Positions 1 through 64,000 are shown, numbered from the stretch's first letter. The stretch: 64,000 nucleotides of DNA from a virus (IMGVR_UViG_3300004369_000004:1-64000); one strand, 5' to 3'. A program made the numbers and translations. The notes: generated from the sequence alone by a model not told the origin.

Positions 1-111
1 GAGAAGGAGCAGATTATGGATGTCTATTGGGATGGAGGTCAAGATATACCTACCCATCAAAACACAGTAGAAGAGTATTTTGAGAAAACCTTTAACACGA
101 AAGAAATATGA
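1..111 (+). CDS. partial small protein, C-terminal end only
   Basis: An open frame runs in from the left edge and stops with TGA at 109-111; the first in-window ATG is at 16. About 36 codons are visible. The stop overlaps the next start as ATGA. The last residues (TFNTKEI) are encoded by a 22-base element that recurs near the ends of the next two genes. Function is unknown, and how far the gene extends to the left cannot be seen. Confidence 0.55.
   Translation, partial: EKEQIMDVYWDGGQDIPTHQNTVEEYFEKTFNTKEI
86..107 (+). repeat. direct repeat copy 1
   Basis: Shares the core AAACCTTTAACAC followed by N and AAAGA with two further copies. It covers the last codons of the upstream gene and ends immediately before the ATG at 108. 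It lacks two bases found in the other copies. Confidence 0.75.
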
Positions 112-302
112 GAACAGAAGTAAGAGACGATGGCACAATTCAACTATACCATCAACTTGAAGAAGGACTTAATGGGATTGTAATCAAAACCACAGATGGA
201 GTAGAATTTCACATCCGCCAAAGAGATTGTGGTATTTTAATTACTTGCAATGGAATAACAAAGTATATAGACGAAGAAACCTTTAACACCAAAGAGAAAT
301 GA
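108..302 (+). CDS. small hypothetical early protein (64 aa)
   Basis: A 64-residue frame overlaps the upstream stop (ATGA) and the downstream start (ATGA at 299-302), so it sits in a tightly coupled chain of small genes. The product has no recognised domain. Its C-terminus (TFNTKEK) is almost identical to that of the preceding gene because both are encoded by the same repeated element. Its position at the outer end of the replication block suggests an early, host-directed product, but that is inference only. Confidence 0.65.
   Translation: MRTEVRDDGTIQLYHQLEEGLNGIVIKTTDGVEFHIRQRDCGILITCNGITKYIDEETFNTKEK
277..300 (+). repeat. direct repeat copy 2
   Basis: A 24-base copy of the element with core AAACCTTTAACAC. 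It encodes the last residues of the gene ending at 302 and runs into the first two bases of the ATG at 299, so it also forms the leader of the next gene. Confidence 0.8.
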
Positions 303-484
303 AAGCAACAGCAGTTATGGAAAATCAAAAATACTATATAGCAGTTAAGCAAGGTATTGCTTCAGTTGTAGATGCAATGACAGCTCAGGCGTTTGAGATG
401 GACCCTTACTTTGATGGTGAGGTGTATGGACCTTACATCAGTTATGAAGAAGCTGCTAAGTATGCCAATCAGATGAATCGTTAA
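299..484 (+). CDS. small hypothetical early protein (61 aa)
   Basis: A 61-residue frame starting in an ATGA overlap and ending with TAA at 482-484. The second half contains DGEVYGPYISYEEAAKYANQ, which looks like a compact alpha/beta fold, but no family was recognised. The third copy of the repeat begins inside its stop codon, so here the element lies almost wholly after the gene rather than encoding its C-terminus. Confidence 0.6.
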   Translation: MKATAVMENQKYYIAVKQGIASVVDAMTAQAFEMDPYFDGEVYGPYISYEEAAKYANQMNR

Positions 485-506
485 ACCTTTAACACAAAAG
501 AGAAAT
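483..506 (+). repeat. direct repeat copy 3
   Basis: A 24-base copy, differing from copy 2 by one base after the shared core. It starts within the stop codon of the upstream gene and is followed by an A/C-rich stretch and the ATG of a 31-codon gene at 526. It is therefore mostly non-coding, unlike copies 1 and 2. Confidence 0.8.
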
Positions 507-525
507 AAACAACAACAAACAAACT

Positions 526-621
526 ATGACATTTATTAAAAGAGTTTTTATTCTGTTTGAGTTACTGTTAGTATTACCTTTTCTTATTTATGTAGCTTTA
601 ACTTATAATAAAACAAAATGA
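526..621 (+). CDS. 31-residue single-pass membrane peptide
   Basis: ATG at 526, TGA at 619-621, overlapping the next start at 618 as ATGA. The peptide is short, with basic residues at its N-terminus (TFIKR) and then an unbroken hydrophobic stretch of about 20 residues ending near YVALTY, followed by a polar NKTK tail. That is the layout of a small inner-membrane protein with its N-terminus in the cytoplasm. The ATGA coupling to the next gene is the main argument that it is translated. Function is unknown. Confidence 0.55.
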   Translation: MTFIKRVFILFELLLVLPFLIYVALTYNKTK

Positions 622-866
622 CAGAATATACTTTTAGATTTAAAACTAAAGCTCAGCTTGATTTAGCTCAAGCTACTGGTTACATTGAAGATTATCCTAT
701 TGTAAGATTTAAAGTGACAAGTTACAGGGGACACACTGTAGACTTTGCAGTCAAAACAGAAGAAGAATATCACAAATTAAAAAAAGAATACCAGGATAGT
801 GACTTTGTCGAGGAGTTAGAGATCTATCCTGATTTTATGTACTTTGATAGAGAAGAATATGATTAA
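618..866 (+). CDS. hypothetical protein (82 aa)
   Basis: An 82-residue acidic protein (many E, D and Y in its second half) coupled to the membrane peptide upstream (ATGA at 618) and overlapping the ATG of the VWA-like gene at 859. No domain was recognised. Its coupling to the MoxR/VWA pair could mean shared expression, but nothing in the sequence shows a shared function. Confidence 0.6.
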   Translation: MTEYTFRFKTKAQLDLAQATGYIEDYPIVRFKVTSYRGHTVDFAVKTEEEYHKLKKEYQDSDFVEELEIYPDFMYFDREEYD

Positions 867-2034
867 CAGATTAGAAGAACTATCTAGTATAGTTAAGACT
901 ATTATGTTAGAGCAGCCCTTTTATGGGCTGTTTTTGTTAAACATAAACAAAGATTTTAATGAGAAAGTGCCGACAGCAGGCGTATCTCTTGAAGGAATTA
1001 ATTATCGACTTAGCATTAATCCTAAGTTTTGGGATTCTTTATCCGATGACCATAAACAAGGTCTGGTACTACACGAAGCTCTTCACATAGTTTTTAATCA
1101 TCTTATTTTAAGAGATGATTTTCAAGACAAGTATTTAGCGAATGTTGCAATGGACTGTGAGCTCAACCAATATATAGAGCCACATCTTTTGCCTGAAGGC
1201 GCAATACTTCCTTCTACACTAGAAAAACAGTTAGGAGTAACACTAAACAAGAAGGCTGGTACACACTATTATTATAATGCTATAGCTGAAGCTCAGAAAG
1301 ATTGTAATGGTCAAGGGCAGTGTGAAGGTGGAAAAGATCTACCTGATACACTTGATGATCATGATTCTTGGGGCAATAGCGAAGATTTGTCAGAAGCTGA
1401 GAAAAAACTTATTGAGAAACAAAACGATTATCTCATCAAAGAAGCTGCTGAACAGACTATGAAATCTCGTGGTTATATACCTGGAGAGATTCAAGAAATC
1501 TATAAACGCATTACAAAACTAGAAGAAGCCAAGTTCAACTGGAAAGCTTATCTAAGACAATTTGTAAATGGTACTGTAAGATCTCACATGAAAACTTCTC
1601 GTAAGAAGATTAATCGTAGATTAGAAAAAGAGCAAGTACCTGGCAAAAAATATCTTAGAAAAATCAACATGCTAGTTGGCATTGACACTTCTGGATCAGT
1701 TAGTAATGACGAACTGCAAGAGTTTATGAACGAAATACACCATATCCATAAAAATGGAGCAGATGTAACTATCGTACAATGCGATACAGAAATTAACTCT
1801 ATTGACAAGTTCGATCCTAGAATGAACATTAATATTAAAGGTAGGGGTGGAACCTACTTTGAACCCGTTATTGAGTATTACAACAAGAATAGAAATACTC
1901 ATACATGTCTAGTTTATTTCACAGATGGAGAAGCATCTTGTGATCTTAACCCTCAAGGAAAAATGTTGTGGGTAATGTCTTCTCAATCTCAAATAAACCA
2001 GAATCTACCTGGACCTAAAATCAAATTAAATTAA
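859..2034 (+). CDS. VWA-like protein with N-terminal metallopeptidase-like domain (DUF2201 type)
   Basis: The N-terminal half carries a zinc-peptidase-type HEALH (H72, E73, H76 counted from the ATG at 859). The C-terminal half has a von Willebrand A fold with a MIDAS metal site, DTSGS at 276-280, and a late FTDGE. This two-part layout matches bacterial DUF2201 proteins, which are usually encoded beside a MoxR-type AAA ATPase, and such a gene follows six bases later. Known VWA/MoxR pairs act as chaperone-like machines on target complexes; the target here is unknown. The ATG at 859 overlaps the previous stop and is preferred to an upstream TTG at 844. Whether the HEALH site is catalytic cannot be judged. 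Confidence 0.82.
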   Translation: MINRLEELSSIVKTIMLEQPFYGLFLLNINKDFNEKVPTAGVSLEGINYRLSINPKFWDSLSDDHKQGLVLHEALHIVFNHLILRDDFQDKYLANVAMDCELNQYIEPHLLPEGAILPSTLEKQLGVTLNKKAGTHYYYNAIAEAQKDCNGQGQCEGGKDLPDTLDDHDSWGNSEDLSEAEKKLIEKQNDYLIKEAAEQTMKSRGYIPGEIQEIYKRITKLEEAKFNWKAYLRQFVNGTVRSHMKTSRKKINRRLEKEQVPGKKYLRKINMLVGIDTSGSVSNDELQEFMNEIHHIHKNGADVTIVQCDTEINSIDKFDPRMNINIKGRGGTYFEPVIEYYNKNRNTHTCLVYFTDGEASCDLNPQGKMLWVMSSQSQINQNLPGPKIKLN

Positions 2035-2039
2035 ATCAC

Positions 2040-3227
2040 ATGGCACAAGTAAGTTTAAATACCGCAGAATTAAAAACATTCGTAAAGCAAATCATCGAAA
2101 ACAATCGTTACATTCAAGAAAAAGGCATGGTACCCGTAGCAGTTAATGTTGAGGGTGATCACGGCTTGGGTAAAACCACTGTTATTAGTCAGATCGCACA
2201 AGAAGAAGGTCTTGACTTTGTTAAAATTAACGTAGCTCAGCTTGACGAGCTTTCTGACTTGGTTGGTTTTCCTCTTAAAGAATTCCAAATCAGTAAATCA
2301 TATGATGGAGTAATAAAGACTAAATGGGTTACAGAAATGGAAGCTGAGAGAGCTATTAAAGATAGTTCTGTTAGACTGACTGGTCTTAAGCGCACTTCTT
2401 ATGCTCCGCCAGAGTGGATTTCTGCTAAAGGTAACGGTGGTATCTTGTTGCTTGACGACTATACTCGTGGTAGCCAAATCATGATGCAGGCTTGCATGGA
2501 TTTGATTTATACACAAGAGTACTATTCTTGGAAGTTGCCACAAGATTGGCATATCATTCTGACTACTAACCCAGATAACGGAGATTATCAAGTTACTTCT
2601 ATGGACGAAGCTCAAAAGACTCGTTTCATTTCTTGTAAGTTGAAGTTTGATGTAGACTGTTGGGCTAAGTGGGCTGAGGAGACTTCTATAGACAATCGTT
2701 GTATCAACTTTGTTCTTAAGCACCCTGAGCTAATAGGAGATAAAACTAATCCTCGTTCTATGACTACATTCTTTAACTCTATTTCTGGATTTGAGAACTT
2801 TGCAGACCACTTGCCTATTGTTCAAATGATCGGTGAAGGTAGTATTGGACCAGAAGCAACTACTCTGTTTACTACGTTTATTCATAATAAGCTAGACCAA
2901 TTGCCTCATCCAAGCGAAATCATGGAAAATAAGATTAATGCGGAGACATGCGTCCAGAGATTGACTGATGTTATTGGACACGGAGATTCTTATCGAGCAG
3001 ACATTGCTAGCATATTGACTACTCGTATTATCAACTATAGTGTAAATTTCTCTAAAAGCAATCCAATTGACGACAAGTATCTTGAGAAAGTAGAAAAGAT
3101 TACTACATCAGATGCTTTAACAATTGACTTGAAGTATATGTTCATTAGAAACATTATGAAAGATGCTAAGCGCAAGTTTCAAAAACTATTGTTGAAAGAA
3201 GATATCCTAGAACTAACAAGTAAATAA
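2040..3227 (+). CDS. MoxR-type AAA+ ATPase
   Basis: A 395-residue AAA+ protein with Walker A GDHGLGKTT (K45), Walker B ILLLDD (D139, D140) and a sensor-1 asparagine in TTNPDN (N177). It begins six bases after the VWA-like gene and is followed one base later by an unknown 443-residue gene. In cellular systems MoxR ATPases work with VWA proteins to remodel or activate partner complexes using ATP. It is not a clamp loader or helicase by motif. Its place ahead of the helicase block suggests early expression. The family call is firm; the role in the phage is not known. Confidence 0.85.
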   Translation: MAQVSLNTAELKTFVKQIIENNRYIQEKGMVPVAVNVEGDHGLGKTTVISQIAQEEGLDFVKINVAQLDELSDLVGFPLKEFQISKSYDGVIKTKWVTEMEAERAIKDSSVRLTGLKRTSYAPPEWISAKGNGGILLLDDYTRGSQIMMQACMDLIYTQEYYSWKLPQDWHIILTTNPDNGDYQVTSMDEAQKTRFISCKLKFDVDCWAKWAEETSIDNRCINFVLKHPELIGDKTNPRSMTTFFNSISGFENFADHLPIVQMIGEGSIGPEATTLFTTFIHNKLDQLPHPSEIMENKINAETCVQRLTDVIGHGDSYRADIASILTTRIINYSVNFSKSNPIDDKYLEKVEKITTSDALTIDLKYMFIRNIMKDAKRKFQKLLLKEDILELTSK

Positions 3228-3228
3228 T

Positions 3229-4560
3229 ATGAAAAAGACACAATTTTTTAAAATATCTCTAGAGCCAAACTTTCATAATAATTATATGTCTATTAGAGAC
3301 CATTATTATGGAATAAGATCTTCTCAATGGGGATCTACGTTAGAATCAGGATTGAAAAAAATACTTCCTAATCCTGGAAATGATATAGAAGAGTTATTTG
3401 CTAATAACTTGTCAAATATGTTTGTTATTTCTACTCAAAAATATTTTACAGACGTTGATAACATAGAAAAGATTAATATTATCTCTAGAGATTTAGTTGC
3501 AGGCGATCAAGTATATTTTCATCCAGACGTAAGTCTTCCTAGATTCAAGTTTAAAGATATGGGAGATAAAGTAGGATTTAAAGTAAAAAGATCTTACGAA
3601 GATGCTAATGTCTTAGTTCTTGATGCTACAGCTTTGAAAAAGTCTGCAAATAGATTAGACTGGAGAGAAAGAAGTGCCAAAACATATCATTATGAAGAAT
3701 TGAAAGCTCAGTTAAACGATTATAAAATAGATATTGACGGACTATTTTCTCAAGAGCAACTAGATTATATAAATAATCTTGCGGAAAGTGAACGTTATAT
3801 TATTCACATGGATCATAAGGTAGAAGATTTATTATATAATTCTTCTAGTGCTGATCTTAGTAATGATACTTCTAAAACTTCATATGATTTATACAGTTGG
3901 CTTTCTTTGTCAAAATGTGTTGATTACGATAGAACAAACAATAGAAGTTATTTTGATTTAATACATCACTTTATAGAAAATAATAAAGAGATTATAGAAA
4001 CTTCTGTTGTTATGACTCAAGTTACTCCTAAAACTTCTTTGACGGAAAAGATGTTTGCAAGGCTAAGTCAAATGCTTTCTAGCGGAGTAGATGCTGATGT
4101 AAGTTTGGCTATGGAAACTATCACTAATCTAGACATAGAAAGTGACTTTTATAAGCTAATGAAGTTGCTTAATCAGCATAAAGATACTATTCGTTGGCAT
4201 TCTGCTTATAAACAAGTTAACTTCAAAGGTTTTAGAACAAGTCTTGATTCATATATATGTACTATTAAAAACAGCTCTGTACGTAACTACACAGACTTTT
4301 TATTTGAGACCAGTCTTGATTGGCATAACTACTTAGAAATTTTAGGTCAAACAGGTAATCTTAAAGAAGAACATTTAGTTGACATACTTCCTATGTATAA
4401 ACAAATGCTAAAGTCAAATGTAATGTACTTTGATCGCTTTTTTCAGATTAAATCAATTCAGCTTTCAGACTATACTAAAGAACTTTTAGAACATGGGAAA
4501 AAGAAAGAACTTGATAAAATAGAAGAAAATGCAGTCCAAGAATCAGAGACTGGAATTTGA
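3229..4560 (+). CDS. unknown protein, third gene of the MoxR/VWA group (443 aa)
   Basis: A 443-residue protein beginning one base after the ATPase stop. It is rich in Y, N, S and K and ends in a charged tail, with no signal peptide, membrane segment or motif recognised. Its immediate adjacency to the MoxR/VWA pair makes it the best candidate for their substrate, adaptor or partner, but this rests on position only. The following gene starts inside its last 32 bases. Confidence 0.7.
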   Translation: MKKTQFFKISLEPNFHNNYMSIRDHYYGIRSSQWGSTLESGLKKILPNPGNDIEELFANNLSNMFVISTQKYFTDVDNIEKINIISRDLVAGDQVYFHPDVSLPRFKFKDMGDKVGFKVKRSYEDANVLVLDATALKKSANRLDWRERSAKTYHYEELKAQLNDYKIDIDGLFSQEQLDYINNLAESERYIIHMDHKVEDLLYNSSSADLSNDTSKTSYDLYSWLSLSKCVDYDRTNNRSYFDLIHHFIENNKEIIETSVVMTQVTPKTSLTEKMFARLSQMLSSGVDADVSLAMETITNLDIESDFYKLMKLLNQHKDTIRWHSAYKQVNFKGFRTSLDSYICTIKNSSVRNYTDFLFETSLDWHNYLEILGQTGNLKEEHLVDILPMYKQMLKSNVMYFDRFFQIKSIQLSDYTKELLEHGKKKELDKIEENAVQESETGI

Positions 4561-4738
4561 GGAATACGGGGAGTCTCTGTATAGCACAGATTACTATTTT
4601 AGTTGTAAAAAAAACTACGACTTGTCAGAGAATTTTGCTATATTTGAACCCCCCGTTTCTGAAAATAAATCAGGAACAATAGAGGAGAATAAAACTAACC
4701 TAGAGAAAAAAGCAAGATATGAAGAAAACTTTTTATGA
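4529..4738 (+). CDS. small hypothetical protein (69 aa)
   Basis: A 69-residue frame that overlaps the gene before it by 32 bases and the gene after it by 20 bases. It is acidic in the middle and lysine/glutamate-rich at the end. No domain is recognised. Overlap on both sides is common in this genome, and the frame fills a gap between two firmer genes, which is the main reason to accept it. Confidence 0.5.
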   Translation: MQSKNQRLEFEEYGESLYSTDYYFSCKKNYDLSENFAIFEPPVSENKSGTIEENKTNLEKKARYEENFL

Positions 4739-5288
4739 AATTTTATGGGAGCTATGTGATCATTGTGGCCTTATAGAAGAGTGGAAAGAGTCAGGAGTTC
4801 TATTGCATTCAAATTCAAGATTTGCATGGAGTCCTCTGGTTAACACTGTTTTAGGCACAGACGCAGAAATTGTAGGTAAACTTAAAGACGATACTAAAGA
4901 ACTTGAAGACTACGACAAGAATCTTAGATCTAAAACTAAAACTAGAAAAACCTACGAAGAGCCTATAGATTGGATTGATAAGTTTAGAGACAAATTCTCT
5001 TCTAAAAACTTAGGAGTCACTGGTAAGACTACTGATGTCAAAACAGTCACTAAGAAGATGAACATGTTTTTAGAAGATTACGATTACACACAAGAAGAGA
5101 TTCTTGGTGCAACAGATCTATACATCAAAACACTGAAGAACAGTGGTTCTATAAACTATGTAAGGGGTTGTGGCTATTTCATTTCTAAAAAGATTGATGG
5201 AATCAATCAAAGTGATTTAGCAGCCTACTGTGAGCTGTACCGTAATGGTGAAGACAGCAAAGGTTATAACTCTAGAACTATTTTATAA
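4719..5288 (+). CDS. conserved phage-type protein upstream of the helicase (189 aa)
   Basis: A 189-residue soluble protein. The first part looks helical; after a charged linker near residue 85 comes a second helical region with DYTQEEILGATDLYI and then NYVRGCGYFIS. This resembles, from memory, a family of unnamed proteins in Bacteroidetes phages and fits a replication accessory or helicase-loader position, since the DnaB-type helicase follows 16 bases later. The loader idea is inference from position and has no motif to back it. Confidence 0.6.
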   Translation: MKKTFYEILWELCDHCGLIEEWKESGVLLHSNSRFAWSPLVNTVLGTDAEIVGKLKDDTKELEDYDKNLRSKTKTRKTYEEPIDWIDKFRDKFSSKNLGVTGKTTDVKTVTKKMNMFLEDYDYTQEEILGATDLYIKTLKNSGSINYVRGCGYFISKKIDGINQSDLAAYCELYRNGEDSKGYNSRTIL

Positions 5289-5304
5289 ACCACTGTAATT
5301 CAAT

Positions 5305-6405
5305 ATGTTAAGTTTTGATGATATAATCTCAGGGATTGAGAAGAATAAACTGATTAAAGAATCAGGAGGTATTACCTCTATTCTTCCTCCTTTCTCTAGA
5401 CTTGCTGAAAAATATGGAGGTTTTACACGAGGATCGATTACAGCTATTACAGCTGGTTCTGGTGTAGGTAAAACAAAGTTTGTTAAATACATGACCGTGT
5501 TTAACGTCTTTATGCAGATTCGTCAAAGCTCTATCAAACCCAAGATCTTTTACTTTGCATTGGAAGAAAGTGAAACAGACTTTTGGCTTTCTTTTATTTC
5601 AATGTACATAGCTCTTAAGTATAATGAGTCTATTAGTGTGTCAGAGCTAAAATCTATTGGCTCCTACACAGTAAACAATGAAACTTTTGCAAAAGTAAAA
5701 GAAGCAGAGAAGTTTATTAGGACTCTACAAGACTATGTAGAAGTCATTGATTATATCCGTAATCCTACGGGAATCAAAAAGCACATCAAAAATTATTTCG
5801 ACAATCCTAATATAGGAGAATACGTTACAACAAAAGAGGATGATGCTTATGTACCTATTGGTTATAGATACAAATCAGATGATACTTGGGTATTCTTTGT
5901 ACTAGACCACGTAAGCTTGCTTTCTAACGAGTTTATGTCTGCAACTAAAAAGCGTCTCTCTAGTTATGAGACAATTGATTATATGGTCAAGGACATCACA
6001 CTAGACTTGTTTTCTAAGAAATTTAAAATGGCTAACATCATTGTTCACCAACAAACCCCAGCTTCAGAAAAAGCACAATACACTAGTAAGGGTTCATTGG
6101 TAGAAGAAAGATTAGAGCCTTCTTTAGAAGAGTTACACTTAAACAAAGGTGTACAACAAGACTATGAAATTGTTCTTGGATTATTTAATCCAAGTCGTTA
6201 CAACATAGAGACACATAATAACTACGATATCTCTATTCTAGGATCAAAGTACAGGTCCCTTAGTTTCTTAAAAGATAGACACTACGGACTTGAGAATGGA
6301 TCTATAGGGTTGCACTTTAATGGTGCAACAGGAATATACCGTGAGTTACCTAGACCAGAAGAAATGTCGAATCCGACTAAAAGATATTATGAGCAATTTA
6401 AATAA
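5305..6405 (+). CDS. DnaB-family replicative helicase (RecA-like ATPase domain)
   Basis: The 366-residue protein has a short N-terminal part and a RecA-type core: Walker A GSGVGKT at residues 51-57, an FALEES strand typical of DnaB (equivalent to the SLEM region), a Walker B-like FVLDHVSLL, and a later NIIVHQQT strand. This is the expected order for the C-terminal motor domain of DnaB-type 5'-3' replicative helicases. The N-terminal primase-interaction domain seems to be missing or very short. It lies in the same run as the Sak4-like ATPase, SSB and primase, so it probably unwinds the fork for the family A polymerase further on. Confidence 0.83.
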   Translation: MLSFDDIISGIEKNKLIKESGGITSILPPFSRLAEKYGGFTRGSITAITAGSGVGKTKFVKYMTVFNVFMQIRQSSIKPKIFYFALEESETDFWLSFISMYIALKYNESISVSELKSIGSYTVNNETFAKVKEAEKFIRTLQDYVEVIDYIRNPTGIKKHIKNYFDNPNIGEYVTTKEDDAYVPIGYRYKSDDTWVFFVLDHVSLLSNEFMSATKKRLSSYETIDYMVKDITLDLFSKKFKMANIIVHQQTPASEKAQYTSKGSLVEERLEPSLEELHLNKGVQQDYEIVLGLFNPSRYNIETHNNYDISILGSKYRSLSFLKDRHYGLENGSIGLHFNGATGIYRELPRPEEMSNPTKRYYEQFK

Positions 6406-6673
6406 TAAACACAGTAAAGAGATTTTCGAAGAAATGTGCAAGAGAGTTAATTTGGATTACTCATCTATAGATTTTTTTAAGAAAGATTGGTATGACGAAA
6501 ATAAGTGGACAGTTGATGAAGGACTCAAGTTCACTAATTGGCTCAAACAATACTTACAAGAAAATCCAAAAGCGATTACCGAACTAAATGAAATAGGTTT
6601 AAAGAAAGACACTCCTGAGGAGATGGCTAGATACTTTACCGCATTCTTTGGTTGGGACTACTATAACGAATAA
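6389..6673 (+). CDS. hypothetical protein (94 aa)
   Basis: The frame is open from 6320, but the ATG at 6389 gives only a 17-base overlap with the helicase and is the more likely start. The 94-residue product is acidic and helical (NWLKQYLQENPKAITELNE) with an aromatic C-terminus GWDYYNE. No family was recognised. It lies between helicase and recombinase-type ATPase, so a small replisome accessory is possible but unproven. Confidence 0.6.
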   Translation: MSNLNNKHSKEIFEEMCKRVNLDYSSIDFFKKDWYDENKWTVDEGLKFTNWLKQYLQENPKAITELNEIGLKKDTPEEMARYFTAFFGWDYYNE

Positions 6674-6687
6674 AAAAAAATAAAAAT

Positions 6688-7371
6688 ATGTCAAGTAAAT
6701 TAATTGCAATCGTAGGGCCTAGCGGCTCAGGAAAATCAACATCAATCAAAGGGTTGAATCCAGAAGAAACTTTCATCATCAATGTAGCTCGTAAGGAATT
6801 ACCTTTCAGAGGTGCAGAGAAAATGTACAACAAAGACAAAAAGAATTACATGGAGGTAGATGACCTTCAGCAAATTACTGCTTTGTTGGGTAGCATTAAT
6901 GAGAAAGCACCACACATTAAAAACATTATAATGGATGATGCTATCTACTCAATGTCATTTATGATGATGAAAAAAGCTAACGAGTCAGGTTATGCTAAGT
7001 TCACAAATCTTGCAAAAGATGTGACAAACTTGCTAACTACTGCTCGTAGACTTCGTGATGATCTTAAAGTATTCTATCTAACTCACTCAGAAAACATCGA
7101 GGATGAAGGTAGAATTGTAGGTCAGAAGATTAAAACCATTGGTAAAATGTTGGACAATCAAGTTGTTTTAGAAGGTTTGTTTTCAATTGTCCTCTATACT
7201 CATGTGGAAGAAGATAAGGATAACAATGCGACTTTTCATTTTGTAACAAACCGCTGGAGAAACTATCCTGCCAAGTCACCTATGGGCATGTTTGATGACA
7301 TCTTAATTAATAATGATCTTAAAGAAGTTTGTGAGATCATTAACAACTATTACACCGCAGACGTAAACTAA
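6688..7371 (+). CDS. Sak4-like / phage RecA-fold ATPase
   Basis: A 227-residue P-loop ATPase. Walker A is GPSGSGKST with K16, Walker B is IIMDD (D83, D84), and a polar LTHSE strand follows. The short length, N-terminal P-loop and position directly before an SSB-like gene fit the Sak4 type of single-strand annealing/RecA-like recombinase common in phages. A generic phage nucleotide-binding protein is the alternative. The gene starts 14 bases after the previous stop behind an A-rich leader and is followed after 30 bases by the SSB-like gene. Confidence 0.72.
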   Translation: MSSKLIAIVGPSGSGKSTSIKGLNPEETFIINVARKELPFRGAEKMYNKDKKNYMEVDDLQQITALLGSINEKAPHIKNIIMDDAIYSMSFMMMKKANESGYAKFTNLAKDVTNLLTTARRLRDDLKVFYLTHSENIEDEGRIVGQKIKTIGKMLDNQVVLEGLFSIVLYTHVEEDKDNNATFHFVTNRWRNYPAKSPMGMFDDILINNDLKEVCEIINNYYTADVN

Positions 7372-7401
7372 AACTAATTAACATTTTAAAAATTAAGAAT
7401 C

Positions 7402-8241
7402 ATGGATTTAAATAACCTAGAACAAAGAGAAGCTTCAAGTCGCAAACTATACACTGGTTTTGCGCCAATTCAAATCATTGCTGTTAACCCAAACGTTAAC
7501 AAACTAAAGTCAATTTTAAACTCAGAGGATGTTAAAGAACCTGAGTATGTTGGAGAAGAAAATACTAGACTCGATTTCTGGTATAAGAATCACCCTAGCT
7601 TTGAAACTGAATTGAGAGGTAAGTTTTCTATTTGGATTTCTAATAAAACTCGTGAATCACAGACAGGTAAGATTCAATACATTGATGATTACTCTAGAAC
7701 TGTATGGGCTGAAAGTCTTGGTATGGTAGAATCAGTTACTAGTAACTGGTCTGTTAAACCAGATAAGAAAAGTCTAAGAGAAGCTAAAGAAGGGGAAGAG
7801 CGTGTCTATAATCTCTTGAAGATCTATGGTAACATTAACCCTCAAAATCAAATGTTTAAGTTAGATGACTGGAATTCTTTGGTAAGAGGTAATGGCTCTG
7901 AACTAGAAGACTTCTTTGCATTCTTTAATCAGAACATGGCAGGTGTTAAAGTCTTGATGGGTATCAAAGATGCCAAGTATCAAGATGTTTACACTAATAA
8001 GTTCTTGGGACTATATGGCCGTGTAACTGATCGTGTAGAGAAGGAAATCACAGGAGACTATGGTTATAAGCAGTTTTATAACAATAGCTTTGAATTCAAA
8101 GAATTTGACTCTGACTCAATTCCAACTGAAGGAGAGATTGAAACCTCTGGCTCTGAAGCAGCTGACATGTTTGCGGAGAACTCAAGTGCAACTGCACCAG
8201 CTCCCGCAACAGCAAATGATAATCCATTCCTGGACTTCTAA
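7402..8241 (+). CDS. ssb: single-stranded DNA-binding protein, phage type
   Basis: A 279-residue protein whose last part is a flexible Ser/Ala/Thr/Pro linker followed by an acidic-hydrophobic tip, DNPFLDF. That is the layout of bacterial SSB C-termini (DDDIPF), which recruit replication and repair partners. The body has alternating beta-rich segments and aromatic residues but no classical OB-fold signature that can be identified by eye. It lies next to a Sak4-like ATPase, a usual pairing, and just upstream of the primase. A hairpin terminator follows 16 bases after the stop, so this gene ends its transcription unit, which would raise SSB relative to downstream products. Confidence 0.72.
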   Translation: MDLNNLEQREASSRKLYTGFAPIQIIAVNPNVNKLKSILNSEDVKEPEYVGEENTRLDFWYKNHPSFETELRGKFSIWISNKTRESQTGKIQYIDDYSRTVWAESLGMVESVTSNWSVKPDKKSLREAKEGEERVYNLLKIYGNINPQNQMFKLDDWNSLVRGNGSELEDFFAFFNQNMAGVKVLMGIKDAKYQDVYTNKFLGLYGRVTDRVEKEITGDYGYKQFYNNSFEFKEFDSDSIPTEGEIETSGSEAADMFAENSSATAPAPATANDNPFLDF

Positions 8242-8257
8242 CCAACCAATAAATATC

Positions 8258-8288
8258 GGGGGAGACTAAGTTCTCCCCCTTTATTTTT
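8258..8288 (+). terminator. rho-independent terminator after ssb
   Basis: GGGGGAGA at 8258-8265 pairs perfectly with TCTCCCCC at 8272-8279 around a six-base loop, followed by a T-rich run to 8288. It lies between the SSB-like gene and the primase, so some readthrough must supply the primase unless a promoter was missed. Confidence 0.88.
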
Positions 8289-8302
8289 AATATCAATTAT
8301 TT

Positions 8303-9283
8303 ATGAATCTATTTAATTTAGAATATGATGTTACTCTAGAAGAGATATTGAAAAGTGTATCAGAAGAACAAATCTTCTCTTACTATATGAATATTGATGT
8401 TAACTTTAAAAAGAAGTACACCAACCCATTTAGAGATGATACTCATCCTAATTGCTTTTTTAAAGTTTCTAAGTCTGGTATACTGTATTTTGTAGACTAC
8501 GGTTACCCTGATAATAGCTACCTGAATGCTGTAGAGGTTGTTATGATGCGACATGGCTGTAGTTATAAAAAAGCATTAAGTCATATCAAGACAGATTTGC
8601 TTTGCAACTTTGCAGCAAACTCCAAGCAGATTATTCAAAAGACTGTTATTAACAAAGAAGCATTTAACACTTCCAGTACAGAAATTAAGATTAGTCTTAC
8701 TAAGTTTAAGCAATCAGACGTAGATTATTGGGAATCTTTTGGGGTAACTAAGGAAACGTTAAAAAGATACAATGTTCGAAAAGTAGATAAAGTCTGGATA
8801 AATGATAGACTTTGGTATTTATACAATGATCTTGATCCTTGTTATCGTTACAAAGAAAAGAACCGATTTAAGCTATATCGTCCTCTTACTACTAAGAAGA
8901 ATAAGTTTAGATCCAATCTCTATGGCGGAATTCTCGAAGGTTACACGCAGTTACCTCAGTCAGGTAACACTCTCATCATAACTAAAAGCTCTAAAGATGT
9001 AATGACTTTAGCTTCTCTCGGCTTTAACGCTGTCGCTGTTCGCAGTGAGAGTACGCCTTTATCGGAAAATGCCTATAATATATTGAAAGAAAGATTCAAG
9101 AAGATTTTCTTATGGTTTGATCCAGACAACGCAGGAGTAGCAGGTGCATCAAAAATGAGTGAGAAGTATAATCTACCCATGTTTACTCATGATATCTCTT
9201 TTGGCAAAGACGCAAGTGATATCTACAAAAACAAAGGAAAGACCTTCTTAGTTAAATTAATTAAAGACCAACTAAAAAAATAA
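8303..9283 (+). CDS. DnaG-type primase (Toprim)
   Basis: A 326-residue protein. The N-terminal region (NPFRDDTHPNCFF, then FVDYG) follows the outline of the CHC2 zinc domain of DnaG-type primases but keeps only one cysteine, so zinc is probably not bound. The C-terminal half is a Toprim fold: TKSSKDVMTLASLG replaces the usual EGxxD motif with lysine where the glutamate is expected, and WFDPDNAG (D273, D275) is the DxD metal site. The same KS.KD variation is, from memory, seen in other phage primases. It would make RNA primers for the family A polymerase, working with the DnaB-type helicase upstream. Confidence 0.82.
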   Translation: MNLFNLEYDVTLEEILKSVSEEQIFSYYMNIDVNFKKKYTNPFRDDTHPNCFFKVSKSGILYFVDYGYPDNSYLNAVEVVMMRHGCSYKKALSHIKTDLLCNFAANSKQIIQKTVINKEAFNTSSTEIKISLTKFKQSDVDYWESFGVTKETLKRYNVRKVDKVWINDRLWYLYNDLDPCYRYKEKNRFKLYRPLTTKKNKFRSNLYGGILEGYTQLPQSGNTLIITKSSKDVMTLASLGFNAVAVRSESTPLSENAYNILKERFKKIFLWFDPDNAGVAGASKMSEKYNLPMFTHDISFGKDASDIYKNKGKTFLVKLIKDQLKK

Positions 9284-9285
9284 AT

Positions 9286-9924
9286 ATGTTAAATAAAAAA
9301 GAAAACTATGTAAAAAAAGAAACAATTACAGTAAGAAACCTAATAGGGCAAGTAATTGAAAAGGTTGCTGAGTTAGAAGAAATAGATAGTCTAAGAAAAG
9401 AGTATCTTGTTAAAAAAGTAATCAAAGATTCTAGAATCAAAAAGTATCTAACTAAGCAAATTGTTAAAACTGTTCCTATGGGTAAACTTGACTATACTCC
9501 AAGAGAACATGTCTCTAAATATATCAAGTATATTAAAGAGAATAAAATTAAATTCCCTAAACTGAACAAGTTAGAAACAAGAATCTTAGAATGCATTTCT
9601 GAATTTAAACATCTTGAAATGTTGATCTTAAGAACTCCTTCTAGAGAAAGATCTTATGTAGATGCTAGAATTATGTGTTACTATATTTTTAGACAAATTC
9701 TAGGATACACCTATGCAAAAGTTGGTCTAATCTTTTTAAGAGATCACTCTACTATTATTCATGGAATAGAAACTCATGAGTCTTTAATGGAGACAGATTA
9801 CAAGTACAGGAATGATTTTTATTACATAATGGATAAGCTCGTAGAAGAATTCCCAGAAGATTTTTACTCCTACGATGCACTGATGTTGAAGAATAAATAT
9901 GGAAACAGACAACGATCAATCTAA
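9286..9924 (+). CDS. protein with DnaA domain IV-like DNA-binding signature
   Basis: Of 212 residues, the last third contains RSYVDARIMCYYIFRQILG followed by a YAKVGLIF helix and RDHSTIIHG (R152, D153, H154, S155, T156). This matches the end of bacterial DnaA, where domain IV reads the DnaA box through a helix-turn-helix and the GRDHSTV signature. There is no Walker A motif, so the AAA+ part of DnaA is absent; the N-terminal half is lysine-rich and helical. A phage origin-binding protein, a factor titrating DnaA boxes, or a regulator are all possible. It starts two bases after the primase stop, which favours a replication role. Confidence 0.75.
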   Translation: MLNKKENYVKKETITVRNLIGQVIEKVAELEEIDSLRKEYLVKKVIKDSRIKKYLTKQIVKTVPMGKLDYTPREHVSKYIKYIKENKIKFPKLNKLETRILECISEFKHLEMLILRTPSRERSYVDARIMCYYIFRQILGYTYAKVGLIFLRDHSTIIHGIETHESLMETDYKYRNDFYYIMDKLVEEFPEDFYSYDALMLKNKYGNRQRSI

Positions 9925-10606
9925 ATGGGTAGATATACCAGACAGTTGGTATACTCATCTTAAACCTATAATTGAAACAGACTACTTTAAAAAGCTGTCT
10001 ACAGTTATTAAGAAAGATAGAGAAGTGGGTAACGTATTTCCCTCCAAAGAAAATGTGTTCAGGGCATTTAATCTTACCCCTCTAAACAAAGTAAGAGTAG
10101 TAATCTTAGGTATGGATCCTTATCCTAACTTATTTAAAGGTGAGCCTGTAGCATGCGGTCTTGCTTTTGCTCCTAGTAACAAACTATACGTTCCTCCTTC
10201 TCTTAGAATGATTCATGCATGCCTTAAAAACACTTTATATGATGGCCAGTTTAAACCTGTTACAGAAATGGACTTGTTAAGCTGGGCTAATCAAGGAGTC
10301 TTTTTACTTAATGCTGCTTTAACTGTTAAGGAAGGTAAAGCAGGTTCACATCTGCACGAATGGAATCAGTTTACTAATTACGTAATCAAGACTATCTCTG
10401 AAAAAACAAGTGGAACTATATTTTGTTTCTGGGGTAAAGATGCTCAGAACTTTGCGGGACTAGTAAACGAGAGATATCATTACGTACTTAAAGCTCCACA
10501 CCCTGTGTCGGCTGTATATAAAGGCGGAGATTGGGAGTGTAATCATTTTGAATTTATCAACGAAACTCTCAAAAAGAATAACAATCAAACGATAGAATGG
10601 CTATAA
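9899..10606 (+). CDS. ung: uracil-DNA glycosylase, family 1 type
   Basis: A 235-residue protein with the order of family 1 UDG motifs: VVILGMDPYP (water-activating D73), GLAFAPS, LLNAALTV, a strand TIFCFWGKDAQ, and the base-flipping APHPVS with H201. Motif A is usually GQDPYH; here Q is replaced by M and the final H by P. Otherwise length and spacing are normal, and an active enzyme is likely. It removes uracil from DNA, which suits a phage that also encodes dCMP deaminase. It overlaps the DnaA-like gene by 26 bases and the next small gene by 10. Confidence 0.85.
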   Translation: METDNDQSKWVDIPDSWYTHLKPIIETDYFKKLSTVIKKDREVGNVFPSKENVFRAFNLTPLNKVRVVILGMDPYPNLFKGEPVACGLAFAPSNKLYVPPSLRMIHACLKNTLYDGQFKPVTEMDLLSWANQGVFLLNAALTVKEGKAGSHLHEWNQFTNYVIKTISEKTSGTIFCFWGKDAQNFAGLVNERYHYVLKAPHPVSAVYKGGDWECNHFEFINETLKKNNNQTIEWL

Positions 10607-10794
10607 TCATATTAGATGTAGAAGACGTAATTAAAAAATATGTCAACAAAAGACTAGAAGATTTATCAGAAGTAAAGATGAAGGATGAATACGAGTATTC
10701 AGAGATCTGTGGCAGAAAAGAAGAGATTAAATTATTACTAGAAGCATTTTCTAAAAACGGTTTTGTGGATAAAAAGAATCCTTTATCGGATTAA
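10597..10794 (+). CDS. small hypothetical protein (65 aa)
   Basis: A 65-residue, mostly charged helical protein overlapping the glycosylase stop by 10 bases. It is the last gene before a hairpin terminator. No family recognised. Confidence 0.55.
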   Translation: MAIIILDVEDVIKKYVNKRLEDLSEVKMKDEYEYSEICGRKEEIKLLLEAFSKNGFVDKKNPLSD

Positions 10795-10856
10795 AGCAAT
10801 AAAATTATCCCTATACTTGTACTGTTATTCTTCCACATCCATATCTTCTAGCATGA

Positions 10857-10888
10857 GGGGCTGATTTTCATCAGTCCCTTTTGCTTTT
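10857..10888 (+). terminator. rho-independent terminator
   Basis: GGGGCTGAT at 10857-10865 pairs with ATCAGTCCC at 10870-10878 (one G-T wobble) around a TTTC loop, then TTTTGCTTTT. It closes the helicase-to-glycosylase unit. The 132-base interval 10795-10926 holds this terminator, the promoter that follows, and nothing else recognisable. Confidence 0.85.
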
Positions 10889-10910
10889 AAAACGGATTAA
10901 AGTATATTTG
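10880..10910 (+). promoter_or_regulatory. Bacteroidetes-type promoter for the DNA polymerase unit
   Basis: TTTG at 10880-10883, a 19-base spacer, then TATATTTG at 10903-10910. This matches the known Bacteroidetes vegetative promoter consensus (TTTG, 19-21 bases, TAnnTTTG). Its -33 box overlaps the T-run of the preceding terminator. Only 16 bases separate it from the ATG at 10927, so the transcript leader must be very short. Confidence 0.75.
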
Positions 10911-10926
10911 AGGATAAGACCAATTT

Positions 10927-11571
10927 ATGTTTCAAAAAACACCTAAAAAAATCCCAGTCAAAGGAGTAGCAAAGAGAGACGTCAGAGAAACTGTTTGCTC
11001 TGACTGTAGAAAAAATAAACCATACGCTAATAAAACTAAGAGACTCTGTTCATCATGCGTCAAAAAACTACAAGCGCAGAAAATAAAAGAAAAGAAGGAC
11101 AGAGAACGTAGAAAGAAAGCAGAAACAGTAACGCAAGCAAGACTTGATCAAGTTACTTCTTGGTTAATTAGAGCTGTCTACGAAGAAAAGTGTCATGCAT
11201 GCGGCAAAGAGATGCAGAGAAAGCATTTGCAATGCTGTCACTTTGTAAGTAGAACTAAAACAGCTACAAGATTTGATCTACACAACATGTTACCTGGATG
11301 CCAAGTTTGTAATATGTACACACCACATCACGTGTGGGAACTAGGTAAGTACATCAACAAGCTGTGGGGAGAAAACAAAACAGAAATATTATTAGAACTA
11401 GCTGGTAAACAGCTTAAGCTAAATAATGCAGATAGAAAAGAAATCTACATTATCTACAAATACAGTCTAGATAGAATCGAAACTAACGACTACTCGTTAA
11501 AAGAAAGAATTGAGATTCTTAAAGAAGCTTACTTCAAGTATCTAGATATTGTACAACCATTAATTAAATAA
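10927..11571 (+). CDS. NinG/Rap-type recombination nuclease with extra zinc ribbon
   Basis: A 214-residue basic protein. The N-terminus has a zinc-ribbon-like CSDC (C24, C27) and CSSC (C41, C44), then a lysine/arginine-rich helix. The core has CHAC (C89, C92), the HNH-like CCHFVSR (H105) and GCQVCN (C125, C128, N129). That spacing follows lambda NinG (Rap), a structure-specific nuclease acting on recombination intermediates. The C-terminal third is helical. It is first in a promoter-led unit with DNA polymerase, NinB-like protein and RecE-type nuclease, consistent with replication-coupled recombination. Confidence 0.75.
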   Translation: MFQKTPKKIPVKGVAKRDVRETVCSDCRKNKPYANKTKRLCSSCVKKLQAQKIKEKKDRERRKKAETVTQARLDQVTSWLIRAVYEEKCHACGKEMQRKHLQCCHFVSRTKTATRFDLHNMLPGCQVCNMYTPHHVWELGKYINKLWGENKTEILLELAGKQLKLNNADRKEIYIIYKYSLDRIETNDYSLKERIEILKEAYFKYLDIVQPLIK

Positions 11572-11576
11572 GACTT

Positions 11577-13577
11577 ATGATAGGATTAGTAACAGAAGAT
11601 CCTAGAGTAATTCAATCTATACAAGGCAAGAACGACAACATTATTATATGTTCTAAGGAGAATGCATTGCAAGCCTTAGAGAAACTAGAATGGATAGGAT
11701 TTGACTCAGAGACTCTAGGATTTGATCCTTATACGTCTGATCTGATCACTATTCAGTTAGGTTATGACAAGCATCAGTTTGTCATAGATGTCAAGAGTGT
11801 AGATATTAATTACTTTAAGGAACTATTAGAAACAAAGCCTTTAATAGGTCACAACCTAAAGTTTGACCTTAAGTTCCTTTACCACCAAAGAATTATACCC
11901 TACAAGGTATACGATACTTTCTTGGCAGAGAAAACAACCCGATTGGGTATAAAAATACACAGATCTTCTCTAGCAGATACTGTCAAAAGACACTGCGGAG
12001 AAATTCTAGACAAGAGTGTAAGAGCTAGCATCGATGGGAACTTTACTGTTCCCTTTGTTATATATTCTGCACTGGACGTAAAATACCTGCACGACATACG
12101 TGAGAAGCAACTAAAGATATTAGAAGAGAATAACTCTCTAAAGTCAATTGAACTAGACAATCGCTTTGTAAAAGTTCTTGCGTATATCGAATACTGCGGT
12201 ATCAAACTAGATGTTGGTAAATGGACTAGTAAAATCAACGCGACAAGAAACGAGTTAGTTCAAACAAAAGAAGAACTAGATGAGTATATTCTAGAGAACA
12301 AGATGTCTAAGTTTATTAATTATCAAACTAACTTGTTTGATCCAGATCTTAAAACAAGTATCAACTGGAACTCTCCAAGTCAAGTAGTAGAATTCTTTCA
12401 AGAGATTGGTGTAGACACTACCGTAGTAGAAAAAGGAGAAAAGAAAGATACTATTGAAGCTAGCCACTTAGTAAAGTTTAAAGATAAGTTTCCTATTATC
12501 GAGATGTATCTGGCTTATAAACAAGCGCAAAAAGACTTGGGTACTTATGGAGAAAACTGGCTTAGACTTATTAACCCTAGAAGCGGTAGAATTCATACTC
12601 AGTTCACTCAACTAATGAACACAGGTAGACTATCTAGCGGTGGTCGCAACAAGGAAACAGGAGAAGCTTATCCTAATCTACAGAACATTCCCTCTGATGA
12701 AGAGACTAGAAGTTGTTTTGTGGCAGAAGCAGGTAACACTCTTATTGCTTGTGACTATACAGGCCAAGAACAGATTGTTCTAGTTAACAAGTGTCTAGAT
12801 AAAAACCTACTTGAGTTTTATGATCAGGATCTAGGAGACATGCACTCATTTGTCGCATCTAAGATGTATCCTGAGCTTGATGGTATAGATCTTAAAGAGA
12901 TTAAATCTAAACATAAAGACAAGCGGCAAGCAGCTAAGGTTGCAGGCTTTGCTATTAACTACGGAGGTAGCGGCATAGGAATTGCAGATCAATTAGGTTT
13001 GACTGTTGAACAAGGTCAACACATCTACAATTCTTATTTCAAAGCATTTCCTGGTCTGAAAGACTACTTCGAAAAGACTAAAAAGTTTGGTCTTGAAAAT
13101 GGCTATGTGCTTATCTCTGACGTAACTGGTAAAAAGTCTTACGTTGATTTCTATGAAGAGTTTCTAGAAACTAAGAAAGAGATTGAAACTAAAGGCTATT
13201 GGGAAAGTTTTAAAAAGCACAAAGAAGCAAAGACTCCTACTTATTCTAAGCTAAAAAAAGATGTGTCTCTTTACTTCAGCAAGAAAGGAGATATTGAACG
13301 CATGTCTTTGAACTACCCTATTCAGGGTGAATCTGCTGAGATCACAAAGTTATCTTGTGTTTACTTCTGGGAAGACTACTTGATTCCTAATAATCTATTG
13401 TTTACTGTAAAGTTTGTAAACATAGTACATGACGAGAATGTAGTCGAGTGTCCAGAATCAATTAAAGATGAAACCTCAAAAGCGTTAGAAGATGCTATGG
13501 TTAAGTCGGGTGCTGTATTTTGTAAAAGGGTCCCACTAAAAGCGGATCCTTGTATATCAACTTATTGGAAGAAATAA
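11577..13577 (+). CDS. family A DNA polymerase with 3'-5' exonuclease
   Basis: A 666-residue polymerase. The proofreading domain is at the N-terminus: DSE (D43, E45), then GHNLKFDLKFL and a later ALDVKYLHD. The polymerase domain has TGRLSSGG and NLQNIP, motif A with ACDYTGQEQ (D393), motif B-type KRQAAKVAGFAINYG, and motif C VHDE (H618, D619, E620). There is no 5'-3' exonuclease domain, as is usual for phage enzymes of this type such as T7 gp5. It is the replicative polymerase, working with the helicase, primase and SSB encoded upstream. Confidence 0.93.
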   Translation: MIGLVTEDPRVIQSIQGKNDNIIICSKENALQALEKLEWIGFDSETLGFDPYTSDLITIQLGYDKHQFVIDVKSVDINYFKELLETKPLIGHNLKFDLKFLYHQRIIPYKVYDTFLAEKTTRLGIKIHRSSLADTVKRHCGEILDKSVRASIDGNFTVPFVIYSALDVKYLHDIREKQLKILEENNSLKSIELDNRFVKVLAYIEYCGIKLDVGKWTSKINATRNELVQTKEELDEYILENKMSKFINYQTNLFDPDLKTSINWNSPSQVVEFFQEIGVDTTVVEKGEKKDTIEASHLVKFKDKFPIIEMYLAYKQAQKDLGTYGENWLRLINPRSGRIHTQFTQLMNTGRLSSGGRNKETGEAYPNLQNIPSDEETRSCFVAEAGNTLIACDYTGQEQIVLVNKCLDKNLLEFYDQDLGDMHSFVASKMYPELDGIDLKEIKSKHKDKRQAAKVAGFAINYGGSGIGIADQLGLTVEQGQHIYNSYFKAFPGLKDYFEKTKKFGLENGYVLISDVTGKKSYVDFYEEFLETKKEIETKGYWESFKKHKEAKTPTYSKLKKDVSLYFSKKGDIERMSLNYPIQGESAEITKLSCVYFWEDYLIPNNLLFTVKFVNIVHDENVVECPESIKDETSKALEDAMVKSGAVFCKRVPLKADPCISTYWKK

Positions 13578-13584
13578 AAACGTT

Positions 13585-13818
13585 ATGGATTTAAATAAAT
13601 TAATAAAGCTACAAAAGGAAGGTAACTATCAAAAGAAAACTGCTTATACTAAAAATAAGCATAGGTTAGATGCACTAACAGACAAGATAGTAACAATCAA
13701 CGGAGAAACAGTAAGATACATAAAGCCCTTAAATAAAGGTCCTTATACTCTTGCTAAAACTACTAGAAAAGCTAAAAGGTATTTTAAGAATCTTAAGAAG
13801 TATAACGATTCACTATAG
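13585..13818 (+). CDS. small basic hypothetical protein (77 aa)
   Basis: A 77-residue lysine-rich protein seven bases after the polymerase stop. It ends with TAG, direct evidence that TAG is a normal stop here. The composition could suit nucleic acid binding or a polymerase accessory factor; no family was recognised. Confidence 0.6.
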   Translation: MDLNKLIKLQKEGNYQKKTAYTKNKHRLDALTDKIVTINGETVRYIKPLNKGPYTLAKTTRKAKRYFKNLKKYNDSL

Positions 13819-13820
13819 TT

Positions 13821-14261
13821 ATGTCCGTAAATAGAATAAACCTACCAGGTAAACTTTCTCTAAACATTGACGGGAAAGTTTACCTTAAGGTAGACAAAGA
13901 TTTACTTCAAGAGTATTTCAGAGAAATTCTAATGGGCTTACCAGAGATAGATGTGGAAGTCAACATTACTAGAGTAGATAATAAAAGAACTCTACCTCAG
14001 TTGGCTTATTTCTATGGATTTGTTTTGCCAATCATTAAAGAAAGATTTGAAGACCTTGAAGGAACTACGTTTACCAAAGAAGAAGTAATGACTATCTTAA
14101 AGTCTAAATTCTTTTACGAAGAGATTATGTTTGAAGGAGAGTTTCAAAGATTCCCACTTTCACTAGCTACAGCTAAGAAAAATGAAATCATGAAGTTTAT
14201 TTCAGATGTTATTACTTTTGGAAGAGAAATTTTAGAAGTTAAAATCCCAGATCCTGTATGA
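13821..14261 (+). CDS. NinB-like recombination-associated protein
   Basis: A 146-residue protein. The middle reads DNKRTLPQLAYFYGFVLPII, and the end has a FISDVITFGREIL helix followed by KIPDP. This resembles NinB-type proteins of Bacteroidetes phages, which usually have an RS.QN-YYWG-like segment and an IPDP end. NinB (Orf) binds single-stranded DNA and aids recombination mediated by RecA-type or annealing proteins. It shares a unit with NinG-like and RecE-type nucleases, a combination known from lambda-like phages. The call rests on pattern memory rather than invariant catalytic residues. Confidence 0.5.
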   Translation: MSVNRINLPGKLSLNIDGKVYLKVDKDLLQEYFREILMGLPEIDVEVNITRVDNKRTLPQLAYFYGFVLPIIKERFEDLEGTTFTKEEVMTILKSKFFYEEIMFEGEFQRFPLSLATAKKNEIMKFISDVITFGREILEVKIPDPV

Positions 14262-14617
14262 AAAAAGATGAATTTATAGAAGCCTTAGAAGAAGCAAGAG
14301 CGCTTAGATACAACGAAGGTAAGCTACAATGGTCTCTAGTAGACTTTAAGTCGCTGGAAGGACTTGTTAGAGTGCTTGAGATGGGAGCTAAGAAGTATGA
14401 CAGACATAACTGGAAGAAAGGTATGCCCGTTACACAAGTTTCAGAGTCTCTCTTGAGGCATATGTTTGCTTTTTTAAACGGAGAAGACAATGACTCTGAG
14501 AGTAAAGAAAGTCATTTAGCACACGTAATGTGCAATGCAATGTTTTTAGAATATATAATGAGGGAAAAGCCTCATTATGATGATAGATTAAAACCCAACC
14601 AAGAAAATGATAATTGA
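14258..14617 (+). CDS. dATP/dGTP diphosphohydrolase-like protein (DUF5664 type)
   Basis: A 119-residue helical protein with RYNEGKLQWSLVDF near its start, then EGLVRVLEMGAKKYDRHNWKKG, followed by SLLRHMFAF and ESHLAHVMCNAMFL. These acidic and histidine helices fit the DUF5664 / dATP-dGTP diphosphohydrolase N-terminal family. Members are thought to shape dNTP pools, and relatives occur in phages that replace adenine with diaminopurine. No PurZ-like gene is in the window, so base replacement is not supported here. The ATG overlaps the upstream stop as ATGA. Confidence 0.7.
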   Translation: MKKDEFIEALEEARALRYNEGKLQWSLVDFKSLEGLVRVLEMGAKKYDRHNWKKGMPVTQVSESLLRHMFAFLNGEDNDSESKESHLAHVMCNAMFLEYIMREKPHYDDRLKPNQENDN

Positions 14618-15596
14618 TGATAGCTATCTGAGTAACACTGCGATGAGCCAAAGTAGGCTTAAGCGCATTTTAAAACACCCTAAAGATTTCATAGAGTATG
14701 AAACATCTGAATTTGATGAGCCTAAAGACTCTATTATAATTGGAGACGGTGTAGACATGTTAATTACTCAAGGAGAAGACGCATTCTTTGAGAACTTTTT
14801 TATTATGACCGAAGAAAAGCCTTCAGGTCAGATGGGAGATTTTGTATGGAGTCTCTATGCGCATCGAAACAACGCTGATGCAGAAGCTATAGCTTATGAA
14901 TCTGCAGGATTTAAGCGAGACAGTATTGAGAAAGTAAGAGATCGATTCGCTAAAGAGGGTTCTAGTTATTACAATGCTTTGATTAACAGTGAAAACAAAC
15001 AAGTAATTAGTCCTCAGCAACACAAGCTTATTTACGAAATTAAAGAAAGTCTGATGACGCACAGATTTACCAAAGAATACTTTGAGAACAAAGAGAGGTA
15101 TGATGTGCACTTTCAGATCCCTCTTAACTTCACTTACAAAGACATAGCCTGCAAAGCTCTATTAGATATGGTAGTAGTAGATAAAATTGAAAAAACTCTC
15201 TATCCTATAGACATTAAGACTAGTTATGTGAAAACTCACTATTGGTATTCTAATCTATGGAAGTTTAGATATGATATTCAAGCGGCATTCTACACAGAAG
15301 GTCTTATTCAAAACAACTACAAAGAGAAATACGGAGTAGAAAAGATGAATAATTTTAGATTTATGGTAGAAAGTCAGACATCTCCAGGAAACCCTATGAT
15401 CTATGAGGTGTCTAATGAAATACTAGAGATAGGTAAATCTGGCGGCAAGTACGGAGTCCGTAATTTTGAAGGTTTTGATCAAGCAATTGATCGGTATAAG
15501 TGGCACACAGAAAACAATTTGTGGGAATATACCAGAGAAGATTATCAAAATAATGGAATTCGTTTCTTAACTTTGCCAGATGGAGATGACGAATAA
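14607..15596 (+). CDS. PD-(D/E)XK exonuclease, RecE/Cas4-like
   Basis: A 329-residue nuclease. The start YLSNTAMSQSRLKRIL and the IIIGDGVDMLI helix match the opening of the exonuclease VIII/Cas4-type PD-(D/E)XK family. The catalytic signature is LLDMV (D187), then PIDIKTS (D202, K204), followed by the QxxxY-type helix YDIQAAFYTEGL. Such enzymes resect double-stranded ends to give single strands for an annealing or RecA-type partner, here plausibly the Sak4-like ATPase at 6688. It overlaps the previous gene by 11 bases. Confidence 0.78.
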   Translation: MIIDDSYLSNTAMSQSRLKRILKHPKDFIEYETSEFDEPKDSIIIGDGVDMLITQGEDAFFENFFIMTEEKPSGQMGDFVWSLYAHRNNADAEAIAYESAGFKRDSIEKVRDRFAKEGSSYYNALINSENKQVISPQQHKLIYEIKESLMTHRFTKEYFENKERYDVHFQIPLNFTYKDIACKALLDMVVVDKIEKTLYPIDIKTSYVKTHYWYSNLWKFRYDIQAAFYTEGLIQNNYKEKYGVEKMNNFRFMVESQTSPGNPMIYEVSNEILEIGKSGGKYGVRNFEGFDQAIDRYKWHTENNLWEYTREDYQNNGIRFLTLPDGDDE

Positions 15597-16062
15597 CAAC
15601 GTAAAAGCTAGTAAGGAAATGGATTTATCTAAGTACAATTTAACCTCTAAACTATTGACAGGTTTAGTATTTAGCAGAAATTCTTTGCCGACTTTAGCAG
15701 AATTTGGTCTTAAGAATGTTTATCTAGATGACTATGGGTACAAATGTAAATATGAGAATTGCCTATTTTTCTTATTTAATATTACGAATAAGCATTATGA
15801 TATCTTTGAAAATAAGATCGCTCAATTTGAGTCTTTTTACGATTGGTATGATATAGACGAGTATAAAAGAATGCTGGTCTATAAAATTGGAGACGTTTAT
15901 TGGAATGATTTAAAAAAGTACAAACAATCCATTAGTAATGGATTTAGCGCAGATTTTATTGCCGCTGTTACTGTAAAGTCTGCCGTTATGTTAGACGGAT
16001 TAAAGTTAGATTACTCTAAAGAAATCTTTAGATATGAAGCTAACCTCACGGAAGCTAAATGA
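15580..16062 (+). CDS. hypothetical protein (160 aa)
   Basis: A soluble protein of up to 160 residues, rich in Y, D and K, overlapping the exonuclease stop. ATG codons at 15580, 15586 and 15619 are all possible starts; the earliest two fit the overlapping style of this unit. No domain recognised. Its stop overlaps the deaminase start as ATGA. Confidence 0.6.
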   Translation: MEMTNNNVKASKEMDLSKYNLTSKLLTGLVFSRNSLPTLAEFGLKNVYLDDYGYKCKYENCLFFLFNITNKHYDIFENKIAQFESFYDWYDIDEYKRMLVYKIGDVYWNDLKKYKQSISNGFSADFIAAVTVKSAVMLDGLKLDYSKEIFRYEANLTEAK

Positions 16063-16466
16063 AACCAAAGCACCAACTATACCAAGATATAGCACTACGA
16101 GTATCACAGGAGTCTTACTGTAAGAGATTACAAGTAGGAGCCATTATAGTCAAAGACGGTAACATTATCTCTTTTGGCTATAATGGTACCCCTAGTGGTA
16201 TGCCAAACAAATGCGAGGACAGTAATGTTACTTTTGTACACGTCCTCCATGCAGAATCAAATGCGATCACTAAGGCCTGCAAAAGTCCAATAAGCACCGA
16301 GAACTCTACTATGTATATTACTCATGCTTGTTGCGTAGAATGTGCTAAATTGATTATTCAAAGTGGTATCAAAGAAGTATACTACTTAAACGAGTATAAA
16401 GACCAAGCAGGTCTTAACCTTTTAAAAAACGTAGGAATTAAAGTATTTAAACTAACCAACTTATGA
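16059..16466 (+). CDS. dCMP deaminase-like enzyme (ComEB/CDA fold)
   Basis: A 135-residue protein with the zinc-dependent deaminase signature: HAE (H64, E66) and a CCVEC segment giving the zinc pair C92 and C95. The N-terminal CKRLQVGAIIVKDG and GYNGTPSG are typical of dCMP deaminases. The reaction is dCMP to dUMP plus ammonia, feeding thymidylate synthesis. Raised dUMP could increase uracil in DNA, which the uracil-DNA glycosylase at 9899 would correct. Coupled by ATGA overlaps to both neighbours. Confidence 0.87.
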   Translation: MKPKHQLYQDIALRVSQESYCKRLQVGAIIVKDGNIISFGYNGTPSGMPNKCEDSNVTFVHVLHAESNAITKACKSPISTENSTMYITHACCVECAKLIIQSGIKEVYYLNEYKDQAGLNLLKNVGIKVFKLTNL

Positions 16467-16804
16467 AATTATTTTTTTATACCGAGAAAGAAACCGTTGA
16501 TGTAGACGGTGAACAGAAAGAAATAGCCAAGCCTGGCTACTCTTTTGATTTGGAAAGTGTTATTATGACCTATCCAACTAATGATGGACTATCGGTGGTT
16601 TTATCGTCTAATGCCGATAAGCTGACTCCCATCGAGTACAAGTACAGAACTGATCCTAAGACAAAGGAAAGAATTCCTGTAAAGATTGCAAAGTTTGAAA
16701 TTACCAGTGAGCCTATTACTATTGAGCTCAAAGATGCTGATGAAATCAACGCATTCTTTGCCGCAGTAGGAGGTCCTGAATTAAATTTGAAAAATCCCGA
16801 GTGA
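16463..16804 (+). CDS. hypothetical protein at end of + strand block (113 aa)
   Basis: A 113-residue, beta-rich, acidic protein, last in the + strand block and coupled to the deaminase by ATGA. No signal peptide, membrane segment or family recognised. A hairpin terminator follows 25 bases after the stop. Confidence 0.65.
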   Translation: MKLFFYTEKETVDVDGEQKEIAKPGYSFDLESVIMTYPTNDGLSVVLSSNADKLTPIEYKYRTDPKTKERIPVKIAKFEITSEPITIELKDADEINAFFAAVGGPELNLKNPE

Positions 16805-16828
16805 TTTGTTTATAGTTCATGAAATAAG

Positions 16829-16850
16829 AAGGGGGCTTAACAGTCCCCTT
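16829..16850. terminator. bidirectional terminator between convergent blocks
   Basis: AAGGGGGCT at 16829-16837 pairs with AGTCCCCTT at 16842-16850 (one wobble) around TAAC. T/A-rich runs flank it on both strands. It lies after the last + strand gene, and the TAA of the last - strand gene (16837-16839) falls inside the hairpin, so one element ends both converging transcripts. Confidence 0.85.
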
Positions 16851-17118
16851 TATTATTTCTACACATTCTGATTAATCGGGGTTCTGCGATGTAGTCAGTA
16901 AAGATAACCTTTAAGCCGCAGATGCTTTGAATAATAATCTCATCCCCAAAGTCAACATCTATTTTAAACATTTGTTTTAGGAAGCTGTCGTATTGTGCTT
17001 TAGTTAGTATGACGCTATTAGGATATATACCTACACCCTTAGCGTTTTCTTGCTGAGAATCTTTCTCAGAGTCTAGAAAAAACTTATTTATTTCAAGTTC
17101 AAGTTCTCTTATAGTCAT
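16837..17118 (-). CDS. hypothetical protein, last gene of the - strand block (93 aa)
   Basis: A 93-residue soluble protein whose ATG overlaps the stop of the spanin-like gene (ATGA). It looks helical then beta-rich, with cysteines near its C-terminus. No lysin motif or family was recognised. It shares the lysis-region transcript by position. Confidence 0.6.
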   Translation of the reverse strand: MTIRELELEINKFFLDSEKDSQQENAKGVGIYPNSVILTKAQYDSFLKQMFKIDVDFGDEIIIQSICGLKVIFTDYIAEPRLIRMCRNNKGDC

Positions 17119-17462
17119 AGTAATAGGCCTATTAGTAATATTGATAATCCAATAGATCCATATCTATACATCTTGATTATGCGATCCTTCTCATCGATAA
17201 TCTGATTAAGATTAATAATTTCTGTCTTAGAAACTTCTACAGCTTTATTAAGACCAGGCACAATACTGTCTTGATACAAAACTATTGTTTGACTATCATT
17301 TTTGATAATCTTATTTAGGGCAACTACTTTCTCCCTAGCCTGAATTCCTTTTAAGAATTCATCATTCAACTCCCTTAGCAGTGAGCTGTCTAGACTTTGA
17401 CAATAGGAAGATAGTGGCATCCACAGGAAGCATACTATCAATAGTGATTTTAATTGTGTCAT
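17115..17462 (-). CDS. outer spanin-like protein with signal peptide and C-terminal membrane segment
   Basis: A 115-residue protein with an N-terminal signal sequence (hydrophobic LLIVCFLWMPLSS, then YCQS, a possible but imperfect lipobox), a long coiled-coil-like middle and a hydrophobic end GLSILLIGLLL. It overlaps the preceding spanin-like frame by 101 bases in a different reading frame, the arrangement known from Rz/Rz1 pairs, where the second product is an outer-membrane lipoprotein. The C-terminal hydrophobic segment is unusual for an outer spanin and would suit a protein anchored at both ends. Call based on layout, not homology. Confidence 0.5.
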   Translation of the reverse strand: MTQLKSLLIVCFLWMPLSSYCQSLDSSLLRELNDEFLKGIQAREKVVALNKIIKNDSQTIVLYQDSIVPGLNKAVEVSKTEIINLNQIIDEKDRIIKMYRYGSIGLSILLIGLLL

Positions 17463-17697
17463 ACTTTAGCTTGACTTTTGTGACCTCAGAGTAAAGCTCT
17501 ACCCTGACTTTATTTAGTGAGTCTACCTTATACATCAAGGCAGCTGTAGTTTTCTGAACAGAGTCTAAGTAATTGATAATCTGCGTGTTAGGCTTAGCCT
17601 CTTCCTTAAAGAATGTAGATTTTATTAAAAAAATAGTTAACCATACGACTACTACGTACAGTAATAACCGTTCCATTTTTTCTCTAAAACCTAACAT
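17362..17697 (-). CDS. inner spanin-like protein
   Basis: A 111-residue protein with one N-terminal membrane segment (LLLYVVVVWLTIFLI, about residues 11-25) followed by a periplasmic, heptad-like helical region (YLDSVQ, VDSLNKVRVEL). This is the shape of an Rz-type inner spanin that links inner and outer membranes during lysis. The next gene overlaps it in another frame. An internal ATG at residue 8 (MERLLLY) is an equally possible start. No sequence match to named spanins can be asserted. Confidence 0.5.
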   Translation of the reverse strand: MLGFREKMERLLLYVVVVWLTIFLIKSTFFKEEAKPNTQIINYLDSVQKTTAALMYKVDSLNKVRVELYSEVTKVKLKYDTIKITIDSMLPVDATIFLLSKSRQLTAKGVE

Positions 17698-17721
17698 AAG
17701 ATCAAAAATAAATAAAAAATA

Positions 17722-17922
17722 TTAAAGCTGAAAATAATCTGGATCAATATCCCAGGCAATTTCTAAAGACCTATTTAAAAAAATAATGTCTACACAACGG
17801 TAGTGATTAATCTTTTTATCCAAAGTTAATTGGATAGTAGGCAATAGAAACCAGCTACTATTTTTAAATATAGTGAGTCTCATATTTGTTTTATCTAGCA
17901 ATATTTTAGAATTAGTATACAC
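17722..17922 (-). CDS. small hypothetical protein (up to 66 aa)
   Basis: The frame can start at a GTG (17920-17922) sharing one base with the upstream TAG stop, or at an ATG (17881-17883) giving 53 residues. The first fits the tight packing of this unit. The product mixes hydrophobic and aromatic residues but has no clear membrane span. Unknown function. Confidence 0.45.
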   Translation of the reverse strand: MYTNSKILLDKTNMRLTIFKNSSWFLLPTIQLTLDKKINHYRCVDIIFLNRSLEIAWDIDPDYFQL

Positions 17923-18155
17923 TAGCTTAAATAAATATCAAGAAAGTCTTCATAGGAACTGTCAATACTAAATACGTGTCCTCCTCTGGTATAAACCATA
18001 GTAGTACCTCCATTATCACTAACAGCTTCAATAGTCGAGATATCAAGAATACCGTCCTCTAAGATCTCAACTTCATCGGCATCAGCTTGCAAGCCAATCA
18101 TTTTATACAACGGATCTTCTCCTTTGTTAAAGATAAATGTTACTGGGATTTTCAT
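17922..18155 (-). CDS. hypothetical protein (77 aa)
   Basis: A 77-residue acidic, beta-rich protein starting one base after the metallophosphoesterase stop and ending with TAG. Residues GGTTMVYTRGGHVFSID suggest a compact beta domain. No family recognised. Confidence 0.6.
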   Translation of the reverse strand: MKIPVTFIFNKGEDPLYKMIGLQADADEVEILEDGILDISTIEAVSDNGGTTMVYTRGGHVFSIDSSYEDFLDIYLS

Positions 18156-18156
18156 A

Positions 18157-19008
18157 TTAAATAGTTTTATAAGTTACTGCACCAATCGTCATTTTATCTT
18201 CCCCACCAGCTTTACTTCTTTTTGGGATTAATTCTAGCCATCTTCCGCCCAAAGGCTTAGGAGGTGCACCTCTTTCTACGTGCCATCCGCCTTTGCCCTC
18301 GTTATATTCTTCTTTGTATGTAGGAGTTCTAACCATAAGTATATCTCTAAGATCTACAACGTTAGCACTATTCATTCTTTCTACAGTATAAGTAAGTTCC
18401 TGACTTTCGTGAACGTGTCCCATCCAAATCATATCAGCATTTTCTACCATAGTAGACATTCGATTAAACTGAATAGAACCTTTAGTTACAGGACCCCCTC
18501 CACCTGAACCGTGGAAGTATTTAATTCTATATAAAATACTGCTGTTAGAGCCTCCTCTGACAAACTTATAGAGGATCCATCCGCCATAGCCACCAATTTG
18601 AATTTCAGTGCCCATTTTAGCATTAAGTCCTTCTACAAATCGCTTAATAACATCAGTCTCTTGTCGTTTCAAAATATTAGTTTCATGATTACCATAACCT
18701 ACAACCTTAATAAGGTGCGCATATGGTGCAAACCAATCTATAGCAGTATCAACTACTGCGTCTAAATAGTTTGCCTTGTTATGCTCAGGCCTAATATCGT
18801 TTTTGTTTTTACGAGGATCATAAGCTCCCTGCATCAAGCAGAAAGTATCTCCATTTAAAAGGATGTCAGCATTAATTCTGAGTGCTTCATCCAGGTGACT
18901 TTTTAATAAGTCCCTTTTACACTTGGGATTGTCCCAGTGTATATCTGAGATCAAAAGAATCTTAGTTTTTTCGAACTCTTTTTTTAACAGGTGGACGTTT
19001 GTTTCCAT
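18157..19008 (-). CDS. calcineurin-like metallophosphoesterase
   Basis: A 283-residue protein with the full metal-binding motif series of this superfamily: SDIHWD (D22, H24), LLNGDTF, GYGNHE, FHG, and GHVH near the C-terminal third. It overlaps the holin-like gene by 47 bases and sits between holin and spanin candidates. The substrate could be a nucleic acid, a cyclic nucleotide or a cell-wall phosphodiester; the sequence does not decide. There is no signal peptide, so it should act in the cytoplasm. Confidence 0.85.
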   Translation of the reverse strand: METNVHLLKKEFEKTKILLISDIHWDNPKCKRDLLKSHLDEALRINADILLNGDTFCLMQGAYDPRKNKNDIRPEHNKANYLDAVVDTAIDWFAPYAHLIKVVGYGNHETNILKRQETDVIKRFVEGLNAKMGTEIQIGGYGGWILYKFVRGGSNSSILYRIKYFHGSGGGGPVTKGSIQFNRMSTMVENADMIWMGHVHESQELTYTVERMNSANVVDLRDILMVRTPTYKEEYNEGKGGWHVERGAPPKPLGGRWLELIPKRSKAGGEDKMTIGAVTYKTI

Positions 19009-19414
19009 GGTTGGGTTCTTTATGCTTGTCTATTTTTTCTAGAATAAGGACAAGCAACTCATTCTGTATAAGCCCAGCTCTTTCTGCATTTTTAAGAGCT
19101 GAAATAAGTTGAAAAAGAATAAAAGGCGTTACTACTGTTTCACTTAACCAGAAAGTTCCATCAAATCCTTTTTCAATTATAAGGACTCCTGTAAGCATAA
19201 ACAACCAAACAACTAAAGTCTGAAGTACTTTTAATGCTTTATAGGTTTTAAATCCTTCTGTTTTAGTTCCTGCCCAAATTCCAAAGAATCCATCGATAAA
19301 AACTATAGAACACACTGCCAGATATTGGTCAACGTTATCCATAGTAATTTTTAAGAAGTAAGATCCTAGAAAAGCAAAAAAACCAGCTGCTATATAAAGT
19401 ACTGTAGATTTCAT
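18962..19414 (-). CDS. holin-like membrane protein
   Basis: A 150-residue protein with four hydrophobic segments (about residues 4-22, 30-48, 63-82 and 92-107) and a strongly basic tail (KRPPVKKRVRKN). The second segment and its loop, FIDGFFGIWAGTKTEGFKTYKALK, follow the pattern of the phage holin family with D..FG..A and a lysine-rich turn. Holins form inner-membrane lesions that time lysis; the spanin-like pair follows in the same transcript. No endolysin was recognised nearby. Confidence 0.68.
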   Translation of the reverse strand: MKSTVLYIAAGFFAFLGSYFLKITMDNVDQYLAVCSIVFIDGFFGIWAGTKTEGFKTYKALKVLQTLVVWLFMLTGVLIIEKGFDGTFWLSETVVTPFILFQLISALKNAERAGLIQNELLVLILEKIDKHKEPNHGNKRPPVKKRVRKN

Positions 19415-19447
19415 TTTAGATACGAATATTGATTCCTATTGTAATCA

Positions 19448-19759
19448 TTATTTGTAAGCAATTACACTCCCAGAAGAAATAGTAAAGTCTGTAATAAATC
19501 CTCCTCCAGAAAGAAGAGCGCCTTGTTTAAAAGTGATTCCAGTCATTCCTCTGTCTGCAAGAACATCTACACCGTCTACTTTAAAGACTGTAAAGACTGT
19601 ATCTTCTTGAGGAACCAGTGCAGTATATTTAACACCTGTAGCAGCAGCTGCACCGTGATACTTGAATCCGCCTGAACCTACTGAAAGTCCAGTGCTTGCA
19701 GCAATCTGTCTGAGTTTTTTAGATTGCTCGTCCAATTTTTGTGAAAGATCGTAAGCCAT
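19448..19759 (-). CDS. small virion-type protein at head of the lysis unit (103 aa)
   Basis: A 103-residue protein with a helical N-terminus (LSQKLDEQSKKLRQIA) followed by a glycine/valine-rich beta region. That architecture resembles small trimeric phage decoration or fibre-base proteins, but no family match is claimed. It is first after the promoter at 19809. Confidence 0.6.
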   Translation of the reverse strand: MAYDLSQKLDEQSKKLRQIAASTGLSVGSGGFKYHGAAAATGVKYTALVPQEDTVFTVFKVDGVDVLADRGMTGITFKQGALLSGGGFITDFTISSGSVIAYK

Positions 19760-19808
19760 TTTAATAATTAATCGATTTTACTCCAGGCATTTTTTTGCCT
19801 CATTTATA

Positions 19809-19839
19809 CAAATATAGTTTTATTTATAAGTTTTTCAAT
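19809..19839 (-). promoter_or_regulatory. TATATTTG promoter for the lysis unit
   Basis: On the - strand ATTG (19839-19836), 19 bases, then TATATTTG (19816-19809). The start codon of the 103-residue gene is 49 bases further on. A 5-bp stem (19785-19800) lies where the transcript would begin. Confidence 0.68.
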
Positions 19840-19851
19840 AGTTTAAGAAAT

Positions 19852-22800
19852 TTACTTCCTATCCATAGTTTCAAAATCACCCTCCAAAGCTTCTATGTTA
19901 GCATCTGCTCCGTCAATTATTTTTTGCAGATCAGAGATTCTTTCATACAAAGCATCTTTAGTATCTTTATCATCTACGTAGTTAAGTTCTTGCTGAATAG
20001 ATTTAATTTCTTTCTTAGCAGAAGCCGCTCCTTTTCTGGCAGCTCTCTTATCAGTTTCATAAGAACTAGTATACCACTTAGGGTTAGAGTATTCGTAACG
20101 TCTGTATAGATATTCTTGTCCCCCGTATATAGAGTTAACCGTTTTATCAAGAGCCCAAAGCTTAGCAAGTCTTGCAACTATCTCAGGTTTACCGTCCAAG
20201 AAAGGATCTCTTTGATATCTCTTAGGATTAAGAACTCTTCCTGTTTTACTTCTAGGAACATAGTCATCAAATGCATTAATGTCTCCTAGAGTAAAATCCC
20301 AAATAGACTGAAGCACATTTTTAACAGATTGGAATGGAAGAACCACATTCTTATGGGTGTAGTACTCTACAGCAGATTTACCATCTACGTTGTTTTCTAA
20401 TCTTGAATAAGCAATTGCGGCTGTTCCAAACAAAGGATGCAAAGAGCTCAACTCATCTTCTAGATAAAGAACGTTGTACAACATATAGTAAACTCCTAAG
20501 TTGTCCATATCATCATCATCGTCTGAGTAAACTGCAGAAGCAAGCATCTTAGCTACAGCCATTGCAGCAATAATTGCTAAAGTATCATAACCTGCGGATA
20601 TAATATTCTCTTTTTCATTTCTAGACAACAAGTCTCTGGTTGCTACAAAGTTCATTTTGTTATTAAACAACATTCTAGAAGCATTGAAAACAGTTCTATA
20701 CATACCTTCAAACTGCATACCCGCAGAATAAGACATACGTCTTGAACCAAATCTAGAAATATACTGGTAACCTAACCAGCCTCTCATATACATCAACAAT
20801 CGGCCAAAAGTATATCTACTGTATTCTCCTTTATCCATTGAGCCATATGCACCATGAATCATAGAGTTTACTAAGTTAAGTTGGTTACGGTAATGTTGTT
20901 CTGCTTTTGCAAAACCATCTTGATCTTTGATATCCTCTCTTGGAACCAAAGTATTACCAACTACCTGGTATGCATCCATAATAGGAACAAACTTACCATC
21001 ATTAAGCTCAATCAAGAATTGATCAGAAAGAGCACCTGCAACCGCAGAACGCATTTCGAATTCACCAAACTCTCTCATAAACGCAAGATGCTTAAGAGGA
21101 TTATACTTAGCAGACTTATCGAGAGAAGTTAAATAAAGTTTCTTTCCAGACTCACTCAGCGTATCAGTAGTCATAACACTGAAGTATTTCATCTTAACCA
21201 TGTATGGAGTATTCTGACCTTCTTCAACCTGAGCGTTAAATAGATTCATATACTCTTTGGCATTTTTACCCATGTGTTTAGAAACAGCTTTCTTGCTAAT
21301 TCCAAATCTGTTAAGTTGGATATAAATGTTTGCACTACCTGCCTGGAAGTTTTTAATAGCAGAAGGTAAGTTCAGAGAAAGTACCATGTTTGCTCCAAGA
21401 GAAAGAGATCTAGAAATTGCTTCTTCAGCAAATCTTAAAGCTTTAATGTTACTCATGGCTACTTTGTTCTGACCATTCATACGTCTTTCAAGCATATCAT
21501 TTACGACTTTAGCAGTAGTACCACGAACATGCTTTTCAACCAGATCTCTTACTCCCAAGATATAAGGAAGCTCTTCATACATACCTCTAAAGCGAATAGA
21601 CTCTGCGCCAAACTGAGTAATAGACTCAATAAAGTTTACAGTCATCTTATCTGCTTCCACAGGACGTACATACTTCATGTAAAGACGGTTCTTAGATCTG
21701 TTAAGCTGAGAATCTTTCTTTTGACTACTCTCAAACATAGCAGATTCTCCAAGCTCCTCATCATCACGTCCCATAATAGAGTCAGTTATGTTACCCCAAA
21801 CAGAACTTATTTGGGATCTAATTGTACCGAAGCTTTGATTAGCTCCTTCCAATCCGTCTTTACGAACTGAAGGAAGCTCTAGCCCTTTCATTAGATTTTT
21901 GGGAAGACCTTTCTGATGTCTTTGATAGATGTCAGTTACTTTTCTTAGAATGTCTCTCTGCTCAGCATCCAGTTTAGCATACTCCTTGCTACGATAAATA
22001 CTATCAGACTTAAGAGCTACTCTCTTTGAGTTTCTATTCTCTTTTACTTCGGGGTTAATGAAAGCAGGATTAACTTGAATATTGTACCAACGGAAAGAAG
22101 GCTCTGTCTCTAGAATATAATTAGGATTAGTAGGAAGAGTTACCTGCCATTGAAGGGTAGGTTTCCATACTTTCTTTTCTGTTCTAAAATCATAAGTCAA
22201 TCTGTGGTTATCTTTAAACCAGTCAGTCTTTTTTAACGCAGCTTCTAGACGAGCTCTAATTTGTTCAGTACTATAGTCAGAAACATTACCTTCTAAAGCT
22301 GCAATTACTTTTGGTCTAAGCTTTGCAAGGTTAATTGCTTTTTGCTTTTCATAGTCTTCTGTCTCTACAGTCTCTTGCATACTAGACAATTGACTATAAA
22401 GCGCTCTAAGGGCTTGTTTATCTTGTTTAGAAATTTCTCTGTTCTCTGAAATCTCTTCACGGATATCATCCAACTCATCTTGAAGCTGTTTGATTCTTAC
22501 AGGAATACTTATCTTAACAGTCTTACCCTGGTCATTAACATACTCTACTTTGTCTTGGATAATCAAAGAACCTTCGTACTCGCTGTTCTTATTCTTATAA
22601 GGCTTAAGCAAAGAGAACAACTCTTCGTAAACTTGTTGCACAGTTCTACCAGTTGTAGCAGCTGGGTATTTATTTTGAATCTCGGAAATAGCGTCAAGAA
22701 TATCTCTACGTTCTTCATAAAACTCAGGAGCAACCTTTCTAACTACATTAGCTTTCTTAAACTTCTCTAAGTCAGATATAGCCTTTTGATATTTCTTTTG

Positions 22801-25677
22801 AGCAATCTGTAGATTCTCTGCGTTATTACTTGTTTGAGCTTGAGTTAAAAGATCAGTTGCCTCTGCTACTGCTGCTTTCCTAGACTCAAACAATCCCTCA
22901 AATAATGCACGGTTACTTTCAGAGATAGTATACTGATACATGTTTGCAGCAGCTCTCTCAGACTTCCAAAGTCTGATGTTCTCTGCAATACGTCTGTTAT
23001 AGTCGTCCTTCAGTACACCATACTCATCGTAGTCAGACTCAAGCTGATCTAGTTGAGATTTAAGATCATCTAGTTTATCAAGATCTTCTTCAGATTGTTC
23101 TCCCTGTACAGGAGTCAATTGAATCTGACGCATCTTATCTATAATAGCGCTTCTAGCATCTTTTGCTTCAGGCAACAAAAGACCCTGGATACGATGATAC
23201 TCATCAGTATACATATCACGAAGATGTAAATCTTCAAAGGCCATTAAGTTTTCTATTCTCCTCTCAAGATCAGCATCCTCTTGCTCGGTTCTATTCTTCT
23301 TAGACTCAAGTTTGTTAATCTCGTATTTCTTTCTAGTCCAATCATTACGATAGCTAATCTCATCAAACTCATTTAACAAAGCCAGAGTCTCTCTTTCGAC
23401 TAATTGACCTCTTTGAATTTCTACAACTGTAACCTTTTGAATAAATGGACCAAAGACCTTTTGGAAGTCTAGACCTGTATAAGCAGTTATACCTTTCTTT
23501 TTATTATATGCTTGTAGCTGATCGGCAATCTTCTTCATCTCACCCTCAAGAGCTAATGCTTTTTGGGTTGAGCGTGACCAAATATTATTTATCAAAGTTC
23601 CTAAAGAACCACTAACAAGATTACCAGAAATAGCAGCTGATTCAAAAATAGAACTAAAGTAATTGGAAAGTTTTTGACGAGCGCCCTCATCTTCAATCTT
23701 TAAAGATCCTAACAAAGCTTTTTCTAGATTTTCAGGAGTAGCCAGGAAATTTAATCTATCTCTCTCCATTTTAAGCTTAAGCTGAGCATTCTGTTTAACA
23801 ACATTAGAATCTGCACTGGCTACAAGTTTTTCAAGTCTAGCAACTTCTTTCTCTATTTCTTTACGAAGAACTTCGGTTTGAGGAGCTAGTTCAGCTGCTA
23901 GTCTTTTTGCAATAGGTTTTGCAGCATTAGTATCATGATTACTTATTAAGCTTTTAGCAATAGCTTCGATGTTATTTAAAGACTTACCAATCAACGTATC
24001 AAAAGGAACGTTACCTTCTGGAAACATGAAAGACTTAAAGTCTTTTACATAGTCTACAAAGAACTCACCCATCTTAGCAGAGTGATACATCTTAGAATAA
24101 AAATCTCTTTCGGAGATAGCTTTGTTCTTCTTGATCTCTTCCATGTTTCTTGCAGCAGAACGCAAGAATGCAATAGTCTCAGACAAGTGACTTACTAATC
24201 CACTAAAAGAGGTTTTAAGATCTGCTGTCGAGATATCGTCAATTACAATACTATTTAGATGCTCCTGAGCAGCTGTAATATTATAAACGTTAACCCCTGT
24301 GCGATCTGCCTCTCTATAAACTTGAGACCAATTAACTGCATCACTATTTAAGAATTCGTCTAAGCGATCAAAAAAGATTTTAGAATCTGTGTAAGGCATC
24401 TCTTCCAAAAACTTTTCATACTCAGCAGTGCTGGGTGCATAAGAAAGTTTTCGTTGAGTACTGTATGTCAAAGAAGTATTGATGGACTCATTACTAATTA
24501 CATCTATCACCATAGCACCTACAAGAGAGTCTAAGTACTCTTGAGAAACAGATCTACCAGAACGTCCCAAAACCTTGTTAAACATCTTTTTAAAGAAGTT
24601 TAGCATTGACTGTATAAAAGAGCCGTGAACTTCAGGTGCTTCTTGCTCAATAGCTGCTCTGAATGTTGGATTAGAAAGGAACTCTGATAAAAATTCATGG
24701 TAATCAGTCAATCCATAAAAGTCTTCAATACCAATCTTGCCTTTGTGTTTTTCTCTATAGTATTCGTAGATTCTTTTAATCTCACTAGCAAAAACTTTAT
24801 CTGCGGCTGTAATAGGATTTTCTAAAACAGAGAAGAAAGCAGCATGCACCATCTCATGTATAAGAACGTTCTTAAACTTATTAGCAGAAAGAGTTGAGAT
24901 AGCAGCAGCATTAAACACAATGCTGTTAGTTACAGGATCAAACTGTCCTATTCCGTATACATTGTTTTCAGAAAACAATACGTCTTTTGTGATCTCAAAG
25001 TTAATGTCTGGAATAAACTGAGAAATAGAAAGCAGTGTATTTAAGATGTCTCTTTGTTGCGAAGTAGTACTAGGATCTTTAAGTATGTTATTAATTGTGT
25101 TGTAAAGATTAGGGTTAACCAAATCTATAAACTTAGTAAGATCTCTTAAAGCAGTAGGCAATCCATTCTCAACCTGTACATCATATAGCTCATTAAAGAT
25201 AGAGTTACCTAAAGAAGCCAAATGATCTTGGCTATAAGGAAGAGGATAAATTCTGTAAGTTCTTTCGTTAGGATTAACTTCAGGATCTACAGTTTCTATT
25301 TCTAAAGAGATGTCTTCTGGTTTATTCTTAATAATACTTCTTACTTGAGCCAGATTTAAAGTTGTGCTAATAGCAAGATTCTGCTCATCGTAAAAGCTTT
25401 GTACTTTATCTATATATCCTACAATAGAAGGATTAGCTTCTACAAAGGGAAGTTTCTCAAGTACCTCAGTTACATTAGGTTCAACGTAAGGACTTTCGCT
25501 CTTCTTATTGTTCCAGCTTTTTACTCCAGAAGATTTACTATAGATAAATCCTGCACTTAAAACATCTGACAAATCAGCTTCTGAGATACCGTTCTGATTG
25601 AGCATATATCCCACTAAAGAAGCATGTCTTCTTCCAGTTACAGGGTTATTAAAATTAATTATACAATTACGAGGCAT
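19852..25677 (-). CDS. giant virion (cargo-type) protein with zinc-protease motif (1941 aa)
   Basis: The N-terminal 400 residues contain a zinc-peptidase site HEMVH (H274, E275, H278) with a likely third ligand in YHEFLSEFL about 70 residues on. The middle (about 700-1150) is charged and heptad-rich, suggesting long coiled coils. Around residues 1405-1455 and 1690-1725 are amphipathic and hydrophobic stretches, the second followed by a run of aspartates. In crAss-like phages, giant proteins beside the RNA polymerase are packaged and delivered with the genome, so a cargo role with possible membrane contact is inferred. It has its own promoter at 25699. Confidence 0.75.
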   Translation of the reverse strand: MPRNCIINFNNPVTGRRHASLVGYMLNQNGISEADLSDVLSAGFIYSKSSGVKSWNNKKSESPYVEPNVTEVLEKLPFVEANPSIVGYIDKVQSFYDEQNLAISTTLNLAQVRSIIKNKPEDISLEIETVDPEVNPNERTYRIYPLPYSQDHLASLGNSIFNELYDVQVENGLPTALRDLTKFIDLVNPNLYNTINNILKDPSTTSQQRDILNTLLSISQFIPDINFEITKDVLFSENNVYGIGQFDPVTNSIVFNAAAISTLSANKFKNVLIHEMVHAAFFSVLENPITAADKVFASEIKRIYEYYREKHKGKIGIEDFYGLTDYHEFLSEFLSNPTFRAAIEQEAPEVHGSFIQSMLNFFKKMFNKVLGRSGRSVSQEYLDSLVGAMVIDVISNESINTSLTYSTQRKLSYAPSTAEYEKFLEEMPYTDSKIFFDRLDEFLNSDAVNWSQVYREADRTGVNVYNITAAQEHLNSIVIDDISTADLKTSFSGLVSHLSETIAFLRSAARNMEEIKKNKAISERDFYSKMYHSAKMGEFFVDYVKDFKSFMFPEGNVPFDTLIGKSLNNIEAIAKSLISNHDTNAAKPIAKRLAAELAPQTEVLRKEIEKEVARLEKLVASADSNVVKQNAQLKLKMERDRLNFLATPENLEKALLGSLKIEDEGARQKLSNYFSSIFESAAISGNLVSGSLGTLINNIWSRSTQKALALEGEMKKIADQLQAYNKKKGITAYTGLDFQKVFGPFIQKVTVVEIQRGQLVERETLALLNEFDEISYRNDWTRKKYEINKLESKKNRTEQEDADLERRIENLMAFEDLHLRDMYTDEYHRIQGLLLPEAKDARSAIIDKMRQIQLTPVQGEQSEEDLDKLDDLKSQLDQLESDYDEYGVLKDDYNRRIAENIRLWKSERAAANMYQYTISESNRALFEGLFESRKAAVAEATDLLTQAQTSNNAENLQIAQKKYQKAISDLEKFKKANVVRKVAPEFYEERRDILDAISEIQNKYPAATTGRTVQQVYEELFSLLKPYKNKNSEYEGSLIIQDKVEYVNDQGKTVKISIPVRIKQLQDELDDIREEISENREISKQDKQALRALYSQLSSMQETVETEDYEKQKAINLAKLRPKVIAALEGNVSDYSTEQIRARLEAALKKTDWFKDNHRLTYDFRTEKKVWKPTLQWQVTLPTNPNYILETEPSFRWYNIQVNPAFINPEVKENRNSKRVALKSDSIYRSKEYAKLDAEQRDILRKVTDIYQRHQKGLPKNLMKGLELPSVRKDGLEGANQSFGTIRSQISSVWGNITDSIMGRDDEELGESAMFESSQKKDSQLNRSKNRLYMKYVRPVEADKMTVNFIESITQFGAESIRFRGMYEELPYILGVRDLVEKHVRGTTAKVVNDMLERRMNGQNKVAMSNIKALRFAEEAISRSLSLGANMVLSLNLPSAIKNFQAGSANIYIQLNRFGISKKAVSKHMGKNAKEYMNLFNAQVEEGQNTPYMVKMKYFSVMTTDTLSESGKKLYLTSLDKSAKYNPLKHLAFMREFGEFEMRSAVAGALSDQFLIELNDGKFVPIMDAYQVVGNTLVPREDIKDQDGFAKAEQHYRNQLNLVNSMIHGAYGSMDKGEYSRYTFGRLLMYMRGWLGYQYISRFGSRRMSYSAGMQFEGMYRTVFNASRMLFNNKMNFVATRDLLSRNEKENIISAGYDTLAIIAAMAVAKMLASAVYSDDDDDMDNLGVYYMLYNVLYLEDELSSLHPLFGTAAIAYSRLENNVDGKSAVEYYTHKNVVLPFQSVKNVLQSIWDFTLGDINAFDDYVPRSKTGRVLNPKRYQRDPFLDGKPEIVARLAKLWALDKTVNSIYGGQEYLYRRYEYSNPKWYTSSYETDKRAARKGAASAKKEIKSIQQELNYVDDKDTKDALYERISDLQKIIDGADANIEALEGDFETMDRK

Positions 25678-25698
25678 TTTTATTCTATTGCTTATTTA

Positions 25699-25728
25699 CA
25701 AATATAACTATTAACACTTAGTTTCAAA
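25699..25728 (-). promoter_or_regulatory. TATATTTG promoter for the 1941-residue giant gene
   Basis: On the - strand TTTG (25728-25725), 18 bases, then TATATTTG (25706-25699). The -33 box lies within the last codons of the RNA polymerase gene. The start codon is 21 bases beyond the -7 box. Confidence 0.72.
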
Positions 25729-28700
25729 GTCATAACCAGGGTTGTTATCTCTTAGCTCTTGTCTAAATGCTTCAGCTGCTTTAGCGGCTTGTTGTGCAGT
25801 TAACTGTGGGAAATATTGTTTTAAGTTCTCAGCAGTTATCTGATCATACGATAAACTCATGGTCTCTCCATTAGGTAGTTCAATACCATAAGTCAAGTCT
25901 TCTTCAGACAACTCAGCAGGTTCTTGTTCCTTTACGGTAGAAGATTTGTCTTTGATTTTAAGACCTGACTCCTGAGCAAGAGACTCTAAAGAATCTTCTT
26001 CAGTGAAATCCATAGGAACATAATCTGCTGACGGATCTTCCATAGTTTCTGAAGTTTCTGAGTCAATCATTTTTTCAGAAGTAGGTTCTCTGTTTACCCA
26101 CGCTTCTTCCATTTCAGGAAGAACTCTTTCGTATGCGGCTTTTAGTGAGTCGATGTACCAACCACGACTTAAAGGTGTACTATTCCACTCAGCAGATAGA
26201 CCCTCTACATAAGAATTTTCTAAAAACTCTAGTCCCCCTTTATCATAAAGAGCACCAAACATACGAGAATTCTGTAAGAACCTAGCTTCTAAGATATCTG
26301 TCATGTTATTGGTAAGAAGCTCCTGTCTCTTGCCAGAGATTTTACCTTCACGCTCAAGTACGTCTTTTGTTTTTGTGTAAGCTGCCCAAGCATCTTCATA
26401 CTTCTTTCCATTAAACTCTACTTTCCAATCAGTCTTAAGGTTACCTTTTGACTTTGCAAGAGTTGTATTAGGAGAGAGCATAGCACTTAGCTGAGTCTTA
26501 TAAGGACTAATGCGAATACCTTTCACACCTGATCTATAGTCAGGGAAGTATCTACTATTATTTAAAGCACTAGTTTTAGTACCGTTAACCTTGTTATGAA
26601 GTTTAAGAATCTGCTGCATGTAAGCAAGAAGCTTCATTCTATCTTCAGAAACTTCGCCAGGTACAACTTTAACCTTCTCAGCTATAGTATCCATTTCGTC
26701 CATAGCAGGAACAATGGCGTCTAAAGCATCTAAGGGTAAGTAAGGTTGTAGACTTCTATACTTAATAGTAAAGCCTTGCCCCATAATCGTAGCGCTTGCA
26801 ACATCGTGGAAGAACTGTCTTACCTGTTCATCTAGATTTACATCACCACTTCCAGGTGTGCTCAAGCCATAATTAAGACCATCTTGGAAAGACTTCTGCA
26901 TAGAGTCAACCATAATAGGATCTCTTTCATTAGTCTCCATAGCAACATAGAACTTATTAGTGTTTTCTACGTTCTTAGTCTTAAAGTTTTTAAGGAACAG
27001 GTTGTTCTGTGCAAAATCTTTGAGCTCACTATTCTCTTGAGTTTTCTTTCTGAACAACTCAGTGAATTTACTTCTCAAGTTACCTACACCATTTTGAGTA
27101 AGGTATCCTGAATTAGGTCCATACTCTAAGTAGTAATCAACATCATCTTCCTCTGAGAAAGAATACTGTTGAATAATACCATGCATTATTGCATTGTTTA
27201 AGTTATTAACTTCTGTAGATCTTTCATCAGGAGCCCAATACTTTCCATACTCTTTAGTAAAGTCATTTAAGAAATCCTGATACCATGCCATTCCCATAAT
27301 AGAGAATGCATTCTCTCCAATTGCAATTGCTTCTTTTGTAAGGTTAAATGGAGATACTACACTATCCTTAAGAATTTTATTAATTCCATCTTGATTAAAG
27401 TTATCAGACTCTTCTTTAATAGTATTAACTACTCTGTGAAAGTCATTAAGAGTAATATATCTAGCAGTGTTAAAGTCAATAGCTGAGTTGAGGTTAAGAA
27501 GATCTTTGTTCTGCTCAGACACGAGGTGATACTGAGTCATGAATGCAATCTGAGCAGCAAGTTCAGAAGTAGATTCTCCTTGTTTTGCAGCCTCTAACAA
27601 GTTATCGTAAGCTTCACGGGTATTGTCTACAGAAGGAGCGTATGACTCTTCCGACATATTTCTAATATGCTTAGTGAAGTAGTCGTCCTTAAGTATGTTA
27701 TTAATGGTTTTATTTAGATCAGGAATATTATTAGTAAAACCTATAAACTTCTTTTTACCCAAAGCAGTTAGTCCCTCTCTCAAGTAATTCATTACACCCG
27801 AAGACTTTTCACCTAGCAACCTAGATGTAGAGTTTAGTCTAGAATTCTTTAAGTAGTGTTGAACAATAGGCTGATTAACCAACAAGATAGCATCTTCGAT
27901 AGGCGTACCATTTAACACCATTTGAAGGATAATAGGAGCTCTCTTGTTATCTGCATTAAAGTAGTTTACCCAATCTTCTTTTTCTACGTCTACAAAACCG
28001 TTGATAAACTCATCAATAAGATCAGAAATCAAATGTTCGTTATTAGCATCGTAGTATCCGCCCAGGTTAATTGAATTGTTTACTTTGTTAGCACGCATCA
28101 AATAATTCTTCATAAAGAACTCATTTGTGTAGCGAAGGCCAGTTTGCTGATACAACTTATGCAAAGCGTTCATCTTTGCAGCTGTACCTAGACCTTTCTT
28201 AGCCATAGCATTCTCTTTAAAAATCTGAAGAGATACGCTAGGAGTAAACATTCTAGAAGAAGAGATTCTACCTTTGCCCTTTTTATAAACCTCATTGTAG
28301 TGATTAGCTATCTTCTTAAGAATAGGAGAATCGTTAGGCTTAAGCATCTGCTTCATAATAGCAGGCTCAGACAATACAGAAGAAAGACTTTGGATTAACT
28401 CATTAGAGAAACCTGATTTGATTTTACCTGGAGAATACTGAGCAACTTCTGCATACTTAGAACGCATGGCTTTTATAGACTCATATAGTGCTCTAACTTG
28501 AGCATCATCTTTGCTGGCCTCAGTAAGTTTCTCTAGGAATGTAAGTTGGTCAAATGCAGAATCAAAAATCTCACTTTTCTCTTGGTCCGATAACTTAGAC
28601 TTATCAAAGTTAAGAATCATTCCATTATTAGCAATGTGTTTCTCAAGTACTTGAACAGCAGTCTGTTGCGAGTCGTACTTAGATTTGAATTCTTCTAGTT

Positions 28701-31700
28701 TATTTTTAAGAAGATCTTGGTGAGCTTTTAAGCTATCCAAAAGTTCTTTTCTAGCTGCTACATAATTGTATACAGTCTTTGGATTCTTTTTAAATCTACT
28801 GTCTGCTTGTTTTAGATTACCTTCCTGATCTAGTTCAGGCTCATACATAAACAATTTGTCAATGTCAAAGTCACCACCAGACTTGGTAACCAAAGAAGGA
28901 GGAACAATAATTATAGGACCAGCAGACTCTGAAAGAAACTCACGAACACGGAAGTGCTCCATAGAGTTAAATCCTTGTACAGGAATACGTACTCCAACAA
29001 TAGTTAATTTGTCAGAATGTTCTTCAACCCACTGATCATCCATCAATGCCTTGTTAAGGTTTGTTAGATTATCTATAATCTCGCCATCCCACTCAAGCTC
29101 AAGCAAGCCACCATATTTCTTATGGTTGAATGCGATTTTAATATCTGCAGGTTGATGTTTTCCATTTACAATACGTCCATAGTCTCTAAGACCAGACACA
29201 CCGTACTTCTCAACTTGCGCTTTTGTAGGTTTAACAAATCTTGTATTACTCTTGTTAAAGCCTGAAGAAGCCGTTTGAATAAATGCTTCGCCAAACATTT
29301 TAGGCTTAAGAACTCTCTTGCTTATAGAAGTTGAGATTACATTCTCAATCAACTGTCTGTGAGGAGATACGTCTAAAGCAAACAAGAATTTATTATCCTG
29401 CACTTTGAGATAGTCATATACTGCTTGCGGAATATCTTTCTTGTCAAACTCTGACTTAATCCAATCAGCAAACTTTGCTGTGTCAAAACTAACAAGGCCT
29501 CCTTCTTGATCTACAGTAGCTCCAATAGAACTAAATATCTTAGCTTTTTCTGTTTGTACTACTACGTCAATGTTTGTCTTAAAGGCATTAATAGCTTTAG
29601 TAATCTTTTGCTCAAGACCAGGTACAGCTTTAATCTCATCTCGTATCTCACCACCCTCATAGAAGTTAGAGAATGCTAGTTTAACCATCTGTGTAGATAG
29701 AGTAGCTTCTCCCTTAAACTTAGGAGCAATGTATTGTTGTCTTCTCAAACCTTCAATAGGAAGAGTAATTAAGTTTTCTTGTTCAATGTCGTTGGTCTTT
29801 AATACTTCATTGCTTTTACCAGAAGGCTCGATTACTTTTTCAGTTTTATAAAAAGGAATAGATTCTCTAGGAGAAGACATCTTACTTCCACTATCAAAAG
29901 TAGCAAAGTCTACTCCACCTTCTAGCATGTTAACCATCAGGTCTTCTAGATCTGTCTCAAACAACGCAGAAGGAAGCAAAGGAGCAACAGAGTATTTACC
30001 CAACATCACATAATTAGTATCTTCTACAGGGGACCCCCAGTAGCCTAACTTAAGTGAAGGCAGTGCTCCTAAATTAACCTTCGCTTGAAGTGCTTTGATT
30101 TGACCGTACACTTTAGGATCAGCTGTTTCACGGTACTCCAAAACTTTCTCCATAATTTTTACCTCGTTTTGGTAAAGTTCTTCTAGTTGAGGAGTCCACT
30201 CTCCTACGCTATCCAAATAAAATCTCAAGAAGTCTAGGTTACCATAAGCCTGTGCGTCAGATTCTTTGTCTTGTCTGATTACAGAATCAAGGGCAAGTCC
30301 TAAGTCATCCTCTGCTTGAGCTTTATAGAAAACATTGTCTTTCTTTTTCTTATCAAGGCTCTTAAGGTGCTCTGCATAACTATCAATTACTGCTTCTCTA
30401 TAAAGCCTGCTTTGAGTCTCGTTATCAAAAGTCTTAATATCCTTGAACTGTACGTAGCTAAAGTTCTTAGTATAGTCTCTTACGTTATTTGGAGATACTA
30501 AAGCCTCAAGCTTTCTGCCCAACTTAGCGTTAGAGTTTCTACTAGTCAAGTCTTGGTCATCTATAATAGGCTGACGACCTGGAGAAATAGATGCACCTAA
30601 ACGTTTAAATACTTCACGCCAGTTATTAGCTGCAATATCTTTTGGCTTGATTCCAAAGTTAGAAGGATCTCCAACTAACAAGTGTAAGTATTCTACCTGG
30701 TGGGTGTAATAGTTTGTAATATAAGAAGCCAGGGTAGGATAAATATCATAATCCCCAAAGACATCTTTAAAACGTTCTTGAAGAGATGGTAGTTTTTTAG
30801 TACCTTCAATTCTTCCACCATTAATAGCTTGCGCCAGTTCATTGATGGAAGTTTCCATCTCTGTGCTAAAGAAATTAGTAAGATAGTCTTCAAAGCTTAC
30901 ATAGCCTATTGAGTTTGCTAAAGCTTTTATAGTTTCTTCTTTTGACTTCTCACTGGTTCTTAAGCTATCTATGATTTCTTTCTTAACATCCTTAGGAAGA
31001 ATGTCATTAAAAATAATAAACTGAGCACCTCTTGTCTCCTTTGCATTTAGAGTGTCCTTCTGGTTAGAGTCATCGTAGATTCTAGCCATCTCAAACTCTA
31101 AGTAATCTTTAAACTGATCAATTACTTCAGGAGCTAGAGTAATCTTTTTTGTTTCTGGATTATAACCAAACTTATCAAATCCGTAGTAAATTCTGCTACC
31201 TCTAGACTCACCTACTCTGATAGCAAACGTAGAAGACTTTGCTCCGTTACGCATGTTCTCAACAATACCTTCTTTAAGGAAAGCAGCTAAGTCTTGTACA
31301 TACTTATCGTCTACGTCTAGATTAATAGTCTTTTTATCAGAGAAACCAGTAAAGTTATCTAGACGCATTGTAACAGGCATTCTAGATTTACCTATCAGTC
31401 TTTCGCCACCTTCATTGAACATCTTGCGCATCAAGGCGGATTTTCCAATAAAGTTATTTCTATTAGGATTTAAGTGCCCAGTAAGCTCATTAATATTCTG
31501 AGCAGCATTAATCTTTTCAATCTGATAAGCTAGGTGTTGACGCTCCCTTATAGACCACTCCATGTTTCCTTCCTCGTTCAAGAATGAACCTGACTTGGTT
31601 ACATAGTAGTAGTTTTCAATTGCTTTATACAAAAGAACTCTTTCGTTATTGAGGAATTCTTTCTTGTTAAAGTTTGCAGTAAGAAAATCGTATACAGGCT

Positions 31701-34260
31701 TAAACTCCTCTTCCTTTGCTAGAGGCTTGTTCATCGCAACAATGCGATCATAGATATCAGTTCTCAAATCACTCAAGAACGTGCCTGCTGGAGTTTCAAT
31801 ATTTCTAGGTACAAGATTCTTTAGACCTCTATACTTATCGTTAAGAGGAAGATTGTAAACTAGTTCATATAACTGCATCTTTTTATATGCAGACAGAGCC
31901 ATCTTTCTAATAGCTGCAATTGTCCCAGGAGAATAAGGGGAAACACTTTTTCTTATTTGACCTTTTTTGTCAAACAATACTTTTGCTTTTCCCTGTGTTA
32001 AATTGATACCAAAAGAATCCTGTAAGAAATCAAAGATAACTTTATCAGGACTATTAGGAAGAATCTCATAAGAATCTAAAGCAGAAGAAACAGAAAATGT
32101 AGCGAAGTCCAAACCTTCGTTAGTAGTGTTTGCAAACTTTCTATATCCATCATTGTCTACTTCCCCCCTATAAGCTCTAGAAGCGCTAAGCTGAAACTCT
32201 GTATCTAAGAATTCTGCCAATGCATCTTGAGTCAATGTGTTCACAGAGAAAGTACTTAAAGTCAAAGCAGACTTTTTTCTTTGCTTTATTTTCTTTTCCT
32301 GATCTCCTTTTTCTGCAGGAGAAACTTCTTCAGAACTAACAATCTCTTCTGATGCTTTAGCTCTCACAGTAAATGGAGGAATCTGAGGCATAGTCAAAGA
32401 TTGCATAATCTGAGCCTTAAGACTCAACTCTACAGGAGTAAGAGTAACAGAGTCAGGACTTGGAAGAAGCTCGAGCAAATCGGCCATTTGAGGATTATAC
32501 TCTACTAGGCTTTGAATCTTATTGATTACATCCTTATAAGATGTCAATCCAGACAATGCATCTTGCAAAAGGTTTTTATTGTAAAGGAAGTTTCCACTTG
32601 CAGGCAACCCTAGAAGGTTACCTCTGACCAATTGTACTTCTCCGTCTACAATTCTTTTATCAGGAAGACTTCTAATAAGCTCTACTACATATGGATCGTA
32701 GAACTGCAAAGGATTAGATGCGCCAGGATCATCATAGATACCAACAGACTTGGTTTGTTCTGACTCATCCTTATCATCGTTTAGTTTGTCTTGGCTATCT
32801 TCCTTAGCTAGAGTAGTTTTAAAAATCTCTCCCTGTATGTTTTCTTGGTGATGATCTACTACTTTCTTCCAGTTCTCTTCGCTGTGAACTAACAAGCGTA
32901 AGTATGATCTTGTATTCTCTAATCTCTCTTTAGCAGATAAAGACTTTGTAGATTCAATCTGACTAGTAAGATCATCAATCAATACCTCAACTTCGTTACG
33001 TGCAAAGTTGTACAAAGAGGAAACATACTGACTTCTAAACTTCTTGTCCATCAAGCTTGTGATGCTAACCTTGTCAGCTCTCATCTTGTTGTACAAAGTG
33101 TAGTCAATAAAGCCAAAGACCTCAAATGTTTCTTGAGGAGTAAGATCAAAAGTATTCTTGCCTGACTCATTCTCATAGTCTAGGCTAAATCCTATAGATC
33201 TATTAAGTAAGTCAAAGCTAACGTTAGTATTGTCTAGAGAGAATCTACTAAAGTTACTAGTGTAAAGAGTCTCAAATACTTCTCCTACTTTAGAATTTTG
33301 AAGATCTTTAAAAGTGATTTTCTTTTGTTCAACAGGTACTCCCGTAAAGAAAGACTTCAAGAAATCTTGAATTTTTTGGAAGATAGTTCTTACAGGCTTC
33401 TCCAATTTCTCAGGAGACTTGGTGCGAGTAATTGCATATGCTCTGTACTCCTCTGCCAAGATCTCTTCTGTCTGTCTATCAGTGAGTGCGTAATAAGGAA
33501 TACTGATTTCACCTATCTTTACAGAACCTTCTCTGTCTCTTACAGAAGCATAGAGCTCTGTGCGCTCTTCTTTAGATAGAAACTTTTGAGTGAATTCGTG
33601 AAAAGATTCGTGATACAAATCTGTTTTTTCCGAACCTCTATATACTGTTAAAGCATTCTTAGACCATGTAGCATATGCACCACTGTTAACAATGTTAGAC
33701 ATGTTAACAAAGTTGATATGTTTAGAGATCTCACTTTTTTGAAAATTAACATAGGCATCTAGTTGATCCAAAGCCGTAGTAGGCTCCATGTTATTCAGCA
33801 ATGAATTAGGATCTTGCTCTAGTTGTTCTCTTGTTACATCAAGAACTCCGTAAAAGTTTTCTCTACGTATAGCAGAAGCTCTTGCTGATTGTCGTATGTA
33901 TGATTGAGATATATCTTCAACTGTACCTTTTTTCCTATCAATGAATTCTTTTACTGCTTTGACTTTCTGAGCAGAAGACTTATTGTCAAACTCAGGATTA
34001 GCTTTTTTAAAGTTATTTCCAAAAGTAATAGACATTGCTAGAGTTGCAGCTCTAGAATCTCCTTTAAATGAGTCCTCTAATTTTTCATAAAACTTATTAC
34101 CAATTACTTTATCTAACTTGGCTCTTTTGTCAAGTCTTTGATGTAAAGGCAATCCATTGTTTTTATCCCAAAGGAAGTATGCAAAGTCCTCACCCACAAT
34201 CTGGCTAAGGTCATTAAATTGTTTTCTTATATTAGGATCTGATAAATTAGGACAAATCAT
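25711..34260 (-). CDS. virion-packaged two-barrel RNA polymerase with N-terminal protease-like domain (2849 aa)
   Basis: The catalytic signature of crAss-like phage RNA polymerases, DFDID, is at residues 1797-1801 within SGGDFDIDKLF, preceded by VRIPVQGFNSMEHF. The three aspartates are expected to hold the catalytic magnesium, as in QDE-1-like and multisubunit polymerases. The N-terminal part carries an HESFH site (H217, E218, H221) with EEILAEEYRAYA further on, the layout of a gluzincin-type protease. In the related Cellulophaga phage phi14:2 such a polymerase is packaged and transcribes early genes after entry; the same is inferred here. The acidic C-terminal 200 residues look disordered. 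It has its own promoter at 34277. Confidence 0.88.
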   Translation of the reverse strand: MICPNLSDPNIRKQFNDLSQIVGEDFAYFLWDKNNGLPLHQRLDKRAKLDKVIGNKFYEKLEDSFKGDSRAATLAMSITFGNNFKKANPEFDNKSSAQKVKAVKEFIDRKKGTVEDISQSYIRQSARASAIRRENFYGVLDVTREQLEQDPNSLLNNMEPTTALDQLDAYVNFQKSEISKHINFVNMSNIVNSGAYATWSKNALTVYRGSEKTDLYHESFHEFTQKFLSKEERTELYASVRDREGSVKIGEISIPYYALTDRQTEEILAEEYRAYAITRTKSPEKLEKPVRTIFQKIQDFLKSFFTGVPVEQKKITFKDLQNSKVGEVFETLYTSNFSRFSLDNTNVSFDLLNRSIGFSLDYENESGKNTFDLTPQETFEVFGFIDYTLYNKMRADKVSITSLMDKKFRSQYVSSLYNFARNEVEVLIDDLTSQIESTKSLSAKERLENTRSYLRLLVHSEENWKKVVDHHQENIQGEIFKTTLAKEDSQDKLNDDKDESEQTKSVGIYDDPGASNPLQFYDPYVVELIRSLPDKRIVDGEVQLVRGNLLGLPASGNFLYNKNLLQDALSGLTSYKDVINKIQSLVEYNPQMADLLELLPSPDSVTLTPVELSLKAQIMQSLTMPQIPPFTVRAKASEEIVSSEEVSPAEKGDQEKKIKQRKKSALTLSTFSVNTLTQDALAEFLDTEFQLSASRAYRGEVDNDGYRKFANTTNEGLDFATFSVSSALDSYEILPNSPDKVIFDFLQDSFGINLTQGKAKVLFDKKGQIRKSVSPYSPGTIAAIRKMALSAYKKMQLYELVYNLPLNDKYRGLKNLVPRNIETPAGTFLSDLRTDIYDRIVAMNKPLAKEEEFKPVYDFLTANFNKKEFLNNERVLLYKAIENYYYVTKSGSFLNEEGNMEWSIRERQHLAYQIEKINAAQNINELTGHLNPNRNNFIGKSALMRKMFNEGGERLIGKSRMPVTMRLDNFTGFSDKKTINLDVDDKYVQDLAAFLKEGIVENMRNGAKSSTFAIRVGESRGSRIYYGFDKFGYNPETKKITLAPEVIDQFKDYLEFEMARIYDDSNQKDTLNAKETRGAQFIIFNDILPKDVKKEIIDSLRTSEKSKEETIKALANSIGYVSFEDYLTNFFSTEMETSINELAQAINGGRIEGTKKLPSLQERFKDVFGDYDIYPTLASYITNYYTHQVEYLHLLVGDPSNFGIKPKDIAANNWREVFKRLGASISPGRQPIIDDQDLTSRNSNAKLGRKLEALVSPNNVRDYTKNFSYVQFKDIKTFDNETQSRLYREAVIDSYAEHLKSLDKKKKDNVFYKAQAEDDLGLALDSVIRQDKESDAQAYGNLDFLRFYLDSVGEWTPQLEELYQNEVKIMEKVLEYRETADPKVYGQIKALQAKVNLGALPSLKLGYWGSPVEDTNYVMLGKYSVAPLLPSALFETDLEDLMVNMLEGGVDFATFDSGSKMSSPRESIPFYKTEKVIEPSGKSNEVLKTNDIEQENLITLPIEGLRRQQYIAPKFKGEATLSTQMVKLAFSNFYEGGEIRDEIKAVPGLEQKITKAINAFKTNIDVVVQTEKAKIFSSIGATVDQEGGLVSFDTAKFADWIKSEFDKKDIPQAVYDYLKVQDNKFLFALDVSPHRQLIENVISTSISKRVLKPKMFGEAFIQTASSGFNKSNTRFVKPTKAQVEKYGVSGLRDYGRIVNGKHQPADIKIAFNHKKYGGLLELEWDGEIIDNLTNLNKALMDDQWVEEHSDKLTIVGVRIPVQGFNSMEHFRVREFLSESAGPIIIVPPSLVTKSGGDFDIDKLFMYEPELDQEGNLKQADSRFKKNPKTVYNYVAARKELLDSLKAHQDLLKNKLEEFKSKYDSQQTAVQVLEKHIANNGMILNFDKSKLSDQEKSEIFDSAFDQLTFLEKLTEASKDDAQVRALYESIKAMRSKYAEVAQYSPGKIKSGFSNELIQSLSSVLSEPAIMKQMLKPNDSPILKKIANHYNEVYKKGKGRISSSRMFTPSVSLQIFKENAMAKKGLGTAAKMNALHKLYQQTGLRYTNEFFMKNYLMRANKVNNSINLGGYYDANNEHLISDLIDEFINGFVDVEKEDWVNYFNADNKRAPIILQMVLNGTPIEDAILLVNQPIVQHYLKNSRLNSTSRLLGEKSSGVMNYLREGLTALGKKKFIGFTNNIPDLNKTINNILKDDYFTKHIRNMSEESYAPSVDNTREAYDNLLEAAKQGESTSELAAQIAFMTQYHLVSEQNKDLLNLNSAIDFNTARYITLNDFHRVVNTIKEESDNFNQDGINKILKDSVVSPFNLTKEAIAIGENAFSIMGMAWYQDFLNDFTKEYGKYWAPDERSTEVNNLNNAIMHGIIQQYSFSEEDDVDYYLEYGPNSGYLTQNGVGNLRSKFTELFRKKTQENSELKDFAQNNLFLKNFKTKNVENTNKFYVAMETNERDPIMVDSMQKSFQDGLNYGLSTPGSGDVNLDEQVRQFFHDVASATIMGQGFTIKYRSLQPYLPLDALDAIVPAMDEMDTIAEKVKVVPGEVSEDRMKLLAYMQQILKLHNKVNGTKTSALNNSRYFPDYRSGVKGIRISPYKTQLSAMLSPNTTLAKSKGNLKTDWKVEFNGKKYEDAWAAYTKTKDVLEREGKISGKRQELLTNNMTDILEARFLQNSRMFGALYDKGGLEFLENSYVEGLSAEWNSTPLSRGWYIDSLKAAYERVLPEMEEAWVNREPTSEKMIDSETSETMEDPSADYVPMDFTEEDSLESLAQESGLKIKDKSSTVKEQEPAELSEEDLTYGIELPNGETMSLSYDQITAENLKQYFPQLTAQQAAKAAEAFRQELRDNNPGYDFETKC

Positions 34261-34276
34261 TACTTTTCAATTTATA

Positions 34277-34307
34277 CAAATATACTTTAAAACTAAAAGA
34301 AATAAAG
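34277..34307 (-). promoter_or_regulatory. TATATTTG promoter for the RNA polymerase gene
   Basis: TATATTTG on the - strand at 34284-34277, 16 bases before the start codon. The -33 region (34303-34307) is weak, reading CTTTA rather than TTTG. It lies in the 54-base gap between two giant genes, which holds nothing else. Confidence 0.65.
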
Positions 34308-34314
34308 AGTTATA

Positions 34315-37300
34315 TTACAAACCAGGACCTGATCTACGGCCAGATTTTATAGCAGCTTTTCTACCAGAACCTGTCTTACAAACTTCTTTATTTTCTTTAC
34401 CTTGTTGTTTTTGATTTTCATCAAGCGCTTCGTCAGTTACAGAATTCTCCATTTCCTCAAAGCTTAGGGGTGTTTTCTCTTTACCAGCAGGAACAACTTC
34501 TTCAGATTTCCAATCCTCCCTAGCTACTCTTACAAGGTTGTAATCAGCTTCTCTGCTATCAGATTTATCGACTATAACAGATCCAATTACAACAGAATTA
34601 TCTGGAAGAGCAGCAGCTTGAGTAGAAGTTAATCTTCTAGCCAATACTCTTTTAGTCTTTCCATTTTTATCTGTGACAGAAAGAAGAACTAATTCAAAAT
34701 CTGGATTATCAATAACTCTCTCGTAAGCTTGCCCAGTAATCTCGCCTTGCTCATTCGGAATCAATACCTGAACATCAGTAACAGAATTAGGATTAGCTTC
34801 AATCTGAGCAATAAGCTCATCGTAGTCTAACTCTTTCATTGGAGGAAGCTTTCCTAAATAATCTGCAAACTCTGCATGAGGCACAACAGCAAACTTGTCT
34901 TGTATCTTAGGTTTAAGAGTCGTAGACTTCTTAGTTTCTGTAGGACCTTCTAAGGCAGCTAATGATTCTTTTTCCTCCCTAGACAACCCTACAGAATTTA
35001 ATTCTTGAGTTGTAAGTTTAGCGCCAAAAGATTTATTTATATTTTCTAAAACTTGTCTAGAAGGAGTGGGGAAAACTAAATCAGAAAACTTAGGAGAAAG
35101 AGAAGTGCCTAATTGAGATCCTCTTCCTTTTCCTGAAAAATAAGCAGAAGTAACATACTTGATTTTTTGTTCATCTGTTACAATCTCTTTATTATTCTCA
35201 TCAGTTACCTTTCCTAATCTTTGATACTTTTCATTGTAAGGCTTAATTGCCTCATACAAATCAACCAAGTATTGACGAGTAGCAGGAGAAAGACTTGCTA
35301 AAACTTCGTCAGAGATATTATTAAATCTTTTATCGTTACCTTCATAGAAGGCTTTCTCAAAGATTCTAAATAAAGTTTTCTGTTGTGCTTGATCTACAGG
35401 TGCTTCCGAAGACTCTTGCTCTTCTACCTTTTGTTTGATCTTAGATGGAGGAGTAGCAGCAGCTTTAATATTCTTAACCTTGTTAATCTTATCAATAGCT
35501 TCTAGATCCAAATACAAAGATTTGTTTACCATAGAGGTAACTTTGTTCTCTTTGTCTACTGGTAGCTCATGAGTTCTTTTTATGTAATCAAGATAAGACT
35601 CTTGGCCTATCTCAATTTCACCCGCCTCATTCAAAGAAACAAACGGTATCTTGTTTCCAAACTTTTTTCCACCCAAAAGATAATCTGCGTCTACTTTGTA
35701 ATAATGATCTTGTAGAGTCTTAATAAACTCTTCTTTGCTTAGAGTTTTAAACTGTCTCTTACCATCTTTATCAGTAGTAACTCTTTTAGGCTTGATAAGC
35801 TGATCAAGAATTTCTTGACCCTCAACACTTCTATAACGCTCTCCTTCGAAGAACATCAATCGATTGTCTTTATCAATCTGGTTAATTACAGTTCTTAGGA
35901 ATGCGTCAAGTTGGGCGGGGCTAATAAGATCTGTATTATTAGAATACACAAGCTCAGCAATTGCTACAGCTTCTGCTTCAGAGATCTTACGGTTATTTAG
36001 AATAACAGGATTACCGTTGTTGTTGTAGTACAAACGACCCAGTTGGAACTTAAAGTATTTATCAAAGATAGACTCAGAAGAATTCTGCGCAATTTGAAAA
36101 TCATTCAAGCTTGCAGTTTCAGATATTCCAGGAACATCTTGTACAGCCATGTAATTAGTACGTGGCAACAGCACACCTTCAGATACGTCTGCATCTAATA
36201 CTACATCAGTATCATCGTTCTCTTTAAGGTAATCGATAAGAGTATTTCTAGCATCATAAGCAGGTCCATAAGTTGACAATACTTCATCTTCTGTGACTCC
36301 GAGCTCAGTGCCTTCTCTTTCTACACGTCTTGAGTTTCTCCAAGGAACTTTTTTCCAATTAGAATTCTTTCTACCTTCTGCAGATTGTTCTGCAGTAAAG
36401 TTTAATTCGAGCGGATATCCACCCTCATCATAAACAATCTTACCTTTTTCATCCGCAACAGTGATAAGTACGTCAGGTTGATTAACCAATCCTCTGCCTT
36501 TGTTGCGCAAGAAGAAATCAATCTGACCCTCATCAAAGAAGTTCTCACCTAACATGTCTGTAATAGGCTGAAGGAAAGTTACTTTCTCCTCTTCAGACAA
36601 CTGTTTAAACTTAAGACCAAGCAAATTAGCATCTGAAGTTTCAAAGAAATTAGATATAGTCTTTAAACGCTCCTCGATTTGTTGATCAGATTCTTTAGGG
36701 AATCTATTAGATAAAACCTCTCTTAGGAATTGTCTTCTATTAAGGACCTTAGCTTTAAAAGGTTCCTCAGATAGCTTATCTAAGAACTTAACTCTTCTTA
36801 CAACAGCAGGATCAGTAGACAATTCATTTTGAGCATTTACCTCAATACCAGCAGTTCGTGCAGGAGAAGTTAATTCTAATAGTCTAGCACGTCTAGCATT
36901 CATAATAGCATCAAGCTTCTGCAAACCTGCAGTGATATTATCAGGAACTTTTTCTTCACGAGCTTCTTCGCTTACTGGCGGTCTGTCCTCAGATTCGTCT
37001 TCTGCGGCTTCTTCAGTAGAAGGTACTTCCTCTGTAGTAGCTGTAGTATTAAAGTCTGTTGTAGGATTCTTAAGTACAACTTTAGTGGCAGTTTTTTCCC
37101 ATAGTTCTAACTCAGCCAACGCTTCTTGTAGTGAAGAGATTCTAGGACTGTTAGGATTAGTAGATTCAATTGTTGCAATTTCTGCAACAATCCCAGCCTT
37201 TGCCTCATTAAGTTCATCGGTAAAAGCCGATTTATCTTTGTTAGCTAGATAGTTGTTAAGGATTTGTTTAAGCTTTCTAGCTCTAGCACTATTAGGATTA

Positions 37301-40300
37301 AAGTGCACATTAACACGATTCCTTAGTATTTCTGCAATTTGTTCAGGAGTCTTATTAGCTGTGATTCTATCGTAGTATTCTTTTTGAATATCTTTCTTCT
37401 CAGAATTACCAGACTCATCTGTTGTATTATCTGCTTGAGATGCTTGAATAGAAAGATCTACCAAATCATCCCTTTGCTCAGTTGGATCTGTGTTAGGGTT
37501 ACCCTGAGCAGCATCTGAGCTATCATAAGTTCCCGTCTCGGCTAGAGACTGACTACGTTGAATACCTCTTTTTGTAATGTATTCGTTTCTAAGAGACTCG
37601 AATTCCTCAGGGGTAACGTTAACTTCAACAGTGTCACCAAGTTTTAAGTACTCATTTAACTGATCAAGACTAAAATAAACTCCTCTATCCATTGCAACCA
37701 GAGCCTCAAATGCTCTAGTGAAATCTCCATTTTGATTTCTTGAATCTCTAAGGTTAACAAACATGTCAGCCATGCTCAAGTTAAAGTTCTCTTGAAGAAT
37801 GTTATAGAGATCTTGATTTATATGATTTTTATTAAACTCTACCTTACGTATAAAATCAATTAGCCCTTTAACATCCACCTTCTCTAAGAACATTTGGATA
37901 TCTGTATTAGCTAACTCCTCTTCAAACTTACTATATTCTTGCTCAGCAGACTTACCAGTTAACTCTTCAAATCTTTCCCCATATGCATTAAAGAGTTCTT
38001 TTTTTCTACGTAAAGCGCTTTCGTACTTTTTACTCTTAATCTTTTCTATCTCGTCTATATCATTCTTAAGATTTGAATAAGATTGAGCAATAGCTTCTGG
38101 ATTAGTCTCTTCTTTAACTGCATTGATCTTCTCGTTGTACAGATTATTAATGATTTCATCCTTCTGCTCACGAGACATATTAGCATACTTATCAGCTCTC
38201 TGCTCAGTTCTTACAATATCAGTCTCTATATCTTTAATGATATTATTAAGATCTTCTTCTGTGAATGAAAGATCTTCATCTACTATAAGATTTTGAGCAC
38301 GTAAAGATTCAATAAGTTCAGGCGTAAGATCTGTTTTATTAACGTTGATCTTACGTGTCTTATCTAAGATCTGTCCTAACTTAGTTAGTCTAGTGTGATT
38401 TGCAATATCTTCAGGAGTGGCCGTCTCATCTTCAATTTTAGTAGTCAGTACAGCCAAATCAGCCTTAACAGCATCGTATTGTTCTTGTGCTCTTTGAACT
38501 GCTTTAGAGGCTCCTTTATGTGCCGCAAGTTCTGCTCTTTGTTCCTCAGTCATATTTGCAAAATCTAGCTGAAGTAGATCATTGCGTTTTACTGCATTTG
38601 TAAACAAAGAAAATCTAGTATCCTCATCATTCAAGAAGTCAGGAAGATTAGCCATCTTCTCAAGCACAGGAATATTTTCATATACAGTCTTAAGTTCTTC
38701 TATACGATAAATACCATCTCTGAATTCTTTTTCAGTAATAGCTCCCTCATCATATTCTTTCTTAAGGTGTGCTCTAAACAACTCTGGATTATTTGCAGCT
38801 TCGTAGTTTGATTGATTCTGTAGGTAATCTCTACGTGTAATAGAGTAGTGGCGCATTCCTGCATTTAAACCACTATAAAGAAGACCTGCTTTAAAAGACT
38901 CTCCCAAAGTTTCCATGACAGCGTCTGAGTCAAACTTTGTTTTCTCTCTACCAATAGCATCATACTCTTCATCGTAGATATGATTAGAAATCAGATATTC
39001 TCCAAGAAGCGCCATTTCTTCCTCAAAGCTTTCAAGTAAGTTAAACTTACCAACGTTCTTTAGAAAGTCTGCCCCACCTCTAACGTAGTTAGTCATAAGC
39101 TGAGATCTAGTTAGTTCTAAACCAGCAGCTGTTCTAGCAGAGCCTGCAGTAGTTCTTGTATATCCTTTAACTTTAAGACCTCCTACATCAGGAAAACCTA
39201 TACCTTCAGTTAGACCTTCGTTCAAAGCATGTGCCCAAGCTCTGCTTTTATAATTACCTCCCCACTTCTTCTCTTCTTCTACCATCTTAGGATAGGTATT
39301 AGCAGTTACGAGTGTAAGAGTAGAAAGACGATCTGCTAATTGTAGTTCTCCAATAACAGGAGCTTTAATCTTATTAAGCTTATCGTAAGCGCTAAGACCT
39401 CCCATAGAAGCAAATCCTCTTCTAAGTAAAGCACTCTCTACAATAATAGGAAGCATGTCTCCTGTAATAGTCATACCTGACTCAAATAAACCAGACCAGT
39501 TATAATCATTACCGTTATCTGAGTTAATAAGAAAGTCAGAAGACATTACTGCATTACCAAACTTATCATAAGATACAACCTCAGGTGTATAAAAAGCCCT
39601 ACGAGACAATTGTCTCTCAGCTTCTTTTGCACCCTCAGGAAGATAGGCTGTACCTGTTTTAGATACACCATATGCCCAAGCTTCTAGTCTATCTGCAAAT
39701 GCTCTAAATCCTCCAGAAGTAGCTCCTTTTTCAATACCGTAAAGTTTTTCAAGATTACTTTCTCTATTTCCTAGAGTGTTTAAAGCCTTTAGATACTCAT
39801 CTCTTTGATTAGATATAGCCTTATACTCAGTATCTGCTGGATCTTTTAAGTTATTTAAAGTACTGTTAAGGTCTTGTATAGCTAAAGATAAAGCATACTT
39901 AGACTTGCTAAGATGTTCTTTCTCAAGATCATACTTAAAGTAATTATCGTCTTTATTAGTAGGACTTTGAGTTACTTTACCTCTTAAAGCTTTTCTGTAA
40001 GAATCTAAATAGGCTTGGCTGCCTTCTACATTCTCCATCTTAGACCAATCAAACTCTCTACCTTTATAAGTATCAATTCGATTAGCATCGGGGTCAGCTT
40101 CTCTATAGAATTCTGATCCTACTGTATTAAACTTATCTTCTAGTATGTTTGACAGATAAGGATTAAATGCATTTTTATCAGTAGTAATGTCAGTTATATT
40201 ATTAATATCCTGAACCAATTTAGCTACGTCCAAAGATTTTGCTGCTTCAATACCTCTCTTCTGATTTAAGTAACTAGAAGCGTATCCATATAACTCGTTA

Positions 40301-40785
40301 GGAGTAGATACTTTTGATACAGTATCAAAGTCTAGTTTGTCATTTTTAAGAAGATTCTTAGCTCTATTTTCTTGTTTGTATAAATCAGTGCCTATATAAA
40401 AACCTAAACCTTGTCCAAAGTTTTCAAGATATTCTACTTGATCAAACAAGTATTTATTGTCTCTGCCTGATTCCTTAAGATCTTGAAGCTCTTTAGCTAA
40501 TAAGTTAAACTCGTCATTTGTTTTAACTGACTCTATTCGATTGTAAAGATCAGAAGCATAAGACTCAGGTTTACCTGCTTGAAGACTTAAAGCCGTGATA
40601 GAGTTTACATTAAAGTTTCTATTTTTATTTGCTAGTTCTCTAGATTCTTGAGCTGCTTGATAGTCATTTAAACCATAAGATAAAGTTCTATTAAGCTCTC
40701 TCAGAGACTCCTTCTGTTCAGGAGTTTCTTGATTAGAAATACCTAATGCTTGATTACTAAAGTAACTAAATAAATCGTTAGGCAT
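34315..40785 (-). CDS. giant virion (cargo-type) protein (2156 aa)
   Basis: A 2,156-residue protein, mostly helical and charged. The region about residues 430-470 has a hydrophobic stretch (MTITGDMLPIIVESALL); residues about 790-1100 are heptad-rich; a Glu/Ser/Thr-rich linker lies near 1220-1260. The C-terminus is basic (SGRKAAIKSGRRSGPG), which could contact DNA. No enzyme motif was found. Its place between the RNA polymerase and tail-region genes matches the giant, packaged proteins of crAss-like phages, and a shell-internal or ejected protein is inferred. It begins three bases after the previous stop, so it depends on the upstream promoter. Confidence 0.7.
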   Translation of the reverse strand: MPNDLFSYFSNQALGISNQETPEQKESLRELNRTLSYGLNDYQAAQESRELANKNRNFNVNSITALSLQAGKPESYASDLYNRIESVKTNDEFNLLAKELQDLKESGRDNKYLFDQVEYLENFGQGLGFYIGTDLYKQENRAKNLLKNDKLDFDTVSKVSTPNELYGYASSYLNQKRGIEAAKSLDVAKLVQDINNITDITTDKNAFNPYLSNILEDKFNTVGSEFYREADPDANRIDTYKGREFDWSKMENVEGSQAYLDSYRKALRGKVTQSPTNKDDNYFKYDLEKEHLSKSKYALSLAIQDLNSTLNNLKDPADTEYKAISNQRDEYLKALNTLGNRESNLEKLYGIEKGATSGGFRAFADRLEAWAYGVSKTGTAYLPEGAKEAERQLSRRAFYTPEVVSYDKFGNAVMSSDFLINSDNGNDYNWSGLFESGMTITGDMLPIIVESALLRRGFASMGGLSAYDKLNKIKAPVIGELQLADRLSTLTLVTANTYPKMVEEEKKWGGNYKSRAWAHALNEGLTEGIGFPDVGGLKVKGYTRTTAGSARTAAGLELTRSQLMTNYVRGGADFLKNVGKFNLLESFEEEMALLGEYLISNHIYDEEYDAIGREKTKFDSDAVMETLGESFKAGLLYSGLNAGMRHYSITRRDYLQNQSNYEAANNPELFRAHLKKEYDEGAITEKEFRDGIYRIEELKTVYENIPVLEKMANLPDFLNDEDTRFSLFTNAVKRNDLLQLDFANMTEEQRAELAAHKGASKAVQRAQEQYDAVKADLAVLTTKIEDETATPEDIANHTRLTKLGQILDKTRKINVNKTDLTPELIESLRAQNLIVDEDLSFTEEDLNNIIKDIETDIVRTEQRADKYANMSREQKDEIINNLYNEKINAVKEETNPEAIAQSYSNLKNDIDEIEKIKSKKYESALRRKKELFNAYGERFEELTGKSAEQEYSKFEEELANTDIQMFLEKVDVKGLIDFIRKVEFNKNHINQDLYNILQENFNLSMADMFVNLRDSRNQNGDFTRAFEALVAMDRGVYFSLDQLNEYLKLGDTVEVNVTPEEFESLRNEYITKRGIQRSQSLAETGTYDSSDAAQGNPNTDPTEQRDDLVDLSIQASQADNTTDESGNSEKKDIQKEYYDRITANKTPEQIAEILRNRVNVHFNPNSARARKLKQILNNYLANKDKSAFTDELNEAKAGIVAEIATIESTNPNSPRISSLQEALAELELWEKTATKVVLKNPTTDFNTTATTEEVPSTEEAAEDESEDRPPVSEEAREEKVPDNITAGLQKLDAIMNARRARLLELTSPARTAGIEVNAQNELSTDPAVVRRVKFLDKLSEEPFKAKVLNRRQFLREVLSNRFPKESDQQIEERLKTISNFFETSDANLLGLKFKQLSEEEKVTFLQPITDMLGENFFDEGQIDFFLRNKGRGLVNQPDVLITVADEKGKIVYDEGGYPLELNFTAEQSAEGRKNSNWKKVPWRNSRRVEREGTELGVTEDEVLSTYGPAYDARNTLIDYLKENDDTDVVLDADVSEGVLLPRTNYMAVQDVPGISETASLNDFQIAQNSSESIFDKYFKFQLGRLYYNNNGNPVILNNRKISEAEAVAIAELVYSNNTDLISPAQLDAFLRTVINQIDKDNRLMFFEGERYRSVEGQEILDQLIKPKRVTTDKDGKRQFKTLSKEEFIKTLQDHYYKVDADYLLGGKKFGNKIPFVSLNEAGEIEIGQESYLDYIKRTHELPVDKENKVTSMVNKSLYLDLEAIDKINKVKNIKAAATPPSKIKQKVEEQESSEAPVDQAQQKTLFRIFEKAFYEGNDKRFNNISDEVLASLSPATRQYLVDLYEAIKPYNEKYQRLGKVTDENNKEIVTDEQKIKYVTSAYFSGKGRGSQLGTSLSPKFSDLVFPTPSRQVLENINKSFGAKLTTQELNSVGLSREEKESLAALEGPTETKKSTTLKPKIQDKFAVVPHAEFADYLGKLPPMKELDYDELIAQIEANPNSVTDVQVLIPNEQGEITGQAYERVIDNPDFELVLLSVTDKNGKTKRVLARRLTSTQAAALPDNSVVIGSVIVDKSDSREADYNLVRVAREDWKSEEVVPAGKEKTPLSFEEMENSVTDEALDENQKQQGKENKEVCKTGSGRKAAIKSGRRSGPGL

Positions 40786-40788
40786 AGT

Positions 40789-42738
40789 TTATTCTGGTTT
40801 TGCTACTGAAATATCTTGTACTGCTGCTAAAGCTTGGCTAGCATTAGATTTAAAGAAATTACCTTGGCTATATTGTTGAGCCCATTTAGTTCCATCAGCG
40901 TACGTTACATTAACAAAAATGTCTTCACTTTCTTTTTTAGGAACAAAAGTTAATCCTGTACCATCTGCATTGTATGTACTAGCAAGGTTAGTTAAACCTC
41001 CAGTATAACGAAGATGAACATTAGGATCATAATCACTACTCTGTTTACTAGAGTTAGAGCCTTTAAATGTACCATTTAAAAGTTGTTGTGTAACATTAGC
41101 ATTCTTTACATCAGTTTGTTTACCTGACCAGACACTAGCAAAACCAGGTTGGAAGTCGTAAACATCATAAACACTTGCGGCTATTGAAGTCAAGTAATCC
41201 ATATATTGTTTTGCTACTTCTTGATTAGCTTTAATGATTGCATTTTTAGATTGCTCGGTCAAAGATGGATCACTATTTAGTTTTTCTTGTAAGGCTGCTT
41301 TTTTAGATATTAAATTTAAATATGCTGTCTTATCTTTAGGATCCCAAGTATTATATACAAGCGCTTGTTTTAAAACTTCTTCAGTTGATTTTTCTCCTAA
41401 AAAGTCATTAATACCCGACTGTATTAGTTGTTGATCTATTGTAGAAGTTCCACTTAAACTGCTATAGAAGTTACTAAATAAAGTTTTAGGAGCTACTCTT
41501 TTCTTTCCATCTTTACCAGTAACCAAAGACTCAGTATTATTTTGCATACCTTTATCCCAAGGAATAAATCCTTTTTTTGCAAGATCTGCTTTAACTACTT
41601 TAGGGTCCACCTTAGTACCGTCAGCATTCAAACCATTCTTTAAGTTGTACTGTACTTTAGCTTTATGTAAAGCTAAGCTTTGTGCAGTTTTATACCTAGC
41701 TAAGGTATATGGATTTGCTTTAATATCTACTTCTTTTTGTTGGTATGCAAATGCTCCAGCTGCATCTGAAAGAAGCTGATCTTGTACATAACTAGCCAAC
41801 ACGTCATCGCTAAGTTGACCATTAGATGCTTGGTTTAATCTGTTTTGAAGTACTTGCTGAGTTACTTGTAAGTCTGCAATTTGAGCGTTTAACTTAGTTA
41901 CTTCAGGAGCATATTCTCCATACTTAGTAATTTTGTTCTGAAGGTCAACTTGAGATTCAGATAATCTTTCATTTAACTCATCTACTGCACTAGTAAGATA
42001 ATCAGTGTAAGATCTAGAGTAGGCTGCTTTGTTTCCTGTCTCAATTAAGTACTGGGCTTCCATGCGAAGTTGATTTTTCCCCTGAGCACTTAATGTAGAG
42101 TTGTAGGCTTGTTTAAATCTATCAGCTGATACTCCAGTGTATTTATATTTCTTAATCCACTGTCCTTTTTCGTCTGTTTCATATACTTCCTGAACATCTG
42201 GTTTAAGCTTTGATATAAGATCTGCTTTAAGCTTAACTGGTTCATCCGTATAAACGGTATATGGATTGTAATTTAATTTAGAACCGTACTTACCATCGTT
42301 CTGCCAAGCTTGTAATTCTTTAAAAAAGAAATAATCATTTGGAGCAGCCTTCTTAGAAGCGTCTAACTTTTTGTACTCCTCCATCATTTTGTTATAAGTA
42401 TCAGTTGATTCTGCTGCTTGTTTAATGACGGGATCATTTACAAGCTGTTTACCTGTATTAAGTACAGAAAGAACATTAGATTTAACTGAGAAGTCTAGTC
42501 CTGCTTTAGAGTTAATTGCTTTTACAAGCTTAAGAGCTTCTTGGTCAAAGTATTCTTTGTCTTGAGGTTTAGCCAAAGAATCTCTAATAGTTCTATAGTT
42601 GTCTAATTGCTTTTGTACTAAAGCAATACCTTCGTCATAAGACTGCTGTCTATACTGAATACCTTTCAGAAAATCTTCTGGTGGTAGTGGATCAATATAA
42701 TCAGGAAGTCTTACTCTTCTGGAACGATGTGATATCAT
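40789..42738 (-). CDS. virion-region helical protein (649 aa)
   Basis: A 649-residue protein with a coiled-coil-like centre (about residues 240-310: DLQNKITKYGEYAPEVTKL and following heptads) and a basic first ten residues. Spacing to its neighbours is 15 and 3 bases, so it is co-transcribed with the giant genes. No enzyme motif seen. A structural or ejected virion component is inferred from context only. Confidence 0.65.
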   Translation of the reverse strand: MISHRSRRVRLPDYIDPLPPEDFLKGIQYRQQSYDEGIALVQKQLDNYRTIRDSLAKPQDKEYFDQEALKLVKAINSKAGLDFSVKSNVLSVLNTGKQLVNDPVIKQAAESTDTYNKMMEEYKKLDASKKAAPNDYFFFKELQAWQNDGKYGSKLNYNPYTVYTDEPVKLKADLISKLKPDVQEVYETDEKGQWIKKYKYTGVSADRFKQAYNSTLSAQGKNQLRMEAQYLIETGNKAAYSRSYTDYLTSAVDELNERLSESQVDLQNKITKYGEYAPEVTKLNAQIADLQVTQQVLQNRLNQASNGQLSDDVLASYVQDQLLSDAAGAFAYQQKEVDIKANPYTLARYKTAQSLALHKAKVQYNLKNGLNADGTKVDPKVVKADLAKKGFIPWDKGMQNNTESLVTGKDGKKRVAPKTLFSNFYSSLSGTSTIDQQLIQSGINDFLGEKSTEEVLKQALVYNTWDPKDKTAYLNLISKKAALQEKLNSDPSLTEQSKNAIIKANQEVAKQYMDYLTSIAASVYDVYDFQPGFASVWSGKQTDVKNANVTQQLLNGTFKGSNSSKQSSDYDPNVHLRYTGGLTNLASTYNADGTGLTFVPKKESEDIFVNVTYADGTKWAQQYSQGNFFKSNASQALAAVQDISVAKPE

Positions 42739-42753
42739 GGCTTTACTTGTTGG

Positions 42754-45700
42754 TTATTTTTTCTTACGGAAACCTCTTACAGACTTTTTCTTTTTAAAAG
42801 GATTTAAGTAGTGCTCCATCTCTCCACCCAGCTTCATTCCCCATTGTTGATCAGGTCTGGTACCAGGCAAATTTATAGGAGTACTTCCACCAGGAAAACC
42901 TGGAGGATTTTGGTTAAATTGAGTTTGATTCCTTTCCCACTGCTGTCTTGCTTCAGGAGTTAGTACAACAGGAGATTGGGGAGTTGGGGTATCCCAAGCA
43001 CTCCAATCTCCCTCTTGAGGTTGTTGAGTTTGAGGAGAACCACCTGCAGGTACTTGAGTAGTTTCTACAGGAGACTCAGAAGTGTTAGTAGGAGGCGCAG
43101 GTGTACCAGGTGTAGATGTACTTACAGTTTCAGAACTTGTTTGTCTCCATCCAGTGCTTGCAGTATAAGGACCTGTTTGAGTAGCACCTGCAGGTACAGT
43201 AGAAGTAGTTACACCTGTTGAAGGGCCCCAACTTACGCCAGAAGTGCTATTAGGATTAATTATAACCTTACCATCTTTATCCATTGCAAGATTAGGACCA
43301 TAGTTTTCAAAGAAAAATTCTTTAGTGTTCTCTGACTGATCCCACTTATTTCTGTTGCTAATGAGAGTATTGATAGCTTCTTGTCTATTTTCTCCTTGTG
43401 CAGATTTTGCACCTGCTACTCTCTCATTCATCACACTATCAAGTACATCTGCGTTATAAACGTCTGCTCTAAACTTAGCATCTGCATTGTACAAGTCAGC
43501 TTTCCAACGCCCTTCAGCGTCATAATTTTGTTTTGTTTGAAAAGCATTCTCTTTTGTCTGAAGTCCTGCAATATAAGCTTGTGTAGGATCTGCACCATAA
43601 CGCATAGCCGCCATTGCATTGTTATCAGCATCTTGAAGTTGAGATTGAATATTTAATGTCTGAGGACGCACATAAGGAGCATCTACTTCAGGTAAAACAT
43701 AGTTGTATGTGTCTTGACCCATTGCATACAATGAAGGAATAGACTGACTAATAGGATAAGGATTTCTTACATAGTCAGCTCTTTCAAAGTTTTTAATAAT
43801 ATACTCATTACCTCCTGGAGGTCCTGGAGTTGTAGGAGGGGGAGGTGGCATATCCTCCATATCAATATCTCCATACCCGTACTTCCTCTGAAGACCTGCA
43901 GCGTCAAAATGTTCATATCCTGACATAAGATCATTACCCATAGCAGGTCTGTACTCACTTGAACCAAAAGTATTTTCCATACCTCTAGTTACATCTGCAT
44001 ATCTAGACTTATAAAAATCAGGATTCATAATCTGATCTTCTGAAAGTCCCTCAGTATTCATTCCTATCTGCTCTAGGAAGAATTTTCTATTTTCTTTTTG
44101 TTGTGCAGGATCTGTACTAGTAGCAATCTCCATTGCTTCTTGCTCAGATTTACCATCTGCTATAGCTTTTTGGTAAGAGATTCTTTGCTCATATACCTCA
44201 GGAGTAAATCCTCCTACAAAAGAACCTGTACCTCTTAGCTTTCCCGTATTAGGATCTACCTTAGAGTATCCAGTAGTACCCATCTGAGTACCAATTTGAT
44301 ACTTATCAGTTCCAAAACCTTTACCTGTCTGATTAATTACAACAGACAAAGCCATCCTATCTTCGAAGGGGGGTTGAAAATCTCCTGTAATTATAAGCTT
44401 ACCATCTGCACCTCTTTTCACGGTACCTGCCTTAAGTCCTTCCTCAATAACAGAATTTGCTCTATCAAGCTTAGCTTTATTTTCAGGACTTTCAGAAGCC
44501 CAGGCCTGTAATTGTTCTCTACCCGACTTAATATCTACTGCACTAGAACTCTTAGTAGTGCTTACTCTTTCATAGCCCTGAGGAGTCCACTGTCTAATCT
44601 TACCATCTTTAGTAATCACATAGTCTCCTTCTTGAAGATTTTCATCAGTATCTCTTTTAAGCTGGGTATCTCCAGGAATCTTATAATACTTCTTAGTAGT
44701 AGGGTCGTAATACTTGCCATCTTTTTTAGAAACCTGATAATCTGCTCCATCTTGCATATAGTATCCACCCTCTTCCATGTTCTTCATAATCTTATGTTGA
44801 ACGTCAGGAGGTAGAGCTCTAAAGCCAGGGTTGTTAATGCCTCCATCTCTCATGCCAGGTTGTTGTCTTTCCTGTTCAGTAGGCATAGGTTCTCCAGAAG
44901 AGTTACCATTAAGAATTTGTTGATCTCTAAACAACTGATCTAGAATCTGTTGATTTCTGCGAACCAGAAGTTGAGCAGTCTGTTTGTCTACCGCAGAAGC
45001 AAAAGGATTATCCAAGATTTCTTGGAAATTCTTTAGATCATATCTTTTTGCTAACTCAGCAAAAGTTCTATTTTTCCACTTATCTGGGTAGTTGTAATTG
45101 TAATCATCTTGTTCTTTGTCTTTGAATTTTTCTTTTTGATCTTTCTTAACAAAGAAGTCTAGATAATCTAATCCCATACCCATAGAAAGGTCTCCGCCTT
45201 CTTGAGCATACTTTTGAACCAAACCAAGTTTTTGCTTAGCTTTCATTTTGTGAAGATCGCTAGGCTTTAGATGATTAGAAAATACTTTGGTACCTTCGGG
45301 GAGAACTGTATTAATTCCTCCATTCTTATGAGAAGGTCCTTTGGCTAATTCAGTAGTACCGTCAGGAAGAATCAAAAATTCTCCCCCTTCGATCTCCACG
45401 TTAGCACCTCTAGAGTTGTTCATAGGAAGTCTGTTATTTAAATTCATGCCATCTTGGGCCATGATTGTAGGCTGATATTCTGTACCACCAGAAGTAGTGC
45501 GTCCATACATCCAGTTATAGTCATAAAGAGGATTTGAATCTACTCCTCTTTGTTGAATTGCTTTACTAAGATTTCTGTTTTTTCTAATGTCGTCTTTATA
45601 ATTTAATACACCACGTACTCCCAACAAGCCCATTGTTGCCATGTCTTGCCAGTTGTTCTTTGTGTAATCCCAAGCCTTTTGAAAAAATCCAGGATCCTCA

Positions 45701-46062
45701 GGCTGAGCAGAATCAGGCTGAATTCCTCTAGTCAATTCATCAGACTTAGAGAATTTCTGCTGCTCTGTAGGCATATTATAATCAGGGATTTTGTACATAT
45801 CCTGATCATAAGGAGAAGAAGGACGTTGTACATTAGGCTCCTCTCTTGTAGGACCCCAAGAAATATCTTGTCTTCTTTGATCATTAGGATTAGCAAAATC
45901 CAACTCATAAGGTTGGTTAGGATTATTATTTACCAACGTACCAGGGGCTGGTGGAGCAGGAGGACCTACTACCTCAGCATAAGGATTAGCATCCAAAGGA
46001 TCTTGTCCCCCTACCTGAAATGATTTCTTGCCAAATTTTTTATATAAGGAATGACGCAACAT
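42754..46062 (-). CDS. large virion-region protein with GGE/GPSHKNGGI repeat-type motif (1102 aa)
   Basis: The segment at about residues 219-262 reads NVEIEGGEFLILPDGT, then GPSHKNGGI and LPEGTKVFSNHL. This signature recurs in large virion-associated proteins of Bacteroidetes and crAss-like phages. The first 100 residues and the region about 950-1060 are Pro/Ser/Thr/Gln-rich and probably disordered; the C-terminus is very basic (NPFKKKKSVRGFRKKK). It is the first gene after the promoter at 46132. No catalytic site was seen; a structural or packaged role is inferred. Confidence 0.68.
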   Translation of the reverse strand: MLRHSLYKKFGKKSFQVGGQDPLDANPYAEVVGPPAPPAPGTLVNNNPNQPYELDFANPNDQRRQDISWGPTREEPNVQRPSSPYDQDMYKIPDYNMPTEQQKFSKSDELTRGIQPDSAQPEDPGFFQKAWDYTKNNWQDMATMGLLGVRGVLNYKDDIRKNRNLSKAIQQRGVDSNPLYDYNWMYGRTTSGGTEYQPTIMAQDGMNLNNRLPMNNSRGANVEIEGGEFLILPDGTTELAKGPSHKNGGINTVLPEGTKVFSNHLKPSDLHKMKAKQKLGLVQKYAQEGGDLSMGMGLDYLDFFVKKDQKEKFKDKEQDDYNYNYPDKWKNRTFAELAKRYDLKNFQEILDNPFASAVDKQTAQLLVRRNQQILDQLFRDQQILNGNSSGEPMPTEQERQQPGMRDGGINNPGFRALPPDVQHKIMKNMEEGGYYMQDGADYQVSKKDGKYYDPTTKKYYKIPGDTQLKRDTDENLQEGDYVITKDGKIRQWTPQGYERVSTTKSSSAVDIKSGREQLQAWASESPENKAKLDRANSVIEEGLKAGTVKRGADGKLIITGDFQPPFEDRMALSVVINQTGKGFGTDKYQIGTQMGTTGYSKVDPNTGKLRGTGSFVGGFTPEVYEQRISYQKAIADGKSEQEAMEIATSTDPAQQKENRKFFLEQIGMNTEGLSEDQIMNPDFYKSRYADVTRGMENTFGSSEYRPAMGNDLMSGYEHFDAAGLQRKYGYGDIDMEDMPPPPPTTPGPPGGNEYIIKNFERADYVRNPYPISQSIPSLYAMGQDTYNYVLPEVDAPYVRPQTLNIQSQLQDADNNAMAAMRYGADPTQAYIAGLQTKENAFQTKQNYDAEGRWKADLYNADAKFRADVYNADVLDSVMNERVAGAKSAQGENRQEAINTLISNRNKWDQSENTKEFFFENYGPNLAMDKDGKVIINPNSTSGVSWGPSTGVTTSTVPAGATQTGPYTASTGWRQTSSETVSTSTPGTPAPPTNTSESPVETTQVPAGGSPQTQQPQEGDWSAWDTPTPQSPVVLTPEARQQWERNQTQFNQNPPGFPGGSTPINLPGTRPDQQWGMKLGGEMEHYLNPFKKKKSVRGFRKKK

Positions 46063-46131
46063 TAATTTTAATTTTAAAAGTTATTAATTATAACCTTGAA
46101 TATTAATAACTGGATGAATTACAGTAGTATA

Positions 46132-46162
46132 CAAATATACAAGATTAATTAAAAAATTCAAG
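46132..46162 (-). promoter_or_regulatory. TATATTTG promoter within the giant-gene region
   Basis: On the - strand CTTG (46162-46159), 19 bases, then TATATTTG (46139-46132). It lies between a 46-codon basic gene and the 1102-residue gene, whose start is 69 bases downstream. Confidence 0.72.
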
Positions 46163-46164
46163 CT

Positions 46165-46305
46165 TTATTTACCTTGACCCCTGTAACGCTTAACGTAGTT
46201 CTGACTTGTCTTAGTTTTGCTTGATTTTGTTTTAGCATGTACACCTGGTCTTGCAACCTTAGGTCTAGGTGTAAAAACACCGCCTTGAGATTTTAACTTT
46301 GCCAT
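46165..46305 (-). CDS. 46-residue highly basic protein
   Basis: ATG at 46305-46303 and TAA at 46167-46165 give 46 residues: MAKLKSQGGVFTPRPK, then a Lys/Thr/Ser-rich stretch and a KRYRGQGK end, with many lysines and arginines and no acidic residue. It resembles tiny basic proteins seen beside giant genes in crAss-like phages. DNA compaction in the capsid or binding to packaged DNA is possible but inferred. It ends just before the next promoter. Confidence 0.65.
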   Translation of the reverse strand: MAKLKSQGGVFTPRPKVARPGVHAKTKSSKTKTSQNYVKRYRGQGK

Positions 46306-46323
46306 ATTATAAGATATTATTAA

Positions 46324-46800
46324 TTAACATTTCCAACGTCTACGTGCTTGTCTGATTCTAGAATTAGGATCATTCTTTGTCTTCTCAGAAGAACGTTTTA
46401 ATTGACCTAATGATCTTGCACAGTAAGACTTTCTACGTTTAGCTGCAAGCGAGCCTGGTTTAACCTTACCAGTTACAGCTGTTTTTAATTTAGATCCAGG
46501 ATTAGCTTTTCTATAAGCTCTTACTCCCTTTTCTGTCATACCTGCTCCTTCTTTAGTTGGGCGATAGTTAGCACCAGGACCCTTTGTTGTATGTCTTATA
46601 GTGCCTCCTTTAGCCATGTAAAGAGATTGCAGTTTATTTATCTTAGCACCATGCTTTGCTTTTCTCCAGGTGCCGCCTTTTGACTTATACCATTTAGCAG
46701 CCCAACCATTGGCATAGGCTGATGGATATACATCAAACTTTTGTCTAGCCATAGATTTAGCTCTAGACCAAAGACTTGGGTTATTAGGTTTATTTGCCAT
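46324..46800 (-). CDS. basic virion-region protein with YPSAYANGW motif (158 aa)
   Basis: A 158-residue, strongly basic protein. The first third has SLWSRAKSMARQKFDVYPS and AYANGWAAKWYKSKGGTW; the last third has SYCARSLGQLK and NDPNSRIRQARRRWKC. Both blocks recur in small proteins of large phages and giant viruses, from memory, without a settled function. Charge and location suggest a DNA-associated virion protein. It begins one base before the upstream gene's stop. Confidence 0.65.
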   Translation of the reverse strand: MANKPNNPSLWSRAKSMARQKFDVYPSAYANGWAAKWYKSKGGTWRKAKHGAKINKLQSLYMAKGGTIRHTTKGPGANYRPTKEGAGMTEKGVRAYRKANPGSKLKTAVTGKVKPGSLAAKRRKSYCARSLGQLKRSSEKTKNDPNSRIRQARRRWKC

Positions 46801-49800
46801 TATTTTTTTCTTTTATGGTTATATGGAATTCTAGTTGACGAAGTCTTAGCTGCTTTAAACTTTGCTTTCTCAGTAGAAGAAAGTTCAGAAGAAGTCTTAG
46901 GAGTTTTACTACTTACTCGTTTAGAAGGTCTGCATGCAGGATAAGCTCTATTCTCTCCCTCTTGTCTACCACACTGTTTGCCTGTTTTAACATCTACCCA
47001 CTTCTCAGCAAACCATCTATCTAAGCCACCATGTTGACCACCAGATTTATATTGTTTCTTTTTATCGTAAAAAGACGATGATACTACTGTACCATTAACT
47101 CCTGGTACAGTCATTCCCCCATCTTGGTATAAAGCAGCATTAAAAGAAGAGTGTCCTCCGTGGAATCCAGTTGCCTTGCCTTTCTCCAGAGCATTCTTCC
47201 AAAGACCAGAAGCCTGTGGACTCTGAGTATTCATACCTGAACTAACTCTTCCTAAGTCTAATCTTTTTAAGTAATCATTCAAAGATTTGTAAGAACGAGT
47301 ACCACGAACTACCTCTTCACCGATTCTAACAGCTTCTGTAGGAAAAACTCCTGCAGCACTATTTGACATTTGTAAACCAGGAATACTTCTTAAATAAGCT
47401 TTGTTTGTAATATCAGGAATATCTCCTCTATATAAACCAGGTCTTGTAGTTACTCCCCACTCTCTAGGTCCTTCTACTATAGTGTTTCTTCCCACTACGC
47501 GATTATAACGATCAGCTAGAGACTTCATTAACTCTTCCTTAGTTAATGCACTAGTAGTCAAATCATTTATAGTAAGATTGAATAACTCTGGATCATCTGG
47601 AAAACCTTTGGAAAGAGAATGCATTCTCTCGATTGTTCCTTCCTCTAACAATTCATCAAAATATCTATTAGGATTAGATCTGAATAAATCTAAACGTTGC
47701 CTTTGAAAATCATTTAAAGGAAAAGTAGCCCGTTGTCGTGGAGTATAAATAGTCAACTCATCTCCTCTTGGATTTAATCCTTGAACTCTGTATTCTAAAC
47801 CAGAAACATTATTTGCAGGAATAATTTCATCGTTTAAGAGATCAAGATTTCTATTGAATATATCTATGTACTCTTCTCTAGGAATATCAACAACCCCAGG
47901 TAACTTTTGATCAGGAGCCAAAGGTTTAAGTCTACCATAAACATCAGTTACAGTATTTCTATATTCTTCAGGAGTCATAAGCTTTGCAATCTCTCTTTGT
48001 TGTGGAGAAAGCTTAGGAGAGCCCATTTCAAAATGGGACTGATTAACAACTGCTGGTCTAGGTTTAACTCTAACACTATTAGGATTAGAGCCTGAAATAA
48101 ATTCTCTACTAGTAGTTGTCTGAGATTGAGGAGCTCTTTCAAATAAATCTAATTGTCGAGGTTGAGCAGAAGAAGCCTCCCCAGCAACATCATCCATTAT
48201 CCTAGAGGTAGGAGTTGTCATTCGTAGTGCAGGACTTGCAACTTCATCTAGTGAGCGAGTAGCAGATCTTCTAGCTAATTTAGCCAAAGAACCTGCAGCT
48301 TTGCTAGTAAGTTTTGGAACCATACTAGCTGCACCAACTATAGTAGCAGGATCTAATACTGCATCAACTGCAAACGCACCATAAGGATTTTGAATATCCA
48401 TTGCTTCAGATGGAGTTTGTACTTTGCCAGTAAGGTTGTACATCATACCAAGTTGAGGCACCGTAAAAGGAGAGGTAAGAACTTGCGCAAAACTTCCTGC
48501 TATATCATTTCCAGTCTTATACCAGTTTTCTCCACCAGTAGCATCTGATATTCTTCTAGCCATTTGACTACTAAAGTCATTTGGATCTGTATCATATCCA
48601 TAAGGGTAAAAACCCATTCTATCAGCAATCTGTCTAGGCATCCTTTTATACCAAGGTGCTCTCTTTGATGTAATCTCAACAGGAGCTATTCTGTCAGGAT
48701 TTTCAGCAGTAGATGTTTCTAGAGATCCGCCCGCTTGATATTGTCTAGTTTGGTACTCACTGATAGGGTAAAGAGATTCTTCAGGAGTACCTTCCAAGGC
48801 TCCATCTTGCATATATCTAGTTGTATCTTTTTGATATCTAGAATACAATGCGTCTATGTCTACAGGAATCTCTGCGCCATCTTGTGCAATCTTTTGCTTA
48901 GCTACATCTTCTTTAGCAAACAAGTACATGTACTTATTAATATCATTATCTGATAAGCCGATGTCTTGTAGCTGTTTATATTGTGCTTTATCTCCTTCTG
49001 AAAATCCTTCTTTATAGTTATTAATATCGTAACCAGGCTGAAGTAATTCGTAGCCTTGATCTATAGAAGAATCTCTAAGAGCTTTTAGTCTAGCTTTTAC
49101 TTCACTGGGATTTGAAAGATACTCATATTCTTTAGTCCTCTTAGGAGGATTAATAAAGCTATTAAGATCTTGAGATAAGACTTGTGTAAAGTAATCTCCA
49201 ACTTTAGTAGCGCCAGGGGTGTAGGAGCTATCTAAAGAGTGCGATAATTCATGCCTAAAAAAAGATGGATTGTACTTACCCTTCTTTAATAGAATACTAT
49301 GATCACCAGGTTTATACTTTGCATAAGTACTAGGTCCAAAGTTCATAAAAGACATATAAGGCACATCTACACGTAGTTCGTCAAGATTAAGCCTTCTAGC
49401 ATCAATCATATCCTGTACAGGTCTATCCTCGGAATCAGGCCCATAGAATTCTGTCTGTAATAGTTTTTTATACTCAGGAGTATTAAGTGCTTCAGTTTGT
49501 CTATCAACCTCAGCGCTAGCATCTCTATAGATTTGTCTCCTAGACAATCCACCTTTTTGCATTCGAGTCTCAAGAACTTCTTTATCTCCTGGAAATTTAT
49601 ATTCTTTCCCAGGCTGCATTACAACAGTCTTACCAGTTTGTAAACCTTTACCGAGTACAGGTCTTTTAAAGAAATCTTTTTCTCCATTAGGACCTTTCAT
49701 AGTAATACGATTAGAAGAAACAATAACTTTGTTAAGTTTTTTATTCCATAAACCAGTTTTACTCTTAGGAATATTAGTCTTTTTAGACTGCGCTTTATTA

Positions 49801-49862
49801 GCAGGTTTTTTAATTCCTTTTTTTACTTTGGTAAATTGTTTGTATAACTGGCTGATTTTCAT
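46800..49862 (-). CDS. large virion-region protein with HELSH protease motif and basic C-terminal domain (1020 aa)
   Basis: Residues 204-208 read HELSH within FFRHELSHSLD, a zinc-protease-type HExxH. The middle part is Pro/Ser-rich. The last 80 residues (from about 942) read GGLDRWFAEKWVDV, CGRQEG, YPACRPSKRVS and KTP, a compact cysteine-containing domain found alone or fused in many phage proteins (DUF5872-like, from memory). It starts five bases after the 123-residue basic gene, so it belongs to the tail/cargo transcript. A protease that matures virion proteins or acts during entry is possible; activity is unproven. Confidence 0.65.
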   Translation of the reverse strand: MKISQLYKQFTKVKKGIKKPANKAQSKKTNIPKSKTGLWNKKLNKVIVSSNRITMKGPNGEKDFFKRPVLGKGLQTGKTVVMQPGKEYKFPGDKEVLETRMQKGGLSRRQIYRDASAEVDRQTEALNTPEYKKLLQTEFYGPDSEDRPVQDMIDARRLNLDELRVDVPYMSFMNFGPSTYAKYKPGDHSILLKKGKYNPSFFRHELSHSLDSSYTPGATKVGDYFTQVLSQDLNSFINPPKRTKEYEYLSNPSEVKARLKALRDSSIDQGYELLQPGYDINNYKEGFSEGDKAQYKQLQDIGLSDNDINKYMYLFAKEDVAKQKIAQDGAEIPVDIDALYSRYQKDTTRYMQDGALEGTPEESLYPISEYQTRQYQAGGSLETSTAENPDRIAPVEITSKRAPWYKRMPRQIADRMGFYPYGYDTDPNDFSSQMARRISDATGGENWYKTGNDIAGSFAQVLTSPFTVPQLGMMYNLTGKVQTPSEAMDIQNPYGAFAVDAVLDPATIVGAASMVPKLTSKAAGSLAKLARRSATRSLDEVASPALRMTTPTSRIMDDVAGEASSAQPRQLDLFERAPQSQTTTSREFISGSNPNSVRVKPRPAVVNQSHFEMGSPKLSPQQREIAKLMTPEEYRNTVTDVYGRLKPLAPDQKLPGVVDIPREEYIDIFNRNLDLLNDEIIPANNVSGLEYRVQGLNPRGDELTIYTPRQRATFPLNDFQRQRLDLFRSNPNRYFDELLEEGTIERMHSLSKGFPDDPELFNLTINDLTTSALTKEELMKSLADRYNRVVGRNTIVEGPREWGVTTRPGLYRGDIPDITNKAYLRSIPGLQMSNSAAGVFPTEAVRIGEEVVRGTRSYKSLNDYLKRLDLGRVSSGMNTQSPQASGLWKNALEKGKATGFHGGHSSFNAALYQDGGMTVPGVNGTVVSSSFYDKKKQYKSGGQHGGLDRWFAEKWVDVKTGKQCGRQEGENRAYPACRPSKRVSSKTPKTSSELSSTEKAKFKAAKTSSTRIPYNHKRKK

Positions 49863-49866
49863 GTAA

Positions 49867-50238
49867 TTAGCACTTTTTAGATTTTCCAGAAAGGAAAGAT
49901 TTCAAACTCATCTTACCGCCCTTTTTCATTTTAAGACTCATAATACCTACACGAGTGGGGGAGTAGTTTGGGATTGTAGATTTTTGCTGAGGTTGTTGTG
50001 GCTGTTGAGGCATCTCCATACCCATCTGACCCTTACGCATTCTAGACAAAGTCTGAGCAAGTCTGGCTCTTTGGCCTGTTACTCCCTTACTCTTAGCTTT
50101 CTTTCTAAGCCATTCTTTGTCAATAGTTCCTTCAGAAGTCATAGCACCTGCTTTCTTAGCAGTTGCTCGCAAGGCTCCAGGCTTTTTAATAGCGCCTTTG
50201 ATCCAGTTACCACCCTTCTTCATTTCAAATTTTTTCAT
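49867..50238 (-). CDS. small basic virion-region protein (123 aa)
   Basis: A 123-residue basic protein with WIKGAIKKPGALRATAKKAG, then EWLRKKAKSKGVTGQRARLA and a Met/Gln/Pro-rich linker, ending KSFLSGKSKKC. The first block recurs in small proteins of large phages and giant viruses. It overlaps the upstream gene by four bases. DNA or nucleoprotein binding in the virion is inferred from charge. Confidence 0.62.
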   Translation of the reverse strand: MKKFEMKKGGNWIKGAIKKPGALRATAKKAGAMTSEGTIDKEWLRKKAKSKGVTGQRARLAQTLSRMRKGQMGMEMPQQPQQPQQKSTIPNYSPTRVGIMSLKMKKGGKMSLKSFLSGKSKKC

Positions 50239-50615
50239 GACAATGTAAGCAAATATAATGTACTAGTAATCAGAGCAATGATTTCATCAATAATATTTTG
50301 AATATGAGTATTCTCTACTCCAAATACAGTACGATGTTTCATTAAGTACTGCTTCAACTGAGTAAGGTGTTGTTTCGGATTTACATACTCAGAAGAAGGT
50401 ATTTTAAAATTAACTATTTTACCCAAAGTGCCCATATAAGACTCAACAAGAGAGTCAGTTAGATCTAGCAAACCGTCATAGTATTTATTCAAAGCTTTAT
50501 GCTCTGCATAACTAGTAGTTTGTAGATGTACAATGTGCATTGTATCTCTAGAGTGAAACAGTTGACCTATAACAAGTTCAGGTTTAACTGTTGTAAAAAT
50601 TTCTTTTTCTCTCAT
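50235..50615 (-). CDS. helical protein, DUF5856/ferritin-like
   Basis: A 126-residue all-helical protein. The segment QTTSYAEHKALNKYYDGLLD followed by LTDSLVESYMG matches the pattern of DUF5856 proteins of Bacteroidetes phages, which look like Dps/ferritin-type four-helix bundles (H, then YY, then D and E). Whether it binds metal or simply serves as a virion part is unknown. It begins two bases after the muzzle-like gene stop. Confidence 0.55.
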   Translation of the reverse strand: MREKEIFTTVKPELVIGQLFHSRDTMHIVHLQTTSYAEHKALNKYYDGLLDLTDSLVESYMGTLGKIVNFKIPSSEYVNPKQHLTQLKQYLMKHRTVFGVENTHIQNIIDEIIALITSTLYLLTLS

Positions 50616-50617
50616 GA

Positions 50618-53600
50618 TTATATTGTTGTTTGGTTAGTTTGTGTGATTTGTATAATGTTGACAAATTTATATCTGTTGTATCTATCTTGAATTAATCTTA
50701 CTCTAGTAAAGTCTGATTTAATCTTATTCTTTTGGAATGACACACTTACGTTTCTTACTGCTTTGGTGTTAGGTAATTTATCAATTGGGTATTGTGCGGC
50801 CAAGTCAGCCCAGTCACTAGTCCAAAGAGATTGACCATTAGCTTGTGCGGCTATATTCCAGAATCCGTTAAATGTAAACTTGTTTTCTCTTCTAGACAAA
50901 ATAGTATCAATACCTGAAGTACCTACTCTAGGATATTGTAATTTTTGTCTAGTGTTTCCAAATTGCTCAGGAATCAAATTGACAATACCAGAAGACTGCT
51001 CACGATTATAAATAATAGCTTTTGTAAAGTTAGCTGTATTTTTATTCTTTCGATCTGCCGTGGACAGTGAGTAATAGTTTTGTCGTGTATAATACTCTTG
51101 TATCTCCGCAAACAAGCTGACCGAAGTAACAGTGTGATTAATAGGAATGCTGTTAACAGCATATTCAAGGATATAGGGGTATAATTTACCATAGTAGGTT
51201 TGATATACAAAAGGACTTAAGTTATGATTCCAAATAGAAGCACCTTGAGCTCTATTGATTATAGTTTGAAAATGTCCTAGTTGAGGTACAAAGAAGTTTG
51301 GCAAGAACGAATAGAACGAAATAAAGTTCTTAAGCTTTGGAGAGTAAGCTACTGTCCAAGACTTGTCCTCAAAGTATCTAGTATCGTCCAAACGAATTCT
51401 AGTCTTCGTATTACCTGTTCTAAGAACATAATAACGATAATCAGGATCTAATCGATCTGTTATGTAATCTACTGTTGTATTGCCCGTTCTGTATGAGGGG
51501 ACAACTCTGTAGTCTTTCTTAGTTATAAAGACTCTTTCAAAGCGCTCATCCCAACCCATTACAATACCGATGCCTAAAGAAGGTACATCAGTATCTACAC
51601 TAGGTAGATCTTTTAAGATTTGGAAAGGAAGATTTTCCTTAAACCAGTTGTAGTTAAGCTGCGTCTTGATTTCGTTAAATCCTTGACCACTAACTTGATA
51701 TACATGTCCACGCTTAGCATCTACCCAGAAAGTACCAAACTCAGTTCTTACATAAGCCTTATGTTGAGAACCAATATAACCAAGATCCGTATTAGACAAG
51801 TCAACAGGTTTCTGTTTAAACATGTCTGCATTACCAATCTCTAGTTGATATGGTGAGGTAGAAGTAAGAACAATTCTAGCATTATATACTTTGGTTGTGT
51901 TCTCAAACCTAGCATATACTTTTTCAGTCTCTCCCGCATTTAAATCAATTAAACGACCTCCCTCTTTCGGGAAGTCATATTTGTTACCAGGTCTGTAGCT
52001 CAACCATCTATCTGTAGATAGATTAGAGTTCATATCAGTAGCTTGATCAGAGTAAATCACTCTACTTTGGTGATTAACAATACACTCTAAAGAAGGATAC
52101 TTAAGAAGATATGGGAAGTTAGGAGACTTATTCTGAGAAGAGTAAGTTGCATTGTAGTGATAAAAATTATCAAACTTAATCGGAACGTTTCTTTCCTGCA
52201 ACCAATCATCAGGAATACCTCCACCTACATTAGGATAGAAGTTTTCTTTATCAAGGTCTCTACCATGTCTAAAGTGAGTATTAATATCCGACTCTACAAA
52301 GAAGATAGGAATACCATAAGAAGCTGTATAGAATGCTCCTCTCTTATAATATCTGTGCAATCCATGAATTGGATCTAAGGATGTTCTCTTTACAAACCTA
52401 GACCATATAACATTAATGCCCGAAATAACAAGAGAATTGGATGATAGAATAGCCAAAGCACCTGCTACTCCTGTAGCAGTAGTAGCAGCAACGGCAACTG
52501 CATAACCCGCAACTACTAGTAAAAGAGCTCCTGCTACGTCACCTGCATCTACAGTGTCAACATCATTTGATGTGCCATAAAAATATGTAGGATAGGCTAA
52601 GTTAGGAAACAGAAAGTAGTCGAATGGCATTTCATCTACAACAACTGCTCTTGCGTTAACGTTAACCAAATTTCTAGTAAAGAAAGAATGTTTTCTCTTA
52701 AGTGCAAAAGGAGTAATATAAGTATCTCCTCCAAAAGCAGGATAGTATTTATATTCTAAAGTAACACTACCATCTGCAAGTCTTACAAGATCTTGTTTGT
52801 ATCCAGTAGAGATATATCTCATATTCTGGAGTTGTCCATATTGATTTGGAAACTGCCTCTTCACAGAAGCGTAGATTGCTCTAGTTTTTCTCTTTTCATG
52901 CTCAGCTGTAATATCTCCACCATGCTCAGTAGCAATATATCGAGAGTCGTCTACGATTTGTCGTTCTGAGTGAGTAATTGGAAATTTAGTCTTAAGATAA
53001 ACTCCTGTTTCTCTTAGTCTATTATGAAGAGGAGCATCGTCAAATACTTGAACAATTCTTTCGTTGATATAATAACCAAGCTCAATAAATCTTTTAGAGT
53101 TTCCTTTATGCGCTGGATTTCTAAGAGGATCAATTTTAATAAACTGATTATAGGTAGCAATTGAATTATACTGATAAGCAAAATTTTGAAATGGAATAAG
53201 CTTTTCGACTATCTCTAGGATAATTTGCTCATTCATCATAAGCTTATCATATCGAATATTTATTCCAGATTTATTAGTTAGCCCAGGAGTAACGCTAAGA
53301 ATTTCTGCATCACTTTCTCCTTTAAACTCAGCAGAGAGAAGAGCTGATATTAATCCAGCATCATAATATGCTCCTTTATCTATAAAGCGATATTGGGGGT
53401 GATCTTGTACTTGCTGAAAATGTCCTCTAACCTTACCTACTTCTACAGTCTCAAACTTAAGTTCAGTTCCAATCTTAGGATATTGGAAAGAAGTATCAGG
53501 AGATACAAAGTTAAATCTAAAAGCACTTCCAGTTTCTCTAATAGACTTAAAGCCATCTAAAGGAGCGCTTATGTCTGTACCAAGATCAGTTAGACCAGTC

Positions 53601-56600
53601 TCAATTCCAAAAAATCCTAATCTACGGCCTCTAGATTCATAAGTCCATTTAACATCTTGTCTTAGATATGGATCTACTCTTAAGTCGTTATAGGGATAGT
53701 TTGAATAATAATATTTTTGGTTAGTACCAGTTGAGTTGTCTGTGTACGTTCCTACATCATAAAGAAGTCCTTTAGCAATTACAGATTTATTTCCTACACG
53801 ATTAGCTCTTACTAGCTCATAACCACAGATAACATCTTTAATAGGAATCTCTAGCTTTCTAATAGGATCATATACAGTATACTTATATGTGCCATCTGAG
53901 TTTTTCTCATTAAGCAAATTAATCATTGTTTGCTCAACAATTCTAACTCCAATAGGATAAATCCAAGATTGTGAGTTATTAGATACTTTACTATCTAATT
54001 TTCCAGCAGAAGGAATCTCATGATCGTGGATGTGCGTTATAGCAGAATCAGGAAATTTATGATGACGAATAGGCTTACCTCCTAATGCATCAGGATTGTA
54101 ATAAGGAGCGTTAGGATCAGTATCCTGTTCCCAAATCTCATCATAGCACGGATAAACTTCTTCTGATTCCCAGTATGCAAATGTGCCTCTCTTATCGTTA
54201 TAGATTGCACAGTTGTATTGTTTCTCAATACTATTTGCATCATCTATAGGTAGGGCAAAAGACTCTCCTTCCCCTGCGGTGTTATAGACCTGCCATCTTT
54301 GAAGTTGGTCAGGAATCTCACAATCTGTCTTTGCTACATATACATCCTGGTTAGAGAAAGAAGACTCAATAATAGTATCATCTGATGTTTTCTTTCTGCC
54401 TGGAATATGGAAGACATCTGTGTATTTTCCGTTTTTAAGTTTGAACTTAATACCAAATCCATAAACCTCATCACGTTGATATGTACGGAAAAAGTAAGCT
54501 ACCTCTGGACTAGAGTAGTCCATCATGCCATCTGCAGGCATTTTAACAGTTTCCCATCGAAGGTCTAGTCTAGAGGCAAATCTCTGGAAGTTAAACTTAG
54601 GATACTCCTCAAGATCCGCTAACATCAATATATCATTTTGCTTCTCAATAATGTTAGCAGTCTCGTAGTGAGGAGAACGAATAAGCGGTACTATAGAAGA
54701 AAATGTCGATTTATAATCGCCTGTATAAATTACTTGATCTTTGTCAGTAGCCTGATTAACTCGGTAGGTACCAACAAGGTGATAAGTAGTAGTAGTATTT
54801 ACAGTCTCAGCTACAACAAGATTAAAGTATTCAAAGATTCTAGTCTTATGGAATACCTCTACCTCAATGGCTTTAGAAGTAACATACTCTGTTTGCTCTG
54901 TAATAGCTCTTTCAAAAATTGGAACAGGGTTGTTAAAGTCACAATAATCAGTAAGCTCTAATCCTTGCTCATCTGAATAGGCAATTGCAAAAGAATAAAC
55001 ACCTGCAGGAAGTTGCCCTCCACTAGATATATTTACAGTGTGTACTTCAGGAACACAAAAATCTGGAAAGATCTTAGAGTCTTCGCAAGATTCTTTAATG
55101 CAAGTTCTTTCTGTTCCACAAGCATCTCTACCATAAGGATATTCTATTGAGAAGTATCTAGGAGGATTGTTTCTGCTTATATAATATATCTTGGTCTCAC
55201 AGTCATCTATGCGGTATTCTGCTTGAACAGGAAATGCCACGTCAAAGTTGAGGCAGCAATTATTTTTAGAGAAAGAAGCTGTTCCAGTTTCTGCAACATC
55301 AACTTCTTGAATTATATATAGTCTATCATGTTGAAGCTTAAGAGATCCTTTACGTGCTGTAAATCTCTTTTGTTCTCCAAGCATAAAGTCTGTTATCTCA
55401 TTACCATTACAATCGGTGTATGAGAAGTATTTTTCAATTGTAGAATAGTCTGTACCAGTATTGACTATAACTCCATCTGACTCTAACTGAATGCCAGAAG
55501 ACCTATAACCAAGAACATACTCAACGCAAGTGCCTGGACAGAAATCTAGACAATCATCTACTACAAGATCTTCATAAACACAACACTGTCCAGTCACTTC
55601 ACCATCTACTACTTGAGGAGTAGTTTCTAGCTTGTAACAACCCTCAGTACAATTCTCAGGATTAACCTGCAGGACAGTACCCTCAGGACATTCCTGAGTA
55701 AGGATCTTAACTAACTCAGTCTTGTTGTCAGTTGTAAAAACAAGATTCTCTTGAGCAGGTCCATAAATATCCTCAATTGATTGGGCAGTAAGAATTGTGT
55801 TAAAATCTGTATCATAGATTTCAGCTGCAATCATTTGCGCAACTCCATAATCCCAATACTCTAAAGAGATTGTATGATTACCTGCAGGAAGTTGAACAGG
55901 ATAAATATGAAATCTACCATAGAATGCGTGGTTTCCACCGCTAGCATCTAGATGATTCTGCACAAATGGAATGCTTGTAGTATCAATAGGATTACCATTA
56001 GCATCATATGTGTTAGGATCAATAATATAATTTCCGTTAAGACCTATTCTAAAACGGTTATCTGCTGCGATACCAATGTAATAAGTTTTAGTATCTTGAA
56101 TACAGATAGTTTGTTCATACCCAACCCATTGATTTGTAACAAGAACATTATTAAACTTTGTTTGAATTGCAATCTTGTTAATATGTCTCTGCAGATATGG
56201 TACACTAGCAGCGCCCCACCAAGAAGGTAATAAAGCATAAGTACCTACACCATCAGATCCCCAACCAGGCTCATATAAAGCGGCACTATAAAGTCCCCAA
56301 GCAGAATTAGAAGCAGGAGAACAAGTATAAGTAAGTGTTTCTCTTGTAGGAATTGTATAGACTTCTCTAATACATTGTCTAGTTGCAGCATCAAATGTGT
56401 AGCCATCAGGACAAGTATAAGTCAAAGAAGTTTGTCCAGAAGTTGAATTAACATTAGAGCCAGTTACAACTTTACCATTCTCGCAACCGCAATCTTCTGA
56501 TTCAGACAATACTACTTCAAGACAAGAGTTGTTTATATTAGTAACTTGACCGATGCGAGAACGTCCATCTGGATGCGCTAAGAACAAAATCAACTTAGAC

Positions 56601-56824
56601 TGCTCTACTATGTTAGTATAACCTACTACCTGAAATCCATCAAAACCTGCTTGGTTAAAATTAAAGCAGTTAGTATTACCAGGTTCGTTAGTATAAGTTA
56701 CAGAGTCTCCGTCATGACTTTGTACATTAGCATTCAGAGCCCAAGTAATTTGATTTTCTTGGATCTGAAAATTAATAGCGTCTAGATTAAGACCAATTAT
56801 ATTTTGATTTACCTTGTTCTGCAT
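50618..56824 (-). CDS. muzzle / tail stabilisation-type protein with PA14-like insertion (2068 aa)
   Basis: The opening (NIIGLNLDAINFQIQENQ, then TWALNANVQ) matches the start of the tail stabilisation or muzzle proteins of crAss-like phages, which close the tail tip. Cysteine-rich EGF-like pieces (CPDGYTFDAATRQC near residue 141 and CPEGTV near 385) flank a beta-sandwich region (about 180-345: YYIGIAADNRFRIGLNG, then YPVQLPAGNHTISLEYWDYG) that resembles PA14/carbohydrate-binding folds. Residues about 1420-1475 form one long Ala/Val/Gly-rich hydrophobic stretch, unusual in a soluble tail protein. It lies directly after a ring-type gene, as expected. Confidence 0.75.
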   Translation of the reverse strand: MQNKVNQNIIGLNLDAINFQIQENQITWALNANVQSHDGDSVTYTNEPGNTNCFNFNQAGFDGFQVVGYTNIVEQSKLILFLAHPDGRSRIGQVTNINNSCLEVVLSESEDCGCENGKVVTGSNVNSTSGQTSLTYTCPDGYTFDAATRQCIREVYTIPTRETLTYTCSPASNSAWGLYSAALYEPGWGSDGVGTYALLPSWWGAASVPYLQRHINKIAIQTKFNNVLVTNQWVGYEQTICIQDTKTYYIGIAADNRFRIGLNGNYIIDPNTYDANGNPIDTTSIPFVQNHLDASGGNHAFYGRFHIYPVQLPAGNHTISLEYWDYGVAQMIAAEIYDTDFNTILTAQSIEDIYGPAQENLVFTTDNKTELVKILTQECPEGTVLQVNPENCTEGCYKLETTPQVVDGEVTGQCCVYEDLVVDDCLDFCPGTCVEYVLGYRSSGIQLESDGVIVNTGTDYSTIEKYFSYTDCNGNEITDFMLGEQKRFTARKGSLKLQHDRLYIIQEVDVAETGTASFSKNNCCLNFDVAFPVQAEYRIDDCETKIYYISRNNPPRYFSIEYPYGRDACGTERTCIKESCEDSKIFPDFCVPEVHTVNISSGGQLPAGVYSFAIAYSDEQGLELTDYCDFNNPVPIFERAITEQTEYVTSKAIEVEVFHKTRIFEYFNLVVAETVNTTTTYHLVGTYRVNQATDKDQVIYTGDYKSTFSSIVPLIRSPHYETANIIEKQNDILMLADLEEYPKFNFQRFASRLDLRWETVKMPADGMMDYSSPEVAYFFRTYQRDEVYGFGIKFKLKNGKYTDVFHIPGRKKTSDDTIIESSFSNQDVYVAKTDCEIPDQLQRWQVYNTAGEGESFALPIDDANSIEKQYNCAIYNDKRGTFAYWESEEVYPCYDEIWEQDTDPNAPYYNPDALGGKPIRHHKFPDSAITHIHDHEIPSAGKLDSKVSNNSQSWIYPIGVRIVEQTMINLLNEKNSDGTYKYTVYDPIRKLEIPIKDVICGYELVRANRVGNKSVIAKGLLYDVGTYTDNSTGTNQKYYYSNYPYNDLRVDPYLRQDVKWTYESRGRRLGFFGIETGLTDLGTDISAPLDGFKSIRETGSAFRFNFVSPDTSFQYPKIGTELKFETVEVGKVRGHFQQVQDHPQYRFIDKGAYYDAGLISALLSAEFKGESDAEILSVTPGLTNKSGINIRYDKLMMNEQIILEIVEKLIPFQNFAYQYNSIATYNQFIKIDPLRNPAHKGNSKRFIELGYYINERIVQVFDDAPLHNRLRETGVYLKTKFPITHSERQIVDDSRYIATEHGGDITAEHEKRKTRAIYASVKRQFPNQYGQLQNMRYISTGYKQDLVRLADGSVTLEYKYYPAFGGDTYITPFALKRKHSFFTRNLVNVNARAVVVDEMPFDYFLFPNLAYPTYFYGTSNDVDTVDAGDVAGALLLVVAGYAVAVAATTATGVAGALAILSSNSLVISGINVIWSRFVKRTSLDPIHGLHRYYKRGAFYTASYGIPIFFVESDINTHFRHGRDLDKENFYPNVGGGIPDDWLQERNVPIKFDNFYHYNATYSSQNKSPNFPYLLKYPSLECIVNHQSRVIYSDQATDMNSNLSTDRWLSYRPGNKYDFPKEGGRLIDLNAGETEKVYARFENTTKVYNARIVLTSTSPYQLEIGNADMFKQKPVDLSNTDLGYIGSQHKAYVRTEFGTFWVDAKRGHVYQVSGQGFNEIKTQLNYNWFKENLPFQILKDLPSVDTDVPSLGIGIVMGWDERFERVFITKKDYRVVPSYRTGNTTVDYITDRLDPDYRYYVLRTGNTKTRIRLDDTRYFEDKSWTVAYSPKLKNFISFYSFLPNFFVPQLGHFQTIINRAQGASIWNHNLSPFVYQTYYGKLYPYILEYAVNSIPINHTVTSVSLFAEIQEYYTRQNYYSLSTADRKNKNTANFTKAIIYNREQSSGIVNLIPEQFGNTRQKLQYPRVGTSGIDTILSRRENKFTFNGFWNIAAQANGQSLWTSDWADLAAQYPIDKLPNTKAVRNVSVSFQKNKIKSDFTRVRLIQDRYNRYKFVNIIQITQTNQTTI

Positions 56825-56833
56825 CTAAGTCTA

Positions 56834-57670
56834 TTAAATAATGTGGTATTTAATAAATTTATTTCTACCCTTAACTACGCTATCAGCAGATTGCTGTTTA
56901 GTCTTAGTGAGAAGGTAAGAGAATGCTGCTTGCAATTTGCCCAATTGATCTTGTTTGTAGTATTGGAATTTTCTTTCAATTTGAACACTGCTTTCATCAA
57001 GCTGACTGTGCCAAAGAGTTTCAAAAAATTTAAATTTCAAATATGATTTAATATACTCCTCTACTTCAAGAATTTCAGGAACCAAAGGAATCTCAAACTC
57101 ATCCATTGGTCTAGAAAAATATCTTACGTAGATACAACCTTCTGAAAAAGAAGCAGACATAGTTCTGTTGTCATAGATTTGAATAATATCTGGAGCAGGT
57201 GTATTAAGATTAGCACATTCTTCTGTGCAAAGATGCTTAGATCCATGATACACTCTCAAAGGCTTAGGATTCTTCATGCTAATCTTAAAGCCAGGATTAG
57301 ATGCCCAGATTTGCTCAAATGTTTCTTCTTTAGGGTCACAAGTATCACAACCAGAAGTACACTCAATAGACTTATACCAGTACCCCTCTAGTGTAGTAAT
57401 ACCTCCATTAAACTCTATATTAGAATCATAAAGTGCTACTCTGTCCAATAATGCAAAATCACATGGCAGCTGTGCTTTGTAATTTACAAAATGCACAACC
57501 ATGTCTTCAGGCTTAAGAACCATAACTTTAAGCTTGCGCAAAGCCTGATCAATAAAAGTAGGAATAAGAACTTCACTAACAGCACCTGCTTCAAAGTAAT
57601 ATTTAAGCTCTTGTTTTACTTCCGCTATAAGAGGCTCTGAAGATATGAAGTTGATGTTTTCGTACTTCAT
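56834..57670 (-). CDS. ring/tail adaptor-type protein (278 aa)
   Basis: A 278-residue protein with a helical N-terminal start (EPLIAEVKQELKYYFEAG), a beta-rich middle with cysteine pairs (CTSGCDTC, CTEEC) and a helical C-terminal half (EVEEYIKSYLKFKFF). This fits the ring proteins that join portal and tail in crAss-like phages. Position immediately before the muzzle-like gene supports it. Exact ring number cannot be assigned. Confidence 0.62.
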   Translation of the reverse strand: MKYENINFISSEPLIAEVKQELKYYFEAGAVSEVLIPTFIDQALRKLKVMVLKPEDMVVHFVNYKAQLPCDFALLDRVALYDSNIEFNGGITTLEGYWYKSIECTSGCDTCDPKEETFEQIWASNPGFKISMKNPKPLRVYHGSKHLCTEECANLNTPAPDIIQIYDNRTMSASFSEGCIYVRYFSRPMDEFEIPLVPEILEVEEYIKSYLKFKFFETLWHSQLDESSVQIERKFQYYKQDQLGKLQAAFSYLLTKTKQQSADSVVKGRNKFIKYHII

Positions 57671-58119
57671 CGTTTTAATTCGTTATTTTTAATTAATTTA
57701 GCTAGATATCTTCTATGTTTCTGAGACAGTCTAAACTTGAAAAAGCTTAAGACTGGGTTTTTCTTTTCATAAAAATACATATGAACCTTATAGATAAAAC
57801 CATCAGTATGACTATTCCTATATGGCGCATATACATTCTTTGCATTATATAGACCCCAATCTATCCGAGTTTTAGCATCTTTAATAGGTTTTACTTTAAT
57901 TAGTTTCAGGATACCAAGTTTTGGTATCTTGATTGTGTAAGAACCTTTTAAAAGCTTTTGAAACATTTTCTCATTAACCAACTCTGGTATACTTGAAAAC
58001 ATTTCATAACTAATATCAGAACGACCAGTATCTTTTAAAAACTCTTTATAAGCTCTTAGATTAGATTTATTTACATCTGAAGTAAACCTTTTTCTAGATT
58101 TCTTTTCTATAGTTTCCAT
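57667..58119 (-). CDS. conserved tail-region protein (150 aa)
   Basis: A basic 150-residue protein with IPKLGILKLIKVKP, then IDWGLYNAKN and NSHTDGFIYKVHMYF. The IDWGL...HTDG pattern recurs in Bacteroidetes phage tail regions, from memory, without a named function. It overlaps the ring-type gene by four bases and starts two bases after the adaptor-type gene stop. Confidence 0.62.
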   Translation of the reverse strand: METIEKKSRKRFTSDVNKSNLRAYKEFLKDTGRSDISYEMFSSIPELVNEKMFQKLLKGSYTIKIPKLGILKLIKVKPIKDAKTRIDWGLYNAKNVYAPYRNSHTDGFIYKVHMYFYEKKNPVLSFFKFRLSQKHRRYLAKLIKNNELKR

Positions 58120-58121
58120 TA

Positions 58122-58763
58122 TTAAGGCTGCTCATCTCTATTGTTATCTTCGGCTTCAACGGGAATCTTATGATAATTAATCATATCCTGATTTACCATC
58201 TGTACCAATCCATCAACTAGATAAGGAGCAATCTTAAACTCTTTATCGTACATGCTCATGCACTCACTTCCATCTTCATCCTCAATAGACTCTGTAAAGT
58301 ATGCGTACATATTCACAGATTCTACATCAGGATCTAAAACATATAAATATCCATTACGGATAGTATAATATTTTCTGTTAGTCTTTACTCTCAGTCTTTG
58401 GTGATTAATAAAATCTCTGATAGTTGTAGGAAACAATTCTTCAGAGTTAGAAGTATTAAATACACCTTGAATAAAATAAGAATACAAACCTTCCTCAATT
58501 GTAGGCAACTTTCTTTTAGTTCTTCTGATATCACAGTTAAGATCGCATTCTGCTCCCTTAGCAGGAATTAAACAAATGCACTCATACGCTTGGTATAAGT
58601 TATCAGAAGCAAGAAGTTTTTTTAAGTTAACCTCTCTCTTAATAAGAACGGAAGCTTTGCTTTTTAGAGAATTATAAATGAAACGGTCACTGACAACATC
58701 GTCATCAGCTAAGAATTTATTAGAATTTTTAATTCTTGAAATTAAGTCACCGTTAGTCAACAT
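58122..58763 (-). CDS. ring/head-tail adaptor-type protein (213 aa)
   Basis: The first 65 residues (LTNGDLISRIKNSNKFLADD, then VVSDRFIYNSLKSKA) match the opening of head-tail adaptor or ring proteins in crAss-like phages, where helices contact the portal. A cysteine cluster follows (CICLIPAKGAECDLNC) and then a beta-rich region. It is the first gene after the promoter at 58778 and leads the ring-muzzle-giant gene series. Confidence 0.62.
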   Translation of the reverse strand: MLTNGDLISRIKNSNKFLADDDVVSDRFIYNSLKSKASVLIKREVNLKKLLASDNLYQAYECICLIPAKGAECDLNCDIRRTKRKLPTIEEGLYSYFIQGVFNTSNSEELFPTTIRDFINHQRLRVKTNRKYYTIRNGYLYVLDPDVESVNMYAYFTESIEDEDGSECMSMYDKEFKIAPYLVDGLVQMVNQDMINYHKIPVEAEDNNRDEQP

Positions 58764-58777
58764 AATACCGCTTATTA

Positions 58778-58808
58778 CAAATATACTTAAATTTTAATTT
58801 TAGTCAAG
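58778..58808 (-). promoter_or_regulatory. TATATTTG promoter for the tail/giant-gene unit
   Basis: On the - strand CTTG (58808-58805), 19 bases, then TATATTTG (58785-58778), 14 bases before the start codon at 58763. Immediately upstream is a hairpin closing the fibre gene unit. The 130-base gap 58764-58893 holds only these two elements. Confidence 0.75.
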
Positions 58809-58824
58809 TTTTCTTTAAACTAGT

Positions 58825-58846
58825 AGAGCCTAGTTACCTAGGCTCT
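58825..58846 (-). terminator. hairpin after the fibre-like gene, probable terminator
   Basis: AGAGCCTAG at 58825-58833 pairs perfectly with CTAGGCTCT at 58838-58846 around a four-base loop. The T-run on the - strand is weak, so it may also act as an RNA end-stabilising stem. It separates the fibre genes from the next promoter. Confidence 0.6.
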
Positions 58847-58893
58847 TTCTAGTAATTAGACAGGGAAACCAACCAACAAATCCTGCCAATATC

Positions 58894-60831
58894 TTAAGAT
58901 TCTTTATGGTAAGTCAAGCCTCCAATAGCGACCTCAACAATATCACCTGAAGTGAAGTTAAGAGCTGTGGGACTTGTAAGGTATACAGTCATATCTGATC
59001 CACTTACATAAAGAGTAACATTTGTATTTACAGTACTGTACAACCCACCTATCTTAACATAAGCAGTTGCACTAAGCCAATGAATTCCAGTAGACTGCAA
59101 CTCTGTAGGAACATTAGCTAAGTTCAAGCCTTGTCCATGACTCCAAGTTAGATTATCTGCAATGTTAATTTGGAATACTCCATTAAGTACTACAAGATCA
59201 CCAGACAAAGTTCCATAAGGAACTGAAGGTCCTGCAAGGTTAAATCTTAGAGCATTTCCTACATTGTATTGGCTAGAACTATATCCAGAAAAACTGTATT
59301 TAGCTGGAGTAGTATCCTGAATAGCCAAGTCAATAGTAACTGCTGAAGTAGTCTCAGTTCTAGTTACAGGAATCGCACTGCCGTTTACGGTAATTGCAAA
59401 GCTCTTATTAAGCCACTCTGCAGGAGAGTTAGCAGTGTCATATACCAAGAAATCTCCATCAACTGCAGTTGAAGTATCTACGTCTCCCATATCATCGATA
59501 GAAGTAGAATTCAAACTAGCAGCACTAAATGCAATTGATGAGCTGATTCCAATAGTAGGTCCACAAGATCCTGAAGTAACTGTAAACTGAGAAGAATCAA
59601 ACTTAACATTCAAAGTAGAAAGAACTGAAACAATTCTATCCAATTGAGTTTGGAGAGTAGCAGAAGTATTTGGCCAATTCCAAGTCTGTCCTTTAAAGAC
59701 AGAGTTAGAAGGATAAGATCCTGCAAAACAACTAGCCCAAGTCAAAGAATAGCTACCTGTAGGTACACTAGCAATCTGAGTATTCAAATCTGCTACCTCA
59801 CTAATCAAAAGATTAATTGCAGCAGAAGCAGTACTTACAGAAGATCCTCCAATCGAAGAAGCATTTACCGATGTAGGAACAGTACCTGCACCTGCAATGT
59901 AAGTTTTAACGCTAGAGATAGTTGAAGTATTAGTGCTAATGCTAGAAGACAAATCTCCGTACATACCGCACATATTGGATGTAATCCAGTTTAAGTACTC
60001 ATAAATATCTGTACTCCCTGTGGGAAATCCTGTAAATGAATAAGCAATACAAGGATCAGAATCTACCCCAACAACACTAACAATACCTGCAACTCTTACA
60101 GCTTCAGATCCAAGTCCTTCAAGTGCCTCATTTAGATTATAAGGAGCTGAGGGGAATCCAGCAAGACTGACAACAGACTCTATTGTACTTATATCGTAAA
60201 GAGTATCATAGCTAGCAAGATTTGTATTAATAGCGCACAAAGCAGCAGAGGCAGACTCTACAAACTCAGACTCGCTAGTAATAGGACTACCAATTCCAGT
60301 CAAGACTCCATTCTGTCTCAAGCAAGAATAAGCAAGACTTGAGTAGTCAAGTCCTCCACCTAGTCCTGAAGTTCCTGAACAAAGAGCTTCGTGGAATTTA
60401 ACAATAATAGAATCTAAAGTAGCTCCTGTAGCAATTACAGGGTTAAGAGCAGTAACAGTTAGAGTAATATCATTTGCAGGAGAAGCTCCTCCAACGTCAG
60501 TACCTAGGATAGTAATCGTATCACCTACTGCATAAGAAGAACCTTTACTTGCGACAGTAACTGTGTATACAGTAGATCCTGCAGTCAAGTCAACTTGGAA
60601 AGTTGCATCAGCACCATCTCCACTAGTAGTTCCTGTTATACCTGTATATGATACATCAAGACCAGGCGCAACAGCTGTTCCTGCTACTGTAAAGGTACCA
60701 ATAGCACCTTCTGTACAATAAAGATTTACTCCTGAGTAGGTTATGCACTTTGCATAATTAGTCGAAATACAACCAACTGTATCACAGGGCTGTACTGTAG
60801 AGGTTCCGTAACAATCAACGCAATGACTCAT
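58894..60831 (-). CDS. fibre-like virion protein, cysteine-rich N-terminus (645 aa)
   Basis: A 645-residue, Ser/Thr/Gly-rich, beta-type protein. The N-terminus is cysteine-rich (CVDCYG, CDTVGC, KCITYSGVNLYC). Residues about 45-130 contain VTVASKGSSYAVGDTITILG and NDITLTVTAL, a beta domain found in many environmental phage fibres and baseplate proteins. The rest looks like tandem fibre repeats ending in a beta cap. A head or tail fibre used in adsorption is inferred. It shares its N-terminal cysteine/CxxYxG style with the 175-residue gene upstream. Confidence 0.65.
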   Translation of the reverse strand: MSHCVDCYGTSTVQPCDTVGCISTNYAKCITYSGVNLYCTEGAIGTFTVAGTAVAPGLDVSYTGITGTTSGDGADATFQVDLTAGSTVYTVTVASKGSSYAVGDTITILGTDVGGASPANDITLTVTALNPVIATGATLDSIIVKFHEALCSGTSGLGGGLDYSSLAYSCLRQNGVLTGIGSPITSESEFVESASAALCAINTNLASYDTLYDISTIESVVSLAGFPSAPYNLNEALEGLGSEAVRVAGIVSVVGVDSDPCIAYSFTGFPTGSTDIYEYLNWITSNMCGMYGDLSSSISTNTSTISSVKTYIAGAGTVPTSVNASSIGGSSVSTASAAINLLISEVADLNTQIASVPTGSYSLTWASCFAGSYPSNSVFKGQTWNWPNTSATLQTQLDRIVSVLSTLNVKFDSSQFTVTSGSCGPTIGISSSIAFSAASLNSTSIDDMGDVDTSTAVDGDFLVYDTANSPAEWLNKSFAITVNGSAIPVTRTETTSAVTIDLAIQDTTPAKYSFSGYSSSQYNVGNALRFNLAGPSVPYGTLSGDLVVLNGVFQINIADNLTWSHGQGLNLANVPTELQSTGIHWLSATAYVKIGGLYSTVNTNVTLYVSGSDMTVYLTSPTALNFTSGDIVEVAIGGLTYHKES

Positions 60832-60842
60832 TTTAATTTATA

Positions 60843-61370
60843 TTAGGGGCAGCAAGCGCAAAGTTTAACAATAATGGCTTGGAACAACTGACGCAAAGTT
60901 TGGATAGAATCTCCAGAACAAGGATCATCCCCCAAACACTGATCAGACAACCATACTTTGAATGCTTGATCCAAAGGCAAATCCATCCAGAATACATCTC
61001 CAGAGTCAGTGCTAATATCTTTTGTCTTCAGGTAGTTCAGGCGAGATCTCAACTCACATACAACTCCAACGAGTTTTAGAACTACTTCAGCTGAGTAATA
61101 TTTTTCATCTTCTACAGTTACAGTAGAAAGGTTCATCAAGGGCTTAGTACCACAAGATGTATTAGCATTATCTAGAGTATTGCGATCAATACCTACACGA
61201 GTATCTAACTTGGTGATATTGTCATCAAAGAATTTAACTAGGTCATTTAAGAAAGGGTCACAGTAATCTGCTTTATCAAGCAAACCATCCTGCGTAGGTA
61301 CCCCTGTATACTTAACACAACCAGAGTTAAGAATCTCAGCGCAATTATTAGTTTGACAACATTTGGCCAT
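60843..61370 (-). CDS. cysteine-rich virion protein, possible fibre partner (175 aa)
   Basis: A 175-residue protein with many cysteines at both ends (MAKCCQTNNC, SGCVKYTG; KLCACCP). SGCVKYTG resembles KCITYSG in the fibre-like gene that follows 11 bases later, suggesting a common attachment module. The middle is helical. A fibre base or connector protein is inferred. Confidence 0.55.
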   Translation of the reverse strand: MAKCCQTNNCAEILNSGCVKYTGVPTQDGLLDKADYCDPFLNDLVKFFDDNITKLDTRVGIDRNTLDNANTSCGTKPLMNLSTVTVEDEKYYSAEVVLKLVGVVCELRSRLNYLKTKDISTDSGDVFWMDLPLDQAFKVWLSDQCLGDDPCSGDSIQTLRQLFQAIIVKLCACCP

Positions 61371-61374
61371 TTTA

Positions 61375-61563
61375 TTATTGTTTTAATTTAAAGTTCAAAG
61401 TATCTAGACAATCTAGGCAGTGATTGTAACGCAAGAAGCTTACATACTTTCTAGATTTTCTATAATATGGTTTTGTCAAATACTTAATATGCTGAAGCTC
61501 TTTATAAGCAGCCTTAGCAAGTTTTTCTTTAACAGTCTTGTTCAATTCTTCTGAGTAGGTCAT
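61375..61563 (-). CDS. small basic hypothetical protein (62 aa)
   Basis: A 62-residue lysine- and tyrosine-rich helical protein with CLDCLD near its end, overlapping the upstream gene by 35 bases and ending four bases before the next start. No family recognised. Confidence 0.5.
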   Translation of the reverse strand: MTYSEELNKTVKEKLAKAAYKELQHIKYLTKPYYRKSRKYVSFLRYNHCLDCLDTLNFKLKQ

Positions 61564-62035
61564 CGGCTTTCTTATAAAGTTCGGTTGCTTTTTCAGGATT
61601 ACACAAGTCAGCGTGTGCTTCAGCTCCTCTTAGCAAGAAGTCTACTCGGTCTAAGTAGTAGAGCATCTTTTCATCGTCACAACAATCAATGTACTTAACC
61701 CACTGAGCTGCAAGTCTGCAATCAATCTTACAAGTTCTAAGATGGAATCTACTATTAGTTCCCAAATCGGGACATGTGGTTAGTACAAAATTATATACAC
61801 CATCAGGCAAATCGCCCGCATCAACTTCTGAAGTTACGAACCCAAACGAATAACCATTTAAAATATTGATTTCCCCAAGAACAAATTCAAATTCAAAGGG
61901 AGTAGTATAGCCAGGAACGTCTACTTGCAAGTTTGCACTATCAGGTGCAATAGGATAGTAAGATGTATCCTGCACAGAAATAAAGCGACAATCTTTCGCC
62001 TTATAGATTTCTAGGTTTAATTTTACGCTTGGCAT
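61529..62035 (-). CDS. virion-type protein: beta domain plus helical cysteine-rich tail (168 aa)
   Basis: Residues 1-105 look beta-rich (VDVPGYTTPFEFEF, DLPDGVYNFVLTTC), and the last 60 are helical with cysteines (CKIDCRL, YIDCCDDEKML, RRIEQDC). This two-part form, from memory, recurs in Bacteroidetes phage structural regions. A capsid-associated or fibre-attachment role is inferred from neighbours. Confidence 0.55.
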   Translation of the reverse strand: MPSVKLNLEIYKAKDCRFISVQDTSYYPIAPDSANLQVDVPGYTTPFEFEFVLGEINILNGYSFGFVTSEVDAGDLPDGVYNFVLTTCPDLGTNSRFHLRTCKIDCRLAAQWVKYIDCCDDEKMLYYLDRVDFLLRGAEAHADLCNPEKATELYKKADDLLRRIEQDC

Positions 62036-62042
62036 GGGGTTT

Positions 62043-62068
62043 AAAAAAGGGGAGGAGTTACCCTCCCC
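62043..62068 (-). terminator. rho-independent terminator after the 103-residue gene
   Basis: GGGGAGG at 62049-62055 pairs with CCTCCCC at 62062-62068 around a six-base loop; the - strand transcript then reads six Us (complement of 62043-62048). A clear terminator in the - direction. Confidence 0.85.
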
Positions 62069-62085
62069 ATTTTAATTTAACTTAG

Positions 62086-62397
62086 TTAGGGAGCAGAGGT
62101 TACAGTTTCCCAAGCAGTACCGTTGTAAAACTTAAGAGATGTAGCAGTAGAGTCGTAAACCAAAGTACCTGCTACCATTCCAGTCAAAGCTGCAATTTCA
62201 GTAGTAGTGTAGGTCTTTAGTACGATAGTAGAATCTTGAATAGTAGCACCATCCAAAACTTTGATGCAACATGTAGCGTTCTTCAGTAAGTTAATTACGA
62301 ATTTTTCTAATGAAGCACCAGGAACCTTACCAGAGTTTGTAGCTTTGGTAGAAATGGTTTCCAAATATGTACCGTTTTTTAAAATTAGATCTTTCAT
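62086..62397 (-). CDS. small fibre/decoration-type protein (103 aa)
   Basis: A 103-residue protein. The N-terminus is helical; the end has AGTLVYDSTATSLKFYNGTA and WETV, the shape of the short beta motif (G-VYD...L-FYNGT-W) common in phage fibre and head-decoration proteins. It lies between two hairpins, so its message is set apart from neighbours, consistent with a high-copy virion part. Head decoration or a fibre cap are both possible. Confidence 0.6.
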   Translation of the reverse strand: MKDLILKNGTYLETISTKATNSGKVPGASLEKFVINLLKNATCCIKVLDGATIQDSTIVLKTYTTTEIAALTGMVAGTLVYDSTATSLKFYNGTAWETVTSAP

Positions 62398-62413
62398 TTG
62401 TTTTTTTATTTAA

Positions 62414-62434
62414 GGGGGGATTATTCGTCCCCCC
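62414..62434 (-). terminator. GC-rich hairpin after the 349-residue gene
   Basis: GGGGGGA at 62414-62420 pairs with TCCCCCC at 62428-62434 around a seven-base loop. The - strand sequence after it is A-rich rather than T-rich, so partial termination or 3' end protection is more likely than a strong terminator. Confidence 0.6.
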
Positions 62435-62451
62435 TATTTAACTTACTTTAA

Positions 62452-63501
62452 TTAGAAGGACAATCCAGTAGCGTCTTCGATCAAGTTAGTAACAGCAGTA
62501 TTCAAAGCTGTGTTACTGTCGTCTACCAATACGATCACAGAGTGAGTGTTAGTAGATTTCTTTTCGAATCCTACAGGAGAGTTCTCATTGTAAACAACCT
62601 CGTACATGTTGTAGTACAAAGACTTGTCTACAAACAACAATGCGTCAGAGTCATTGTTGTAGATAGGGTTCCAGTATCTGCGAGCTTCGTGAGTAGCAGG
62701 CAAGTTGTTGCTGTAGAAGTTACGCTCCAACTCAGCCAAAGCAGCACCAGCACCGATAGTGTACTTGATGTCTTGAGAGTAAGTGATAGCCCAAGGTGCA
62801 CAAGCGCTCTCCAAATCAAAGTCCATAGTAGTAAATGGTCCTTCATGAACAGATACCTTGAAACGTACCAAGTTGAATACGTAAGGAACTGCATCAGGAA
62901 CACACTCGTTACCGAACTCGTCAAGAGCTTTACCAGTCAAGCTTACACCCCAGTCAGAACCAGATCCAACTTTAGCAGCAGTTACATACTTAGCCAACAA
63001 AGGATTGTCATTAATTTCAGCAACAACTGCATCCATGTAAGTCTCAGCATCCAATGCATCGCAGTTTCCACCGCACTCAGAACAGCAAGCAGTCTTGATA
63101 CGAATTGACTCCTGGATCATAGGCTGGAAAATGCCTTTAGTCCAGTACTCGTCAATCTTAATAGTAACTATGTACTCTTCATCACAAGCAAAGGTAGGAG
63201 TAGCGGTAGAAACACCGTCATAACCCAAGTGAGTGATTTGTTGTTGAGGAGCCTTGTTAGCAGGAACAGTCTTGCGGATGTACAATACATTAGCAGGATC
63301 GATTGTGCTAGTCTTGAAAGAACCAAACTTGGTGCTTCCACTACCAATAACCAATTTAAAAGCGCCAGTCGCAGGAGTAGCACCTTTGTTAGTAGACAAT
63401 GCGGGATCAAATACAGCGATTTCACCAGCAGTTAGAGCATCAGTGGTTGCAGAAGCATCTGCAGCACTGGGAACAAAAATTTGTGTGATTTTGTGGTCCA
63501 T
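62452..63501 (-). CDS. major virion protein candidate (349 aa)
   Basis: A 349-residue, Ala/Thr/Asp-rich protein without signal peptide or membrane span, and with a cysteine cluster in the middle (ACCSECGGNCD). Codon choice is more uniform and more C/G-ending than in nearby genes, and a GC-rich hairpin follows, both signs of very high expression. It is therefore a candidate abundant capsid, capsid-auxiliary or tube protein. It is shorter than the roughly 490-residue capsid proteins I recall for gut crAss-like phages, and no HK97-fold motif can be verified by eye, so the exact identity is open. Confidence 0.55.
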   Translation of the reverse strand: MDHKITQIFVPSAADASATTDALTAGEIAVFDPALSTNKGATPATGAFKLVIGSGSTKFGSFKTSTIDPANVLYIRKTVPANKAPQQQITHLGYDGVSTATPTFACDEEYIVTIKIDEYWTKGIFQPMIQESIRIKTACCSECGGNCDALDAETYMDAVVAEINDNPLLAKYVTAAKVGSGSDWGVSLTGKALDEFGNECVPDAVPYVFNLVRFKVSVHEGPFTTMDFDLESACAPWAITYSQDIKYTIGAGAALAELERNFYSNNLPATHEARRYWNPIYNNDSDALLFVDKSLYYNMYEVVYNENSPVGFEKKSTNTHSVIVLVDDSNTALNTAVTNLIEDATGLSF

Positions 63502-63514
63502 GATTTTTTATATT

Positions 63515-64000
63515 TTATTCTGAATCTTTAGTTAAACGATTATCGGCAAAGGCTGCTTGTATCTGATTATCATTAGATTGAGCTGCGAATTTGACGGCTA
63601 GGTCAACTACATCTCCCTTAGCGTAGTAAGGAAGTTCACAGTTAACATTAGTAGAGTCTGTGTCATCAATCTTTTTATATCCTTGAATATCAATTTGATT
63701 CGGATATCTTAGATAAGTTAAAAACACAGAATCTAAACTAAACTCGTCACTAGTGTATACGTACAACTTATTATCGCCTAATGTTGCTAGTGCACTTCTC
63801 CATGCGAAGGAAGGACTAAAGTTGGCATCATAGTACATAGTTTCAAGCTCACCTTGCTTTATGAGGTCTATCGAAATTGTTTCTTTGCATTTTGATTTCT
63901 TTGCAATACAATAAGAAGACACATAAAACATATAATTCTCAGCGTCAGTCAAAGGACATTCAAATCCAATAAACCTTGCATCGTTTGTTTTTTGTGGCCG
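63515..64000 (-). CDS. virion-region protein, 5' end beyond the window
   Basis: The frame is open to the right edge; the codon at 63950-63952 is TTG and is read as leucine here, since coding continues upstream in frame (FIGFECPLTDAENY). About 160 residues are visible. The part LTYLRYPNQIDIQGYKKIDD followed by VNCELPYYAKGDVVDLAV recurs, from memory, in structural regions of crAss-like phages. A connector or capsid-associated protein is inferred; the N-terminus is missing. Confidence 0.6.
   Translation of the reverse strand, partial: RPQKTNDARFIGFECPLTDAENYMFYVSSYCIAKKSKCKETISIDLIKQGELETMYYDANFSPSFAWRSALATLGDNKLYVYTSDEFSLDSVFLTYLRYPNQIDIQGYKKIDDTDSTNVNCELPYYAKGDVVDLAVKFAAQSNDNQIQAAFADNRLTKDSE

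Follow-up and report, generated by a model that had tools for sequence, protein, structure and literature searches.

Among the viruses of the human gut, crAss-like phages are the most abundant. The stretch of DNA analyzed here (IMGVR_UViG_3300004369_000004:1-64000, referred to as the window over its full 64,000 nucleotides) comes from a member of this group that encodes a giant RNA polymerase, and its locus at 25711-34260 raises the question of whether the polymerase chain also carries a working protease and what such a protease would act on. The minus strand of this locus contains a single open reading frame of 2849 amino acids (P0001), which begins with an ATG at 34260, has no internal stops and is the only long frame in the interval. 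On the basis of this open frame and its homology to phi14:2 gp66, P0001 was annotated as a leader followed by a zincin and a two-barrel RNA polymerase. The original prediction, which had placed an HESFH motif (residues 217-221) and a DFDID motif (residues 1797-1801) on one chain, gave both positions exactly; they correspond to 33598..33612 and 28858..28872, respectively, on the minus strand, which is also the strand of every feature described below.

The RNA polymerase region

The polymerase region covers residues ~430-2200 (27661..32973), as judged from profile and model matches to PDB 6VR4, the structure of phi14:2 gp66. A tblastn search of annotated phages matched 78 records, and the 60 of these that were listed were all crAss-like wherever they were classified; the matches included phi14:2 g066, annotated as 'Catalytic RNA polymerase subunit', and crAss001. 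When the cores of 18 crAss-like RNA polymerases were aligned, the G, D, F, D and D of the catalytic G-x-DFD-x-D block were invariant, as were the R-P...S residues of the RIPTQ...S block upstream of it, and the profile of this alignment matched 6VR4 at E=1.2e-79; calmodulin-like matches of the same profile were judged to be chance. Residues 1300-2196 were modeled by AlphaFold with a pLDDT of 86 and a pTM of 0.83, and in the structural comparison with phi14:2 gp66 that had been proposed as a check, which was run on these residues, Foldseek matched the modeled core to 6VR4 at E=3e-19 and a TM of 0.59. The two-barrel type, originally read from the DFDID motif, was thus borne out by a conserved block around the motif and by homology of the whole core to 6VR4 in sequence and fold, on which the assignment rests. 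These findings support the placement of the P0001 polymerase in the crAss-like virion RNA polymerase family (phi14:2 gp66 type), with both barrels predicted on one chain. P0001 and gp66 share the DFDID motif, the RIP.Q...S block and the core fold, but gp66 (2180 amino acids) has no zincin, and the only zincin of phi14:2 lies in the downstream gp65.

The zincin domain and its relatives

The domain in question, which we term J-type and gluzincin-like, spans residues ~150-345 of P0001 (33226..33813), as delimited by a conserved alignment, an AlphaFold model and its clean absence in a sister clade. Conservation marks H217 and H221 of the HESFH motif as predicted zinc ligands and E218 as the predicted general base, while E266 (33463..33465), in an E-x-x-A-[E/D] helix, is the predicted third ligand and tracks the state of HExxH across J domains. 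The glutamate-rich helix that had been claimed downstream of HESFH is indeed present, as TEEILAEEYRAY (residues 264-275), within a helix predicted at 261-281. The AlphaFold model of residues 1-430 (95 sequences) had a pLDDT of 83 overall and mostly above 85 in the zincin core, and it contained a helix at 163-175, strands at 183-187, 195-200 and 203-207, a helix at 214-227 that carries HExxH and the helix at 261-281 that carries E266. This is the same order as in zincin-like MPTases, namely a helix, three strands, the HExxH helix and the Glu helix (PMC5512222), so that the fold check around residue 217 revealed the element order of a zincin and not a contrary fold.

Relationships to known proteins were distant. 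No PDB fold matched the 430-residue model at E<0.001, and the best matches, among them MATCAP, SPRTN and a regulator from M. tuberculosis, all had E>0.3; similarly, the J-zincin profile matched none of the solved zincins at E<0.001, the best real candidate being Zmp1/PPEP at 0.2-0.8. Searches of Pfam, PHROGs and NCBIfam with the whole of P0001 returned nothing useful, and the Pfam SprT-like family (PF10263) did not match the J-type zincin. Among viral predicted structures, the nearest to the J model were giant proteins of crAss-like phages (best E 9e-5), followed, weakly, by M48, SprT and IrrE proteins.

We then cut 210 amino acids around each HExxH in 18 GenBank and related loci and connected the segments by BLAST, which resolved two main families. 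The J family, which adjoins the RNA polymerase, comprises P0001, the fused proteins of the Suoliviridae and crAss001 gp47, and the P0001 segment matched that of cr4_1 at E=3e-17 with 30% identity. The T family lies within the downstream protein and comprises P0003 of the window, phi14:2 gp65 and cr4_1 gp27. P0003 (1941 amino acids, 19852..25677) occupies the same gene position as phi14:2 gp65, and its zincin segment matched gp65 at E=9e-22; its HEMVH motif (residues 274-278, 24844..24858) falls in a domain segment that matched PF10263 at E=8.4e-6 and 26 bits (cut-off 25.6), the whole protein scoring 22.1 bits. The J and T profiles are homologous to each other (hhalign E=2.6e-10).

An HExxH motif could also arise by chance in a helical region of so large a polymerase, and its mere presence proves little: it appeared in 2.4% of shuffled P0001 sequences of the same composition (DFD[IV]D in 0.3%), and the DNA of the whole window, read in six frames, had four HExxH-coding matches against about two expected, which is no enrichment. 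The weight of the motif in P0001 derives from its conservation across loci. The three ligands are jointly conserved over more than 100 divergent loci, and neither the zincin order of secondary structure nor the profile homology to the T-zincin would be expected of a chance motif, so that the reading without a zincin is refuted by conservation and retains a negligible probability. We conclude from the alignments and the model that the HESFH region of P0001 is a real zincin domain.

Two further elements accompany the domain. The 'CPN leader' (residues 1-90, MICPNLSDPN...GEDFAYFLWDKNNG, 33991..34260) was defined by profile matches at N-termini, which almost always fall at the extreme N-terminus of giant proteins of crAss-like phages. 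Directly after the zincin, residues 287-305 (EKPVRTIFQKIQDFLKSFF, 33346..33402) are predicted, from the hydrophobic moment and the model, to form an amphipathic helix, which AlphaFold places at 288-306. Its hydrophobic moment falls at the 99.9th percentile when every 18-residue stretch in P0001 is ranked, the T-zincin has a matching helix in the same place (99.2nd percentile), and the helix may tether the domain to a membrane or a partner.

Upstream of P0001 lies a third giant protein, P0002 (2156 amino acids, 34315..40785), which has no HExxH and, by gene order, holds the position of crAss001 gp47 and phi14:2 gp67. Homologues of P0002 were found only among close relatives. It was considered as a homologue of crAss001 gp47 or of the N-terminal part of the fused proteins, and no similarity was detected; the constant position of the J domain is therefore, in the window, a matter of gene order alone.

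Conservation, loss and rearrangement of the module

To follow the metal site across the group, loci were sampled in IMG/VR by polymerase motifs or polymerase similarity only, with no selection for the presence of a zincin, and the tally on this set replaced one made on rows preselected for HExxH. Loss of H217, E218 and H221 in relatives had been named in advance as what would refute the domain; of the 139 J domains in the nonredundant set, 119 keep all three, and each of these 119 also has Glu at the column of residue 266. Another 13 domains carry HExxE and retain that Glu (13/13), while six carry WExxR and have lost it in every case (five T, one I); the remaining domain is aberrant. The joint loss of all three predicted ligands in the WExxR forms is good evidence, at the level of sequence, that they work together, and since these forms sit in one clade of the tree, they represent one event. 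In a first sample, also found through the polymerase and including the window protein and its close relatives, every catalytic residue was kept in 61 of 61 domains; the generalization that every domain present is active thus held there and failed in the broader sample. The window protein itself belongs to a well-supported clade with intact sites. The J zincin of P0001 very probably has a functional metal site, formed by H217, H221 and E266 with E218 as the base, and the fused gluzincin-like domain, in which the expected catalytic and ligand residues are conserved within a fold of zincin order, is probably an active protease.

Across crAss-like phages the J domain is found just upstream of the RNA polymerase core in several arrangements. 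Fused proteins of 4000-5600 amino acids have it mid-chain, and many IMG/VR contigs place it at residues 600-900. The window clade and a few others carry it N-terminally on the polymerase, and crAss001-like phages have it C-terminally in a separate gene. For instance, cr4_1 gp26, cr10_1, cr52_1, cr114_1 and cr118_1 of the Suoliviridae have a J-zincin homologous to that of P0001 in the middle of a fusion of 4300-4950 amino acids, and crAss001 gp47 has one at the C-terminus of a neighboring virion protein encoded by another gene, whereas the zincin of P0001 is N-terminal on a separate polymerase gene, behind the leader. In place of J, the Intestiviridae carry a T-like zincin C-terminally on the protein upstream: that of cr110_1 gp39 resembles P0001 in lying at the boundary of the polymerase gene, but it is nearer to the T type in pairwise scores and is C-terminal on the upstream protein. 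GenBank describes cr110_1 gp39 as 'RNAP associated protein fused to zincin protease', an annotation taken from crAssphage NC_024711, and the jaberico record carries a 'ZnMc_tr' annotation. The claimed fusion of a protease-like domain to the polymerase is real, but it is less singular than proposed, the zincin being a module that recurs widely in this block of genes and is named in some GenBank records.

The closest relatives of the window protein (L100, L103, L106, L108, L110-L113 and L116) share its order of leader, J domain and polymerase. A sister clade (L115, L117-L123) keeps the leader and the polymerase and lacks residues ~130-420, and in L115, L117 and L119 the J module is cleanly missing between the two. 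In a polymerase tree of 183 rows, the presence of the J domain switches many times, and at least 12 changes of the 'absent' state are required by branches with good support, where 'absent' means not detected by an HMM that may miss very diverged J domains, in contigs that are often fragments, with 10-kb flanks. The tree was built quickly and rooted arbitrarily, and repeated loss of the module, rather than gain, is the inferred direction. Within the group the J module is ancient and common, and it has often been lost or disabled.

Possible roles of the zincin during infection

By analogy with phi14:2 and crAss001, P0001 would travel inside the capsid and be ejected along with the DNA, after which early genes would be transcribed by its two-barrel core. 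The zincin would serve as an accessory protease, either once the cell has just been infected or while the envelope is being crossed, and would cut something other than its own junction with the polymerase, namely a protein of the host or one of the phage that is ejected alongside it; the amphipathic helix behind the zincin may hold it at a membrane or a partner. That the module is an injected accessory protease acting on another protein, of host or phage, has in our view about an even chance of being right, and we favor it over self-processing, to which we assign a distinctly lower probability. Because the module is so often lost or disabled, it is probably an extra tool of infection and not a part that the polymerase needs. 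The virion proteins of crAss001 include gp47, gp49 and gp50 (PMC6235969; masses in PMC10172136), and the phi14:2 polymerase functions without a J zincin (PMC7886860, PMC10136315).

Self-processing, in which the zincin would cut the giant chain, or a fused upstream-polymerase polyprotein, and so free the polymerase at packaging or after ejection, parallels the proposal for MPTase domains of polyvalent proteins; we consider it rather unlikely here. It would account for the location of J between an upstream segment and the polymerase core in many lineages, often within one protein of 4000-5600 amino acids, and it has a precedent in DdrB of phage P1, which is processed before packaging (PMC5512222). 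We examined fused chains directly, defining them by a polymerase core that starts at or beyond residue 2350 (nonredundant set found through the polymerase, n=93). Most keep HExxH, with an intact J on the same chain in 63 and in another frame in one, but the J of 18 lacks HExxH and in 11 no J was detected, although four of these 11 have a different HExxH in a comparable position. The early suggestion that fusion requires an active J-zincin was ruled out by this broader sample. Conversely, some unfused lineages are J-less (phi14:2-like) and others, in which the genes are already separate, retain intact sites (the window clade, crAss001). Since fused chains occur with a dead or missing J and unfused ones with an intact J, release from a polyprotein is neither required nor sufficient as an explanation. 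The suggestion that the protease releases the polymerase accordingly finds no support as a general role: the phi14:2 enzyme works without J, intact sites occur where the polymerase and the upstream protein are already encoded separately, and fused giants exist with WExxR, with HExxE or with no detectable J. Furthermore, the zincin-bearing N4 virion polymerase is packaged uncleaved (PMC5512222), and gels of crAss001 virions have bands at 270 and >300 kDa (PMC6235969), in which a trim of ~20 kDa from gp47 would be below the resolution.

Several points count against the accessory reading. None of the solved zincins was matched at E<0.001, by fold or by profile; the strikingly constant position of J is more in keeping with a function bound to the polymerase or its polyprotein than with a free effector; and in lineages that have lost J, processing could fall to the T-zincin. 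The zincin fold might also serve packaging, ejection or docking of the polymerase with no proteolysis in this phage, and the one clade in which the fold persists although every ligand has been lost (WExxR, with T or I at the Glu column) indicates that catalysis is not needed for the fold to be of use. Such a structural or pseudo-enzyme role is nonetheless improbable for the window protein, given that catalytic residues were kept in all 61 domains of the first sample, a pattern unexpected in the absence of selection on the site.

The polymerase of phage N4 is T7-like and unrelated to that of crAss-like phages. It is likewise an ejected virion polymerase (Schitoviridae) with a zincin on the same chain (PMC5512222; structure preprint PMC12633501), which is C-terminal to the polymerase, whereas that of P0001 is N-terminal. 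The T-zincin profile matched the N4 zincin at E=2.3e-6, and the J-type profile matched it weakly (E=0.013). Because the T-zincin links to the N4 zincin, this suggests that the pairing of an injected polymerase with an injected protease arose more than once. With polyvalent-protein MPTases the P0001 zincin shares its place in a large multidomain protein, which may also be delivered with the phage DNA. It is conceivable, although we regard it as doubtful, that two unrelated ejected polymerases were each joined to one family of injected zincins and that the crAss-like module is a protease directed at the host, which arrives with the polymerase as infection begins and is kept, lost or disabled in step with the host.

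A zincin in the N4 virion polymerase (PMC5512222) and zincin annotations in the cr110_1 and jaberico GenBank records were already known. Our literature search found no description of the J-zincin in crAss-like RNA polymerases, on which the primary structure paper (PMC12127119) may already comment. What is added here is that the polymerase chain itself carries a zincin, throughout one clade and in many fused lineages; that its three-ligand pattern is lost jointly and the module repeatedly, with HExxE and dead forms; and that there is a second, homologous zincin and a shared N-terminal leader.

To our knowledge, the giant ejected proteins of crAss-like phages still largely lack an explanation. 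Among them, a protease domain that is conserved, separable and probably active, beside the first-acting polymerase, provides a concrete target, and natural relatives without the module, with a dead module or with HExxE offer ready-made comparisons.

Altered and substituted zincins on RNA polymerase chains

The predicted metal site of the J-zincin, the HExxH domain just upstream of the RNA polymerase (RNAP) core, is altered or lost in several crAss-like phage loci. The second His is replaced by Glu, giving HExxE with E266 retained, in the J-zincins of L218, L223-L225, L235, L236, L241, L251, L260, L296, L314, L319 and L330. On the RNAP tree these domains, compared against L237, L244, L248 and L331, are intermingled with HExxH relatives, and they perhaps have an alternative metal site. 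In L292, L298, L299, L302, L305 and L307, all three predicted ligands are substituted (YWExxR, T/I) with the J-zincin fold retained. The YWExxR domains sit on RNAP chains, those seen at full length being fused to the upstream protein, and represent a putative, naturally occurring dead form.

The J domain was undetected in the fused RNAP proteins of L216, L310, L400 and L189, where another HExxH precedes the core by 1100-1470 aa; this candidate region may be a replaced or strongly diverged zincin.

Other HExxH proteins in the window

A second, SprT-like zincin (T-zincin; 24469-25041, minus strand) lies in P0003, with HEMVH at residues 274-278, and the P0003 gene is directly downstream of the RNAP gene. 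Profile comparison showed that the T-zincin is homologous to both the J-zincin and the zincin of the N4 virion RNAP. The J and T profiles did not match a 1020-aa protein (46800-49862, minus strand) with a C-terminal DUF5872 domain and HELSH at residues 204-208, followed downstream by EYLSNPSEVKARL. Motif search also found HEALH at residues 77-81 of a metallopeptidase-like DUF2201_N and VWA-like protein (844-2034, plus strand; Pfam 1.7e-14 and 9e-21).

A shared N-terminal leader

The leader domain (33991-34260, minus strand), also found in L005, L001, L115 and L117-L123, comprises ~85 aa with the pattern [M/I]CPN...GE..AY.LW..NNG and occupies the extreme N-terminus of differing crAss-like phage giant proteins. 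Its carrier is the RNAP in the window clade and the zincin-less sister clade; in Suoliviridae-like phages it sits on the T-zincin protein encoded downstream. In a profile search of crAss-like giant proteins, the leader began <=40 residues from the N-terminus in 124 of the 130 matches. It is possibly a packaging or ejection signal.
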